DNA from: Argopecten irradians
Lineage: Eukaryota > Mollusca > Bivalvia > Pectinida > Pectinidae
Direction: 5' to 3'
Length of the DNA stretch: 64,000 nt
NCBI RefSeq assembly: GCF_041381155.1
Contig: NC_091145.1
Location: 39,261,882 to 39,325,881, forward strand
The number at the start of each line of letters is the position of its first letter. The first letter of the stretch is position 1. This document shows, one piece after another, positions 1-64,000 of this stretch. The notes beneath the pieces were generated by a model. The model did no database searches and had not been told where the DNA came from. It saw only the letters and a program-made list of their open reading frames with translations. The position numbers and the translations under genes are program-made.

Positions 1-200
1 AACCAGAAGGCCCAGGGTACTGATATATTGAGCATGTGGCATGCTGGTAGCATGCTGGGATGAAGGGCTACCAAGTTTGTTCAAATGAATTACCTTGACC
101 TTCAATCAAGGTCACAGAGGTCAAATAGGCTAAAATCTTTAAACGACTATGTTGTATTGTACTAATAGTCAGATGACCGTTAAGGCCCATGGGCCTCTTG
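1..200. repeat. single decayed copy of the 145-bp repeat also found at 63.1-64 kb
   Basis: The sequence matches the tandem family at the right end of the window. It shares GGCATGCTGGGATGAAGGG, then CTACCAAGTTTGTTCAAATG, then a TGACCTT...AAGGTCA inverted pair and a GTCAAATAGGCTAAAATC block. It ends near GGCCCATGGGCCTCTTGT, a string that also resembles the end of the repeat at 48.3-49.2 kb. The match is seen directly; calling it a mollusc dispersed repeat is an inference. Confidence 0.75.
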
Positions 201-204
201 TAAA

Positions 205-440
205 CTTTAATTACTGTGTTTAGCATGTATTGGTTTAGTGTAATATGTAAACTTTTTATTTGTAGCTTGTATTGATTATTGTAATGGGTAAACTTTTTAT
301 TTGTAGCTGTATAGGTTAGTGTAGATAGGTAAACATTTATTATTTTAGCTGTATTCGGTTAGATTGTATATATTTAACACGTTTTATGTATGTTATGCAT
401 GTATTGATTAGTGTAATAGGTGTAAGTCTTTTAATTTGTT
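205..440. repeat. decayed tandem repeat of about 60 bp
   Basis: Four diverged copies share the motifs TGTATTGRTTAGTGTAAT and AGGTAAACTTTTTATTTG. The copies differ from one another by substitutions and small indels, so the array is old. From 441 to 969 I see no gene or repeat. Confidence 0.55.
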
Positions 441-969
441 ATCCAATACATCCCAATATTTTTAAACAGGTGCGAGTGGCACATGGCAGGGCAGAGTAGA
501 TATAACTGTCTAGACTAAAACAATGGGCTGTACAAGTTTCCTGGAAGAAATAAGAATTAAGACAGATGATTGACGATGAGGATTGACTAGGACATGTGCA
601 GGGTATGAACCGCCATTAAACAGATGAAAGTTATATGATTGTGGAGGATGAATCTATGTCTTCTTAAGAGAGCATAAAGTGATGAATACAAATTTTAAGC
701 TCAAGCTATAACTAATGGGCTTTGCTCAAGTTTAACATTGCAGTCAACCACTCTGTTTTAGGTTTCTGTAATTCCAACATGTTGAGCAATATCCTGAGCA
801 TGGTTACTGTCTGGTCTTTATTATCCTGAAAATGACTATCTCCTCCATATCAAGGATGAGTTAGAACTATGGTCAGGCGGAGCACCAGAGAAACTCCACA
901 TTCCTAACGATCTTTGTTATCTGGCTGTTTCTTGAATTTTACATTCATTACACACAGAGAAAATTACAG

Positions 970-1139
970 GGATCGAGATAGATCTTGACTTGACAAGTCA
1001 GGATTTACACGACAAAATTGAGAGGATATTTGGAGGGATTACAAGAAATGGGTCCACAAGGATGGTCAGGGCCATTGTATCAGGATCTTATGCGAAAGTT
1101 AGGAAAGATGTACGCGAGGCAAGGAGAATCAAAGTAACT
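970..1139 (+). CDS. candidate internal exon of an unidentified gene
   Basis: An open stretch begins after the acceptor-like AAATTACAG ending at 969. It runs to a full-consensus donor, GTAAGT, at 1140-1145. It encodes a charged, helix-like segment of about 56 residues with the stretches DLTSQDLHDKIERIFGG and MVRAIVSGSYAKVRKDVREA. The codon composition looks more protein-like than the surrounding AT-rich DNA. I do not recognise the family, and no partner exons were found in the window. An earlier donor (AAA/GTAACT at 1134) is possible. The reading frame continues open to 1259 but becomes unconvincing after the donor. Confidence 0.4.
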
Positions 1140-2214
1140 GTAAGTACTGAACTGAAAAAGCATAGATGTAACAAAAAAATTCAGTTCAAGGAAGGCGAAT
1201 ATGTCATTAGTAACATTTTAGGGTGTGTATTTTCTTGCAAGTCTCATGTAATTATCTAGTTGGGTTATTTATCTTCCAAGTGTTTCATATAGTTAATTTT
1301 GGATAAATTGTTAAGATTGCAGACAACCATTCCTCCTCTTATCAAAAGATGAATCTAAATAAAATGAGAAGATTTTAAGAAAATGCTAGAAAATTTCTTT
1401 TAGATTTGAACTTTGAACCTATCTTGAATTCAACAGTGTCAACAAACATTTACAGTCAGTGTCATGACCTTTTCTCTAATGTTTGAATATATATGTCTGA
1501 ATAACAAAATAAAGGAAAAATTTGTAGTTATGATTATTTGATAATTGATCTTGAGGACAAGGCCATGGAGACCTACAGCTAATAACAATCTGCAGTAAAA
1601 TGACAACAAAGGAAACATTAAGACTCCATTAAGAAGAAAGTATAATCTGACACATGGATATCCCTTGATGGCATTTTTACAAAGTTCATGGCTTATGCTG
1701 CAAATGTTGTTTACAGACCTCATTTATAAGGAACTATGTGCAATGCATAATAATATACAAGTATTTTTTTTTCGATGAACTATGTGGTACAGATCTATTA
1801 CAGGAGGAAAGGGCAAAAGGCAATTAATTAGATAATTATCAAGAAAAGAAATGAAATGACAAAAACCAAGAGTCAAATGTTTCATTTAAAGAATTGGTTA
1901 CTGCATCAAAATCAACACTGAATTGTTTTGAATTATGTTTATTCAAAAATACTTTAATACAAACATGAAATAACATCACAATACATTATTTTTTCTAGTT
2001 CTCTTCTGTGATACACACAATGTATTCAGGCATATTAGTAAGTAATGAGCAGTTCTTGATACTTTGCTGCAATATTGAAGAAAAGTCATATCAAAGTCAG
2101 ATTCAGTATGATACTGTCTCTATATAATGCATAAATGGACACTGAGAATTCTTAACAGCATATTAAAACAACCATTCTCAAAATCAGTGTGTTATTTGTA
2201 TACATTGACATGTA
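1140..2214. other. intergenic or intronic, nothing recognised
   Basis: AT-rich sequence. I found no repeat, RNA gene or convincing coding potential on either strand. Short open frames, such as the minus-strand one at 1439-1723, have no family resemblance. Confidence 0.5.
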
Positions 2215-2335
2215 CAGTGGACCCTCGATAATCTGGACACCTTCGTTCTCAGCCTAAACCGTCCAGATTACAAATTTTCCGGACTGCCGAATTTCGTGTA
2301 CCCTAGTCAATTTTGAAATTGTCATGTACAAGTTA
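2215..2335. mobile_element. pogo/Tigger-like transposon terminus (remnant)
   Basis: CAGTGGACCCTCGATAATC followed by TGGAC resembles the terminal inverted repeat consensus of pogo/Tigger elements of the Tc1/mariner superfamily. The segment continues with a diverged internal inverted echo (GTCCAGATTA, TTCCGGACTGCCGAATTTCG). I do not see the opposite terminus nearby, nor any transposase, so this is a fragment or solo end. The assignment relies on recalled consensus. Confidence 0.5.
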
Positions 2336-3491
2336 CTCCCCTTGACCTTGTAAATCAATGATGGGTTTTTATGTTTATTTACTAAAATAAATACTTTGTT
2401 TGTTGTGTTTCAAAGGGTTTTTTCCCATTTAATTATGTTAAGAACATGAAATTAACGTACATGTAATCACACATTATTGGCAACTTGTTGTTAATGTCAC
2501 ATTACTTACAACTGTATTATACATATATTGGTAACAAGATCAGAAACAGTTGTAAAAACATTTGATAGAGGCATCAACAAATGGGAAAAACCAGTGGGCT
2601 ATGTCACCAGAAGTGTTAAAATTTGTGTCATTTTGGTGAACACACTGCACAAAGTCAACAAGTACAGATGTAAAACTGTTTAATATGTTTCTGTTGTAGC
2701 AAATAAATGAATGTCATTCCATATACAATGTACTAATGGCCGTGTCACAGATGTGAATCATTGAAATACACATTGTAGTAATGATAATTAAATAAATTAT
2801 CAGTTTATATTATAAATGTAGGATATAATCTATATATATCTAAATGCAAAGTTACTCGATATTCGCTAATTGTCATCACTTGATGTTTTGCAACATTACA
2901 GTCAATGGGACAGAATTGTAGTTCTGATAATGACCGTCTGTCAGAACATATATAGTGAGTTTCATTTAAGCCAAGAAAACTCTTTTTGTTTGTTTGAATT
3001 TTACAACAAAACAGAAAGACTAACACATGAGTCAGTCTGTGAAGTTAAACGTTTAAACACCTTCTATCTCTCCACAGATTGATAACAATCAGCAGTATGC
3101 CAAATGGTGACAACTCTTTGCAAAAGTTGCAAATATACTGGATTTACTTTTTTGTAGTTTGGTGTTTTAATTGGCATTATGAAACAATGCGAATGAGAAG
3201 CGCCAACCCATATGCCTGTTGTCCAGAGCTACATGTATGTTGTCGCAGCTAGTTTAATATATGCCTGGTAGTCATCCTTAGAATCATTTCACTGCTTCCA
3301 AAGTAATCCTGATAATCTCCAGTCTTCAACAATTATGAATCTGCTTCAGATGACTAACCAATGAGTCCTGTAATTATAAAATTCAACATATGCGTATATA
3401 GATATTCCTAATTTGATATGAAAAAAGTTACAGAAATCATCTAATAATGACAAAAGGAAGAAATCTGACTCATGTAGACAAGTACTTTGGG
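2336..3491. other. intergenic, nothing recognised
   Basis: AT-rich sequence with only short open frames on both strands (for example 2805-3026 and 2870-3082). They overlap each other and resemble no known protein. Confidence 0.5.
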
Positions 3492-3861
3492 TTAAAGATG
3501 CTCCACCGCCGACAGTGTATAAATGATATTCATCATTTGAACAATAGAATAGTGTTTAATCGTGTATGCATAAGTCTAATTAACACAAAAAATAATATAA
3601 AATAATTTATTTTGCCTTTGGGTCAAGCGCAATCAGTACTTCATTCCATATAGGATATAGTGCTACGGAATTTTTTTCGGGATGCAAATAATTTTTTTTT
3701 TTAATATTTTTTAACTTGAAGTGAAATTAGAAGCTCAAACTTTTCAACGGCGGTAATGGTGTAAAGTAAGTAACTTTTGTAACTGAAGAAAAATACTAAA
3801 TCGTCTGCTCCTGTTTTTGATAGTGAAAAAATACCATTTGTCAGCGGTGGAGCATCTTTAA
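3492..3861. mobile_element. MITE with TTAA target site, copy 1 (intact)
   Basis: The element is bounded by TTAA at 3492-3495 and at 3858-3861. The ends are AGATGCTCCACCGC and its exact complement GCGGTGGAGCATCT, extending imperfectly to CGACAG and TGTCAG. The interior is about 362 bp and non-coding. Its landmarks are TTCCATATAGGATATAGTGC, TTTTCGGGATGCAAAT and AGTAAGTAACTTTTGTAACTG. TTAA duplication is typical of piggyBac-like and some Kolobok elements, so it is probably a non-autonomous member of such a family. Two further copies sit inside the Schlafen gene, at 32,385-35,710 and 50,615-50,925. Confidence 0.8.
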
Positions 3862-6529
3862 ATATATTAGCATCATAATTAATTTGTCTCATATACCTGA
3901 TACACATTGATAAAATACAATTTTTTTTACTGTTAGCAAAACTTACTTTAAACCAAATACTGTAATATTGAGCAAGTGTAAATTTACCATGTATGATATA
4001 TTACAGTGCACAGGTTATTGTTTATTTTGGTAGGTTATATTTTAAATTCTCTGAATTCATGAAGTTATATATGTAGTGACTGTTTAATCGATGTTTTAAG
4101 TTCATACCGCCAATTTCAAAATCCCAGATATTAAGTGTCTTAAATAAATCTAGCATTACAATTCTTCTATTTATCTAAAGAAAATTCTGTATTACACACA
4201 TATTACATGTGTATCATGAATTGTTTTGCCTACAAATAAACACATGCTTTGTGATGATGTTTATAGACATATTGACAATCTGGTAAATTGACTCTATGCA
4301 TTAATATTAAATTTGATGTCATCGCATTAGAAAATAATACCAAAAATGAATCTTGTCAACTGCTAATTTAACAACAAACTACTTCAAATTTAAAGTGATA
4401 TTCAATTTTGTTCATTCCGTTGTAATAAAATAAAACGTCGATTATATGGATGTTAGCAGGAATTCACACATAATTATGATGTTATAAGTTCACTTCATGC
4501 GCCGATGTCTGTCAAATAGTTCATATAATAATATACCGACCCATAGGCATGATAGGCAAAGAAGCAAAACGAAATGAAACTTACGATTTGCACTGCTTCT
4601 GTCTCCAAAATACGAAAAGAATTCCATAGTTTACAAGCAAGGTGGCTTGCAACATGCAGTGTTCAAATATTCTTCGGTGTTTTTCAGATATGCGTGATGA
4701 CGTCTTTGTTTACATTCGGCCGTTTACACACTATTGCTGAGTGTCACGATATTTCATTGTATCTGTATCAATGTATTAAATATTTCCTCGTTAATGAAAG
4801 GATGCGTTAGTTGACAATCCGTGCGAAATGATAAGGAGCCAGCGTAACTCAGAATTTATCGTGTTTGTTAGCTTCTGCATAGATCACCCAGACGCTTGAT
4901 GCGTACGTAGTTAACAAGCGTCTGTTTGAGTGAGACTTGGTTAAATTCAGTGGGCCATCGTAATGACATGATAACAATACATGTTCTCCAAAATGACTAT
5001 CAATATAATACATATGTACATCTAAAAACAAACAACTTTTGTATCTTTCTTACGTCACGATGAATTAAAAAAATTGTCATTATATAATAGATTATGAATG
5101 TATATACACCAAAGTACAATTTGGTACTTACATACCAAAATCCTGACAATTCCTTTATTTAGTGTTACCCAAACCGGAAGTTTACATTAAATATATGCAA
5201 ATGACTGGCGAGAATTAGGCCACCGATCGCTACCACTGATGCAAATTATCCTCACTATTTTTCAATTATAGACGTTCATGCTATAGTTTTTGTAGACATG
5301 TTTGAAACTATTCTATTTAATGAAATGCCATAGAAGTTGTTTATTTCAATTAAACTGCACTATGGCAGCATATTTGTTCTAGAAAGAGGAAAAGAGAAAA
5401 AATCGCATGCAAATGAGAGGTCAATCGCATTTAAATTAGTGGGTCATCCGGGCCGTAGCAATACTGGAAAAGCTGTAAATTTGGTGATTCAAGTTTCTTG
5501 GAAATGATATAAATTCATGCACATGTTGGAAATTTTGGCTAACATATGTATCACTGAAATTGATAGCAAAAGGGAAAAGAGAATTAAAAAAAGGTTGAAA
5601 GTTATGAATAAAATGAATGATCTGATATCATAATTTATTAAACCCAATAGGCACACGACATTAAGCTTTTTCAGTAATAAAGTTCTTGTAAAGTGACATC
5701 ATTCGCTAGTCAGTATTCCAATAATTTTATATGTTTATCACGATAAAACACTGTTGAAACATTACGTCATTACTAAAATACTAACTGCTGAGTTCCTATA
5801 AACCCATAGCTGAGTGTCTGATTTTCTACCACATGAAACATTTTGGTTACACTGAAATGGTCAATCATGCCGTATATCGAGGATTCGACTATTTTTCATA
5901 GACTTAAAGTGACCAAAGTCAGTGGTCAAAGACATAAAAATAAATATAATATACATCTCAAAACGATAATTTTTCCACACTCTTTGCTAAAACAATCTAA
6001 CTCTGATTTTGAACTGCCTGGGTATAAAATAGGAAAAATAACTTCAACATTATTTTAAATTTTACTTTCGTATTCTGTTTACTTGATATGAACATTCTCT
6101 TATCTAACCGAAGCATCATATTTGAAAATAGATACAATTGTTATAGATATGATGGATACCATCATGGTACATTTTTGGCGTGAAATGCACCATGGGACTT
6201 GTATTCCTGTCTAAACTAATTGCCTACAGAGGGTATTTATGTTATCTGGTATTCTCTACAACAAATTTAAGAGAGGATTCAGCCCAACTTTGAATGGTTT
6301 GCTCTATAGAGATGAGAGGCCACATGTTTCGGAATAATGTCCGATGAAAGTAAGACAACCAGGGGCTTCTCATGGCAGCAGTAATCAAGAACATGATACT
6401 CAAAAGTCATGTTTGAAAATAGGAATTTGCTTATGATTAAACAAAACCTTAGAAGCTTGATATTGCCATCCAATCATATATTATTTTTCTCAGTTAACCA
6501 GTCACACATACCTGCACATGTACTCAAAC
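3862..6529. other. intergenic, nothing recognised
   Basis: AT-rich non-coding sequence without tandem structure. Open frames at 4574-4810, 5843-6058 and 6279-6473 have no recognisable motifs, and I do not call them. Confidence 0.5.
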
Positions 6530-8155
6530 CACTAGTATCCACCAGGAGACACATCACCAACATACCACAGTCTCTCAAACACGATACCACCAGTATCCAC
6601 AAGGAGACACATCCACCAACAAACCACAGTCTCTCAAACACAAACCACCAGGTATCCACAAGGAGACACATCACCAAGTATACCACAGTTCTCTCAAACA
6701 CAAACCACCAGTTTCCACAAAGAGTACACATCACCAATATACCACAGTCTCTATCTCAAACACAAACCAGACAATGTATTTCACTAAGGAGACACATCAC
6801 CATCATACCACAGTCTCTCAAACACAAACCACAAGTATCCCATCATGGAGACACATCACCAACATACCACAGTCTTAAAACACAAACCACAAGTATCCAC
6901 AAGGAGACATATCACCAACATACCACAGTCTCGCAAACACAATACCATCATATAAACAAGAAGACGCACATCACCAACATACCACAGTCTTCTCAAACAC
7001 ATAAACCACAAGTATTCACAAGAAGACACATCACCAACATACCACAGTCTCTCAAACACACAACCACCAGTATTCACAAGGAGACACATCACCAACATAC
7101 TCTAACAGTCTTAAACACAAACCACAAGTATCCACAAGGAGACATATCACCAACATACCACAGTCTCAAACACAAAACCATCAGTTATTCACAAGAAATA
7201 GGACACATCACCAACATACCACAGGTCTCTCAAACACAAATCCACAAGGTAATTCACAAGGAAACACATCACCAACATACCACAGTCTCATCAAACACAA
7301 ACCAACCAGTTATCCACAAGGAGAGCACATCACCAACATACCACAGTCTCTCAAACACAAATCAACCATTATCCACAAGGAGAACACATCACGCGCAACA
7401 TTACCACAGTCTCGCAAACAAAAAACACAAGTATTCACAAGAAGACACATCGACTCCTGAACATACCACAGTCTCTTCAAACGCAGGCGCAAATCACCAA
7501 ACCACAAGTATTCACGAAAGGAGACACATTCACCCAACATACCACAGTCTCCTCAAACACAAACCATCAGTTATCCACAAGGAGACACATCACCCAAAGT
7601 CTCCCCAAACAACAAACCAATCAGTATCCACAAGGGAGAACACATCACCAACATACCACAGTCTCTCAACACAAACCACAAGTATTCACAAGGAGACACA
7701 TCACCAACATACCACAGTCTCTCAAACACAAACCACAAGTATTCACAAGGAGACACATCACCAACATACCACAGTCTCTCAAACACAAACCACAAGTATT
7801 CACAAGAAGACACATCACCAACATACCACAGTCTCTCAAACACAAACCACCAGTATCCACCAGGAGACACATCAACAAAGTACCACAGTCTCCCAAACAC
7901 AAATCACCAGTATCCACCAGTAGACACATCAACAAAGTACCACAGATCTGCCAAACACAAATCACCATTGTATCCACAAGGAGACACATCATCAACATAC
8001 CACAGTCTCTCAATGAGCACAAACCAATCAGTATTCACAAGGAGACACATCACCAATATACTACAGTCAACTCATGCTCACACATAAACCCACAAGGAGA
8101 CACATCACCAACATTACCACAGTCCCTCTCAAACACAAACCACCAGTATCCACAT
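6530..8155. repeat. 57-bp minisatellite, about 28 copies
   Basis: Each unit contains GGAGACACATCACC, AACATACCACAGTCTCTC and AAACACAAACCAC. The cleanest copies lie at 7670-7870, and copies towards both edges carry many 1-4 bp indels. Because 57 is a multiple of three and the unit lacks stops in several frames, long artificial open frames appear on both strands (6409-7923 plus; 7571-7900 and 7666-8022 minus). The periodic peptides these frames would give are a property of the repeat and not evidence of a protein. Confidence 0.9.
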
Positions 8156-8289
8156 AGATTCTGGGTTATAGATCAGATTCATTCCTTCCACATACACAAC
8201 TAATAACATTGAGAATTTAATTGATTTAATAAAGGTTTAGGGGGAGCTTTTTGGGAATTTAATAATTCATTGTTACGCGACCAAAATTT

Positions 8290-8890
8290 TCTTAATGCCA
8301 TAAATAAAATTATTAAAGGAAATAAAGACTCGATACTGTCTTCTTGTAACAATGTAGTATATGATCTCGATACTATTGTCCTGTTTTCCAGAGTTATAAT
8401 TAGTTATAGATGACCAGCTATTTTTGGAAATCCTATTATTAGGAAATCAGAGAAAAAACAATATCTTACTCAGACTAATGGATAGATTATAGAAAAGTTG
8501 AGTCAGAGAAAAAGAATAGGAACGATATTCGCATACATTAAATTAAAGTGGTTATGGTAAGTGGGCAAAGTAGTATGGATTGATGAAGCTGAAAAGCCAA
8601 CATATTATTTATCCCATTTAGAAAACAGGAATTTCGCATCAAAACAATTCCAAAATTACAACGGATAATGGTGGAAGTTATCACAAAACCAAGGGGATAT
8701 TTTCAAATCTTTTTACGAACAGCTACAGTTGGTGATAGCAAGTGATATCAGGGAACATCACATTAACATAAATGGAGTTTCAAGGAAAACTACGAAATCC
8801 CTAAATTAAACCAAGAAGAGGCAATTACTTAAGAAGGTTTAAAAGAAGCCTTGTCAAACACTTAAAAAACATGAAGAAAATAATAAAAGC
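8290..8890 (+). pseudogene. fossil of an L1/Tx1-like LINE, region before the reverse transcriptase
   Basis: Conceptual translation gives a series of short blocks interrupted by stops and frameshifts: NKDSILSSCNN, then VWIDEAEKPTYYLSHLENRN, then IFKSFYEQLQL. The middle block matches the pattern that precedes the reverse transcriptase in L1-group LINE ORF2 proteins, where an EKPTKYF-like motif is followed by LE.RN. No reverse transcriptase catalytic motif remains. The fragment directly abuts the 57-bp minisatellite on the left and a dispersed repeat on the right. Confidence 0.55.
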
Positions 8891-9850
8891 CTTGTAGGCC
8901 TAGGGCTTGGAGGGTCGCCCAAAGGCACCCCCCCCCCTCCAAAAAACCTCCCGAACCCATAACTTTTATTCCAGTAACCCTTATGACCTCACAATGAATC
9001 ACAAATCAAAAATGTTAAACATTTGCATAAGTTGGGTATGGAACTTCCGGTGTTATGGAACTCGTCATTCAAGATAGATAGGCATCGTCATCTCAGAATT
9101 TGTGACTAAAATAATCATAAAATAGTTGCATAACGTATTTGACATCATTTTCAACCGAAGTAGAACTAATGAGGTAATCATAATATGACCACTATTTGAT
9201 CAACCAAATGACATAATCTGGGACAAAATATCCCAATTTATATAGTGATTTATACGCAGAAAATGTGATAAAAAATCTGATGTTTAAAGCTCACCAAAGA
9301 TTGGAGTTTTTTTTAGCATATTTTTCATATTTTGGGCTTGTAAGCATGCAAAATATGATTCGCGGGAACTGCAAACGTTGAAATTAGATATATAGTTTTT
9401 TTGAGTCCACTTATCTATCAGTTTAAGCAGACGAAAACAACAGATAATAAACGCAATGTTAAACATCGTATAAAAATCCGGTTATAGCTTCATCAATGAT
9501 GGCCCACCACATCTACGATATTCAATGAAAAAATGAAAAAATAGTCATAACTAGATTGAAATTTTTCGACTGCAGTAAACAAATGATGTAGTCAAAAATG
9601 GACCACTAATAATACAACAAAAACTTGTCATGACCAAAATAAATCCAAATAACTAATGTAGATGCACTTTGAAACGCATTGAAATTAAAAATTATACGAA
9701 TTTTAAGGCTCAAAAAAGGTGAATTTTTCAGCATTTGTATTTTCATATTTGGCCTTGTCGCAGACATATAGTTTTAACATCAACAAATTAATATTCGTAT
9801 ATCATTTATTTGACCAGCTTATCAAATTAGTTAAAAACAACAAACAACAC
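8890..9850 (-). repeat. dispersed repeat, inverted copy of 11,790-12,650
   Basis: On the minus strand this region contains the same landmarks as 11,790-12,650. These are a C/G-homopolymer-containing end, a TAACCGGAAG-like string near a GGTGGCCATC-like string, TTTTTGAGCTTTAA-like and AATATGAAAAAT-like strings, and two successive sub-units of about 300 bp. It is more diverged than its partner. The plus ORF at 9719-9976 and the minus ORF at 9284-9466 lie inside it and are not genes. Confidence 0.6.
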
Positions 9851-11789
9851 TCAAACAAAAAATATATAGAAATGCAAAAGAGAATTGTTGTTTTATATGT
9901 TATAAATGCAATTGGGGTTTACAAAACATCAACCGGGATGCCTTCATATGGTTTATTTTTTGTCCAGAAACACTGACACTAACAGTTTCCCTGGTTTCTT
10001 GGAATTTCCTGAAATAATAGAGCTAGTGTCAATTTGTACGATGTTATATCTTTGAACAAATTTGAATTTTAAAGTTGGCTGAATAATTCTAAGGAGTACT
10101 ACTTCAACTAATTCATTTACAAGTTCTGACTTATTGTGTAGACAAGTAGCCTCTCATAACTGACTTATTTACAGCAAAACCGCCAACAAATAGATATAGG
10201 GTAGATCAAATTAAAATTTCCGCAAATACACACGACACTTTTCGAAACGGTGTGTTGACTTTTAGATTGTGAACATCCAACATTATTTAGTTCCTTGTTG
10301 TATTAACGTTAGGAGAAAAATATGAGATGGATACTCACAGTGTCACATATTTACTTTCACAAGTTCCTTAATTGATAATATAATTGTCGTTTTCGTGTGC
10401 ATGCCATTCTCGCTCGAGTGTCGTCTTCGGATCCTCGATGACCACTGATAGTTGTGACATTACTCATTAATAGGGTTAACCACTCGTGGGTTCTACACAT
10501 GTCTAAACGTCCTTGTGTGGTGTGTGTTAAACAGTCAGTAAACGCAATCAGTACTCTAGGTATGCTGGAGCTCTTACTCTTTTCCTATCTATTTTCACAT
10601 AGATATATTACATATTCGTATAGGATGTATTCCAGACTTTTCCCTACTCATTATGGAAAAGACAACCAGATCCAACATTCTTCCGGGCGAGGGGTGGGGT
10701 TTATTTCTCGCCTTAATTAGTATGAAGCACAATTTCCCTCCAATTCTAGTTAACCATCATTAAACCATGGTGTCACACATTGTGGAATCTTTGAGGTCAT
10801 AGTTGGAGGTCCCATCAGTCTGAAAGTATCATACTCTTTGCAAAAGTCTTGAAATCAGCTGTAGAGAACTTATTTACTTTAGAGATCTTCAATGTCTCTC
10901 GCTTAACTGACAATTACACCATATAGGTTGTGGACACAACCCGCACTCTTCATGGGAGTGGTCGCTGTCGTGTGTGCGGTGAAAGCATAACCAATGAAAA
11001 GTCAAGATAAATCATTTAATGGCGCTCATAAGATGACCTCGATGAAATTTCACCTGAGCCATTTCACGGTTGCAACGTCGGTGTCCTCGCGACGATTGAT
11101 GAATAGTATCTTCATTACGAATTATTGAGCTATGCGCATAATGGAGAACTAATGAATGGTTGATCTGGGTGTGTAATTCCACAATTTTGCCGGATGTAGT
11201 CTGAAACTGATATATGTACGGATTTGTTAAAATCATGGAATTGAGATTCCCACATTCAATGATACATGTTATTCATGATATGTATCTTCTTGCACTATGG
11301 ATGGGTCATGATAAGAAGACAGGCATGAAACTAAACTGGCATTGTATGTGTCACTTCTCTCATCGAAACTCGATGACGACGCTCGCTGAACTTTCAACCA
11401 GAATATGTTGGTGATACAGCGAGTATCGCTCGTAGTTACTCTGATTAGGAGCAACGGAATGTGAAAGCTACCAGATAGTGCTGAGTCTCTTCTGTGTTAG
11501 TTGCAGTTGAGGCGGAGGAAAGCACGCACAATGATAATGGTTATCCATTGAGAAATTTGAATGTCCTTATAGTGACATTGTAGTAACTATTCTGTCATTT
11601 TGCTTATGGTATGCCATAGGAAATAAACAAATGAATGTGCTCATTTTCAAAAGACACAAACGCTTTGGGAACTGTTAATGATATTAACGGAAACACAGAA
11701 TTAGCTTAGGTTACATTTGTTACGCTATCATTAGGTGTTGTGTTATTTTTGAACGCTGCTAATCTACAAAATTGAGGGTATAACAATAA
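9851..11789. other. intergenic, nothing recognised
   Basis: No coding exon, RNA gene or tandem repeat recognised. Overlapping short open frames on both strands at 11,012-11,454 have no family resemblance. Confidence 0.5.
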
Positions 11790-12169
11790 TTCTTTTTTTT
11801 TGCATTTCTATATATTTGTTGTTGTTTTTTGTTTTTACTGATTGATAGGAGTTTAAATAACTGATTACGAGTAATAATTTGTTGTTGGGAAACATTTCTG
11901 CTGCGTCAAGCCAAGTATTTAAAATTTGCTGAAAAATCACCATTTTTGAGCTTTAAAGCTTATTTTTTTATTTCTTCCGTACAAATCACTACACATATTG
12001 GATTATTTGGTCCTGATATGTATTTGTCGTTCTATTGTGGTCATTTTGATACCACATTTGTCTACTTTAGTTGAAAAATATCAGTGTTATGACTATTCTT
12101 CATTTTTTAGTGAAATTCGAGATGGTGGCCATCTTGATGACGTCATAACCGGAACCTATACAATGTTAA

Positions 12170-12202
<33 letters not shown>

Positions 12203-12650
12203 AACTGATTGATAAGTGGTCAAAAAACTTATTTGAAATAATAGATTGTTGTTGGGAAACATTTTTGCTGCGTCAAACAAAATATGAAAAATTTGCTGAA
12301 AAATCACCATTTTTGAGCTTTAAATCCAATTTTTTCATTTCCTGCGTAGAAATCACTACATATATTGGATTTGTTGGTCCTGATATGTATTTGTTGTTCT
12401 ATTGTGGTCATTTTGATACCTCATTTGTCTACTTCGGTTGAAAAATGTTAATGTTATGACTATTTTTCAATTTTTAGTGAAATTCGAGATGGCGGCCATC
12501 TTGATGACGTCATAACCGGAAGTTCATCCCAACTTATGCAATGTTAACATTTGGATTTGTGATCAGTGGGTCATAAGGGTTCAGAAAAATATTGGTTTGG
12601 AGGTTTGGGGGGGGGTGCATGTGGGACCCTCCTAGCCCATGGCCTAATTC
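11790..12650 (+). repeat. dispersed repeat with two tandem sub-units of about 360 bp
   Basis: The blocks from about 11,800 to 12,170 and 12,200 to 12,560 are near-identical direct repeats. Each carries TTGTTGTTGGGAAACATTT, then TTTGCTGAAAAATCACC, then TTGGTCCTGATATGTATTTG, then GTGAAATTCGAGATGG and GATGACGTCATAACCGGAA. A (GTT)n microsatellite lies between them at 12,174-12,200. The right end includes a run of G at 12,609-12,617. The open frame at 11,998-12,441 is composed of this repeat and is not called. The same family lies inverted at 8890-9850. Confidence 0.8.
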
Positions 12651-13909
12651 ATATGATTTATTTCCCCAACAATGCTGTGGCCTGCGGTGATCTACCAGCG
12701 ATATCGATGAAGCCATACACGAGCGGCCGTGGTCTGGTCAGGTGGTTCACGTTTTGTTTATATCATATCGTGTTGTGAACAGCTTTTTCATGTTTAACAG
12801 AAACATGATACATTGAAATAAATCATTTATTCATAAACACCTTTTTCACAACCTCAATTTATACGTATGAACAAAATCGGGAACGTGTGATGGCCCGGCA
12901 GCGCTTCGATAGGTGGCTTCGACACTAAATCTACACTTGTTATATTTAGCAATAAACAAATGAAAATATAAAAATGTTAACATCCGTAACATGTGAAACA
13001 ATAAGAAACCATTTCAAAATCAGAATTTGCAAGTATGAAAGTATAAACTTTTGTCAAAGTATCGATTATGAAGCAGGGATGTACGTATCTGTTATTGTTT
13101 TTATCAGTCGCCAAGTCAATCACTAAATAACTTTATACGTATCAATAAATAGTTGTATTATGATTGTTTATTTGGCTTAGAGACAATGGGACCTGTCATG
13201 TAACATTTTAACTAATAATTAGTTTGTATTTCAACTGGTAGAAAAAAATAACCAAAGGAATATATATTATAATGTGTTAAAAACCAATTAATTCAAAACA
13301 AACTATCATGAACTTGTAGTGTTCTATTGGCCTATATTAACTGCTGTTGTGAATAGTATAAAAATAAACATGTAAACTGCGCTTTCAAGCGTTAAAATTA
13401 ATATAACCGTATGTAAAATGTAACAATATAGTTGTCTCTTTATCTACGGGTATTATCTACGGGTAAAACATTTGATACTGATAACAATTTCATATATGCA
13501 ACACTTATTGGATAATCATTACTTATTAATCAATAACTATTTCTTTATGTTGCAAAAACACAGATATTGAATATGTGCAAACTATATGAAAACATAACAA
13601 AAGTATAGCATACATGTATAGTTTATGAGTTACTTTCCTTACATTTTTTTTAACTCTGTGTTTTTCTTCTTTCTTTTTTTTTTTTTTTTTTTAAGTAAGT
13701 AACTTTGTGAATTGTATTAGATAAAATGTAAAATGTTTTGTTGTGTATGAGAAAAATATACCTATACCTAAAACCTCTATGTAGCCACGAGGCCAAATGA
13801 CTGAGGAGGAAAGGGAGGGAGGACAGAAGGGTGGAACCCCATAAAGTTATTGTTAGTTTTACATTATGTAAATTGGTTTTACATTGAAAAACCTCAATTT
13901 CTTTTCAGT
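12651..13909. other. intergenic, contains a poly-T tract
   Basis: AT-rich non-coding sequence. A 19-bp T homopolymer lies at 13,674-13,692. No gene recognised. Confidence 0.5.
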
Positions 13910-14239
13910 AATACGCTACCATAACTTTAGTATGCGAATTTGTCTTACCGTAATGGAGAGTCCGAAGCCAGGCAGCCCAGTCAAATGGCAAATGTAGGGG
14001 ACAGGCCCCAGGCAGAGAATATAAAAGAGGGTTGAATGAACAAAGGAAAAAACGGATATACCTCCCCGTGGAAAGAGGTACACCATTGTGAAACCTGCTC
14101 GCATAATGTTAAAAGACCATAAATGTATATAATGTCTACTGAGGACGAACAGTCACAGACTGAGTCATCACAACTGGGCCCAAGGAAAACAGTCCAACAG
14201 AGTGGAAGGACAGAGACCGGAGGTGAAAGTAGACTGACC

Positions 14240-15095
14240 ACGCTAAACGGCAGAAGACATGATGTCCTGGTACAAGGACCTATTGCGGAGAGCCAAAGAA
14301 GTCGCAAGGGCTCTAACCTCATGAACCCTCACCTTGCATTTCGCATGAGATTGATCATTAGACGGCTCATAAGCAATCTTGATCACCTCACATATCAAAG
14401 TGGAGATGGACTGGGAGGAGATATCCTGCTGACCCTGTTTTAAGGTCGCGACAGGAACAAAGCATCTGATAATTCTCCCCAGACTCAATAGAGACTGACA
14501 GGAAAGGGATTCTAATGGAATTGGGCGAAAAATCTGGTTCCCAATTTTTTGCCCAAATTGCAGGATCAGTGAGAAGGGTAACAGCAGAGCTAGCTCTTGC
14601 CCAAGAAATACGCGAAGAGCGAAAAGACAATGCATAACTATCACTTCTCCTGTGGCCTGAGGCACCAGCAAGCAGGAAGACAGTCTTAAAAGTTAAATAA
14701 TTTATGGAGACCGATCCTAAAGGCACATTAGAAGCCGAAGCCCCCATTTGTGACTCTAACACGAGTTATAGGTTCCACTGTGGAGCTAACTACTGTACGT
14801 TAGGCCTGTCCAGATTGAACCCCCGAATCAAGACAGACAAAGAAATGAAGATCCTACCTCTGGTCTACCACGGAAAGAAAGTACACTGGCAATAGCTGTG
14901 CGATAGCCTGCAATAGTACATGATTGCGCTCCCTAAACAGCAAGGAGAAGGGAACTCGCAATTAGCTGGGCAGAGGCCATGACCGGATCAATCTTCCTGA
15001 CGATACACCAATCAAAGAAGATCTTCCAGCGTGACTGGTAGACGGCAGGGGAGAAAGACCTAATTGATCGGGCGATACGAGCTGACATATCCGAA
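14240..15095 (-). pseudogene. DIRS tyrosine recombinase, frameshifted
   Basis: The core-binding part is readable as SARIARSIRSFSPAVYQSRW and FFDWCIVRKIDPVMAS at about 14,980-15,090. The catalytic part begins LTFKTVFLLAGASGHRRSD near 14,640-14,700, with the first catalytic arginine in the HRRS region. It continues with RISWARASSAVTLLTDPA. The HxxR box is VRVHEVRALATSLA near 14,310. The nucleophilic tyrosine region cannot be placed confidently. Frame changes between these blocks make the gene non-functional. Confidence 0.7.
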
Positions 15096-16420
15096 GAAAA
15101 GCCTGTCTGAGCTAGGACTCCTGAAATCACGTCCAAGCGTGAAGGTAACGTCTGGGGCCGATTTGTTTTTGGTGGGAGAACCAGAGGACGAGCCACCAGA
15201 AACGACAAGAGCTCCGAAAACCAGGGTTGTCGCGGCAACAGTGGCGCTATCGGAAAGAGGGAGCAATAATGCTCCGGAAACTTCTGTAGAACCCTGCGTC
15301 CACGGCCCAAGCCATTTGGTTTGGCACGGAGAGACAAAGGTTGACAACTGATTATTGACAAAAGAGGCAAAAAGGTCGAGGGATATAGATGCCGTTATGT
15401 CATAACCAGCTCGCGCCGCCTGGAGATTATCCGCCAGAACATTTGCCCTTTCTGGAAGATGCTTGACTAACATTGGTTAACTGCATTTCCTTATAGATAG
15501 GAATAATACGGAAATACTGATAGCGAGGGCACAAAGGACGTGAGCTGGTGCCCCTGTCTCTCCAGATAAGCGACCACTGTAGAGTTGTCCGTAGCCATTC
15601 AAACCGCATTGGAATGCATAATCTTCTAAAAAGACTGCAGAGAAAACAGAACAGCCATCATCTTCTGCATGTTCCCCAGACCATGCCATCGACTGGCAAT
15701 GGATGTCGAAATAAGCCCCTAACACTGCCATGAACGCATCCCTGAACATGGTCACGGTGGGAGCAGGCATGGACGACAATGTAACCCCCTGAAGAACATT
15801 TGTAATTGCCTTTCAGAGTACACCACCGAACAAACCCCTTGAGTTGAGATAACACAAAATATTTAGAGACCAACGAATTTCGACGAGGGACCGGCCGATG
15901 AAGGTCAGAGGAAGATCTCTGGCCTTTTCGAATTTCTTCAAAGGTGGAATGACAATACCATGAACCGTGTGGAAACGGTTTCCCAAGAAGACAATGTTTT
16001 AATAAGGGGAACCTCATACTCTTTAAGGAACTAAGCCAACTTTAAGCAAAAGTTTCATGACCAGACGGGTGTTCCGATCCAAAGATTGTTGTGAACATGC
16101 ATATGTCTTCCCTAGAGTGCAGAAATCATACTACAACCAGCAGCAGTTGATGGGACACAAAGCTCTCAACCTCTTGCGGATCAGAAATATTCTGGAATAG
16201 AAGCCGAGTGTGTAGTCCACAATAGGCACCTCCTCGACCACGCACTTTAAAAGCATGGTCCTTACTTCCTCCCGGATGGAAACTGCCTTCTCCGGATCCC
16301 CCGAAGGAGGGTAAAAAATACATGCTTTGACACAAATTTCGGATGCCGCAAGTATGGAATGCCAAACCGCTCCTTCACTACAGAAAAGGCTCAAGAGTCC
16401 TGTGTGATATCCTTCCATTG
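15060..16420 (-). pseudogene. DIRS reverse transcriptase and RNase H, frameshifted
   Basis: The start of the RT domain is visible at about 16,160-16,300 as IREEVRTMLLKCVVEEVP followed by GFYSRIFLIRK, the pattern of DIRS reverse transcriptases. The RNase H part follows near 15,680-15,760 (VLGAYFDIHCQSMAWSGEH). At 15,390-15,475 comes HLPERANVLADNLQAAR, which in intact elements reads as the end of RNase H. A proline-rich linker typical of the group (PLLPRQPWFSELLSFL) lies near 15,230. The catalytic DD region of the RT is not preserved in a readable frame. At least four frame changes separate these blocks. Confidence 0.7.
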
Positions 16421-16429
16421 ACTCTAGAA

Positions 16430-17290
16430 AGAAGGTGGGCTGACGATCTCCTACAGTAAGATGAAAACGAGGAATATCGAGACTTTCAAAGATGGAGAAT
16501 TGTTGCCTAACCCAAACCCTAATTTACGAGAGGAGGACTTGAATCTTAGACTGGCTGAATTCTCAAGAACAGACCTTTCGTATGGAACGATCAAGGACGG
16601 AGAAACGAATTAGGAACTTTTCGTCTTGTCCCAATGAGGCTTTGTACTCTTCCTACCCTTCCCAATGTTACCCTTGAAATAAGGCTTTGACTTCGGTCGC
16701 ATATAACAGTGGGAGCAGAATTTCTAGCCTTCTTCTTTGGTGGTGCTGACCTCTGTGAGGTAATGGCCTTCAACGTCTGAATTCTCTTCAAAAAAGGGCA
16801 GAAGGGATCACGTCCTGCTTCAAATCAGAACAGAAGGAAGAATAAGCTCTGAGAAAGGGTAATCAACAAACTGGACCGGTAAGGTTCTTTGACAGAGCGG
16901 TTTTGTTTTTAAAACATAGAGAAACGCCTAGCCAACAAGACATTGACGAGCAATGACACCTTCAAAGAAACCAATGCTCTCAATGTCCTGTTCAGGGCAG
17001 AAGTATTCAAGTTTATATATGACATTCTGGATGGAGAGACGCAACAGCCTCTCCATCTTGTGGTGCTCCTTGGAGCCGAACAATACCTGGTTCACTGACC
17101 AAGTTTCCAGAGTTCAACACTCAAGCTAAGCTGGCAAACAGGACGGCAGTCTATCGTGTATTGCATAACCAGGGGCATGAACCTTAGACCAAAACTGAGG
17201 TGCAACAGGGCTAACCTATGCGTGCGAGATGAGGAAAAATTCTTCTTCATAACTCGAGTTAAGATATGAATGCCATTGACCACTTTTCCT
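16430..17290 (-). pseudogene. DIRS gag-like region, decayed
   Basis: Minus-strand translation gives broken blocks upstream of the reverse transcriptase. They include NQVLFGSKEHHKMERLLRL-like residues near 17,050 and a basic PPKKKARN stretch near 16,720. A basic tail at the end of Gag is common in DIRS elements. No zinc knuckle is visible. Assignment rests mainly on position before the reverse transcriptase. Confidence 0.45.
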
Positions 17291-17319
17291 TGTTAGATAA
17301 ACACCCGTCAAATTGTCCA

Positions 17320-17480
17320 ATGAAAATGTCTAGTTAAACATCTTATTACACGTGGGAATCATAATAAACGAACTCAACTCATTGGTCAGTAAAAGCACGT
17401 GAACTGAATATTGAATTTGAATGCGTTGGGTTAAAAGGAACTCGGGTCTAATTCCTAGATTCGTATGATCTTAAACGGTT
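17320..17480 (+). repeat. old outlying copy of the 223-bp satellite
   Basis: This segment reads AATCATAATAAACG, then ACTCATTGGTCAGTA, then GGAACTCGGGTCTAATTCC. These correspond to successive landmarks of the homogeneous satellite to the right, with about 20-25 percent divergence by eye. It looks like an early copy that escaped later homogenisation. Confidence 0.55.
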
Positions 17481-17559
17481 TTTCGACTCCCTTTCTACGC
17501 TATATTGAGTTTTACTGTGATTATATGTTCCTAAAGGTTCCGAAGACGATTACTGTAAA

Positions 17560-18239
17560 ATACTAGAACACTGACACGTCAAAAAAGGCCCCGCTCAAGG
17601 TCTTTGCGATTAGGAAAAGTAATATCTTGACAATGAAATGTACAATTGAAGCTCTGATTTCGAAATGATTGATGACAGTATTGTACAAGAAATCTTAGGG
17701 GATTCTTGGCGCCTATCAAAGAATGATGTATGTCTGACGAAAGAGGAATATTTTCTCTGCTTTTGTAACTATAAATATTAAAATCCAAGATGGCTGCCTC
17801 TTGGCCATCTTGTTGATTTTGTTTGATTGAGTTGTATGGCCCATTTAGGGCTATCTTGTTGATAGATCGGTTCAAAAATGCCTTATACGCAACTAGGATC
17901 TAGGGGAAACCAACCTCTGAAATTTCAGACAGCTCTCTGTAAATAGAGATAAATATCTTCAACTACCAAAATCAAAGTTGTTTCTCTGTCGGCCATCATG
18001 TTGATCGATTGGCCCTAAAATGTAATGTGCAGAACAAGGGCACTAAGGTAACCTACATCTGCAATTTAAGACTTCTTGGTAACAAAAAAAAGACCTAAAA
18101 AGGACAGGCGGGCGGACAGACGGACGCACGAACAGACGGACGGACAGATAGACTGACAACCTGATTACTATAAGGCACCAGTATTACGATACGGGGCCAT
18201 ATTAAGCATCAAGATATTCATTAAAGTCTTTAAAGGCAA
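17560..18239. repeat. dispersed repeat with GGCCATCTTGTTGATT units
   Basis: Diverged sub-units each contain a GGCCATCTTGTTGAT-like string (17,803-17,818; about 17,850; about 17,990). The right end is a purine-rich GGACGGACAGA run (18,105-18,160) followed by a CACCAGTATTACGATACGGG block. I associate this ending with an abundant molluscan repeat. No coding potential. Confidence 0.55.
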
Positions 18240-21200
18240 TGTTTAGGCCAACATCGGCTTAACCAGAACTAGGATCTGGTTCCTAGATTCGTATAATATT
18301 AAACAGAAAAGAACAGGTCTCGTTGTCGGCTTCGTGTAAAGAAATCTACACTGAAATGATTTTTACTTTGATTACATGTTCCTGAAATTTCAAAGACGAT
18401 TGCTGTAAAAATAAATCTTAAAAAGTCAATCTATGCAAGCGTCGGCTCTAAACTCACCTCGGGTCTGGTTCCTAGTTCCGATCAAATAAAGGGAACTCGA
18501 ATATGGTTCCTAGTTCTGTTTGAGCTTAAACAGAACCCGGGTCTGGTTCCTGGTTCCGTTTAAGTTAAACGGAACCGGGGTCTAGGTGTCAAACCCGCTG
18601 AAGAAATTCTGTTCTGTGTTGTATTATTCATGGAAGCTTTAAGTTCGATTTCAGAATTACAATGGTAATTAAACATTTTATTAGAGGTAGAAATTCTAAT
18701 AAACGGAACCCGGCTGGTTGACCAGTATTTTTGTTAAACGGAACTCGGGTCTGGTTCCTAGTTCCGTTTAAGTTAAACGGAACTGGGGTCTAGGTGTCAG
18801 ATCCGTTTAATAAAATATGTGTTATAGAGATAAATTATATAAGTTGTATCGTTCCTGAAAGCTCAGAGCTACATTCCTTTATAACATATGTAATCTAATA
18901 TCTTATAAGAGGTAGAAATCCTAATAAACGGAACTCGGCTCATTGACCAGTATCTTTGTGTTAAACGGAACTCGGGTGTGGTTCCTAGTTCCGTTTAAGT
19001 TAAACGGAACTGAGGTCTAGGTATCAGATCCGTTTAAGGAAATCTGTGTTATAGAGATTACTTCTGTGTTGTATCGTTGCTGAAAGCTCAGAGTTCGATT
19101 CCTATATATAATATGTAATTGAACATGCAATTAGAGGTAGAAATCCTAATAAACGGAACTCGGCTCGTTGACCAGTATTTTTGTTAAACGGAACTCGGGT
19201 CTGGTTCCTAGTTCCGTTTAAGTTAAACGGAACTGAGGTCTAGGTATCAGATCCGTTTAAGGAAATCTGTGTTATAGAGATTAATTCTGTGTTGTATCGT
19301 TGCTGAAAGCTCAGAGTTCGATTCCTATATATAATATGTAATTGAACATGCAATTAGAGGTAGAAATCCTAATAAACGGAACTCGGCTCGTTGACCAGTA
19401 TTTTTGTTAAACGGAACTCGGGTCTGGTTCCTAGTTCCGTTTAAGTTAAACGGAACTGAGGTCTAGGTATCAGATCCGTTTAAGGAAATCTGTGTTATAG
19501 AGATTAATTCTGTGTTGTATCGGTGCTGAAAGCTCAGAGTTCGATTCCTATATATAATATGTAATTGAACATGCAATTAGAGGTAGAAATCCTAATAAAC
19601 GGAACTCGGCTCATTGACCAGTATCTTTGTGTTAAACGGAACTCGGGTGTGGTTCCTAGTTCCGTTTAAGTTAAACGGAACTGAGGTCTAGGTATCAGAT
19701 CCGTTTAAGGAAATCTGTGTTATAGAGATTAATTCTGTGTTGTATCGGTGCTGAAAGCTCAGAGTTCGATTCCTATATATAATATGTAATTGAACATGCA
19801 ATTAGAGGTAGAAATCCTAATAAACGGAACTCGGGTCGTTGACCAGTATTTTTGTTAAACAGAACTCGGGTCTGGTTCCTAGTTCCGTTTAAGTTAAACG
19901 GAACTCGGGTCTGGTTCCTAGTTCCGTTTAAGTTAAACGGAACTGAGGTCTAGGTATCAGATCCGTTTAAGGAAATCTGTGTTATAGAGATTAATTCTGT
20001 GTTGTATCGTTGCTGAAAGCTCAGAGTTCGATTCCTATATATAATATGTAATTGAACATGCAATTAGAGGTAGAAATCCTAATAAACGGAACTCGGCTCG
20101 TTGACCAGTATTTTTGTTAAACGGAACTCGGGTCTGGTTCCTAGTTCCGTTTAAGTTAAACGGAACTGAGGTCTAGGTATCAGATCCGTTTAAGGAAATC
20201 TGTGTTATAGAGATTACTTCTGTGTTGTATCGGTGCTGAAAGCTCAGAGTTCGATTCCTATATATAATATGTAATTGAACATGCAGTTAGAGGTAGAAAT
20301 CCTAATAAACGGATCTCGGATCGTTGACCAGTATTTTTGTTAAACAGAACTCGGGTCTGGTTCCTAGTTCCGTTTAAGTTAAACGGAACTGAGGTCTAGG
20401 TATCAGATCCGTTTAAGGAAATCTGTGTTATAGAGATTACTTCTGTGTTGTATCGTTGCTGAAAGCTCAGAGTTCGATTCCTATATATAATATGTAATTG
20501 AACATGAATTACAGCTAGAAATCCTAATAAACGGAACTCGGCTCGTTGACCAGTATTTTTGTTAAACGGAACTCGGGTCTGGTTCCTAGTTCCGTTTAAG
20601 TTAAACGGAACTGAGGTCTAGGTATCAGATCCGTTTAAGGAAATCTGTGTTATAGAGATTAATTCTGTGTTGTATCGTTGCTGAAAGCTCAGAGTTCGAT
20701 TCCTATATATAATATGTAATTGAACATGCAATTAGAGGTAGAAATCCTAATAAACGGAACTCGGCTCGTTGACCAGTATTTTTGTTAAACAGAACTCGGG
20801 TCTGGTTCCTAGTTCCGTTTAAGTTAAACGGAACTCGGGTCTGGTTCCTAGTTCCGTAACTGAGGTCTAGGTATCAGATCCGTTTAAGGAAATCTGTGTT
20901 ATAGAGATTAATTCTGTGTTGTATCGGTGCTGAAAGCTCAGAGTTCGATTCCTATATATAATATGTAATTGAACATGCAATTAGAGGTAGAAATCCTAAT
21001 AAACGGAACTCGGGTCGTTGACCAGTATTTTTGTTAAACAGAACTCGGGTCTGGTTCCTAGTTCCGTTTAAGTTAAACGGAACTCGGGTCTGGTTCCTAG
21101 TTCCGTTTAAGTTAAACGGAACTGAGGTCTAGGTATCAGATCCGTTTAAGGAAATCTGTGTTATAGAGATTAATTCTGTGTTGTATCGTTGCTGAAAGCT

Positions 21201-22093
21201 CAGAGTTCGATTCCTATATATAATATGTAATTGAACATGCAATTACAGGTAGAAATCCTAATAAACGGAACTCGGCTCGTTGACCAGTATTTTTGTTAAA
21301 CGGAACTCGGGTCTGGTTCCTAGTTCCGTTTAAGTTAAACGGAACTGAGGTCTAGGTATCAGATCCGTTTAAGGAAATCTGTGTTATAGAGATTACTTCT
21401 GTGTTGTATCGTTGCTGAAAGCTCAGAGTTCGATTCCTATATATAATATGTAATTGAACATGCAATTACAGCTAGAAATCCTAATAAACGGAACTCGGCT
21501 CGTTGACCAGTATTTTTGTTAAACGGAACTCGGGTCTGGTTCCTAGTTCCGTTTAAGTTAAACGGAACTGAGGTCTAGGTATCAGATCCGTTTAAGGAAA
21601 TCTGTGTTATAGAGATTAATTCTGTGTTGTATCGGTGCTGAAAGCTCAGAGTTCGATTCCTATATATAATATGTAATTGAACATGCAATTAGAGGTAGAA
21701 ATCCTAATAAACGGAACTCGGCTCGTTGACCAGTATTTTTGTTAAACAGAACTCGGGTCTGGTTCCTAGTTCCGTTTAAGTTAAACGGAACTGAGGTCTG
21801 GTTCCTAGTTCCGTTTAAGTAACTGAGGTCTAGGTATCAGATCCGTTTAAGGAAATCTGTGTTATAGAGATTAATTCTGTGTTGTATCGTTGCTGAAAGC
21901 TCAGAGTTCGATTCCTATATATAATATGTAATTGAACATGCAATTAGAGGTAGAAATCCTAATAAACGGAACTCGGCTCGTTGACCAGTACTTTTGTTAA
22001 ACGGAACTCGGGTCTGGTTCCTAGTTCCGTTTAAGTTAAACGGAACTCGGGTCTGGTTCCTAGTTCCGTTTATTAAACGGAACTAGGAACTAG
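18240..22093 (+). repeat. 223-bp satellite, about 15 monomers, with 262-bp variants
   Basis: Successive GGTAGAAATCCTAATAAACG landmarks at 19,136, 19,359, 19,582 and 19,807 give a 223-bp period. Some monomers are 262 bp (19,807 to 20,069, for instance) because a 39-bp segment containing CTCGGGTCTGGTTCCTAG is duplicated. Each monomer carries a near-perfect palindrome, AGTTCCGTTTAA then G then TTAAACGGAACT. Each also carries GAGTTCGATTCCTATATATA, which contains a tRNA-type B-box-like sequence (GTTCGATTC). The left monomers (18,240-18,900) are diverged and the central ones nearly identical. That gradient fits unequal exchange acting mainly in the middle. Confidence 0.95.
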
Positions 22094-22215
22094 GAACTCG
22101 CAACCAACTTCATACTGGAGACTTGACCTACTTATCATTTGTCCAAATTGGAATAGCGTCTTTTGTACAAAAATGTCAAAATGATAGAGAAATTCTGATC
22201 TGTATACAGATAACC

Positions 22216-22413
22216 ATGAGGAAACAGGTGATCGCACTCTCCATTGCTGTAGCTCTACTTAGTGCTGCCGTTGGTACCAAAGAAGTGAACATGAAGAAGA
22301 AGAAGCAGCTTGGCCGGACTGGATTGGAGATTGGAGCATTATCTGCAGTAGCGGCAGGTACTGGTATAGCCGCTGAAACTGCATTAGCAGCAGGCGCCGG
22401 GAGGCTGTTGTAG
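22216..22413 (+). CDS. small putative secreted Ala/Gly-rich peptide
   Basis: The ATG at 22,216 has a good context (A at -3) and opens a 65-codon frame. The first 20 residues, MRKQVIALSIAVALLSAAVG, are a textbook signal peptide: a short basic n-region, then a hydrophobic core with small residues at the cleavage point. A short cationic segment follows (NMKKKKQLGR), then an Ala/Gly-rich hydrophobic stretch (GALSAVAAGTGIAAETALAA). An upstream in-frame ATG at 22,123 would add 31 residues before the signal peptide, so I reject it. The stop at 22,413 may be caused by a single-base indel. Another frame continues with VVVGAAAVDSAIHHHFG and ends at 22,493, exactly at a poly(A) signal. No family recognised. 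A secreted effector or matrix peptide is possible but unproven. Confidence 0.55.
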   Translation: MRKQVIALSIAVALLSAAVGTKEVNMKKKKQLGRTGLEIGALSAVAAGTGIAAETALAAGAGRLL

Positions 22414-22492
22414 TTGGTGCGGCAGCCGTCGATTCAGCCATACATCATCATTTCGGTACGGTCCATGCAATTTCTGAGACACCAGGAAACTA

Positions 22493-22520
22493 AATAAAAT
22501 TCTCATAATACATGAATAAA
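22493..22520 (+). promoter_or_regulatory. two poly(A) signals downstream of the small secreted peptide gene
   Basis: AATAAA occurs at 22,493-22,498 and again at 22,515-22,520, 80 to 110 bases after the called stop. The first overlaps the stop codon of the alternative, frameshifted 3' frame. The motif is common in AT-rich DNA. The support comes from its position directly behind the open frame. Confidence 0.45.
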
Positions 22521-22759
22521 CATTAGCAAAAATAACATGTCAAAAATACACCTCATCAAGAATAATGATTCCCACTAAAGCTTCCGATCCAAAGTATTTT
22601 ACACGAAATTCCCCGATCTTTTTTCGCACAACAAATGTTAAATTTTAAGTAACATTTTCCAGCTTCGGAACAAAGTACATGTACACCCCATATCTTACCA
22701 GGAATGAGTCTAATATCCCCAAGCCCAGAACCTGATATTTTACTCACAGATTAATTTAG

Positions 22760-22970
22760 AAGTGAAATTGACAAAGTGGCAATCAAAGTCATTCATGCAA
22801 GGGGAGAGGATGGTGTCGTCCGATATGTTTTCCCGATGAGAAGGAAGTCCAAGGAGGGTCCTATGGCGTCTGTGGGACAAGTGTTGCGTTTCAACGATCT
22901 GATGAAACAATACATTCAGGGAAGAAGCAACTTAACTTTCAACAAAAACAAGTTAAAATATTCATCATGA
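22760..22970 (+). CDS. candidate terminal exon, unidentified
   Basis: An open frame follows the acceptor-like AATTTAG ending at 22,759 and closes with TGA at 22,968-22,970. It encodes about 69 residues, including VAIKVIHARGEDGVVRYVFP, MRRKSKEGPMASVGQVLRF and NDLMKQYIQGRSNLTF. The composition (mixed charged and hydrophobic residues, few low-complexity runs) looks protein-like. There is no good ATG start, so it would be a 3' exon. It might belong with the secreted peptide gene 350 bases upstream, but no linking evidence exists. I do not recognise the family. Confidence 0.35.
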
Positions 22971-23495
22971 AGGCATTAAATGATACCGCTTTCCAATGAC
23001 AAATGCGTTGAGTTATCTTTAAGAAGAAATATGAGGTTGACATACATTTCCTTACTTATGCACCGTACACATGCACACATAGGCACTCGTTCGAAGTTGA
23101 GGCATAGAAGAAGACGTTAAAAGGCCAAAAAGGCGACGAGTGTCACGTACAATGTACAAGTCGAGATATAAAATTTGATATTTGATCTGATTGTATATCT
23201 CGCTCAGAATATTCGGCAATAATGTAAAATGTCTCATCTCGTGGAAACTTGTTCCATGGTATACCGTAATCTGCATGTGTCACAGAATTTTATGGTAAAG
23301 CTGTCCCTACTACACTAATTTGGCGGCTAGCATCAAACATGAAAATATTTCGTATATATCAATTAAGAAGGAACATTGCAGATACATGCTCAGTGATTTA
23401 TTAAGGCATTTAAAACAAATCATATTTCGTACAACAATGCAATAACTTTCATGAAGTTGTTTTTAGTATATAGTGAATTGAAGTGCATGGTGATG
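22971..23495. other. intergenic, nothing recognised
   Basis: No repeats or exons seen. Confidence 0.5.
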
Positions 23496-23692
23496 GTATG
23501 GAAGCGTATCGGGCTTACATAAGAAAATATTTTTCAGGATGACGAAAATGTTTTATTTGGCGCCAGAAAAATGAAGTGGCGGCAGCCAGGTAGTTATTTG
23601 GCGACTACCAATAATCATATGGAAGCCGCCAAATAAAACATTTTCGTTATCATGAACGATATCATGTGAGCCTAATACGCTTCCGTATTACG
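23496..23692. mobile_element. long imperfect palindrome (foldback MITE-like)
   Basis: The inner arms are GACGAAAATGTTTTATTTGG at about 23,541 and the complementary CCAAATAAAACATTTTCGTT at about 23,628. The outer arms are GGAAGCGTATCGGGCTTACAT-like (23,500-23,520) and ATGTGAGCCTAATACGCTTCC-like (23,664-23,684). Arms of about 70 bp with a few mismatches flank a spacer of about 55 bp containing GGCGGCAGCC and GGCGACTACC. This is a foldback structure with no coding capacity. I could not identify a clear target duplication. Confidence 0.65.
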
Positions 23693-24491
23693 GAGCAATT
23701 GATAAACGTGCATATGATTCAACTCATTATCAAGCTTTCTCACTAAGACACACAATCCCTCTCAATACAGCGAAGTTAAGGTATAAAGAGAACCTGTCAA
23801 ACGTTAAAAAAAACCTTGCTGTTTGCTACATTTGCTTTATAGACACGAAATAAAATGATGGTTGTAGATATTGATGAGACTATGGATTTGTCAAATCAAT
23901 CTGTGATAAAGCTGACAATTTAGCATGTGATATATTTTCTAATATATCAAAAAAAATTCAACGAATAATACACAATGAAGATAAAAAATTCATCACGAAT
24001 CAAAGATACTTATATTCTCAGACAATAGGATACCTTAATTAATCACAAGTATGTTAAGAGAGACTCCATCAATACATCATGAAATAAGTATATGTTGCCG
24101 TATTTCGCCACTTGATTGCAGTCTTTGTTAAAACTAGCCATGCATTTTGGCAGTCACTTATGACACATATTTAATAGCCACTGAAAGAGATATGTAAAAT
24201 TTGACCTCTTATAAATTAAACCTTCTTAGGATAGAATATTTCTAATTGAAAGTAAACTAGACATTATACATAATGACTACATTAAAATCGAAATTCCACA
24301 GAAAGTACGCCCAAACGATATTAAAAGCTGCTAAAAGGATAAGATACAATAGAATAAAAAACAATGTAATGTAAAACGTGAAATACATTTGCAATTACAA
24401 TTACATCTAAAATATTAAACTAAAAACATTTATTTAACATGTAGATCTAATCAAAACACTAAATTCATTTTGCAATAAATAAACCATCAAT
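23693..24491. other. intergenic, nothing recognised
   Basis: AT-rich sequence without convincing features. Confidence 0.5.
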
Positions 24492-24602
24492 AATACGTAT
24501 AATGTATATGGGGTATTCATAAATAAGTGATACGTATAATGTATATGGGGTATTCATAAATAAGTGATACGTATAATGTATATGGGGTATTCATAAATAA
24601 GT
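24492..24602. repeat. 37-bp direct repeat, three identical copies
   Basis: Three perfect tandem copies share the landmarks TACGTATAATGTATATGGGG and TATTCATAAATAAGTG. Because the copies are identical, the expansion is recent or an assembly artefact. Confidence 0.9.
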
Positions 24603-25429
24603 GATGGATAATCTTCTTCTTCGAGTTTAATGTTATATGTACCACACGAAATTTTTTATGTTGTTTTTTTTGTCTATACTTTGTGTAGATAAACACATTC
24701 CTGCAACAATCACTTTACAATATTACTAATAGCACTGTAAAACTGTAAAATTGGAAACCACAAATTGGCTCATAATCCATTTCACTGCACTGAAAGCGTA
24801 AATAGAATGATTTTTGGCAGAGCTGGGAACTTAATTTTGAGCTCTTATTTGTATATGTGAAATTAAAGACATATAAATGTAAAAGCTTATTAATCATATC
24901 AATTATAATATTTTAGAAAACGTGTTTACTGACAATAATAATATTAATTCTAACCAAATGCAATTTGATATCAGGATATGGCGCATTTTTAATTATTTAT
25001 TACAAAAGTGAATATTGGCTCGAGCTCCGTTATTATGCGTATGTACATATACCGTATAACGCCTTGTCTCTCGAGAGACTCTCATTTTCGCTATTTTGGT
25101 CATCACATTGCTTGACGAAATTTAAACTGGCACCTATAAGTCGTGTGCGTGTTGTGAAAATCCTACCTTGTGATATACAATTGTAAGTTCTTTCCAGGTA
25201 AGTAATATATGTAGTTTTTAATTTCAATCTTTGCTCTTCAATGGATCAAATTGAATATCCAATTCGGGTACACATGGTAAATACACGTGGTGATCAAACG
25301 TTATACGGTATGGCAAATCTATTAGATTTTCACCAATCAATTTGTCGATCATATCATATCGCAATTGTGTTCTTAAATTGTTATCCTGTTTGTACATTGA
25401 TTCTCTGATGACTACATACATTGGTACTA
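24603..25429. other. intergenic, nothing recognised
   Basis: Overlapping short open frames on both strands at 24,965-25,475 run into the minisatellite and are not supported. Confidence 0.45.
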
Positions 25430-28400
25430 GGATACATAGGCAATATGATACATTGGTACTATATATTGGTGACATGATACATTAGTACAATCATACATTG
25501 GTACTATAAATTGTTGCCATGATACATTGGTACTATATATTGTTGCCATGATACATTAGTACAATCATACATTGGTACTATATATTGGTGCCATGATCCA
25601 TTGGTACTATATATTGTTGCCATGATACATAAGTACAATCATACATTGGTACTATATATTGGTGACATGATCCATTATTACAATCATACATTGGTACTAT
25701 AAATTGTTGCCATGATACATTGGTACAATCATACATTGGTACTATATATTGTTGCCATGATCCATTGGTACTATATATTGGTGACATGATACATTAGTAC
25801 AATCATACATTGGTACTATAAATTGTTGCCATGATACATTGGTACAATCATACATTGGTACTATATATTGTTGCCATGATCCATTGGTACTATATATTGG
25901 TGACATGATCCATTATTACAATCATACATTGGTACTATAAATTGTTGCCATGATACATTGGTACAATCATACATTGGTATTATATATTGTTGCCGTGATA
26001 CATTGGTACTATATATTGTTGCCATGATACATTAGTACAATCATACATTGGTACTATATATTGGTGACATGATCCATTATTACAATCATACATTGGTACT
26101 ATATATTGGTGACATGATCCATTAGTACAATCATACATTGGTACTATATATTGGTGACATGATCCATTATTACAATCATACATTGGTACTATATATTGTT
26201 GCCATGATCCATTAGTACAATCATACATTGGTACTATATATTGGTGACATGATCCATTATTACAATCATACATTGGTACTATATATTGGTGACATGATCC
26301 ATTATTACAATCATACATTGGTACTATATATTGGTGACATGATCCATTAGTACAATCATACATTGGTACTATATATTGGTGACATGATCCATTATTACAA
26401 TCATACATTGGTTCTATATATTGGTGCCATGATCCATTGGTACTATATATTGGTGCCATGATCCATTAGTACAATCATACATTGGTACTATATATTGTTG
26501 CCATGATACATTAGTACTATAAATTGTTGCCATGATACATTGGTACAATCATACATTGGTACTATATATTGTTGCCATGATACATTAGTACTATAAATTG
26601 TTGCCATGATACATAAGTACTATAAATTGTTGCCATGATACATTAGTACTATAAATTGTTGCCATGATACATTAGTACTATAAATTGTTGCCATGATACA
26701 TTAGTACTATAAATTGTTGCCATGATACATTGGTACTATATATTGTTGCCATGATACATTGGTACTATAAATTGTTGCCATGATACATTGGTACAATCAT
26801 ATATTGGTACTATATATTGTTGCCATGATACATTGGTACAATCATACATTGGTACTATATATTGTTGCCATGATACATTGGTACAATCATACATTGGTAC
26901 TATATATTGTTGCCATGATACATTGGTACAATCATACATTGGTACTATATATTGTTGCCATGATCCATTGGTACTATATATTGGTGACATGATCCATTAT
27001 TACAATCATACATTGGTACTATAAATTGTTGCCATGATACATTGGTACAATCATACATTGGTACTATATATTGTTGCCATGATACATTGGTACTATAAAT
27101 TGTTGCCATGATACATTGGTACAATCATATATTGGTACTATATATTGTTGCCATGATACATTAGTACAATCATACATTGGTACTATATATTGTTGCCATG
27201 ATACATTGGTACTATAAATTGTTGCCATGATACATTAGTACAATCATACATTGGTACTATATATTGTTGCCATGATACATTAGTACAATCATACATTGGT
27301 ACTATATATTGTTGCTATGATACATTGGTACTATATATTGTTGCCATGATATATTGGTACTATAAATTGTTGCCATGATACATTAGCACAATCATACATT
27401 GGTACTATATATTGTTGCCATGATACATTGGTACTATAAATTGTTGCCATAATACATAAGTACAATCATACATTGGTACTATATATTGGTGACATGATAC
27501 ATTAGCACAATCATACATTGGTACTATATATTGTTGCCATGATCCATTAGTACAATCATACATTGGTACTATATATTGGTGACATGATACATTAGTACAA
27601 TCATACATTGGTATTATATATTGTTGCCATGATACATTGGTATTATATATTGGTGACATGATACATTAGTACAATCATACATTGGTACTATATATTGTTG
27701 CCATGATATATTGGTACTATATATTGTTGCCATGATACATTAGTACAATCATACATTGGTACTATATATTGTTGCCATGATATATTGGTACTATATATTG
27801 GTGACATGATACATTAGTACAATCATACATTGGTACTATATATTGTTGCCATGATCCATTGGTACTATATATTGGTGACATGATACATTAGTACAATCAT
27901 ACATTGGTACTATATATTGTTGCCATGATCCATTGGTACTATATATTGGTGACATGATACATTAGTACAATCATACATTGGTACTATATATTGTTGCCAT
28001 GATCCATTGGTACTATATATTGGTGACATGATACATTAGTACAATCATACATTGGTACTATATATTGTTGCCATGATCCATTGGTACTAATATATTATGG
28101 TGACATGATACATTAGCACAATCATACATTGGTACTATATATTGTTGCCATGATCCATTAGTACAATCATACATTGGTACTATATATTGGTGACATGATA
28201 CATTAGTACAATCATACATTGGTACTATATATTGGTGATTATTAGTACAATCATACATTGGTACTATATATTGGTGACATGATACATTAGTACAATCATA
28301 CATTGGTACTATATATTGTTGCCATGATCCATTGGTACTATATATTGGTGACATGATACATTAGTACAATCATACATTGGTATTATATATTGTTGCCATG

Positions 28401-28805
28401 ATACATTAGTACAATCATACATTGGTACTATATATTGTTGCCATGATCCATTAGTACAATCATACATTGGTACTATATATTGTTGCCATGATCCATTAGT
28501 ACAATCATACATTGGTACTATATATTGTTGCCATGATCCATTGGTACTATATATTGGTGACATGATACATTAGTACAATCATACATTGGTACTATATATT
28601 GTTGCCGTGATACATTGGTACTATATGTTGTTGCCATGATACATTGGTACTATAAATTGTTGCCATGATACATTAGCACAATCATACATTGGTACTATAT
28701 ATTGTTGCCATGATACATTGGTACTATAAATTGTTGCCATGATGCATTGGTACTATATATTGGTGCCATGATACATTAGTACAATCATACATTGGTACTA
28801 GATAC
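25430..28805. repeat. composite minisatellite of 45-bp and 29-bp units
   Basis: There are two unit types. The short one is 29 bp: a CCATGATACATTGGTAC block followed by TATATATTGTTG. The long one is 45 bp and adds a 16-bp insert, AATCATACATTGGTAC, between those blocks. The insert is itself a partial duplication of the first block. Long and short units alternate irregularly. Runs of long units stay open because 45 is a multiple of three. This produces false minus-strand frames with a 15-residue period containing YIVPMYDCTN (25,980-26,459 and others), which I do not call genes. Confidence 0.95.
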
Positions 28806-29743
28806 ACATGTACTGTGATATATTTTACTACACCTTGGTACTTTATATTGGTGCTATGTTACAATGATACAATGATACATTGATGTTATACATTGGTGAT
28901 GGTATGTATAGAATAGTTTTTTGTGGGGAATGTTGTAACTTTTTATGCAGAATTAAATGAAAATGAAATTTAATAATACGAGAGATATAAACATATACGC
29001 TGAAGCTGTAACCAAAAATGTTTCTTTGACAGGACAGTAGAACAGATCATTAATTGCGTTGATGTCTGATGTCAAAATGATGTACTAAGCCATAATCTAT
29101 CAAGACTATATTACCACAAGACAAGCACGTCCAGCATTCTCCAAGGCATCCGTCTTTGTTCCAGTAAAAGCGGTTTTTAACAAAGAATAGATTATCACTT
29201 CGCAATTGCATAAATCTGTTCTTCCAATGGGACTATTTCATGTATCATGTGATACCTGATAACGTTTGTGCGGGATTATTATTGGTATTGGTGATGAAAT
29301 GACGTTAAAAGATAATAAACCGCTAACGTTATTTCAGAGTTACGTTCCATCCCCAGTGGAGATACTAGTCCCGCAGAAACGTTATCGTGTATCACGTGGT
29401 ACGTACAGTTGTAGATCAGTTCTATAGTGCTTAAGGCCCAGTGGTATTAAACATATATTCTGCTTCACCTTAGAACAAAAACTTGACAAATGGTCCAGTC
29501 ACCCATTCAGACCTATCAAGAGTTATTTCCCTTCGATGAAACAAATTAAGAGAAGTAACGTAAATCTGACATATAAGAAAATTCACCGATACCATGGCAA
29601 TGGACACAAATTTAACCCAGAAAACATTCTGCCACACACATACATTTGGTAACTTGGTATAAGGTTCAGTGGCAATGACCAAGTATCACAAAACATGCTG
29701 AGATAATTGAAGATACTCTGTATTTCCACATCTCAAATCTGAA
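28806..29743. other. 3' flank of the Schlafen gene
   Basis: This lies downstream of the Schlafen stop codon on the minus strand and probably contains its 3' untranslated region. I do not see an unambiguous AATAAA on the minus strand in the first 500 bases. The left part (28,806-28,910) is a decayed tail of the minisatellite. Confidence 0.5.
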
Positions 29744-30635
29744 TCACTCGCTCTTCTTCCACACCTCAAGCTTGGCAATAGGTCTAGTTGCAATCATCAG
29801 ATAAAGGTCCTTGATTCTTGTGTATCGATTTCCTTTTGCCACAAAGGGGTTGACAGCTAGGACGACGGGTCGGTCAAGTCCCGAGTACCTGCGGACAGTG
29901 TCAATAACAACATGTCCTGTGACGTCATTATCCGAGGCACTACATATCCCAACATCGCCTACAACGGGCAGATTCACTGTCTTAGTGGTAGGGATGGGTT
30001 CCTTCTTCGGATCGTCATCATCGTATAAATGTCCTGTCTTTGAAATGATAACATTCAGAAGAGCAGGAATGTCTCCCTCTCTTGAAAACAAAATAGCTAC
30101 ATCTTCCAAGTTGTAGCCTTCTGATAGAATGTCATATAGGAAGTTTCCAATAGCTTGTTCATATTGTTCTTCGTTGGCTAATGAGACGTCTTTGTGAACA
30201 ACTTCTTGACCCTCAAACTTATGAACAGTCGTGATTTTCTCAACAGCTGCTTTATAGTTTCCATCTTCTGAATACTTGGATGCAAATCTGGCGATATTAT
30301 GTGAGTTTCTAATGATGTCCTTGAGGTCTACTTTTTCTTCTGGCTTGAATTGTTGCAGTATGAATTTCATATTGGTGCTGCCAGTTTGTCGGTACGTGTG
30401 TTCACCATAGAAAACCCAGATAATACAATCTCTTCTTCGTATTTTCTTCTCCCAAATATCTTTCCAAAGAAACTCAAACCATTTATTATCCCTTTTTCCT
30501 TTATTGGCACATATCAACTGAGCATCATCAACAATTATGTACTTGATCACCTCCTCATACGCCCTCCTTCGTGTTGCATCCTTAATGGCTCTCTCCAAGC
30601 CCGCAGGAGTAAGTGCTACACAACACTTCATCTTT
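29744..30635 (-). CDS. Schlafen exon 6 (helicase body and stop)
   Basis: The acceptor is a run of T followed by AG. The frame enters as KMKCCVALTPAGLERA and ends WKKSE. Helicase features in order: Walker B in KYIIVDDAQLI, IIWVFYGEHTYRQTG, LKDIIRNSHNIARFA (a motif IV-like block common in Schlafen and related SF1 helicases), an acidic DDDDPKKEP loop, VVIDTVRRYSGLDRPVVL, and a terminal LYLMIATRPIAKLEV in the motif VI position. Walker B has DD where DE is usual. The exon carries the C-terminal 296 residues, residues 761-1056. Confidence 0.9.
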
Positions 30636-33600
30636 CTAAAAAAAAAAAATATGAAAACAAAATGTTAACTATTCTTCGTATGAAATACAATATGTGACAT
30701 TTTCAAAATTTAGGATAAATTAAGCTTAATATAGAATAAATTAAGCTTAATTTAGGATAAATAAGCATAATTTAGGATAACTTAAGCTTAATTTAAGATA
30801 AATTTCCGTTAAAACTCATTAAGATGACCTGATATACAGTACCTATTTTGAGAACAACTGAGTTTTCATATGAAATGTATTTAAAGCGTATACTACCTTA
30901 GCTAGCATGACTATATATATATCGCATTTATTCCCTCGAAAGTCTCAACACCATGAATAACAAAATTTGAATACCTCGAAAGTCTCAACAATGTCAATAG
31001 CAAAATTCCATTCCCTCGAAAGTTTCAACAATGTGAAAGCAAAAGTTCATTCCCTCGAAAGTTGAATAACAAAATTTCATTCCCTCGAAAGTCTCAACAA
31101 TGTGAATAACAAAATTCCATTCCCTCGAAAGTTTCAACAATGTGAAAGCAAAAGTCCATTCCCTCGAAAGTCTCAACAATGTGAATAGCAAAATTCCATT
31201 CTCGAAAGTTGAATAACAAATTTTCATTCCCTCGAAAGTCTCAACAATGTAAATAACAAAATCTCATTCCCTCGAAAGTCTCAACAATGTGAATAACAAA
31301 ATTCCCCATTCCCTCGAAAGTCTCAACAATGTGAATAGCACGTCGGACGCCGCGGTATCCCATAAGCTCATCTCGGTCATTCGGACCAACAATGTGAATA
31401 ATAAAATTCCATTCTGTCAAAAGTCTCAACAATGTGATTTCCATTCTCTAGAAATTAGCTGTTGATTGCCTAAACTCATAATGAATTATTGTGCAAGATG
31501 TTCATTTGTTACATGAAAACCTGAAAGTGAAACCACAAATGTAAAGGCCTCAAAATTTAAAAATAAAATCTTACCTTACTTGACAGCAACTTGAAGCATG
31601 CTGAGTAAGAAATAGGATTTGATCGGCTGCAGCTCCTTTACTGACCAGTTTACGGACAAGTTGTTGTGCAATGACAGTCTTTCCAGACCCAGGAAATCCT
31701 ATAATGCAACACAATTCCGTCAGTCGTTCATGACATATAAATCTAAAACAAAATCTGCTTGTTGAACTACGTTGAGAAATGATCATGGTATTTATACATT
31801 TTAGACAGGATATGGATCAAAGAAGTTATTTCAACGTTTATATTCCTGATAACACTGGATCCATACAAACGAAAGTCTTTATGATATGAATTACATATAG
31901 AAATAGATATGGGCCATAGACATAAATTATTATTAATTCCAACACTATGGACAAAAATAGTGCCGATTTTTATCAAGGCATTACGCCCCGCAATCAAAAA
32001 TCAATACACACAATGCCAACATTCGTCATATGATAAAGATTAAACAAGAGAAAATACTAGAGGACAAAGGACACAAAAGACATTGTGATAATATTGAAAA
32101 ACACAATAAATCCTTCGGCGATCGGAGGCCCACGGTGGAATCTAGACAGGATAGCCACATATCAAAAATGAATTGAAGACCTACTGTACAACCATTACAT
32201 ATTTAAAACAACAGAGGAAGTAAACAAAGATGAGTAGCCTTTCAATAGTTGATAACAAGTATCTTACCCATGTAGCCCTTGTAGTTCAATTTCATATCAA
32301 TAAGTTTGTTGTTTATTTTTAAATTATTTAATTAATGTAATTGATGATATTTAACAAATATAGCAGTGTCACTTTGGAGTATCGAGATGCTCCACCGCCG
32401 ACAGAGCATAACAATGTGTATCATTTCCTAATTCACATCTTCACAGACTTTTACTAAAATACGGATTAGAAAATACTGTTTCTGAACCTACTAGGATTAC
32501 TTCGTCTTCTTCAAAATCATTAGATGTAATTATCACTAATAATACTAATTTAACGACTAATACCACTGTACATACTCCATCCTGCAGCGATCACTCTCCT
32601 ATAAGTTCCGATATAAATTTTAAATCATTTAAAAAACATGCATACAAAAAGACTCTCTTATACTTTAATAATGCAGACTATGATGGGGCAAATGAATATC
32701 TTCTATTGATTGGGCTGTCGAACTACAAGGAAGTATTGATAATATGAATTCTATTTTAACTGATAAAATCCTAGCAGCTATTGACCTATTTGTACCTCAT
32801 AAAACAGTAACTATCAGACCCAATGATAAAATTTGGATGACAAATGATATACGAGTAATGATACGTAGAAGAAATCGTCAACATTCTAAAGCCAAATTAT
32901 ATAACACTCCTGCCTCATGGAACAAATTTAGAACCATTCGGAATCAGGTTATTTCTTCAATCCGTGATGCAAAAGAAAAATATCTATCTAAACTTCAGTC
33001 CTCTTTAATTGATAAATCTATACCGCCTGGTAAATGGTGGCGAATAGCGAAGTCAGTTATGAATCTTAATAACAAAAATGAAACCGACGCTCCTCTGATT
33101 ATTAATGGTGATCTAAAACTACATCCTATCGACAAAGCTGAATCATTCAATGAATATTTTACATCTATATCTGTTTCTAATAAGAATGTTGACGATTTAC
33201 CTCCTGACAGTCCTCAGCCACAGCATACATTTTCAACTTTCGACATTACAGAACAAGACATAATTGATCAACTTCATCTTCTCAACACCAATAAACCTTC
33301 AGGCCCTGATACTATTCCTCCACAATTCATAAAGGGTGTCTCTCGATCAGTCAATTATAAAACCTCTTCATGTAATATTTAATAATTCTATATCATCTGG
33401 TATGCTTCCTGATGTATGGAAAAATGCCAATGTTACACCCATATATAAAGGTAAAGGTTTACGAAGTGATCCATCTAATTATATACCTATTTCTGTGACT
33501 CCTATTTTTAGCAAAATTTTGGAAAAAATTGTGTTTAAAAATCTTTTTAACTACCTTTCCAGATATAACATAATCTCCAAACATCAATCAGGATTTTTAC

Positions 33601-36600
33601 CTAAAGATTCAACAACCTATCAACTATTAGCTATATATGACACAATTGTAAAACATTTGGATAATGGCAAAGAAGCGAGAATGATATTTTGTGATATAAG
33701 CAAAGCTTTTGATCGTGTCTGGCATGATGGTTTAATATATAAGCTTAAAAAATATGGAATCGAAGGTAATATGTTGACATGGTTTTCATCTTATTTGAAG
33801 AATAGGAGACAGAGAGTGGTCTTTGATGGATTCAAATCTACTTTTAAATCCATACAGGCGGGGGTACCACAGGGATCTGTCCTGGGACCATATCTCTTTC
33901 TATTGTATATTAATGATATTGGTGATGATATTTCTTCTAATGTTAAATTGTTTGCTGACGATACTTCCTTAATAAGTCTCATTGAAGGAAATAGACAGGA
34001 ATCTGCCGAAATTCTTAATAATGATATGAGAAAAATATCTTTGTGGGCTGAAAAATGGGGTATACTTTTTAATCCAGATAAAACTGTATCTCTTCTTTTC
34101 TCAAGGCGAGTTGACTCCCAAAAATTAATTCCTGATTTATTTTTCAACAATACAAAAATTAATAATGTTACCAATCATAAGCACTTAGGGGTATATTTCA
34201 ATTCAATGGCAAATTGGTCTACCCATATAAATTATATATATGAGAAGGCATACAAAAGAATAAACATACTCAGATAACTGAAATTCAAACTTGATAGAAA
34301 ATCACTTCAAACTATTTATACTTCCTTTATTCGACCCATTCTCGAGTATTCTAATATAGTATGGTCTAATTGCAACCAATCTGAGTGTGATATTTTGGAG
34401 TCAATTCAGCTTGAAGCAGCACGCATTATAACTGGTGTAAGAAGGGGAACAAGTCACGCTATAATTTATAAAGAATCTGGCCTATTACCACTTAAGTATT
34501 AAACGAAGACATCTACATCGAAATATAACTTTTTTCAATATATTTAATAACAATTGCCCTTCTCATATTTATGAATTATTACAGCCCTCTTTAAATATTA
34601 GTGATAATTACAATTTCCGACATAACAGATTATTTAATGTTCCTGCAGCTAGAACCCAGTTATATAAAAACAGCTTTTTCCCGTCTATTATGACGGAGTG
34701 GAACGAACCGTCCTGTCCATTTCCTACAATGTCATCTGTTAGATCCATCAAAAATTTTACAGTAAAAACATATATCTTTGATAATAGAGCTCAATGTTCC
34801 GATATTTTCAAATATAATGGTGATCGTATGTCAAATATTTTATTATGTCAGTTGAGAAATTTTGCTAGTAACCTTAATACGGATCTCTTTAATTCCCATC
34901 TCAGTGACAGTCCACCCTGCCTGTGTGGATTTCAAAACGAAGATCGTGAACACTATTTTCTATACTGTCCTTTATACGTCAACCCTAGACGGCTCCTTTT
35001 TAACTCTATCTTGGAACTTGACAATGATATACCACTGACAACACAAACATTTTTGCAAGGCTCTGAAATACACGATATAAACATTAACAAAGCTATATTG
35101 GATAAAGTTCAGTGCTTTGTCAGAGATACCAATAGATTTCGCTGATTTTGTTGAATAGATTTCGTTGAATTCGTTGAATATCTTGTAAAATCATTTTTTT
35201 CTATTTGTAATGATATGAAGTAGGAGACATTTTGTATATGATGTTTATCAATATCTAGCTTGATGTTTTAGGAAATTGTCATCATTAAATAAATATAGCA
35301 ATTAAGATTATTTATGTATATATCAATATTAATTTGTATCTACTGTTAATATGTAAGGAGAGGGCGTGTATAGGCATGTTGCCTGTTGCCCCATTCCAAT
35401 TGTATGTAACATCTGACAATAAAATATTCTGAAATGAAATGTGTATCATTTGGATGATAATTTTGTGTGTGTAAACAGATGTCTAACTAACACAAAAATA
35501 CATATAAAATAATTCGTTTTGCTTAAATTGTTGTTTGTGCTATCAGTACCTCATTACATATAGGGCATAGTGATATGGATTTTTTCGGGATGCAATCACA
35601 TATTTTAAAGTATATTGAAGTACATAATATGTAAAATAAAAAACTAAAAATTTTCAAAGATAGTAATAGATTAAAGTCAGTAACTTTTGTTACTGAAAAA
35701 AATACTAATTTATCGGGACAATAGCATCTAACTGTATAAAAAAAACCTCGTAAGCTATCAAATCAATATATAGGGTCTGCTGCGTACCTTTTATCAACAA
35801 ACAAGGACTTCTGTAAAAGCCATCCCAGATCAGGCCAAACTGCTGTTGCGTTGCGATATTAAGTAACTTTGTTCCTATCCGGTTGTGCAGTGGAGATGGA
35901 AATACACTGGCCATGATTGTCAGACATCTCAAAAGCATATACAACTTGGCCTGGTTCATCTGAACAAGAAGGTTGGTATGTCTTGCCCTACTGGCGATAA
36001 TTCCGTCAATCTGTTGCTGTATAGATCTGGAACAGTTTACAACCCCAAACAGAATTGTAACAAACGGTTGACAGTGTTTAGACAGGTTGATCTTGATGAG
36101 TCTTGCCATTTCTCTGTTGTATTTCTGTACTGGTGACATTTGTTCATCATGTACATTTACAAGCGAGATGAAAATTGGCATTTGTCTCTCGGTGAGTACA
36201 AGGAAATCAGAGATCAGTCCTGGACAGCAATTTACACACTTGGACTTTTCTCTCAGAATACTGGCAAAGTTTTCTAGGATAGCCACACCCTCATCTCCAG
36301 CGAAAACTCTCTGTAGTGTATCTGTGAAGCCCTTCATTGAATCCCCATACTGCTTGTTCAGGTTGTCCAGCAATGCTTCAGGTGTGAAACGGAGACCTTT
36401 CTTAGCTGCAACAGAGACAAAACATTTTGGTTTTCGACAAAGCTACATCCAGTTTGTGGGCAATATAGAATGGTATATTAGAAACCAGGTTCGGGGATTA
36501 ATAAACATAAAAACAGCTGTTATAGATAATAACAGCCAGAACTTTACTATCCGACGACAGCAGTGCTGATCCTAAAGTAATATGTCACTATATATTGAAA

Positions 36601-39600
36601 CTTTAGAAAGTAAGCTTTGTCATTTTACATCCATTAAATCACTTCTTTGTTAAGTTTGTTACATATAAGAATAGTGAAAAATTATTTTGCTTTGTTATTG
36701 CTATTCAGTAAGTACGATAACCTCTTATCCGGATTCCTTGTATTATGGCGTAATTGAATGGCAATTAATACCTGGATATTCCGTAAACCTAGTTCCAGTG
36801 ACATCCGGTGTAAACAAGTAACGCTGTACAAAACGTATAAACTTACTCTTGAAGATAGTCTGTTGGATCTCCTCTGCACTACCTGGTACCTCATACACTT
36901 GTTCAGGACCGCGGATTTTCAATTGCTGAAATTTTTCTGTAAGGCTGAGGTTGTCCTTACTCCAGTTCTCGCCTGAAAAATAAATAGCGGTTAAGTTCTA
37001 ATGACATTAAATGGATCATTAACAAAAAGTGACAAATTGAACATCAACATGAACAGCATTTTACTATAAGAGGCCCATGGGTCTTCACACACCTCAGATC
37101 ATTACATACACAATACAAAGTAGGTTACTGATAAAACCAAATCCATTTTCAAGACATTATAGATAATTTGAAGTTTTCAGTCTCACTGCGCATTAGTGAA
37201 TGTCGTTTCAAGTCATTGTAATGACAATATAGATCAAGTTCACCATTAAAAAGGGGGATGTACAACACTGTATGCTGCTGTCAGACAGTTTCCATGTTAA
37301 AAGATTTCTAAGATATTAAACAACCTACACAGTTTCACTAAACTCAATAAATATCTACTCAACTTATAGTGTTCAAAAGACCGATTAGTATTAATTATTG
37401 CAAAGAACAATAACTCCTAAATAACTGTATGATGGTTATTATTTCCGAACATGTCCGAATTCGTACTAATAATAGCTAAGCCGTATACAAAGTTTTGTAA
37501 AGCTCAATAAATATTTACTTTTATTTATGGGCAATAGCTCTGTTAGTTACTTTAGAATAAGTCTGATTTTCAAACTCGTCAGAAATCTTTTCTGACATCA
37601 GTCTGCATCCAAATTTTCCTCAAAGGGAGAAGGAAAATATGGCATAAATTATTCTTCTACATGCCATACGATTCTTCTAAATAGTGATAAATCCCACGAC
37701 ATTATCAAATATTTTAATTGATACAATTGGAATTCCACATCATATAGCTATAAGATTAAGCATGATAGAAAGTAATCATGGAGACAAATACATGTGGGAT
37801 TATTATATTAACCATGGTATCCTTGTTACGTATATATTAACCTTGGTATCCCTGTTACATATACACTAACCTTGGTATCCCTGTTACGTATACACTAACC
37901 TTGGTATCCCTGTTACGTATACACTAACCTTGGTATCCTTGTTACGTATACACTAACCTTGGTATCCCTGTTACGTATACACTAACCTTGGTGTCCCTGT
38001 CACGTATACACTAACCTTGGTATCCCTGTTACATATACACTAACCTTGGTATCCCTGTTACGTATACACTAACCTTGGTATCCCTGTTACGTATACACTA
38101 ACCTTGGTACCTGTTTGGTATACACTAACCTTGTATTACGTATACACTAACCTTGGTATCCCTGTTACGTATACACTAACCTTGGTATCCCTGTTACGTA
38201 TACACTAACCTTGGTATCCCTGTTACGTATACACTAACCTTGGTATCCCTGTTACGTATACACTAACCTTGGTATCCCTGTTACGTATACACTAACCTTG
38301 GTATCCTTGTTACGTATACACTAACCTTGGTATCCCTTGTTACGTATACACTAACCTTGGTATCCCTGTTACGTATACACTAACCTTGGTATCCCTGTTA
38401 CGTATACACTAACCTTGGTATCCCTGTACGTATACACTAACCTTGGTATCCCTGTTACGTATACACTAACTGTATCTGTACGTATACACTAACCTGGTAT
38501 CCTGTCGTATACACTAACCTTGGTATCCCTGTTACGTATACACTAACCTTGGTATCCCTGTTACGTATACACTAACCTTGGTATCCCTGTTACGTATACA
38601 CTAACCTTGGTATCCCTGTTACGTATACACTAACCTTGGTATCCCTGTTACGTATACACTAACCTTGGTATCCCTGTTACGTATACACTAACCTTGGTAT
38701 CCCTGTTACGTATACACTAACCTTGGTATCCCTGTTACGTATACACTAACCTTGGTATCCCTGTTACGTATACACTAACCTTGGTATCCCTGTTACGTAT
38801 ACACTAACCTTGGTATCCCTGTTACGTATACACTAACCTTGGTATCCCTGTTACGTATACACTAACCTTGGTATCCCTGTTACGTATACACTAACCTTGG
38901 TATCCCTGTTACGTATACACTAACCTTGGTATCCCTGTTACGTATACACTAACCTTGGTATCCTTGTTACGTATACACTAACCTTGGTATCCCTGTTACG
39001 TATACACTAACCTTGGTATCCCTGTTACGTATACACTAACCTTGGTATCCCTGTTACGTATACACTAACCTTGGTATCCCTGTTACGTATACACTAACCT
39101 TGGTATCCCTGTTACGTATACACTAACCTTGGTATCCCTGTTACGTATACACTAACCTTGGTATCCCTGTTACGTATACACTAACCTTGGTATCCCTGTT
39201 ACGTATACACTAACCTTGGTATCCCTGTTACGTATACACTAACCTTGGTATCCTTGTTACGTATACACTAACCTTGGTATCCCTGTTACGTATACACTAA
39301 CCTTGGTATCCTTGTTACGTATACACTAACCTTGGTATCCTGTACGTATACATACCTTGGTATCTGTTACGTATACACTAACCTTGGTATCCCTGTTACG
39401 TATACACTAACCTTGGTATCCTTGTTACGTATACACTAACCTTGGTATCCCTGTTACGTATACACTAACCTTGGTATCCTTGTTACGTATACACTAACCT
39501 TGGTATCCTTGTTACGTATACACTAACCTTGGTATCCCTGTTACGTATACACTAACCTTGGTATCCCTGTTACGTATACACTAACCTTGGTATCCCTGTT

Positions 39601-42600
39601 ACGTATACACTAACCTTGGTATCCTTGTTACGTATACACTAACCTTGGTATCCCTGTTACGTATACACTAACCTTGGTATCCCTGTTACGTATACACTAA
39701 CCTTGGTATCCCTGTTACGTATACACTAACCTTGGTATCCTTGTTACGTATACACTAACCTTGGTATCCCTTGTTACGTATACACTAACCTTGGTATCCC
39801 TGTTACGTATACACTAACCTTGGTATCCTTGTTACGTATACACTAACCTTGGTATCCCTGTTACGTATACACTAACCTTGGTATCCCTGTTACGTATACA
39901 CTAACCTTGGTATCCCTGTTACGTATACACTAACCTTGGTATCCCTGTTACGTATACACTAACCTTGGTATCCCTGTTACGTATACACTAACCTTGGTAT
40001 CCCTGTTACGTATACACTAACCTTGGTATCCCTGTTACGTATACACTAACCTTGGTATCCCTGACACGTATACACTAACCTTGGTATCCCTGTTACGTAT
40101 ACACTAACCTTGGTATCCCTGTTACGTATACACTAACCTTGGTATCCCTGTTACGTATACACTAACCTTGGTATCCCTGTTACGTATACACTAACCTTGG
40201 TATCCCTGTTACGTATACACTAACCTTGGTATCCCTGTTACGTATACACTAACCTTGGTATCCCTGTTACGTATACACTAACCTTGGTATCCTTGTTACG
40301 TATACACTAACCTTGGTATCCCTGTTACGTATACACTAACCTTGGTATCCCTGTTACGTATACACTAACCTTGGTATCCCTGTTACGTATACACTAACCT
40401 TGGTATCCCTGTTACGTATACACTAACCTTGGTTGGTATCCCTGTTACGTATACACTAACCTTGGTATCCCTGTTACGTATACACTAACCTTGGTATCCC
40501 TGTTACGTATACACTAACCTTGGTATCCTTGTTACGTATACACTAACCTTGGTATCCCTGTTACGTATACACTAACCTTGGTATCCCTGTTACGTATACA
40601 CTAACCTTGGTATCCCTGTTACGTATACACTAACCTTGGTATCCCTGTTACGTATACACTAACCTTGGTATCCCTGTTACGTATACACTAACCTTGGTAT
40701 CCCTGTTACGTATACACTAACCTTGGTATCCCTGTTACGTATACACTAACCTTGGTATCCCTGTTACGTATACACTAACCTTGGTATCCCTGTTACGTAT
40801 ACACTAACCTTGGTATCCCTGTTACGTATACACTAACCTTGGTATCCCTGTTACGTATACACTAACCTTGGTATCCCTGTTACGTATACACTAACCTTGG
40901 TATCCCTGTTACGTATACACTAACCTTGGTATCCCTGTTACGTATACACTAACCTTGGTATCCCTGTTACGTATACACTAACCTTGGTATCCTTGTTACG
41001 TATACACTAACCTTGGTATCCCTGTTACGTATACACTAACCTTGGTATCCTTGTTACGTATACACTAACCTTGGTATCCCTGTTACGTATACACTAACCT
41101 TGGTATCCCTGTTACGTATACACTAACCTTGGTATCCTTGTTACGTATACACTAACCTTGGTATCCCTGTTACGTATACACTAACCTTGGTATCCCTGTT
41201 ACGTATACACTAACCTTGGTATCCCTGTTACGTATACACTAACCTTGGTATCCCTGTTACGTATACACTAACCTTGGTATCCCTGTTACGTATACACTAA
41301 CCTTGGTATCCTTGTTACGTATACACTAACCTTGGTATCCTGTTACGTATACACTAACCTTGGTATCCCTGTTACGTATACACTAACCTTGGTATCCCTG
41401 TTACTTACGTATACACTAACCTTGGTATCCCTGTTACGTATACACTAACCTTGGTATCTTGTTACGTATACACTAACCTTGGTATCCCTGTTACGTATAC
41501 ACTAACCTTGGTATCCCTGTTACGTATACACTAACCTTGGTATCCTTGTTACGTATACACTAACCTTGGTATCCCTGTTACGTATACACTAACCTTGGTA
41601 TTTCCTGTTACGTATACACTAACCTTGGTATCCCTGTTACGTATACACTAACCTTGGTATCCCTGTTACGTATACACTAACCTTGGTATCCCTGTTACGT
41701 ATACACTAACCTTGGTATCCCTGTTACGTATACACTAACCTTGGTATCCCTGTTACGTATACACTAACCTTGGTATCCCTGTTACGTATACACTAACCTT
41801 GGTATCCCTGTTACGTATACACTAACCTTGGTATCCCTGTATACTGTATACACTAACCTTGGTATCCCTGTTACGTATACACTAACCTTGGTATCCCTGT
41901 TACGTATACACTAACCTTGGTATCCCTGTTACGTATACACTAACCTTGGTATCCCTGTTACGTATACACTAACCTTGGTATCCCTGTTACGTATACACTA
42001 ACCTTGGTATCCCTGTTACGTATACACTAACCTTGGTATCCCTGTTAGTTACGTATATACACTAACCTTGGTATCCCTGTTACGTATACACTAACCTTGG
42101 TATCCCTGTTACGTATACACTAACCTTGGTATCCCTGTTACGTATACACTAACCTTGGTATCCCTGTTACGTATACACTAACCTTGGTATCCCTGTTACG
42201 TATACACTAACCTTGGTATCCCTGTTACGTATACACTAACCTTGGTATCCTTGTTACGTATACACTAACCTTGGTATCCCTGTTACGTATACACTAACCT
42301 TGGTATCCCTGTTACGTATACACTAACCTTGGTATCCCTGTTACGTATACACTAACCTTGGTATCCCTGTTACGTATACACTAACCTTGGTATCCCTGTT
42401 ACGTATACACTAACCTTGGTATCCCTGTTACGTATACACTAACCTTGGTATCCCTGTTACGTATACACTAACCTTGGTATCCCTGTTACGTATACACTAA
42501 CCTTGGTATCCCTGTTACGTATACACTAACCTTGGTATCCCTGTTACGTATACACTAACCTTGGTATCCCTGTTACGTATACACTAACCTTGGTATCCCT

Positions 42601-45600
42601 GTAGTATCACACCTGTATCTGTTACGTATACACTAACCTTGGTATCCCTGTTACGTATACACTAACCTTGGTATCCCTTGTTACGTATACACTAACCTTG
42701 GTATCCCTGTTACGTATACACTAACCTTGGTATCCTTGTTACGTATACACTAACCTTGGTATCCCTGTTACGTATACACTAACCTTGGTATCCTTGTTAC
42801 GTATACACTAACCTTGGTATCCTTGTTACGTATACACTAACCTTGGTATCCCTGTTACGTATACACTAACCTTGGTATCCCTGTTACGTATACACTAACC
42901 TTGGTATCCCTGTTACGTATACACTAACCTTGGTATCCCTGTTACGTATACACTAACCTTGGTATCCCTGTTACGTATACACTAACCTTGGTATCCCTGT
43001 TACGTATACACTAACCTTGGTATCCCTGTTACGTATACACTAACCTTGGTATCCCTGTTACGTATACACTAACCTTGGTATCCCTGTTACGTATACACTA
43101 ACCTTGGTATCCCTGTTACGTATACACTAACCTTGGTATCCCTGTTACGTATACACTAACCTTGGTATCCCTGTTACGTATACACTAACCTTGGTATCCC
43201 TGTTACGTATACACTAACCTTGGTATCCCTGTTACGTATACACTAACCTTGGTATCCCTGTTACGTATACACTAACCTTGGTATCCCTGTTACGTATACA
43301 CTAACCTTGGTATCCCTGTTACGTATACACTAACCTTGGTATCCCTGTTACGTATACACTAACCTTGGTATCCCTGTTACGTATACACTAACCTTGGTAT
43401 CCCTGTTACGTATACACTAACCTTGGTATCCCTGTTACGTATACACTAACCTTGGTATCCCTGTTACGTATACACTAACCTTGGTATCCCTGTTACGTAT
43501 ACACTAACCTTGGTATCCCTGTTACGTATACACTAACCTTGGTATCCCTGTTACGTATACACTAACCTTGGTATCCCTGTTACGTATACACTAACCTTGG
43601 TATCCCTGTTACGTATACACTAACCTTGGTATCCCTGTTACGTATACACTAACCTTGGTATCCCTGTTACGTATACACTAACCTTGGTATCCCTGTTACG
43701 TATACACTAACCTTGGTATCCCTGTTACGTATACACTAACCTTGGTATCCCTGTTACGTATACACTAACTTTTGTATCCCTGTTACGTATACACTAACCT
43801 TGGTATCCCTGTTACGTATACACTAACCTTGGTATCCCTGTTACGTATACACTAACCTTGGTATCCCTGTTACGTATACACTAACCTTGGTATCCCTGTT
43901 ACGTATACACTAACCTTGGTATCCCTGTTACGTATACACTAACCTTGGTATCCTTGTTACGTATACACTAACCTTGGTATCCCTGTTACGTATACACTAA
44001 CCTTGGTATCCCTGTTACGTATACACTAACCTTGGTATCCCTGTTACGTATACACTAACCTTGGTATCCTTGTTACGTATACACTAACCTTGGTATCCCT
44101 GTTACGTATACACTAACCTTGGTATCCCTGTCACGTATACACTAACCTTGGTATCCCTGTTACGTATACACTAACCTTGGTATCCCTGTTACGTATACAC
44201 TAACCTTGGTATCCCTGTTACGTATACACTAACCTTGGTATCCTTGTTACGTATACACTAACCTTGGTATCCCTGTTACGTATACACTAACCTTGGTATC
44301 CCTGTTACGTATACACTAACCTTGGTATCCCTGTTACGTATACACTAACCTTGGTATCCCTGTTACGTATACACTAACCTTGGTATCCCTGTTACGTATA
44401 CACTAACCTTGGTATCCCTGTTACGTATACACTAACCTTGGTATCCCTGTTACGTATACACTAACCTTGGTATCCCTGTTACGTATACACTACTTGTACT
44501 ACGTATACACTAACCTTGGTATCCCTGTTACGTATACACTAACCTTGGTATCCTTGTTACGTATACACTAACCTTGGTATCCCTGTTACGTATACACTAA
44601 CCTTGGTATCCCTGTTACGTATACACTAACCTTGGTATCCCTGTTACGTATACACTAACCTTGGTATCCCTGTTACGTATACACTAACCTTGGTATCCCT
44701 GTTACGTATACACTAACCTTGGTATCCCTTGTTACGTATACACTAACCTTGGTATCCCTGTTACGTATACACTAACCTTGGTATCCCTGTTACGTATACA
44801 CTAACCTTGGTATCCCTGTTACGTATACACTAACCTGTTGTATACTGGTATCCTGTCACGTATACACTAACCTTGGTATCCCTGTTACGTATACACTAAC
44901 CTTGGTATCCCTGTTACGTATACACTAACCTTGGTATCCCTGTTACGTATACACTAACCTTGGTATCCCTGTTACGTATACACTAACCTTGGTATCCCTG
45001 TTACGTATACACTAACCTTGGTATCCCTGTTACGTATACACTAACCTTGGTATCCTTGTTACGTATACACTAACCTTGGTATCCCTGTCACGTATACACT
45101 AACCTTGGTATCCCTGTTACGTATACACTAACCTTGGTATCCCTGTTACGTATACACTAACCTTGGTATCCCTGTTACGTATACACTAACCTTGGTATCC
45201 CTGTTACGTATACACTAACCTTGGTATCCCTGTTACGTATACACTAACCTTGGTATCCCTGTTACGTATACACTAACCTTGGTATCCCTGTTACGTATAC
45301 ACTAACCTTGGTATCCCTGTTACGTATACACTAACCTTGGTATCCCTGTTACGTATACACTAACCTTGGTATCCCTGTTACGTATACACTAACCTTGGTA
45401 TCCCTGTTACGTATACACTAACCTTGGTATCCCTGTTACGTATACACTAACCTTGGTATCCTTGTTACGTATACACTAACCTTGGTATCCTTGTTACGTA
45501 TACACTAACCTTGGTATCCTTGTTACGTATACACTAACCTTGGTATCCTTGTTACGTATACACTAACCTTGGTATCCCTGTTACGTATACACTAACCTTG

Positions 45601-48600
45601 GTATCCCTGTTACGTATACACTAACCTTGGTATCCCTTGTTACGTATACACTAACCTTGGTATCCCTGTTACGTATACACTAACCTTGGTATCCCTGTTA
45701 CTTATACACTAACCTTGGTATCCCTGTTACGTATACACTAACCTTGGTATCCCTGTTACGTATACACTAACCTTGGTATCCTTGTTACGTATACACTAAC
45801 CTTGGTATCCCTGTTACGTATACACTAACCTTGGTATCCTTGTTACGTATACACTAACCTTGGTATCCCTGTTACGTATACACTAACCTTGGTATCCTTG
45901 TTACGTATACACTAACCTTGGTATCCCTGTTACGTATACACTAACCTTGGTATCCCTGTTACGTATACACTAACCTTGGTATCCCTGTTACGTATACACT
46001 AACCTTGGTATCCCTGTTACGTATACACTAACCTTGGTATCCCTGTTACGTATACACTAACCTTGGTATCCCTGTTACGTATACACTAACCTTGGTATCC
46101 CTGTTACGTATACACTAACCTTGGTATCCTTGTTACGTATACACTAACCTTGGTATCGCTGTTACGTATACACTAACCTTGGTATCCCTGTTACGTATAC
46201 ACTAATCTTGGTATCCCTGTTACGTATACACTAACCTTGGTATCCCTGTTACGTATACACTAACCTTGGTATCCCTGTTACGTATACACTAACCTTGGTA
46301 TCCCTGTTACGTATACACTAACCTTGGTATCCTTGTTACGTATACACTAACCTTGGTATCCCTGTTACGTATACACTAACCTTGGTATCCTTGTTACGTA
46401 TACACTAACCTTGGTATCCCTGTTACGTATACACTAACCTTGGTATCCTTGTTACGTATACACTAACCTTGGTATCCCTGTTACGTATACACTAACCTTG
46501 GTATCCTTGTTACGTATACACTAACCTTGGTATCCTTGTTACGTATACACTAACCTTGGTATCCCTGTTACGTATACACTAACCTTGGTATCCTTGTTAC
46601 GTATACACTAACCTTGGTATCTGTTACGTATACACTAACCTTGGTATCCCTGTTTACGTATACACTAACCTTGGTATCCCTGTTACGTATACACTAACCT
46701 TGGTATCCCTGTTACGTATACACTAACCTTGGTATCCTTGTTACGTATACACTAACCTTGGTATCCTTGTTACGTATACACTAACCTTGGTATCCTTGTT
46801 ACGTATACACTAACCTTGGTATCTTGTTACGTATACACTAACCTTGGTATCCTGTTACGTATACACTAACCTTGGTATCTGTACGTCATAACTTGTTCCT
46901 GTTACGTATACACTAACCTTGGTATCCTTGTTACGTATACACTAACCTTGGTATCCTTGTTACGTATACACTAACCTTGGTATCTTGTTACGTATACACT
47001 AACCTTGGTATCCTTGTTACGTATACACTAACCTTGGTATCCTTGTTACGTATACACTAACCTTGGTATCCTTGTTACGTATACACTAACCTTGGTATCC
47101 CTGTTACGTATACACTAACCTTGGTATCCCTGTTACGTATACACTACTTGGTACTGTACGTAACACTAACCTTGGTATCCCTGTTACGTATACACTAACC
47201 TTGGTATCCCTGTTACGTATACACTAACCTTGGTATCCCTGTTACGTATACACTAACCTTGGTATCCCTGTTACGTATACACTAACCTTGGTTCCTGTGT
47301 TACATAACTGTATCCTGTTACGTATACACTAACCTTGGTATCCCTGTTACGTATACACTAACCTTGGTATCCCTGTTACGTATACACTAACCTTGGTATC
47401 CCTGTTACGTATACACTAACCTTGGTATCCCTGTTACGTATACACTAACCTTGGTATCCCTTGTTACGTATACACTAACCTTGGTATCCCTGTTACGTAT
47501 ACACTAACCTTGGTATCCCTGTTACGTATACACTAACCTTGGTATCCTGTTACGTATACACTAACCTTGGTATCCCTGTTACGTATACACTAACCTTGGT
47601 ATCCTTGTTACGTATACACTAACCTTGGTATCCCTTGTTACGTATACACTAACCTTGGTATCCCTGTTACGTATACACTAACCTTGGTATCCCTGTTACG
47701 TATACACTAACCTTGGTATCCCTGTTACGTATACACTAACCTTGGTATCCCTGTTACGTATACACTAACCTTGGTATCCCTTGTTACGTATACACTAACC
47801 TTGGTATCCCTGTTACGTATACACTAACCTTGGTATCCTGTTACGTATACACTAACCTTGGTATCCCTGTTACGTATACACTAACCTTGGTATCCCTGTT
47901 ACGTATACACTAACCTTGGTATCCTTGTTACGTATACACTAACCTTGGTATCCCTGTTACGTATACACTAACCTTGGTATCCCTGTTACGTATACACTAA
48001 CCTTGGTATCCCTGTTACGTATACACTAACCTTGGTATCCCTTGGTATCCCTGTTACGTATACACTAACCTTGGTATCCCTGTTACGTATACACTAACCT
48101 TGGTATCCCTGTTAGGTATACACTAACCTTGGTATCCTTGTTACGTATACACTAACCTTGGTATCCCTGTCACGTATACACTGACTTTGGTATCCCTGTT
48201 ATGTATACACTAACCTTGGTATCCCTGTTACGTATACACTAACCTTGGTATCCTTGTTACGTATACACTAACCTGAGTTTCCTTGTTACGTATACACAAA
48301 CATTGGTATCCCTGTTACGTCAACAATCGACCATAACCGCTGGTCGAAATTCAACAAAATTTGACTGGTAGCATCCTTATGGGCTTCTAACTGAAAATTG
48401 TACAAACGATGGGGCTGACCTCTTGGGGGCCAGAGGGGCGGGGCCAAAAGGAGTCAATTTGACTACTTCCATATAAACGACTTCTTCTCTGAAATTAAGC
48501 ATGGGATAGCACCAATAATGCAATGGTAGCATCCTTATAGGGTGGGGATTCAAAATTGTACAAATTATAGGGCTGACACCCTTGGGGCCTGAAGGTCGGG

Positions 48601-51250
48601 ATCAAAAGAGATCATTTTGGCTATTTCCATATAAACGACTTCTTCTCTGAAACTATGTATTGGATAGCACTCATAATGCAATTGTAGTATCCTTATAGGG
48701 TGGGGATTCAAAATTGTACAAATGATGGAGCTGACCACTGGGGGCCTGAGGGGCGGGGTCAAACGGGCTCAAAAGGGGTCAATTTGGCTATTTCCATATA
48801 AATGACTTCTTCTCTGAAACTAAGCATAGGATAGCACCCATATTTATTATGATAATGCAATGGTAACAACCTTTTAGGGTGGGGATTCAAAATTGTAAAA
48901 ATGATAGGGCTAACCCTTGGGGCAATAGGCGCGGGCCAAAAAGGTTAATTAGGCAACTATTTTCATATAAATTGCTTCCTCTCTGAAACTATGTATTTGA
49001 TAGCATATTCGTATCTATAGCATTATTATATGGTTGGGATTCACAATCACCCTAAACAAATCGTGGGGTCAATTTGTCTTTGTGATTTTTGAATCACTAA
49101 TTACTAAATACAGAATTACTCAAAAAAATAATCAGGTGAGCGATACAGGCCGTCTGGGCCCCTTGTTACGTATACACTAACTTTGGTATCCTTTCATCAT
49201 TATCGGTATCCACTCTTCTGTAGTATACTCTTTCTTCTCTCCTTCAGCGTCAAGATATGGAGGTTTGGGGTCTGAAGAAAACACACATCCATGGAACTTG
49301 GCTACAGAAACTTCCACTACTTTTTTGGTAGTGGAAGTGTCCACTACTTTTCTGGTAGTGGAAGTGTCAGGTTCAATGTTATGAAAACGTACATCATAGT
49401 AACGACGTATTTCATCAGGTTTGGCCTGTTCTCCATTATGTCGTATCCATAACATCATATTGCAGATTTCAAACTTGATTTTCTCTCTAATTCTTTTTTC
49501 TACATCTATATCACACAAAATTCCACAAACAACTGGTGTTTTTGTTACACTTGGTGATTCTTTGTTTCGGTTTGAAGATTTATTCTTTCTTTCTAAAATT
49601 CCAAAATATATGCTTCCTCCATTTTCATTCTGAGAAAATGCTGAAAAGTATTCTCTGATATCTTTACAAATCGTACTGATGAGTTTCTCTCCTGTCTTTG
49701 TATAGGCCTTTAACTGGACATTAGTGTCTTCATGTAGATGGACACATTCTTTTCCAAGTCGTAATTCTCCATACGTCTCGTCACAGTGTACATGTTTCAC
49801 ACTTGGTTCGTACTTCTCTGGTTTTGTTATCAACAGACGTCGTTTGATTTCATCAGTCCTCACTTCCTTAATATTATGCCCTGTTGCAGTAAAAACCTTG
49901 GACTTTTGCGGAAACGTAAGCTGTCGGCCATCCTTGATGTAATAGATTAACCACTTTCCCTGACCGTTCCACCATTTTGCTTGATACCAACTCTCGAAAT
50001 CTCCCATTTCTCCTTGCTGCATGGCCATAAGTTGCAGTTCACCCTCTACCATTTGATAAAAGCGATCTTTATACAGAGGATCATTGCTTTTATCGAGTCC
50101 ACCATAATTCTGATTTTCTATGATAATGACACCACCTCCTGAATTCCTCAGTTTAACCACATTAGAGAAAAAATCTGTGACTTTGGATTCTTCCTTTTCT
50201 TTTTCATCCTGATCAATGTCTTTGTTTTGGATTGGGAATTTCATCCTTAATACATTATCTGCAAACATGTCATCTGTTGGATCCTCTGGTGCGCTTGTGA
50301 CGTCAGCTGTGACGTCAGACATTGCCTCCGAATACTCATCGTCACTTGAGTCCTGTGGAACCTGTGAGCTGTCACTTGAGTCATGTGGGACTTGTGAGCT
50401 GTCACTTGAGTCCTGTGGGACCTGTAAGCTGTCACTTGAGTCCTGTGGGACATGTGAGCTGTACAAGGTGTCCACGCCTTCACTATCAGAACCTCTATCT
50501 TGTGTACTTAAATGGATTCTTTTCTTCGCCAACGGTTCTGAAGATACAAACAATGAGTAAAAAGAATTACATCGAACAATTCTTGAAAACAATGTGGAAC
50601 AAGAACAATTAAACAATTTTTCTCTATCAAAAACAGTAGTAGACGAATAAGTATTTTTCTTCTGTTACAAAAGTAACTTACTTTACACCATCACCACCAT
50701 TCAAAAGTTTGAGCTTCTAATTTTACTTTAAGACAGAAATATTAAAAATAAATATTTGCATCCCGAAAATATTCTGTGGCACAATGTCTCATATGGAATG
50801 AAGTGCTGACTGCGCATTTACCAAAGCCAAAATAAATTCTTTCATATTATTTTTTGTGTTAATTAGACATATATATACACGATTAAACACCAATTATTGT
50901 TCAAATGGTTGGTATCGTTTTATGCTAGGAAAATAAAACAAGTGGACTACTAACTCAGAGTCTTTATTCTGTAAAATTCTCATCAACCAAATGACAACGC
51001 ACCGTAACCCGGCCATAAATTTGGTCGACATTTACGGAGTGGACAAAGCTTGAATTGACTCGACGGAAGAACAAAAGTTTCCGCTCGATGACATAATTTC
51101 ATCGGCACTTTAAATTTGCGACGCCGCGGAATTTAAAGAAACATTAAAATCAGACATTCCGTGATAAAAAAGGATCCGTCAAAGAAAAAACTTACGCTCA
51201 AAATGTTGTGGCTTTTCCCTCTTGGTGCCTTTCAAATGTCTATTATCCAT
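29744..51250 (-). CDS. Schlafen family protein with SF1-type helicase domain (six coding exons)
   Basis: This is the complete gene as I join it: 51196-51250, 49182-50537, 36847-36972, 35788-36405, 31575-31698 and 29744-30635. The total is 3,171 nt, 1,056 residues. All introns are GT-AG, and phases 1,1,1,1,2 agree at every junction. Residues 1-135 are acidic and probably disordered, with an early basic PLAKKR stretch. The Schlafen core spans about 137-470 and includes KLRNSGGGVIIIEN and a second module around YFSAFSQNENGGSIYFGI. A linker covers about 472-718. The helicase region runs from Walker A GFPGSGKT (719-726) and Walker B VDDAQ (about 795-799) to RRYSGLDRPVVLAVNP (about 1008-1023) and LYLMIATRPIAKLEV. 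Long vertebrate Schlafens act on tRNA or rRNA, stalled replication and virus restriction; any such role here is an inference. Confidence 0.85.
30940..31442. repeat. 40-bp minisatellite in Schlafen intron 5
   Basis: About 12 units share CCATTCCCTCGAAAGTCTC and AACAATGTGAATAACAAAA, some with shortened spacers. A GC-rich stretch of about 48 bp (31,341-31,388, containing CGTCGGACGCCGCGGTATCC) interrupts the array and matches nothing else in the window. The minus-strand frames at 30,994-31,227 and 31,241-31,444 are repeat artefacts. Confidence 0.85.
31575..31698 (-). CDS. Schlafen exon 5 (Walker A)
   Basis: A 124-nt exon: acceptor TTGCATTATAG, donor AAG/GTAAGA. It completes the glycine codon split by intron 4. 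It encodes FPGSGKTVIAQQLVRKL and ADQILFLTQHASSCCQ, residues 720-760. The nucleotide-binding lysine and threonine are intact. The FLTQHASS stretch corresponds to the first strand after the P-loop helix. Confidence 0.85.
31699..32384. other. Schlafen intron 4, repeat-like but unassigned
   Basis: Non-coding. GGAATCTAGACAGGATAGCC and nearby strings look like dispersed-repeat sequence, but I cannot assign it. The minus frame at 31,767-31,997 has no support. Confidence 0.45.
32430..32640 (+). pseudogene. LINE endonuclease, C-terminal end only
   Basis: Translation gives ENTVSEPTRITSSSSKSLDV and HTPSCSDHSPISSDI. The SDH triplet is the conserved last catalytic block of the exonuclease/endonuclease/phosphatase-type LINE endonuclease. 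Everything upstream was lost through 5' truncation. The frame then shifts before the next readable block at 32,744. Confidence 0.75.
32744..34277 (+). pseudogene. LINE reverse transcriptase with a frameshift near 33,340
   Basis: The first frame (32,744-33,382) contains KWWRIAKSVMNL and ends its useful part at NTNKPSGPDTIPPQFIK. The reading then shifts to the frame at 33,336-34,277 (IIKPLHVIFNNSISSGMLPD, ANVTPIYKGKG). Conserved blocks are FCDISKAFDRVWHDGL (first catalytic Asp), AGVPQGSVLGPYLFLLYIND, and LFADDTSLI with the catalytic FADD. All catalytic residues are present, so decay is slight. The minus frame at 33,791-34,174 is a shadow. Confidence 0.9.
34278..35145 (+). pseudogene. LINE ORF2 C-terminal region with Cys/His motif
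   Basis: After the stop at 34,275-34,277 the same product continues as YTSFIRPILEYSNIVWSNC and LEAARIITGVRRGTSHAI. A further stop occurs at about 34,500, then an open block at 34,690-35,145. That block contains CLCGFQNEDREHYFLYCPLY, a C-x-C...H...C arrangement found at the end of many LINE ORF2 proteins. TGA ends the frame, and a 3' untranslated region of about 290 bp follows. Confidence 0.8.
35788..36405 (-). CDS. Schlafen exon 4 (linker to helicase)
   Basis: The acceptor is GTCTCTGTTGCAG and the donor is AAAG/GTACGC. The exon codes for residues 513-719 and begins KKGLRFTPEALLDNLNKQYG. The middle is mostly helical, with several cysteines (KCVNCCPG). The end, FGLIWDGFYRSPCLLIKG, leads directly into Walker A, the arrangement expected upstream of the helicase in long Schlafens. 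The open frame continues past the donor for 28 codons, but the tail resembles the neighbouring MITE and not a protein. Confidence 0.85.
36406..36846. other. Schlafen intron 3
   Basis: A 441-bp intron between strong GTAAGT and TTGCAG sites. No repeat recognised. Confidence 0.7.
36847..36972 (-). CDS. Schlafen exon 3 (linker)
   Basis: A 126-nt exon lies between the acceptor TTATTTTTCAG and the donor AAGA/GTAAGT, both strong. It encodes ENWSKDNLSLTEKFQQLKI and YEVPGSAEEIQQTIFK, residues 471-513, with no stop in the chosen frame. The phase agrees on both sides. It is too short to stand out as an open frame, and I found it by looking for a phase-1 exon between exons 2 and 4. Confidence 0.75.
36973..37807. 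other. 3' part of Schlafen intron 2, non-repetitive
   Basis: AT-rich unique sequence between the acceptor of exon 3 and the end of the 29-bp array. Nothing else recognised. Confidence 0.6.
37808..48322 (-). repeat. 29-bp minisatellite, about 360 copies, in Schlafen intron 2
   Basis: About 10.5 kb of tandem units. On the plus strand each unit contains GTATACACTAACCTTGGTA and TCCCTGTTACG. On the minus strand it reads GGATACCAAG, GTTAGTGTATACGTAACA. Most copies are identical. The common variant has TCCTTG in place of TCCCTG. Irregular copies (about 38,460-38,510, 39,340-39,370, 42,598-42,615, 44,490, 46,875-46,900, 47,150 and 47,290) look like indel clusters and may be sequencing or assembly errors. 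The unit matches the exon 2/intron 2 boundary of the host gene, so the array probably grew from it. Copy number is estimated from span divided by 29. Confidence 0.97.
48323..49160. mobile_element. dispersed repeat inserted in the 29-bp array
   Basis: Four or five sub-units of about 165 bp share TCCATATAAACGACTTCTTC, GGATAGCACC, GGGTGGGGATTCAAAATTGT and GGGGCGGGGTCAAA. The right end is GGTGAGCGATACAGGCC followed by GTCTGGGCCCC, which I associate with an abundant bivalve repeat. It lies between CTGTTACGT on the left and CCTTGTTACGTATACACTAA on the right, both parts of the 29-bp unit. It therefore landed inside the array. The minus frame at 48,565-48,762 is repeat sequence. Confidence 0.75.
49161..49191 (-). 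repeat. founder-like copy of the 29-bp unit at the exon 2 boundary
   Basis: CCTTGTTACGTATACACTAA followed by CTTTGGTATCC is one further unit, separated from the main array by the 838-bp insertion. About 10-11 of its bases are coding exon 2 sequence and the rest is intron. Beyond GGTATCC the sequence changes to exon-specific TTTCATCATTATCGG, so this is where the repeat unit stops. Confidence 0.85.
49177..49186 (-). promoter_or_regulatory. 5' splice site of Schlafen intron 2, inside a 29-bp repeat unit
   Basis: The junction reads GGATACCAAA/GTTAGTGTAT on the minus strand. The same sequence with G for A at the last exonic base (CAAG/GTTAGT) is repeated about 360 times downstream in the intron. 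Phase analysis (AGC, serine 471) supports use of this site, and an in-frame TAG follows immediately if it is skipped. Confidence 0.75.
49182..50537 (-). CDS. Schlafen exon 2 (acidic repeat and Schlafen core)
   Basis: The acceptor is TTTGTATCTTCAG and the exon starts in phase 1 before PLAKKRIHL. It codes for residues 19-471. It contains the ten-residue acidic repeats, then the Schlafen/AlbA-type core, and finishes with VSVAKFHGCVFSSDPKPPYL. The last is a typical end of the Schlafen N-terminal region, where many members have a KPPYL-like string. A local duplication (TSTTRKVV / TSTTKKVV) occurs at about 411-424. The donor at the 3' end is CAAA/GTTAGT. Reading past it hits TAG within four bases, so splicing here is obligatory. 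Confidence 0.85.
50335..50460 (-). repeat. 30-bp coding repeat, four copies
   Basis: Tandem 30-bp units encode SSQVPQDSSD with variants (SSHVPQDSSD, SLQVPQDSSD, SSQVPHDSSD). They form a Ser/Asp-rich acidic tract near the N-terminus. Because 30 is a multiple of three, copy-number change would not break the frame. The plus-strand frame at 50,216-50,560 is an antisense shadow. Confidence 0.85.
50615..50925 (-). mobile_element. TTAA-type MITE, copy 3, in Schlafen intron 1
   Basis: Reverse-oriented copy of the element at 3492. Landmarks are CTATCAAAAACAGTAG, GTTACAAAAGTAACTTACTT, TTTGAGCTTCTAATTT, GCATCCCGAAAATATT, CATATGGAATGAAGTGCTGA and TGTGTTAATTAGACATA. The terminal inverted repeats are eroded at both ends. 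It begins about 80 bases upstream of exon 2. Confidence 0.8.
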
Positions 51251-51268
51251 CTTGTCAAGCTCTTATTT
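51196..51268 (-). CDS. Schlafen exon 1 (start codon at 51,250)
   Basis: The exon is preceded by the acceptor TTTTGTTTTCAG, so at least one untranslated exon lies further upstream. The ATG at 51,248-51,250 has an excellent context (A at -3, G at +4) and an in-frame TAA just upstream in the same exon. Coding bases are 51,196-51,250 (18 codons plus one base, MDNRHLKGTKREKPQHFE). The donor is GAGC/GTAAGT. The exon is too short to be noticed as an open frame. Its phase joins exactly to the acceptor at 50,538. Confidence 0.75.
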
Positions 51269-54200
51269 CTGAAAACAAAATTAAAAAGTACATAGAAAAC
51301 ACTTTCATGGGATACGTAGTTGCTTAGACTTGATCAATAACAATAACTTGCATGGTTCAGAAAAAAATACTAGACATGTGCCGTATTTCTTATACGAATT
51401 AAAAAGAGCTTTTTAAAAATATTTATTCACACAAAAATGTACTAACATTTTGAAAATTACAATTCTTACAATGCATAGGCTTTAATTTTACAAGTACAAA
51501 TCAGAGTTGAAAATGATTTTGTCATTCAATAGTATATCAGGTCAATACTATTTCGTTTACACGTAGTAATTTTTCTAAAAGTGTTAATTGTATTTAATGT
51601 TTATTTATCTAATTCAAACAACTATATACATGTAAGTGTATTAAAATTATTCTTAAAATTTATTTTTGGAAATCTGAACGAAATTGTCCCAAAACTAAAG
51701 AAAAAGAGACATATTGTTTTAAATCTGAATTATACCTGGACAATTTATACTGTTCTATTATACACCAGGGTTATCTCATTGCATTATAATATATTAAACT
51801 CAAAAGATGCACTTAAGCTTATTTCTGTTGGTAAGTTTTGTTCTTCTTTCTTTTGACAGTTTTCTTTTTTTCTGTTATTTTGTAGGTATCTTTCATTCAA
51901 ATGATTAGACCTAGACTCTATAGGTTTGGTATTTTGACTGTTCCCACAAACGATACGTATGCAGTACTGTCACTCACGTACAACTAGACAACTGCTACCA
52001 CGCACAGTTACACACGTGTACATGTGCGTTTTAGAGGCCTGCTGTAGATTACAAATACATGTACATCTTGCTGTTATTATAACTAACTACTTCTAAATCT
52101 AGCCGTACCTTCATAGCTATTAACACAATAATGTAGTTTTCGTATCCAATTAGAAAAGATATAATATATAATGGCACTTTCTGTTTTGGAATCATTCTGC
52201 TTCTTCACACATGTACAATGCACATATTGCGTTACAAACATGTAACATATACTTATATAACATACTTGATTACAATGTACGTATGATGCAAGGCTATAGT
52301 GATATTAACACCATTTCATGATATCAGGATACTGTACCTACTTGTTTTGAGGAATAAAGACCGATGATCATCCTATTCGGTACACGTTCACCAGACTTGA
52401 GACTAGACATCCATCGCTTAACTCGGTCATGGCTACAAAACAGGAGATTACGTAATATGGCAGTCTGTTGAGGAGGTGACTGAGGACACTACATAGTGTG
52501 TGCAGTAATCGATGCATGCTACTATAGCACGTGGAATCAAGCGTCAACAGTACTAGTATCGACACCAATTCAGTTTGTGATACCAATTTAGGAGGTTAAT
52601 TTTTTAGTGTATTGGTAACAATTATATTAAGCATCGTCCGATACCCGGCTGGGAATCAAGCGGCAATCACATCGCCCGACATTCGGCCGAGCCTGGTACA
52701 ATTCCAACTATCCTTAGAAATTCGTTGTCCATTAGATACGCGGGCGATATTCATACGATGTCCTGTGAATAGGCCGGTTATCGCCCGTCCATCATATGAT
52801 AATCGGCCGATTAGCATTAGATATGTTTGGTCGATAGTCACTGCCTCGTCGCCCCCCCCCCCCCAAAAAAAAAAAACCCAAAAAAACTATGGAAACAGAC
52901 GCCGTACGATTACCGCATCGTCATTTTTAAGTAAATAATGTCGGAGTCGGACAATTTTTTTACCGGTTTTGTCCGATGTGGGAAAATGGCCAAAAACCAG
53001 CGGTGTACTCCCGATTACCCCCTATCTCCAGATACCGGCCGATCATTGTGACCAAAGCATTAATTCTGATGACATTATACAGTACATGGTGTAGGGAGTT
53101 GTCAAGGGACGAAGATGATTTATATACATTTGTACAGTTTTGTGAGAATCCCGCACACCAACCCCACCCGGTCTAGTTAATTCACTAATCAATGCTGAAA
53201 TCCGAGGGTGAAATATTATTTCTCAGTTCATCTACAGTTTTTTATACCATCTGGAAATTTTAAATCCTCTTAATGTCTTAGGAGCTTTATGGAGAAAAAA
53301 AACTGTCTAGGGAACTCAGGGGTCTGAGAACTATATAAATCTGTATCTGTGTACCAGAGTGTCCATATTTTGGTTTAAACGGCGAAACTTGACGTAGACC
53401 ATTAGACCTCTATAGTGATCTTTTGGCACTGTGATATAAACTGTAACTTGTTCTCAGAACCCTCTGTTTGAAACATGTTTTGCGTCTTTTTCTTTTCAAT
53501 CGCGTTGATTGCAATATCTAAAGACCCTGTCTACAGCACATTTCTTTACGTTCTCCAAATATATTTAATAAAGTAGAACTCTAACAATTAGGTTTAGTTC
53601 TTGAGTTATCTAGCTGATATATTGAAAGGAAACGGTCTGAAATGTAAATGCGATTACTCGTTTCTTAAATTCGATCACTCCATCAACAAGTTTTTGATTT
53701 ATGTGCCATATTGGGTCAGTATTACTAAATTCAGCAGTATGTATGCATGTACAATAGAGGCGTCTGTCTATCTACATGATATACAAAATGTAAAATAAAA
53801 AAAATGTGTCTAGGTCTGGTAAAGATAACAACAATAATTGAACTGAATTACCGTTACTTACCATAACCACCCCTTTCCCACTACCATTTTCTGAGTGCTA
53901 TAAAAATGTATATATATAAATGTATTATGACAAGTCTTTGCTCGATCCCGATTGCTTGCATGCATGGGCTACTGAAGTAGTTAACAAACCAGCACACTAC
54001 AAGCTTACGAAACACTGATATAAAACTAAGATGGATCTATTGTATATATTATATGCCGTATTGCGGATGAGATAGAACGACATTATTCCGGTTATACGGA
54101 AAGAAACAGGGACTGTTTACCAATGTAATCAGGCTAAGCTACGGGTGTTTAGACATGTACACTCTGGTTTCCGAGTGTGATCGCAAAGAGAGCGGAGGGT

Positions 54201-54435
54201 TCGGGCTCGATTCACTAGTACATGGTCAGCTCTCCTGTGAAGTTCGTCTATATAATCATACATATGAAGTGTATGCTTTGAAAACCTTATCTGGCCTGAA
54301 TATGATGTTCCATGCATATATGTCTTTTTATTTGATCATTTGATCTACATTCAATTTGATTTTTGACGGTTTTGTTTACATTACTTTGTCAATTCGTAGC
54401 ACATGAGCGCATACGCATGTGTGTACACGTAGCTT
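51269..54435. other. upstream region of the Schlafen gene, no gene called
   Basis: It should contain the promoter and one or more untranslated first exons of the Schlafen gene, but none can be placed with confidence. A strong minus-strand donor-like site (ATG/GTAAGT) lies at about 53,857-53,866. A 13-C run at 52,852-52,864 is followed by 12 A. The region 52,620-52,840 is richer in CpG (repeated ATCGGCCGA-like strings) than its surroundings and may be a dispersed repeat. Short open frames here are not supported. Confidence 0.45.
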
Positions 54436-54694
54436 TGTTTGTTTGTTTCATTAATTAACGTCCTATTAACAGCTATTGTCATGTAAGGACGGCCTCTCAT
54501 GCATGCGGTGTGCTGCGTGTATGTTGTGCGAGGTGCGTGTTTTGGGAGACTGCGGTATATTTATGTTGTGTCTTCTTGTATAGTGGAACTTTTGCCCTTT
54601 TATACTGCTATATCACTGAAGCATGCCGCCGAAGACACCAAGCGACACACCCCACCCGGTCACATTATACTGACAACAGGCGAACCAGTCGTCC
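54436..54694 (+). repeat. dispersed repeat, left half
   Basis: The segment runs from TTCATTAATTAACGTCC through AGACTGCGGTATATTTATG and CACTGAAGCATGCCGCCGAA to CGAACCAGTCGTCC. I associate it with an abundant bivalve repeat. The copy continues after the insertion at 55,288. The plus frames at 54,499-54,803 are repeat sequence. Confidence 0.65.
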
Positions 54695-55287
54695 ATTTTT
54701 CTCTCGGAACGCTTCTCTACTTTACATAAAGCGACTACATTATGCAAATTATGTTATGTTGTGCTTGTCGGTAAACTCGAGAAGCGTTCCGAAAAAGAAA
54801 TGAACATGGCGGTCACGGTTAAAGTAAGTGAGCTACACGATGTTTAAATGGGGTTTCTACAAAGTACGGGTCATGACACCTCCGAAGGAGATTGTGGATG
54901 AACACAGTTATGGATACTGTTTACCACCACAAGCGTAGATTTTGTGATTTTTGCTTGGTTTTTGAGGTGCCCATTAGAGCCGAGACGACATTTCGACCGG
55001 ACAGGGAAATGTCTACCAAGCATATTTTCCGTAAATTTCCCGATTCATTAAGCCATAACTTCGTCAATACTTGGCCAATTTTGTTCATCAAGCAGTCAAT
55101 GGAAATATAAATTATTTCTCTCTAAGGTAAGATATCCGTCAATGTTGTGTAGAATCCATTTATTAAAATAACCACGGTTTTAAAAAAAAATAGGTCCGTT
55201 TTTCACGACCGCCGAGTTCATACCCTTGATACTATAATAAATATATATATACTGTTAGTTTTAAAAAAGTCGTGCCAGGTCCCTGTG
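54695..55287. mobile_element. 593-bp insertion flanked by 7-bp duplications
   Basis: GTCGTCC at 54,688-54,694 recurs at 55,288-55,294, exactly at the break in the host repeat. The insert begins ATTTTTCTCTCGG and ends CCAGGTCCCTGTG. Inside the left end is a hairpin, TCGGAACGCTTCTC (54,704-54,717) and GAGAAGCGTTCCGA (54,779-54,792). No terminal inverted repeats, poly-A tail or transposase seen. It contains a short ATG-led stretch with a strong GTAAGT donor at about 54,801-54,826, probably by chance. Confidence 0.55.
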
Positions 55288-55530
55288 GTCGTCCCACTCC
55301 CTGTATGCTGAGCGCTAAGCAGGAGCAGAAACTACCACTTTTATAGACTTTGGTGTGTCTCGGCCAGGGGACAGAACCCAGAACCTTCCTCACAGGGGCG
55401 AACGCTCAACTCAATGCCAAAAGTGAGGCGGTGCCAAGGGAGGCATTAGGAAAGTTAAAGTCAGTTAGGAAGAAGAGAAAAGATAAGATCCTAAATTTAG
55501 TCGCCTTTTACGATCATGCAATAGGGAAAT
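55288..55530 (+). repeat. dispersed repeat, right half
   Basis: It resumes with CACTCCCTGTATGCTGAGCG, then CTACCACTTTTATAGAC, GTGTGTCTCGGCCAGGGGAC and CAGAACCTTCCTCACAGG, and ends with TAGTCGCCTTTTACGATCATGC. Order and orientation match the left half. The plus frame at 55,350-55,544 is repeat sequence. Confidence 0.65.
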
Positions 55531-56537
55531 CTGTTCTTGCATAAATGTAATGTTATTTGATTTATTTGTTACATAATATATCTCGTCGGTCGCCCCATTA
55601 ATGCTATTCGTATACCAACATTCTAGTTAAAAGAATCTGAAAGCATATACACTTTAATCAAATGCACTGATCTTCGGTTTTCGTGAAATTTTGAATACGA
55701 ACATACAAATTAATATCATTGCATGAAATTTTCCTCGTGAAGTTGTTCTTTTGGCGGTTGCTGTGGACCATGAATAAAAAAAACCCACAAATTTGATGTA
55801 TTAAAGGTATCATTGGCGAACTTTATCTACACACGAAAACATTTGAAAGTTTTAAACCACGAAACTAAAGTACACACGAATATTTTGCGTGTCACCCCGT
55901 CAAATCGTAGAATTAGATTGATAAATTTACGTGTCACAGATCAATTAATGTAGTTACATGTAACACTGATAGAGCTAAAGCTAAACTTTGTTAATAAATT
56001 ACAAGAATTAAAGACCAGTCCAAAGCATAGTCATATGTACACATGTTTTTATATAACATCATTGGCAGCCTTGTGACACGACGTCAATGATCATGACGTG
56101 ATGAATCGACGACGCTAATTTTGTCATTAACGAATGTACATGTTGCCTCATTTAAAGTCGCATATCTCTGAAATGCTTCATCCTACGACTTTGATATTTT
56201 GTAAACGTGATCTACACACCATAAAGTAAATAAAAATGTGAAAAAATGAAAATGTGATTTTTCCTCATCTGGGCCCATTTTGTCAGTCGCCGTCACATAT
56301 ATCTATATATAAACATATGAATTCTATATTGAAATTAAGCAAAAGTTGTGTACATTTTTTGAAAGTTTATAAACTAAAAGTGATGACTTGTACATCAAAA
56401 TAATGTGGAGTGTCATATATAAATCATTATGTCGAGAGACATTTTAATCACAAATACGTTTTAGCGTTTACACAAACACATAAAATACAGTATTTTTATC
56501 ACACACACATATATATAGAAATGAAAAATTGAAACAC
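55531..56537. other. intergenic, nothing recognised
   Basis: AT-rich non-coding sequence on both strands. Confidence 0.5.
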
Positions 56538-56589
56538 GTTGTTAATTTAGCATTAGCGCTTTCATCATGTTCTTCAGATGCTTAACAAC
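56538..56589 (-). ncRNA. hammerhead-like ribozyme motif at the Penelope 3' end
   Basis: On the minus strand, GTTGTTAA and TTAACAAC form an 8-bp closing stem. Between them are CTGAAGA (fits the CUGANGA core), ACATGAT, GAAA, a short AGC-GCTAAT-GCT hairpin and a CUA-type cleavage triplet. Order and topology match a type I hammerhead, and hammerheads are known from Penelope-like elements. Stem II (ACATGAT) is nearly unpaired, so the motif is either degenerate or fortuitous. Confidence 0.4.
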
Positions 56590-56595
56590 ATTAGA

Positions 56596-56635
56596 TGACG
56601 TCATGACAGTATAGTCATTGTGTATTGTGACGTCA
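56596..56635. promoter_or_regulatory. two CRE-like sites in the Penelope terminal region
   Basis: The palindrome TGACGTCA occurs at 56,596-56,603 and 56,628-56,635. It is the consensus binding site for CREB/ATF proteins. The pair lies symmetrically around a GACAGTATAGTC-like centre. It could drive transcription of the element or be incidental. Confidence 0.45.
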
Positions 56636-56684
56636 TATTAAGGGAGGTAATTATACATATAACAATTGATTTATACAATTAGGC

Positions 56685-57065
56685 CTACAACAAACGATTC
56701 AGTTTCGTTTTCAGAGTTCTAATAAATTGTTTTTCTTGTTCTTTTCTTTGGATGGTATTATTATTTAACATTTTATAGAACGGAAATATAGTAAACCTTT
56801 TCTTTCCGCAAATGTCCAAATGTTCACTTAAATTTATTTTCCTGTACTCCGGTACATTAATATGTTGTTTGTGTACACGGACACGGGCCCTCAGTGTATT
56901 ACTGGTCTCTCCAATGTAAAATTCCTTACATCCGGGGCATTTTATTACATAAATAAGGTCTTTCGAATCACAGCACATATTTGCATTCACTACGAATGTT
57001 CTGGAGCGGAGTTTGAAAGATGAACCTTCTGTAATGTAGTCGCATGTTCCACATCGTGGGTCCAT
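56685..57065 (-). pseudogene. Penelope-like GIY-YIG endonuclease domain
   Basis: Contains CGTCDYITEGSSFKLRSRTF, then CDSKDLIYVIKCPGCKEFYI, then GETSNTLRARVRVHKQHI. The first Y in LIYVI and the YIGET motif form the GIY-YIG core, and the arginine follows in LRARV. Cysteine pairs upstream (CGTC, CPGC) form the zinc-finger-like motif usual in this domain. It ends normally with a TAA. The domain is complete and open. Confidence 0.85.
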
Positions 57066-57132
57066 ACATTTTCTTACGGTGAAATTTTCTTTAGTTTGGA
57101 AGTTAGATTTACCAAGGACGTATATGTCTCAC

Positions 57133-57669
57133 TTATAAATCCTTGGATTTACATAGTACTCTCCTCAGATTTTTGGGTTGGCGTTTACTATTGATGAAGG
57201 TTGTGTTTTTCAGCACTCTCTGCATATGTTCATCTTCTTGGAGTACATTGTTTAGTTGGCGTACGGTTCCGGTTATGTTTTTATTCCGTGGATTATGTGT
57301 GGTTACTAATTGTAACATTGAAGATTCTGTTTCTTGATTCTCTTTTGGACTGAGGAGCATTGTTTTGTCTAATTCTTTTGCTTTCTGGATTCCATCTTCT
57401 ATCAGTTTGGTTGGATATTTTTGAGATTTCAAATAACTGGTTAATTCTTTCAAGCGGAGGTCTCTTGTTTCACTCTCACTAACTATGGTACAAATCCTTC
57501 GAGCAAGATTATATGGGATTGCCCGTTTATTGTGTCGCGGATGGCATGATCCAAAGTGAAGATACTGGTGTGTGTCTGTTGGCTTGTAATAAATATTTGT
57601 TATTATGGTATCATCCTTTTTCAGAACCAGAACATCTAAGAACGGTATTTTTTTTGTCATCAACTTCAA
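57133..57669 (-). pseudogene. Penelope-like linker between RT and endonuclease
   Basis: Open 178-codon block: KKIPFLDVLVLKKDDTIITN, IYYKPTDTHQYLHFGSCHPR, HNKRAIPYNLARRICTIVS. The FLDV...YRKPTDT..YL..SCHP pattern is typical of Penelope-like elements immediately C-terminal to YLDD. It joins the RT after one frameshift near 57,640. Confidence 0.85.
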
Positions 57670-58778
57670 TAGTAAAACTTATACTTTGATCCAGCATATT
57701 AAGTTGATTGAACAATGTTGTCAGACGTTCTTCATCGAAGTTCCATATGATAAAGCAATCATCCAGATATCGTTTCCAGTTATTAATTAGGTACAGTTTG
57801 AAGTTTGTATCCCACATTTCTTCAGCTTTTTTGTAAAGGTTTTTTTTTCTAAATATCCAAGTGTAAGAGTCGCATACGTTGGAGCCATTTTCGTGCCCAT
57901 AGCAGTGCCTTTGATTTGTAGGTAATGTTCGTCATTGAACATAAAAGTATTGTTAGATAATACTAGTTCTGTCCCATCTAGGATAAATTGTTTTTTGAAA
58001 CGATGATGTATTTTCTCTGGGTGATTATCTAGCCAGTATTCAATTGCCTTCAGTCCCAGTTCTTTGGTGATATTTGTGTAGAGATTCACGACATCCATCG
58101 TTACAAGTTTCGAATTTTCATTGACTTCCTTCGGGAGGTGGGTAAGAAAGTCCATATCATCCCGTACATAACTATTTACTTCTTTACAGAATGGTTTAAG
58201 CAGGATATCTAGTAAGTTGCTGAGTCTCTGGGTTGGGGAATTCGGTCCACCCACAATTGGTCTTAATGTTAAATCATCAGGATTTAAACAAGTTATATAT
58301 TCTGAATTTCGTGTTTGTATTACTTCCTTAATTTGTTTTGATTTGTGAATTTTCGGTAATCCATAAAAGCAACTTTCTTTGAATTCAAAATGTGTTAGGT
58401 AATCCTGTTCATTTCCGGTTATTTACGTAGTATTCAAGTTGTTGCTGATGAGTCTTTTTATTTCTGTATTGAATATTTGTCCTGATTACCATCTACCTTG
58501 ACGTAATATTCCTCATTCAGCAGTATGCTCGTAATTTTCGTTTTATAGAATTCTCTGTCCATCACCACTATCACGCCTCCTTTATCTGCTGTTTTTATAA
58601 TTATGGTGGTGTCATTTGCTAAGGCTTTTAAGGCATTTTCTTCATCTTTCGTTAGATTGCTTCTCTGATTTGTTTGTTCATTCTTAAGAGGTACATGTAG
58701 GTTTTCCAGCGTTTCACACACGGCATCTAGTGTGTTGTTTCTGCCTTTTCTGGGGTTGAATGATGATTTATTTCTCAC
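57611..58778 (-). pseudogene. Penelope-like reverse transcriptase, frameshifted
   Basis: The upstream block LTKDEENALKALANDTTIII followed by KTADKGGVIVVMD (58,458-58,778) is characteristic of the region before the RT. In 57,787-58,254 are LVTMDVVNLYTNI, which holds the first catalytic Asp, and QIKGTAMGTKMAPTYATLTL. After a frame change comes NNWKRYLDDCFIIW (57,611-57,817) with the catalytic YLDD. All catalytic aspartates are retained. Confidence 0.85.
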
Positions 58779-59141
58779 AAGGTCTTCTTCGTTAATTTGA
58801 TTATCTTCATTTTCATTCTCTTGATGAAAAAACTCCGCTAATCTTAATCTTCTAGTATAGGTTTTAATATCCGTTTTGAGTTCTTGATTATTGGAATTTG
58901 GCGTTGGAGTATATTTGAGACCCTTGGATAATAATTTAATTTGGGAATCATTTAATTGTCTATCAGATTTATTACTTTTGGATCAATACGTTTGTCTTCA
59001 TTTGGTATCAAACAGGTGTTGGTTCCACTTCTTAAAATTGGAATTCTTAAAACTCGGTTTGCTTTGCCTCCTCCTAAAAAATAGTTTCTGGCTCCATGAC
59101 CGATGTATGTAGTACCACCGTTTCTGTAGTAACCCTGTGTG

Positions 59142-59855
59142 TTACTTGAATGCTATCCTTCTCTCACTATGTATGCTCTTCAGTCTAGGATTATGATAAT
59201 TGCCACCGGGTCGTCTTCCGTACTGTGAAAAATTATACCCTTGGCGGTAGGTATTTTTCATATGGGGAATTATTGCCCTTGTGGTTCTCCTAGGTACGTT
59301 TCTATTGGTGTTGGTAGTCCTTCTTCGCTGTTGTGCCGGAAGTCGGTTGACTGGTGTTCGAGATCTGGGTCGCTGATGCAATGTTCATTTGTCCAGATGG
59401 CAGGACCGTTTCCGCTTCATTCTTGTTATTGTTTTGCTTGGTTTTCTTTCTCTTTTCTTTTGTTACTTCTGTACCATACTTTCTTTTATAGTCCAGAAGC
59501 CATACCTCTTTATATCTCCAGCGATCTCTTGACTTGTTTTCTTCCAAGTCGCATTCCTTTTGCCACATCTCCAGTAATATTTATGATATTCTTCCAGAAG
59601 CGACATTTGTTATTTTGGATTTCAGTTGTTCATCAAATGCTATTACTTTCTCTTGACATAGAGATGATCTTATTCTGAGTAATTCGATTTCTCCTTTGAC
59701 TCTTTCTACCGCTACACCGACACGGATTTTCGTTTGTTCGGTCGGTTCATTCCGAATGGATTTCATTCTGAACTTACGCGGGAGTATTGGTTCCTCTTCA
59801 GCTAGCCATTTCTCGTACTGTTCTGCAAGATTGGCGTGGTTGATTTGTTTTGTTA
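59142..59855 (-). pseudogene. Penelope-like ORF, N-terminal region
   Basis: The frame is open from about 59,855 (INHANLAEQYEKWLAEEEPI) through VERVKGEIELLRIRSSLCQE. It shifts to a Lys-rich block (KRKYGTEVTKEKRKKTKQNN) and then to an Arg-rich block (PVNRLPAQQRRRTTNTNRN, RQGYNFSQYGRRPGGNYHNP). Charged, low-complexity N-termini are common in animal Penelope-like elements. At least two frameshifts. Confidence 0.6.
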
Positions 59856-60079
59856 TATATATATATACACATCAAGGATTTCTAACTACATATGTGCACA
59901 TATTAATTTATTTTAATTGTTATCATATCATTATTACGTGTACGTACATTTAGATGTGTGTACATATGTATAATGTACATGTACTGTACATTGTACATGG
60001 GGATACAGGTATACACTGCAGGTCTGTTGTTATGGTCACTTGCAATTGGCCTAGGGCACTTTTCTCCCTCTTACCACAT

Positions 60080-60287
60080 CCTACCACCTGAGATAACGTT
60101 AAGCCCCGTTAACGGTCAAAGGGAAGTAATCGTCGTTCATCCGTAAATACACGTGTAGCTCTTCTGTGTTGGAGGTAAATAATCCTACCACCTGAGATAA
60201 CGTTAAGCCCCGTTAACGGTCAAAGGGAAGTAATCGTCGTTCATCCGTAAATACACGTGTAGCTCTTCTGTGTTGGAGGTAAATAAT
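60080..60287 (+). repeat. 104-bp perfect tandem duplication
   Basis: Two identical copies (60,080-60,183 and 60,184-60,287) begin CCTACCACCTGAGATAACG and include GTTAAGCCCCGTTAACGG. Each contains an ACACGTGT E-box (CACGTG at 60,150-60,155 and 60,254-60,259). Identity implies a recent event or a local assembly duplication. It lies directly upstream of the possible first exon at 60,357. Confidence 0.9.
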
Positions 60288-60356
60288 TAGTATGTTTACA
60301 ACTTGACGAAGAGGACGAAGTCCAGAAGACTATCCTTTTATCACAACTACGTCGAG

Positions 60357-60419
60357 ATGGCTGAACGACTGAACACTATCCGCAACCATTTGTGTCATAG
60401 CAGAGTCCCTTTACCGAAG
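60357..60419 (+). CDS. possible first coding exon of a gene continuing to the right
   Basis: ATG with good context (GAGATGG) opens 21 codons (MAERLNTIRNHLCHSRVP then LPK) up to an AAG/GTTCGT donor-like site in phase 0. No continuation exon was recognised within the window. I do not recognise the protein. The call rests on start context, donor and the promoter-like E-boxes upstream. Confidence 0.25.
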
Positions 60420-60870
60420 GTTCGTATATATTTATATTTATTTAATCTAGCGGATGAACGACCCAATAGTGATAGGTCCCTAACGTTACAATGTAACTTT
60501 ACAGTGGATGTTCAGTCGATAGGCCTAACGTTACAAATCAAATATGTCACACTAGTACTGGCACTGTCTGACAGTCGTACGTGACAGAATGCAGACTCCC
60601 CGGTGATTCAGATTGGGACTTAATTTTGTCAGAACTCTTCCAAATCCTTAATAGATTCTAATTCGAATAGAGAATGTCAAAACAAAATTTTGTAAAAACT
60701 CCTAAATGTCATTAGATTTTGAAATCAATCTGAAATACTGCTCTCGTTTATCATACATTTAAGCATTGAAGTCACCATTTTTTAATTACATCGGGGTATG
60801 AAAGAAATTTTGTTCGCAAACTGTGTGAATCCACGTAGCGGATCGTCACAAAAGTTTGCAAACAAAATTT
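60420..60870. other. non-coding, nothing recognised
   Basis: No repeat or exon seen. Confidence 0.5.
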
Positions 60871-61244
60871 ATAATTAATTTTCCAGGCTACTTTATAAAA
60901 TGAAATACGTTTACATGTACGATTCCATTGATTTTTTCCAAGGGATTATTTTTTCCAAATCAATACGCAACGTCAATGTTTCTATTGTGACGTCACGTTA
61001 ACGTCGGGTTTCCGCGCCATTCTCGGTTTTTTTTCCATCATGGAATGAAAAAAATGAATAATTAATTTTCCAGGCTACTTTATAAAATGAAATACGTTTA
61101 CATGTACGATTCCATTGATTTTTTCCAAGGGATTATTTTTTCCAAATCAATACGCAACGTCAATGTTTCTATTGTGACGTCACGTTAACGTCGGTTTTCC
61201 GCGCCATTCTCGGTTTTTTTTCCATCGTGGAATGAAAAAAATGA
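60871..61244 (+). repeat. 187-bp tandem duplication, two copies
   Basis: The copies at 60,871-61,057 and 61,058-61,244 differ at only two or three bases (GGGTTTCC versus GGTTTTCC; CCATCATGG versus CCATCGTGG). Each has TTTTCCAGGCTACTTTATAA, a TGACGTCACGTTAACGTC block and a foldback around TTTTTTTTCCAT and ATGGAATGAAAAAAA. Confidence 0.9.
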
Positions 61245-61390
61245 ATAGGCCAATCAGAAAGCCACAAACAATGAGAATATTAATTATTGTGACATGATAA
61301 ACAACAATTTTAAAATTAAATTGTGTTAATCTATTGAATCATAATTACATGTGCTAATCCACCAGTTAACCAATTCTTTTTAGTTTCCTA

Positions 61391-61684
61391 ACTGTAATAC
61401 GGGGGTTTCCAGATCCCAAAACGACGTGGGTGAAGTACAATTTACAGTTGATTAGTCCCACCTTCCGGTGATTATGACGTCACGAAACTCACGTCAAATC
61501 ATGACGTCATAATCACCGGATGGTGCAACTTATCGACGGTAAAATGTACTGTACTTACGTCGTTTTGGGATCTCAAAACCCTAGCTACTGTTGTAGCGGA
61601 AAAGATATCACCTTCTGACTGAAGTCAGTCAGAAGGTGATATCTTTTCCGCTACAACAGTAGCTATCAAAACCCCTGTATTAGA
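61391..61684. mobile_element. palindromic MITE interrupted by a smaller hairpin element
   Basis: Left-arm strings recur as complements on the right: GATCCCAAAACGACGT with ACGTCGTTTTGGGATC, CCGGTGATTATGACGTCA with TGACGTCATAATCACCGG, and GTAATACGGGGG-like with CCCCTGTATTA. The right arm is broken by the 84-bp palindrome at 61,582. Without it, the element would be about 200 bp of imperfect foldback. It has no coding capacity. Confidence 0.8.
61582..61665. mobile_element. 84-bp perfect palindrome with 9-bp target duplication
   Basis: Two 41-bp arms, starting TAGCTACTGTTGTAGCGG and reaching CACCTTCTGACTGA, flank a 2-bp centre with no mismatch. TCAAAACCC stands immediately on both sides (61,573-61,581 and 61,666-61,674), as expected for a 9-bp target-site duplication. 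A 9-bp duplication is typical of Mutator-like elements, among others. It is a minimal insertion of two inverted ends. Confidence 0.85.
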
Positions 61685-61867
61685 CAATGTACACAAGATA
61701 TGAAAAAAGTGCATCATTTATTACAATAAGGACATTTTCCACTTATTTTTTTATTACACGTATTTGTGATTTTATTTATTTGATATCACGGGTATTTCAA
61801 AAAAACTATTTCTTTGATATGACAAAATAAAGGATTTTTGTTGCTTATCAAAATAAAAGTCAGACCT

Positions 61868-61925
61868 GGTAGTGCAGTAGTGATTTGAACACTGAACCTT
61901 TAGCACTCTGTGCCATGTCTCCACC
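61868..61925 (-). repeat. possible tRNA-derived SINE head
   Basis: On the minus strand, GGAGACATGGCACAGAGTGC resembles a pol III A box and GTGTTCAAATCAC resembles a B box. The distance between them is shorter than in an intact tRNA, and no cloverleaf can be drawn. Weak. Confidence 0.3.
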
Positions 61926-63125
61926 ACCTGATACTCTGATTTGTTCTGACATTAATTAATTCATAGACAGTCTGAATGATATATTGAAATTAAGATATTT
62001 CATCAATCACGTTTTTCTTATTTTTCGGCATGAGCACATCAAAAGACCACATTTTGGGGATAGGATTAAAATTGTACTTTGCTGAATAAAATGAGCCATA
62101 GTAAAAGTTGTTCCTCTGTCTGATATACAAAGTGGATTTTTGATATGGAAAAACTCCCACCAAAAGTCACAAATCATATGATGATCATGCAACTTTGTGG
62201 TCATTTTATGAATTTTCTACGGCTTTTGAAAAAGGTCACCTTTAGGTCGAATTGTCTGTTCATGTTTCTGATTGAATGATAAAGAAAAATACCAATTGTC
62301 AGTAGTATAGTATCTTTTATGAGTACTGTACATAAAAATTAATAATTGCATTTTGCCTATAATTGAAATCAGAAACCAGGACATTTCTAGCCTTATTGAT
62401 ATGTAATTATTGCCTGCTACATGTGTATACATTTTATTTTTGTAATTATCACATGATAATGAATTACTTGACTGATGTAACATGAATATATATGTATTAG
62501 CCTACAGAATGTTCTATTGATAATACTAATATGTTATCATTTGTGGGGCTATATATCTAGATAATATAGCTTTATCCAGTTTTTACCTTCAGTCAATTCT
62601 GTCCATAATCAGGGTCATACATAAGTCTACAGGTGTGTAACTATACGCACTGGTGACAGAATAAATCAAACATAGTTAACAACCATTCTGTTTATGAGTG
62701 TGAGACAGAAAAAAATTGAATTAAATCTGTGACATAGACTACGCAGGTTTTGTAAGTGATTCCCTGTTTATCTGACAGTAACAGCACCGTTATATATGTA
62801 TCAGTGATAGAATGCTCAAATATGATAGATCATTAAATCCAGTAGATAAAATACAATAATAGGTAAAATATAATGGGTAAAATATAATCTTTCACTGTAA
62901 ATACATGTAATCAGCACAGGCTACCCGCGTGTCACCATTATGACGGCCCGGCCAGAACATAAACAAGAAGAAGGCCTGGCAGTAAGATATTACGGTAGTT
63001 ATTAGGCATATAGGATTCGATGCTGATCATTTATATCATCAATGCTTTTTATTCCACTTTGTCATACCTAGTGATTTCCCAAACAAAGGAGATAATCACA
63101 ATCTACAACCACATAGTACAGCTCA
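61926..63125. other. intergenic, nothing recognised
   Basis: AT-rich sequence with short open frames on the minus strand (62,007-62,204 and 62,217-62,483) lacking support. Confidence 0.5.
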
Positions 63126-64000
63126 TTATAATTAGGTCATTTGACCCATTTTGTTCAAATAAATGACCTTGAACTTCAATCAAGGTCACGGGGGCAAATA
63201 GGCTAAAATCTTTTAAACAGCTTCTTTCGAAAAGGCCTAGAGACCTGATATTGGGCCTGTGGCATGCTGGGATGAAGGGCTACCAAGATTTCAAATAGAT
63301 GATCTTGATCTTCATTCAAGGTCACAGGGGTCAAATAGGCTAAAATCTTGAAACGACTTCTTGTGAATAACTAAGAGGCCTATAGACCTGATATTGGGCC
63401 TGCGGCATGCTGGGATAAACAGCTACCAAGTTTGTACAAATGAAGAACCTTGACCTTCATTCAAGGTCACAGGGGTCAAAAAGGCAAAAATCATTAAAAG
63501 ACTTCTTATGCATAACCAAGGGACCTAGCTATATAGAGACCTGATATTGGGCCAGTGACATGCTGGGATAAAGGGCTACCTAGTTTGTTCAAATGAATGA
63601 CTTTGATCTTCATTCAAGGTCACGGGGGTCAAATAGACTAAAATCTTTAAACATCTTTTGAATAACTAAAAGGCCTAGAGACCTGATATTGGGCCTGTGG
63701 CATTCTTGGATGAAGGGCTACCAAGTTTGTTCAAATGAAGGACCTTGACCCTCACAAGGTCACAGGGGTCAAATAGGCTAAAATCTTTAAACAACTTCTT
63801 GTGAATAAATAAGAGGCCTAGAGACCTGATATTGGGCCTGCGGCATGCTGGGATAAACAGCTACCAAGTTTGTTCAAACAAAGGACCTTGACCCTCATTC
63901 AAGGTCACAGGGGTCAAAAAGGCTTAAATCTTGAAACGACTTCTTTTCAAGAACCGAAAGGCCCAGGGTACTCATATTTGGCCTCTGCTATGCTGGGATG
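63126..64000 (+). repeat. tandem repeat of about 145 bp, six copies, running off the window
   Basis: Units carry GACCTGATATTGGGCCTG, GGCATGCTGGGATGAAGGG, CTACCAAGTTTGTTCAAATG, a TGACCTT...CAAGGTCA inverted pair, and GGTCAAATAGGCTAAAATC. Copies differ by 5-15 percent by eye. The array is cut by the window end, and a related single copy is at 1-200. Confidence 0.9.

Follow-up and report, generated by a model that had tools for sequence, protein, structure and literature searches.

The closest described systems are the 'mirages' of amphioxus, which are minisatellite-like tandem duplications of exon-intron boundaries in the Adh, globin, troponin C and PGBD5 genes (PMC3087553, PMC3902484), those of PGBD5 and troponin C being described in PMC3902484. 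As far as the available text of these two papers goes, the genes named are Adh3, the globins BflGb6 and BflGb9, troponin C and PGBD5, and mirages consist of many repeats with AG/GT splice signals, have a homogenised interior from which the boundary units are excluded, and leave splicing regular. The sizes given there are six and three units of 150-160 bp in two haplotypes for BflGb6, units of 10-72 bp for Adh3 and units of 60 and 108 bp for PGBD5. Tandem repeats at exon-intron boundaries also alter gene structure in human segmental-duplication paralogs (PMC2812944, available text), and the gain of introns through tandem genomic duplication of exon segments bearing AGGT has been reported (PMC3443670, available text).

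The locus described here, from the scallop Argopecten irradians, resembles the mirages in several ways. Each repeat unit spans a boundary of its host gene, with 10 nt of exon end and the donor, a segment that is single in the paralog. The array lies at the authentic boundary, copy 1 being that boundary, which is now separated from the other copies by an inserted element, and the repeats carry splice signals, in the form of 348 occurrences of AAGGTTAGT. The scallop case differs in size, with ~365 units of 29 bp over 10.5 kb, and also in that the paralog is free of the array and the authentic donor is weakened. The human repeats are alike in that their units are of minisatellite size (average 30 bp) and differ between recent paralogs, but according to the available text they average 4 repeats and 160 bp and sometimes create new introns (PMC2812944), whereas the scallop has hundreds of copies in one intron. 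The AGGT type of intron gain shares the tandem duplication of an AGGT segment and the resulting extra splice signals (PMC3443670, available text); in the scallop, by contrast, the duplication lengthened an existing intron. To judge from its sequence, we regard the scallop array as a mirage, extreme in size and outside the chordate cases compared. An earlier note on this DNA, made from the letters alone, had held that no case of this kind and scale was described. This fails as to kind, because mirages and human boundary repeats have been published; as to scale it stands, in that no array of hundreds of junction copies, and none as large as this one, is found among the matches listed from the open-licence literature, as far as their available text goes. 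Our reading would extend junction minisatellites beyond amphioxus and human to a scallop, with hundreds of copies and with the array-free state kept in a sister gene 108 kb off. It also suggests one route to an intron that is 17 times as long as its counterpart (intron 2 is 12,209 nt in the host gene and 712 nt in the paralog).

The window, that is, the whole 64,000-nt stretch analysed (C12:39,261,882-39,325,881), contains the host gene on its minus strand, where exons 2, 3 and 4 and intron 2 were located. The body of exon 2 (49183..50300) is homologous to the paralog up to 50,300, encodes a Schlafen-like N-terminal region and belongs to an open reading frame at 49,177-50,664. Exon 3 (36847..36972) and exon 4 (35788..36405), both also on the minus strand, are each 92% identical to those of the paralog. 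When exons 2, 3 and 4 are joined no stop occurs across either junction, and the same is true of the paralog from the homologous part of its exon 2 onward. The start of exon 3 at 36,972 and the end of exon 2 at 49,182, with intron 2 beginning at 49,181, had been proposed in the earlier note and agree with our results. In a search of the PDB, SLFN11 (E 7e-5) and SLFN5 (E 0.0019) were matched. The Pfam family SLFN_AlbA_2 is matched by exon 2 with 17.6 bits, below the cut-off of 25.3, and two later open reading frames tested against Pfam matched no family. The only homologs found in other species are three predicted proteins, all from scallops, one from Pecten maximus and two from Ylistrum balloti, and one of the three is named schlafen family member 2-like and has PF04326. 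The host gene thus appears Schlafen-like, by its similarity to SLFN11 and SLFN5, the sub-threshold AlbA_2 match and the name of one homolog.

The junction copy, which is copy 1 of the 29-bp unit (49163..49191, minus strand), consists of the last 10 nt of exon 2 (49,191-49,182) and the first 19 nt of intron 2 (49,181-49,163), and it reads GGATACCAAA at the exon end followed by GTTAGTGTATACGTAACAA in the intron, with the donor CAAA|GTTAGT. On the exon side the unit was said to lose identity exactly where exon-specific sequence begins. This is accurate to within ~4 bases, the exon having GAAAGGATACC where the array has AACAGGGATACC or AACAAGGATACC. The proposal that all 19 intronic bases of the unit are the gene's own is not supported. 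Only ~9 of them (about GTTAGTATA) appear ancestral and the remainder would be filler, the last ~10 bases of the intronic half being missing both from the start of the paralog's intron and from the intron past the last copy. The junction copy is also not contiguous with the further copies, an ~840 bp dispersed repeat lying between ~49,164 and 48,321.

Beyond this element the 29-bp minisatellite occupies 37823..48320 on the minus strand, with about 363 copies before the last one over ~10.5 kb. Tandem Repeats Finder (TRF) reports an array at 37,809-48,320 with period 29 and 96% matches, and its 181.9 copies of a 58-bp period correspond to about 364 units. A cyclic alignment gives 366 segments including two partial edge segments, so that the figure of about 360 copies in the earlier note is borne out. 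The consensus is found unchanged in 249 of the 366 segments; 70 have substitutions only and 47 have indels, some of which may be assembly errors, the length of the array being that of one assembly. The 348 donor-like sites AAGGTTAGT were counted over 37,784-48,330. The last copy, GGATACCATGGTTAATATA (37804..37822, minus strand), runs directly on into the ancestral intron, and the remainder of intron 2 (36973..37803, minus strand), the first ~80 bp of which align with the start of the paralog's intron, has a 3' end that reads TTTTTCAG. The first three full copies differ from the consensus at 3, 4 and 0 positions and the last four at 0, 1, 3 and 10, while the interior has a mean of 0.56 and a median of 0. 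The interior of the array is homogenised and its edge copies are diverged, which is the pattern of concerted evolution by which mirages are recognised. The two main variants of the unit show no significant clustering in the array, with 9 adjacent pairs where 6.6 are expected (p 0.20).

The paralog bears on the origin of the unit. A whole-genome protein search with exon 2 found two places. One is the gene in the window; the other, at C12:39,202,461-39,203,513 and 108 kb away, is a paralog whose protein is 93% identical. The paralog's exon 2 ends with AAAGGATACCAAG and its intron starts with GTTAGTATAATGATCC, and it is free of the array. The junction AAGGATACCAAG|GTTAGTATA is present once in the paralog, at the end of exon 2, and the segment common to the unit and the paralog is AAGGATACCAAGGTTAGT(GT)ATA. 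Within 7 kb around the paralog, on the strand of the gene, no ungapped match to the unit is better than that of the paralog's own junction, with 20 of 29 positions (the runner-up has 18), and the first 16 bases of the unit match this junction unbroken across the splice site. A match of this length and position is not due to chance.

The two flanks of the array are informative in the same way. On the exon side the exon adjoins the first copy, while on the far side the sequence after the last copy GGATACCATGGTTAATATA is ATAATCCCACATG..., similar to the intron of the paralog. In comparisons of this distal flank with the paralog's intron against 2000 dinucleotide shuffles each, z was 5.4 for 30 bp (one shuffle reaching the score), 4.8 for 60 bp (none) and 5.8 for 80 bp (score 54 versus 25 +/- 5, 0/2000), and controls with the wrong intron gave z of -1.7 and -0.8. 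With simple shuffles, and with the paralog begun ~10 bases late, z was 3.8 for 60 bp, 4.3 for 100 bp and 2.4 for 200 bp. When 120 bp of the flank was compared by BLAST with a 190-kb region, no hit was listed in intron 2 of the paralog; the best one (E 3e-5, 72% over 69 bp) was elsewhere and concerned the later part of the flank. The match of the distal flank is short because the introns of the paralogs hardly align beyond their edges, even though their exons are 92-94% identical. The array therefore has on one side an exon and on the other an intron that in the paralog are directly joined, which is the signature of tandem duplication in place. This single-copy paralog and both flanks strongly support the core of the earlier note, namely that a segment straddling the 5' splice site was tandemly duplicated. 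The paralog could alternatively be a collapsed array, which would look alike, yet the unit would still be at the gene's own junction. We estimate a probability of about 0.87 that the 29-bp minisatellite arose in place from the exon 2/intron 2 junction of the host gene.

A large and homogeneous array is also what would be expected if an independent satellite had landed at the junction and supplied both the exon end and the donor. The earlier note had named abundance of the unit at unrelated loci as the finding that would speak for such an insertion, and a genome-wide search found nothing of the sort. The exact 44-bp dimer of the unit occurs 244 times in the 846-Mb genome (845.8 Mb), and 244/244 are inside the window. 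An 18-bp core with <=2 mismatches occurs at 394 + 38 places on the two strands, of which 354 + 0 are in the window, and the 78 places outside it (40 + 38) are below the 121 of a reversed-pattern control, so that copies elsewhere are not above chance. Satellite DNA dispersed over several unrelated loci is rejected on the same counts. The paralog, moreover, has the identical exon end and intron start without an array, and the exon end itself seems old. The residues GYQ at the junction are kept in the Pecten maximus protein and are followed there by sequence homologous to exons 3-4, which indicates that the exon end predates the array; they are absent at the junction in both Ylistrum balloti proteins, so that one of the three outgroup proteins keeps them. 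The insertion of a foreign satellite is thus hardly credible. An artefact of assembly affecting the length or structure of the array is only slightly easier to accept. It is suggested by the indels in 47/366 segments, some of them complex, but the element and the flanks are distinct sequences that make evolutionary sense, and the exact dimer does not occur outside the window.

Origin in place from the host junction being our preferred reading, the following history may be proposed. One tandem duplication would have copied ~20 bp across the splice site, joining an AAGG in the exon, and the join would have carried 8-10 bp of filler (TACGTAACA), giving the 29-bp unit. Unequal exchange or slippage may then have expanded the array and homogenised its interior, leaving the edge copies diverged. 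A truncated dispersed element of ~840 bp would have entered later near the first copy and cut the authentic junction off from the array, and the -1 base of the authentic junction would have become A. A search of 190 kb for the source of the filler TACGTAACA gave exact 9-mer matches at three places, each of them outside the window, no match for the four 10-mers tried, and no convincing source.

The element (48321..49164, minus strand) is a 3'-truncated dispersed repeat with internal units of ~158 bp, and there is an overlap of a few bases between its ends and the array unit. One 27-bp motif, close to the distal end of the element, is present at 1492 places in the genome (752 + 740, with <=3 mismatches and the window copy included), while the reversed control gave 0. 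Six relatives were fetched, of which one could not be judged for the end motif; the exact motif is found in the other five, all of which extend past the point at which the window copy stops. We therefore consider the window copy truncated. Array sequence is found on both sides of the element. The element begins AACAAGRGG, which overlaps the AACAAGG of the array, so that the element may have been involved in the first duplication. In such a variant the element would have been inserted first, immediately beyond the donor. The first duplication would then have used the AAGG of the element and that of the exon as short direct repeats, and AACAA would be element sequence. The two AAGG motifs in copy 1, that of the exon and that of the element start, are exactly 29 bp apart, and AAC precedes AAGAGGCCC in 7 of the 10 other element copies with a visible start (5/8 + 2/2), these seven reading AACAAGAGGCCC. 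This order would also explain part of the filler. It would need a further rearrangement, however, as the array is found past the element and ends in a copy that passes straight into the ancestral intron, and array sequence that flanks the element on both sides is as would be found with insertion into an existing array. We consider the variant unlikely, and the order of filler, then array, then element is probably the correct one. The case for a clean 8-bp target-site duplication, ACGTAACA, of the element is weakened, as a start after AAC is shared by most other copies seen and the family extends beyond ACG. Further copies of the element are found at C12:39203975, 39206064 and 39238464 and at other places, often starting AACAAGAGGCCCA; at least the copy near 39,238,464 is followed by repeats spaced about 157 bp.

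The authentic donor differs from the sites in the array. It reads CAAA|GTTAGT, that is, AAA|GTTAGT, where the paralog and the 348 array sites have AAG|GTTAGT (CAAG|GTTAGT in the array), so that the -1 base, A in the authentic donor, is G in the paralog and almost throughout the array. The donor consensus is CAG|GTAAGT, and this consensus and the end of U1 were used for scoring. The authentic donor matches the consensus at 6 of 9 positions and the type found in the array and the paralog at 7 of 9, and the calculated duplex energies with the U1 end are -1.2 and -6.2 kcal/mol, respectively. By these scores the authentic donor looks weaker than the 348 copies in the array. Translation running past exon 2 yields KGYQS and then TAG immediately after the codon that spans the junction.

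In the pre-mRNA the authentic donor, which is weak, would thus be followed by 348 copies that look stronger. If the first donor were spliced to exon 3 the full protein would result. Since the stop is immediate, the use of any decoy, or retention of the intron, would end after the junction-spanning codon and give one and the same truncated protein, ending KGYQS. As splicing would mostly take the exon-proximal site, the array would be tolerated. Exons 3 and 4, which lie beyond the array, are open, and between the paralogs they are more conserved at the protein level than at the silent level. For exons 3-4 dN is 0.050 and dS 0.149, a result that would fit a gene still spliced across the array, although the paralog's own constraint contributes to it; for exon 2 dN is 0.036 and dS 0.065. 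Amino-acid changes polarised with the three outgroup proteins are split between both lineages and have no consistent pattern. That the expansion did not destroy the host gene, as the earlier note held, would be consistent with its open downstream exons.

It may be asked whether the array is kept for a function, either in controlling how much full-length Schlafen-like protein is made relative to the truncated form or in binding U1 snRNP along a long intron. In the former case transcripts would be partitioned between the full-length and one truncated protein according to the length of the array, and in the latter they would bind much U1 snRNP. Such a role would be in keeping with the presence of 348 donor-like sites of greater apparent strength than the authentic donor, and with the prediction of the same truncated protein from every wrong choice. 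Nevertheless the paralog, whose intron has 712 nt and lacks the array, keeps an open frame, and amphioxus mirages are reported, in the available text, not to disturb splicing (PMC3087553, PMC3902484). A role of the array in shaping the output of the gene is therefore improbable, and most likely the array is mutational in origin and has no selected role of its own. If such a role did exist, the splicing of a possible immune gene would be regulated by the length of the array. The locus also lends itself to testing how the spliceosome selects one of hundreds of near-identical 5' splice sites when the authentic one looks weaker.

Several other features of the window and its neighbourhood were observed. 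Exons 2-4 of the two paralogs (window 49183-50300, 36847-36972 and 35788-36405, versus C12:39200042-39203600) are 92-94% identical, while introns 2 and 3 barely align past their edges. This contrast would be explained either by homogenisation of exons only (gene conversion, perhaps templated by cDNA) or by very fast intron turnover. Exon 2 has two tandem duplications of its own that are absent from the paralog's translation, one of a 30-bp unit in about 4 copies at 50341-50462, coding for SSDSSQVPQD-like repeats, and one of a 27-bp unit in about 2 copies at 49313-49368; together with the 29-bp array, the tandem duplications of this exon that were not observed in the paralog number three. Beyond exon 4, a reverse transcriptase open reading frame (Pfam RVT_1, E 7.6e-31) lies on the opposite strand, at 32696-35145 (plus strand). 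A GIY-YIG open reading frame (E 5.7e-8) lies at 56685-58982 (minus strand) beside further open reading frames, of which one neighbour was tested and matched no Pfam family; the region has the appearance of a Penelope-like element. Other large tandem arrays are found in the window at 6525-8154, 18665-22084, 25416-28897 and 63150-63999, with periods of 57, 39/223, 29-119 and 145 bp, and arrays similar to those of 223 bp and 145 bp are present within 100 kb to the left of the window.
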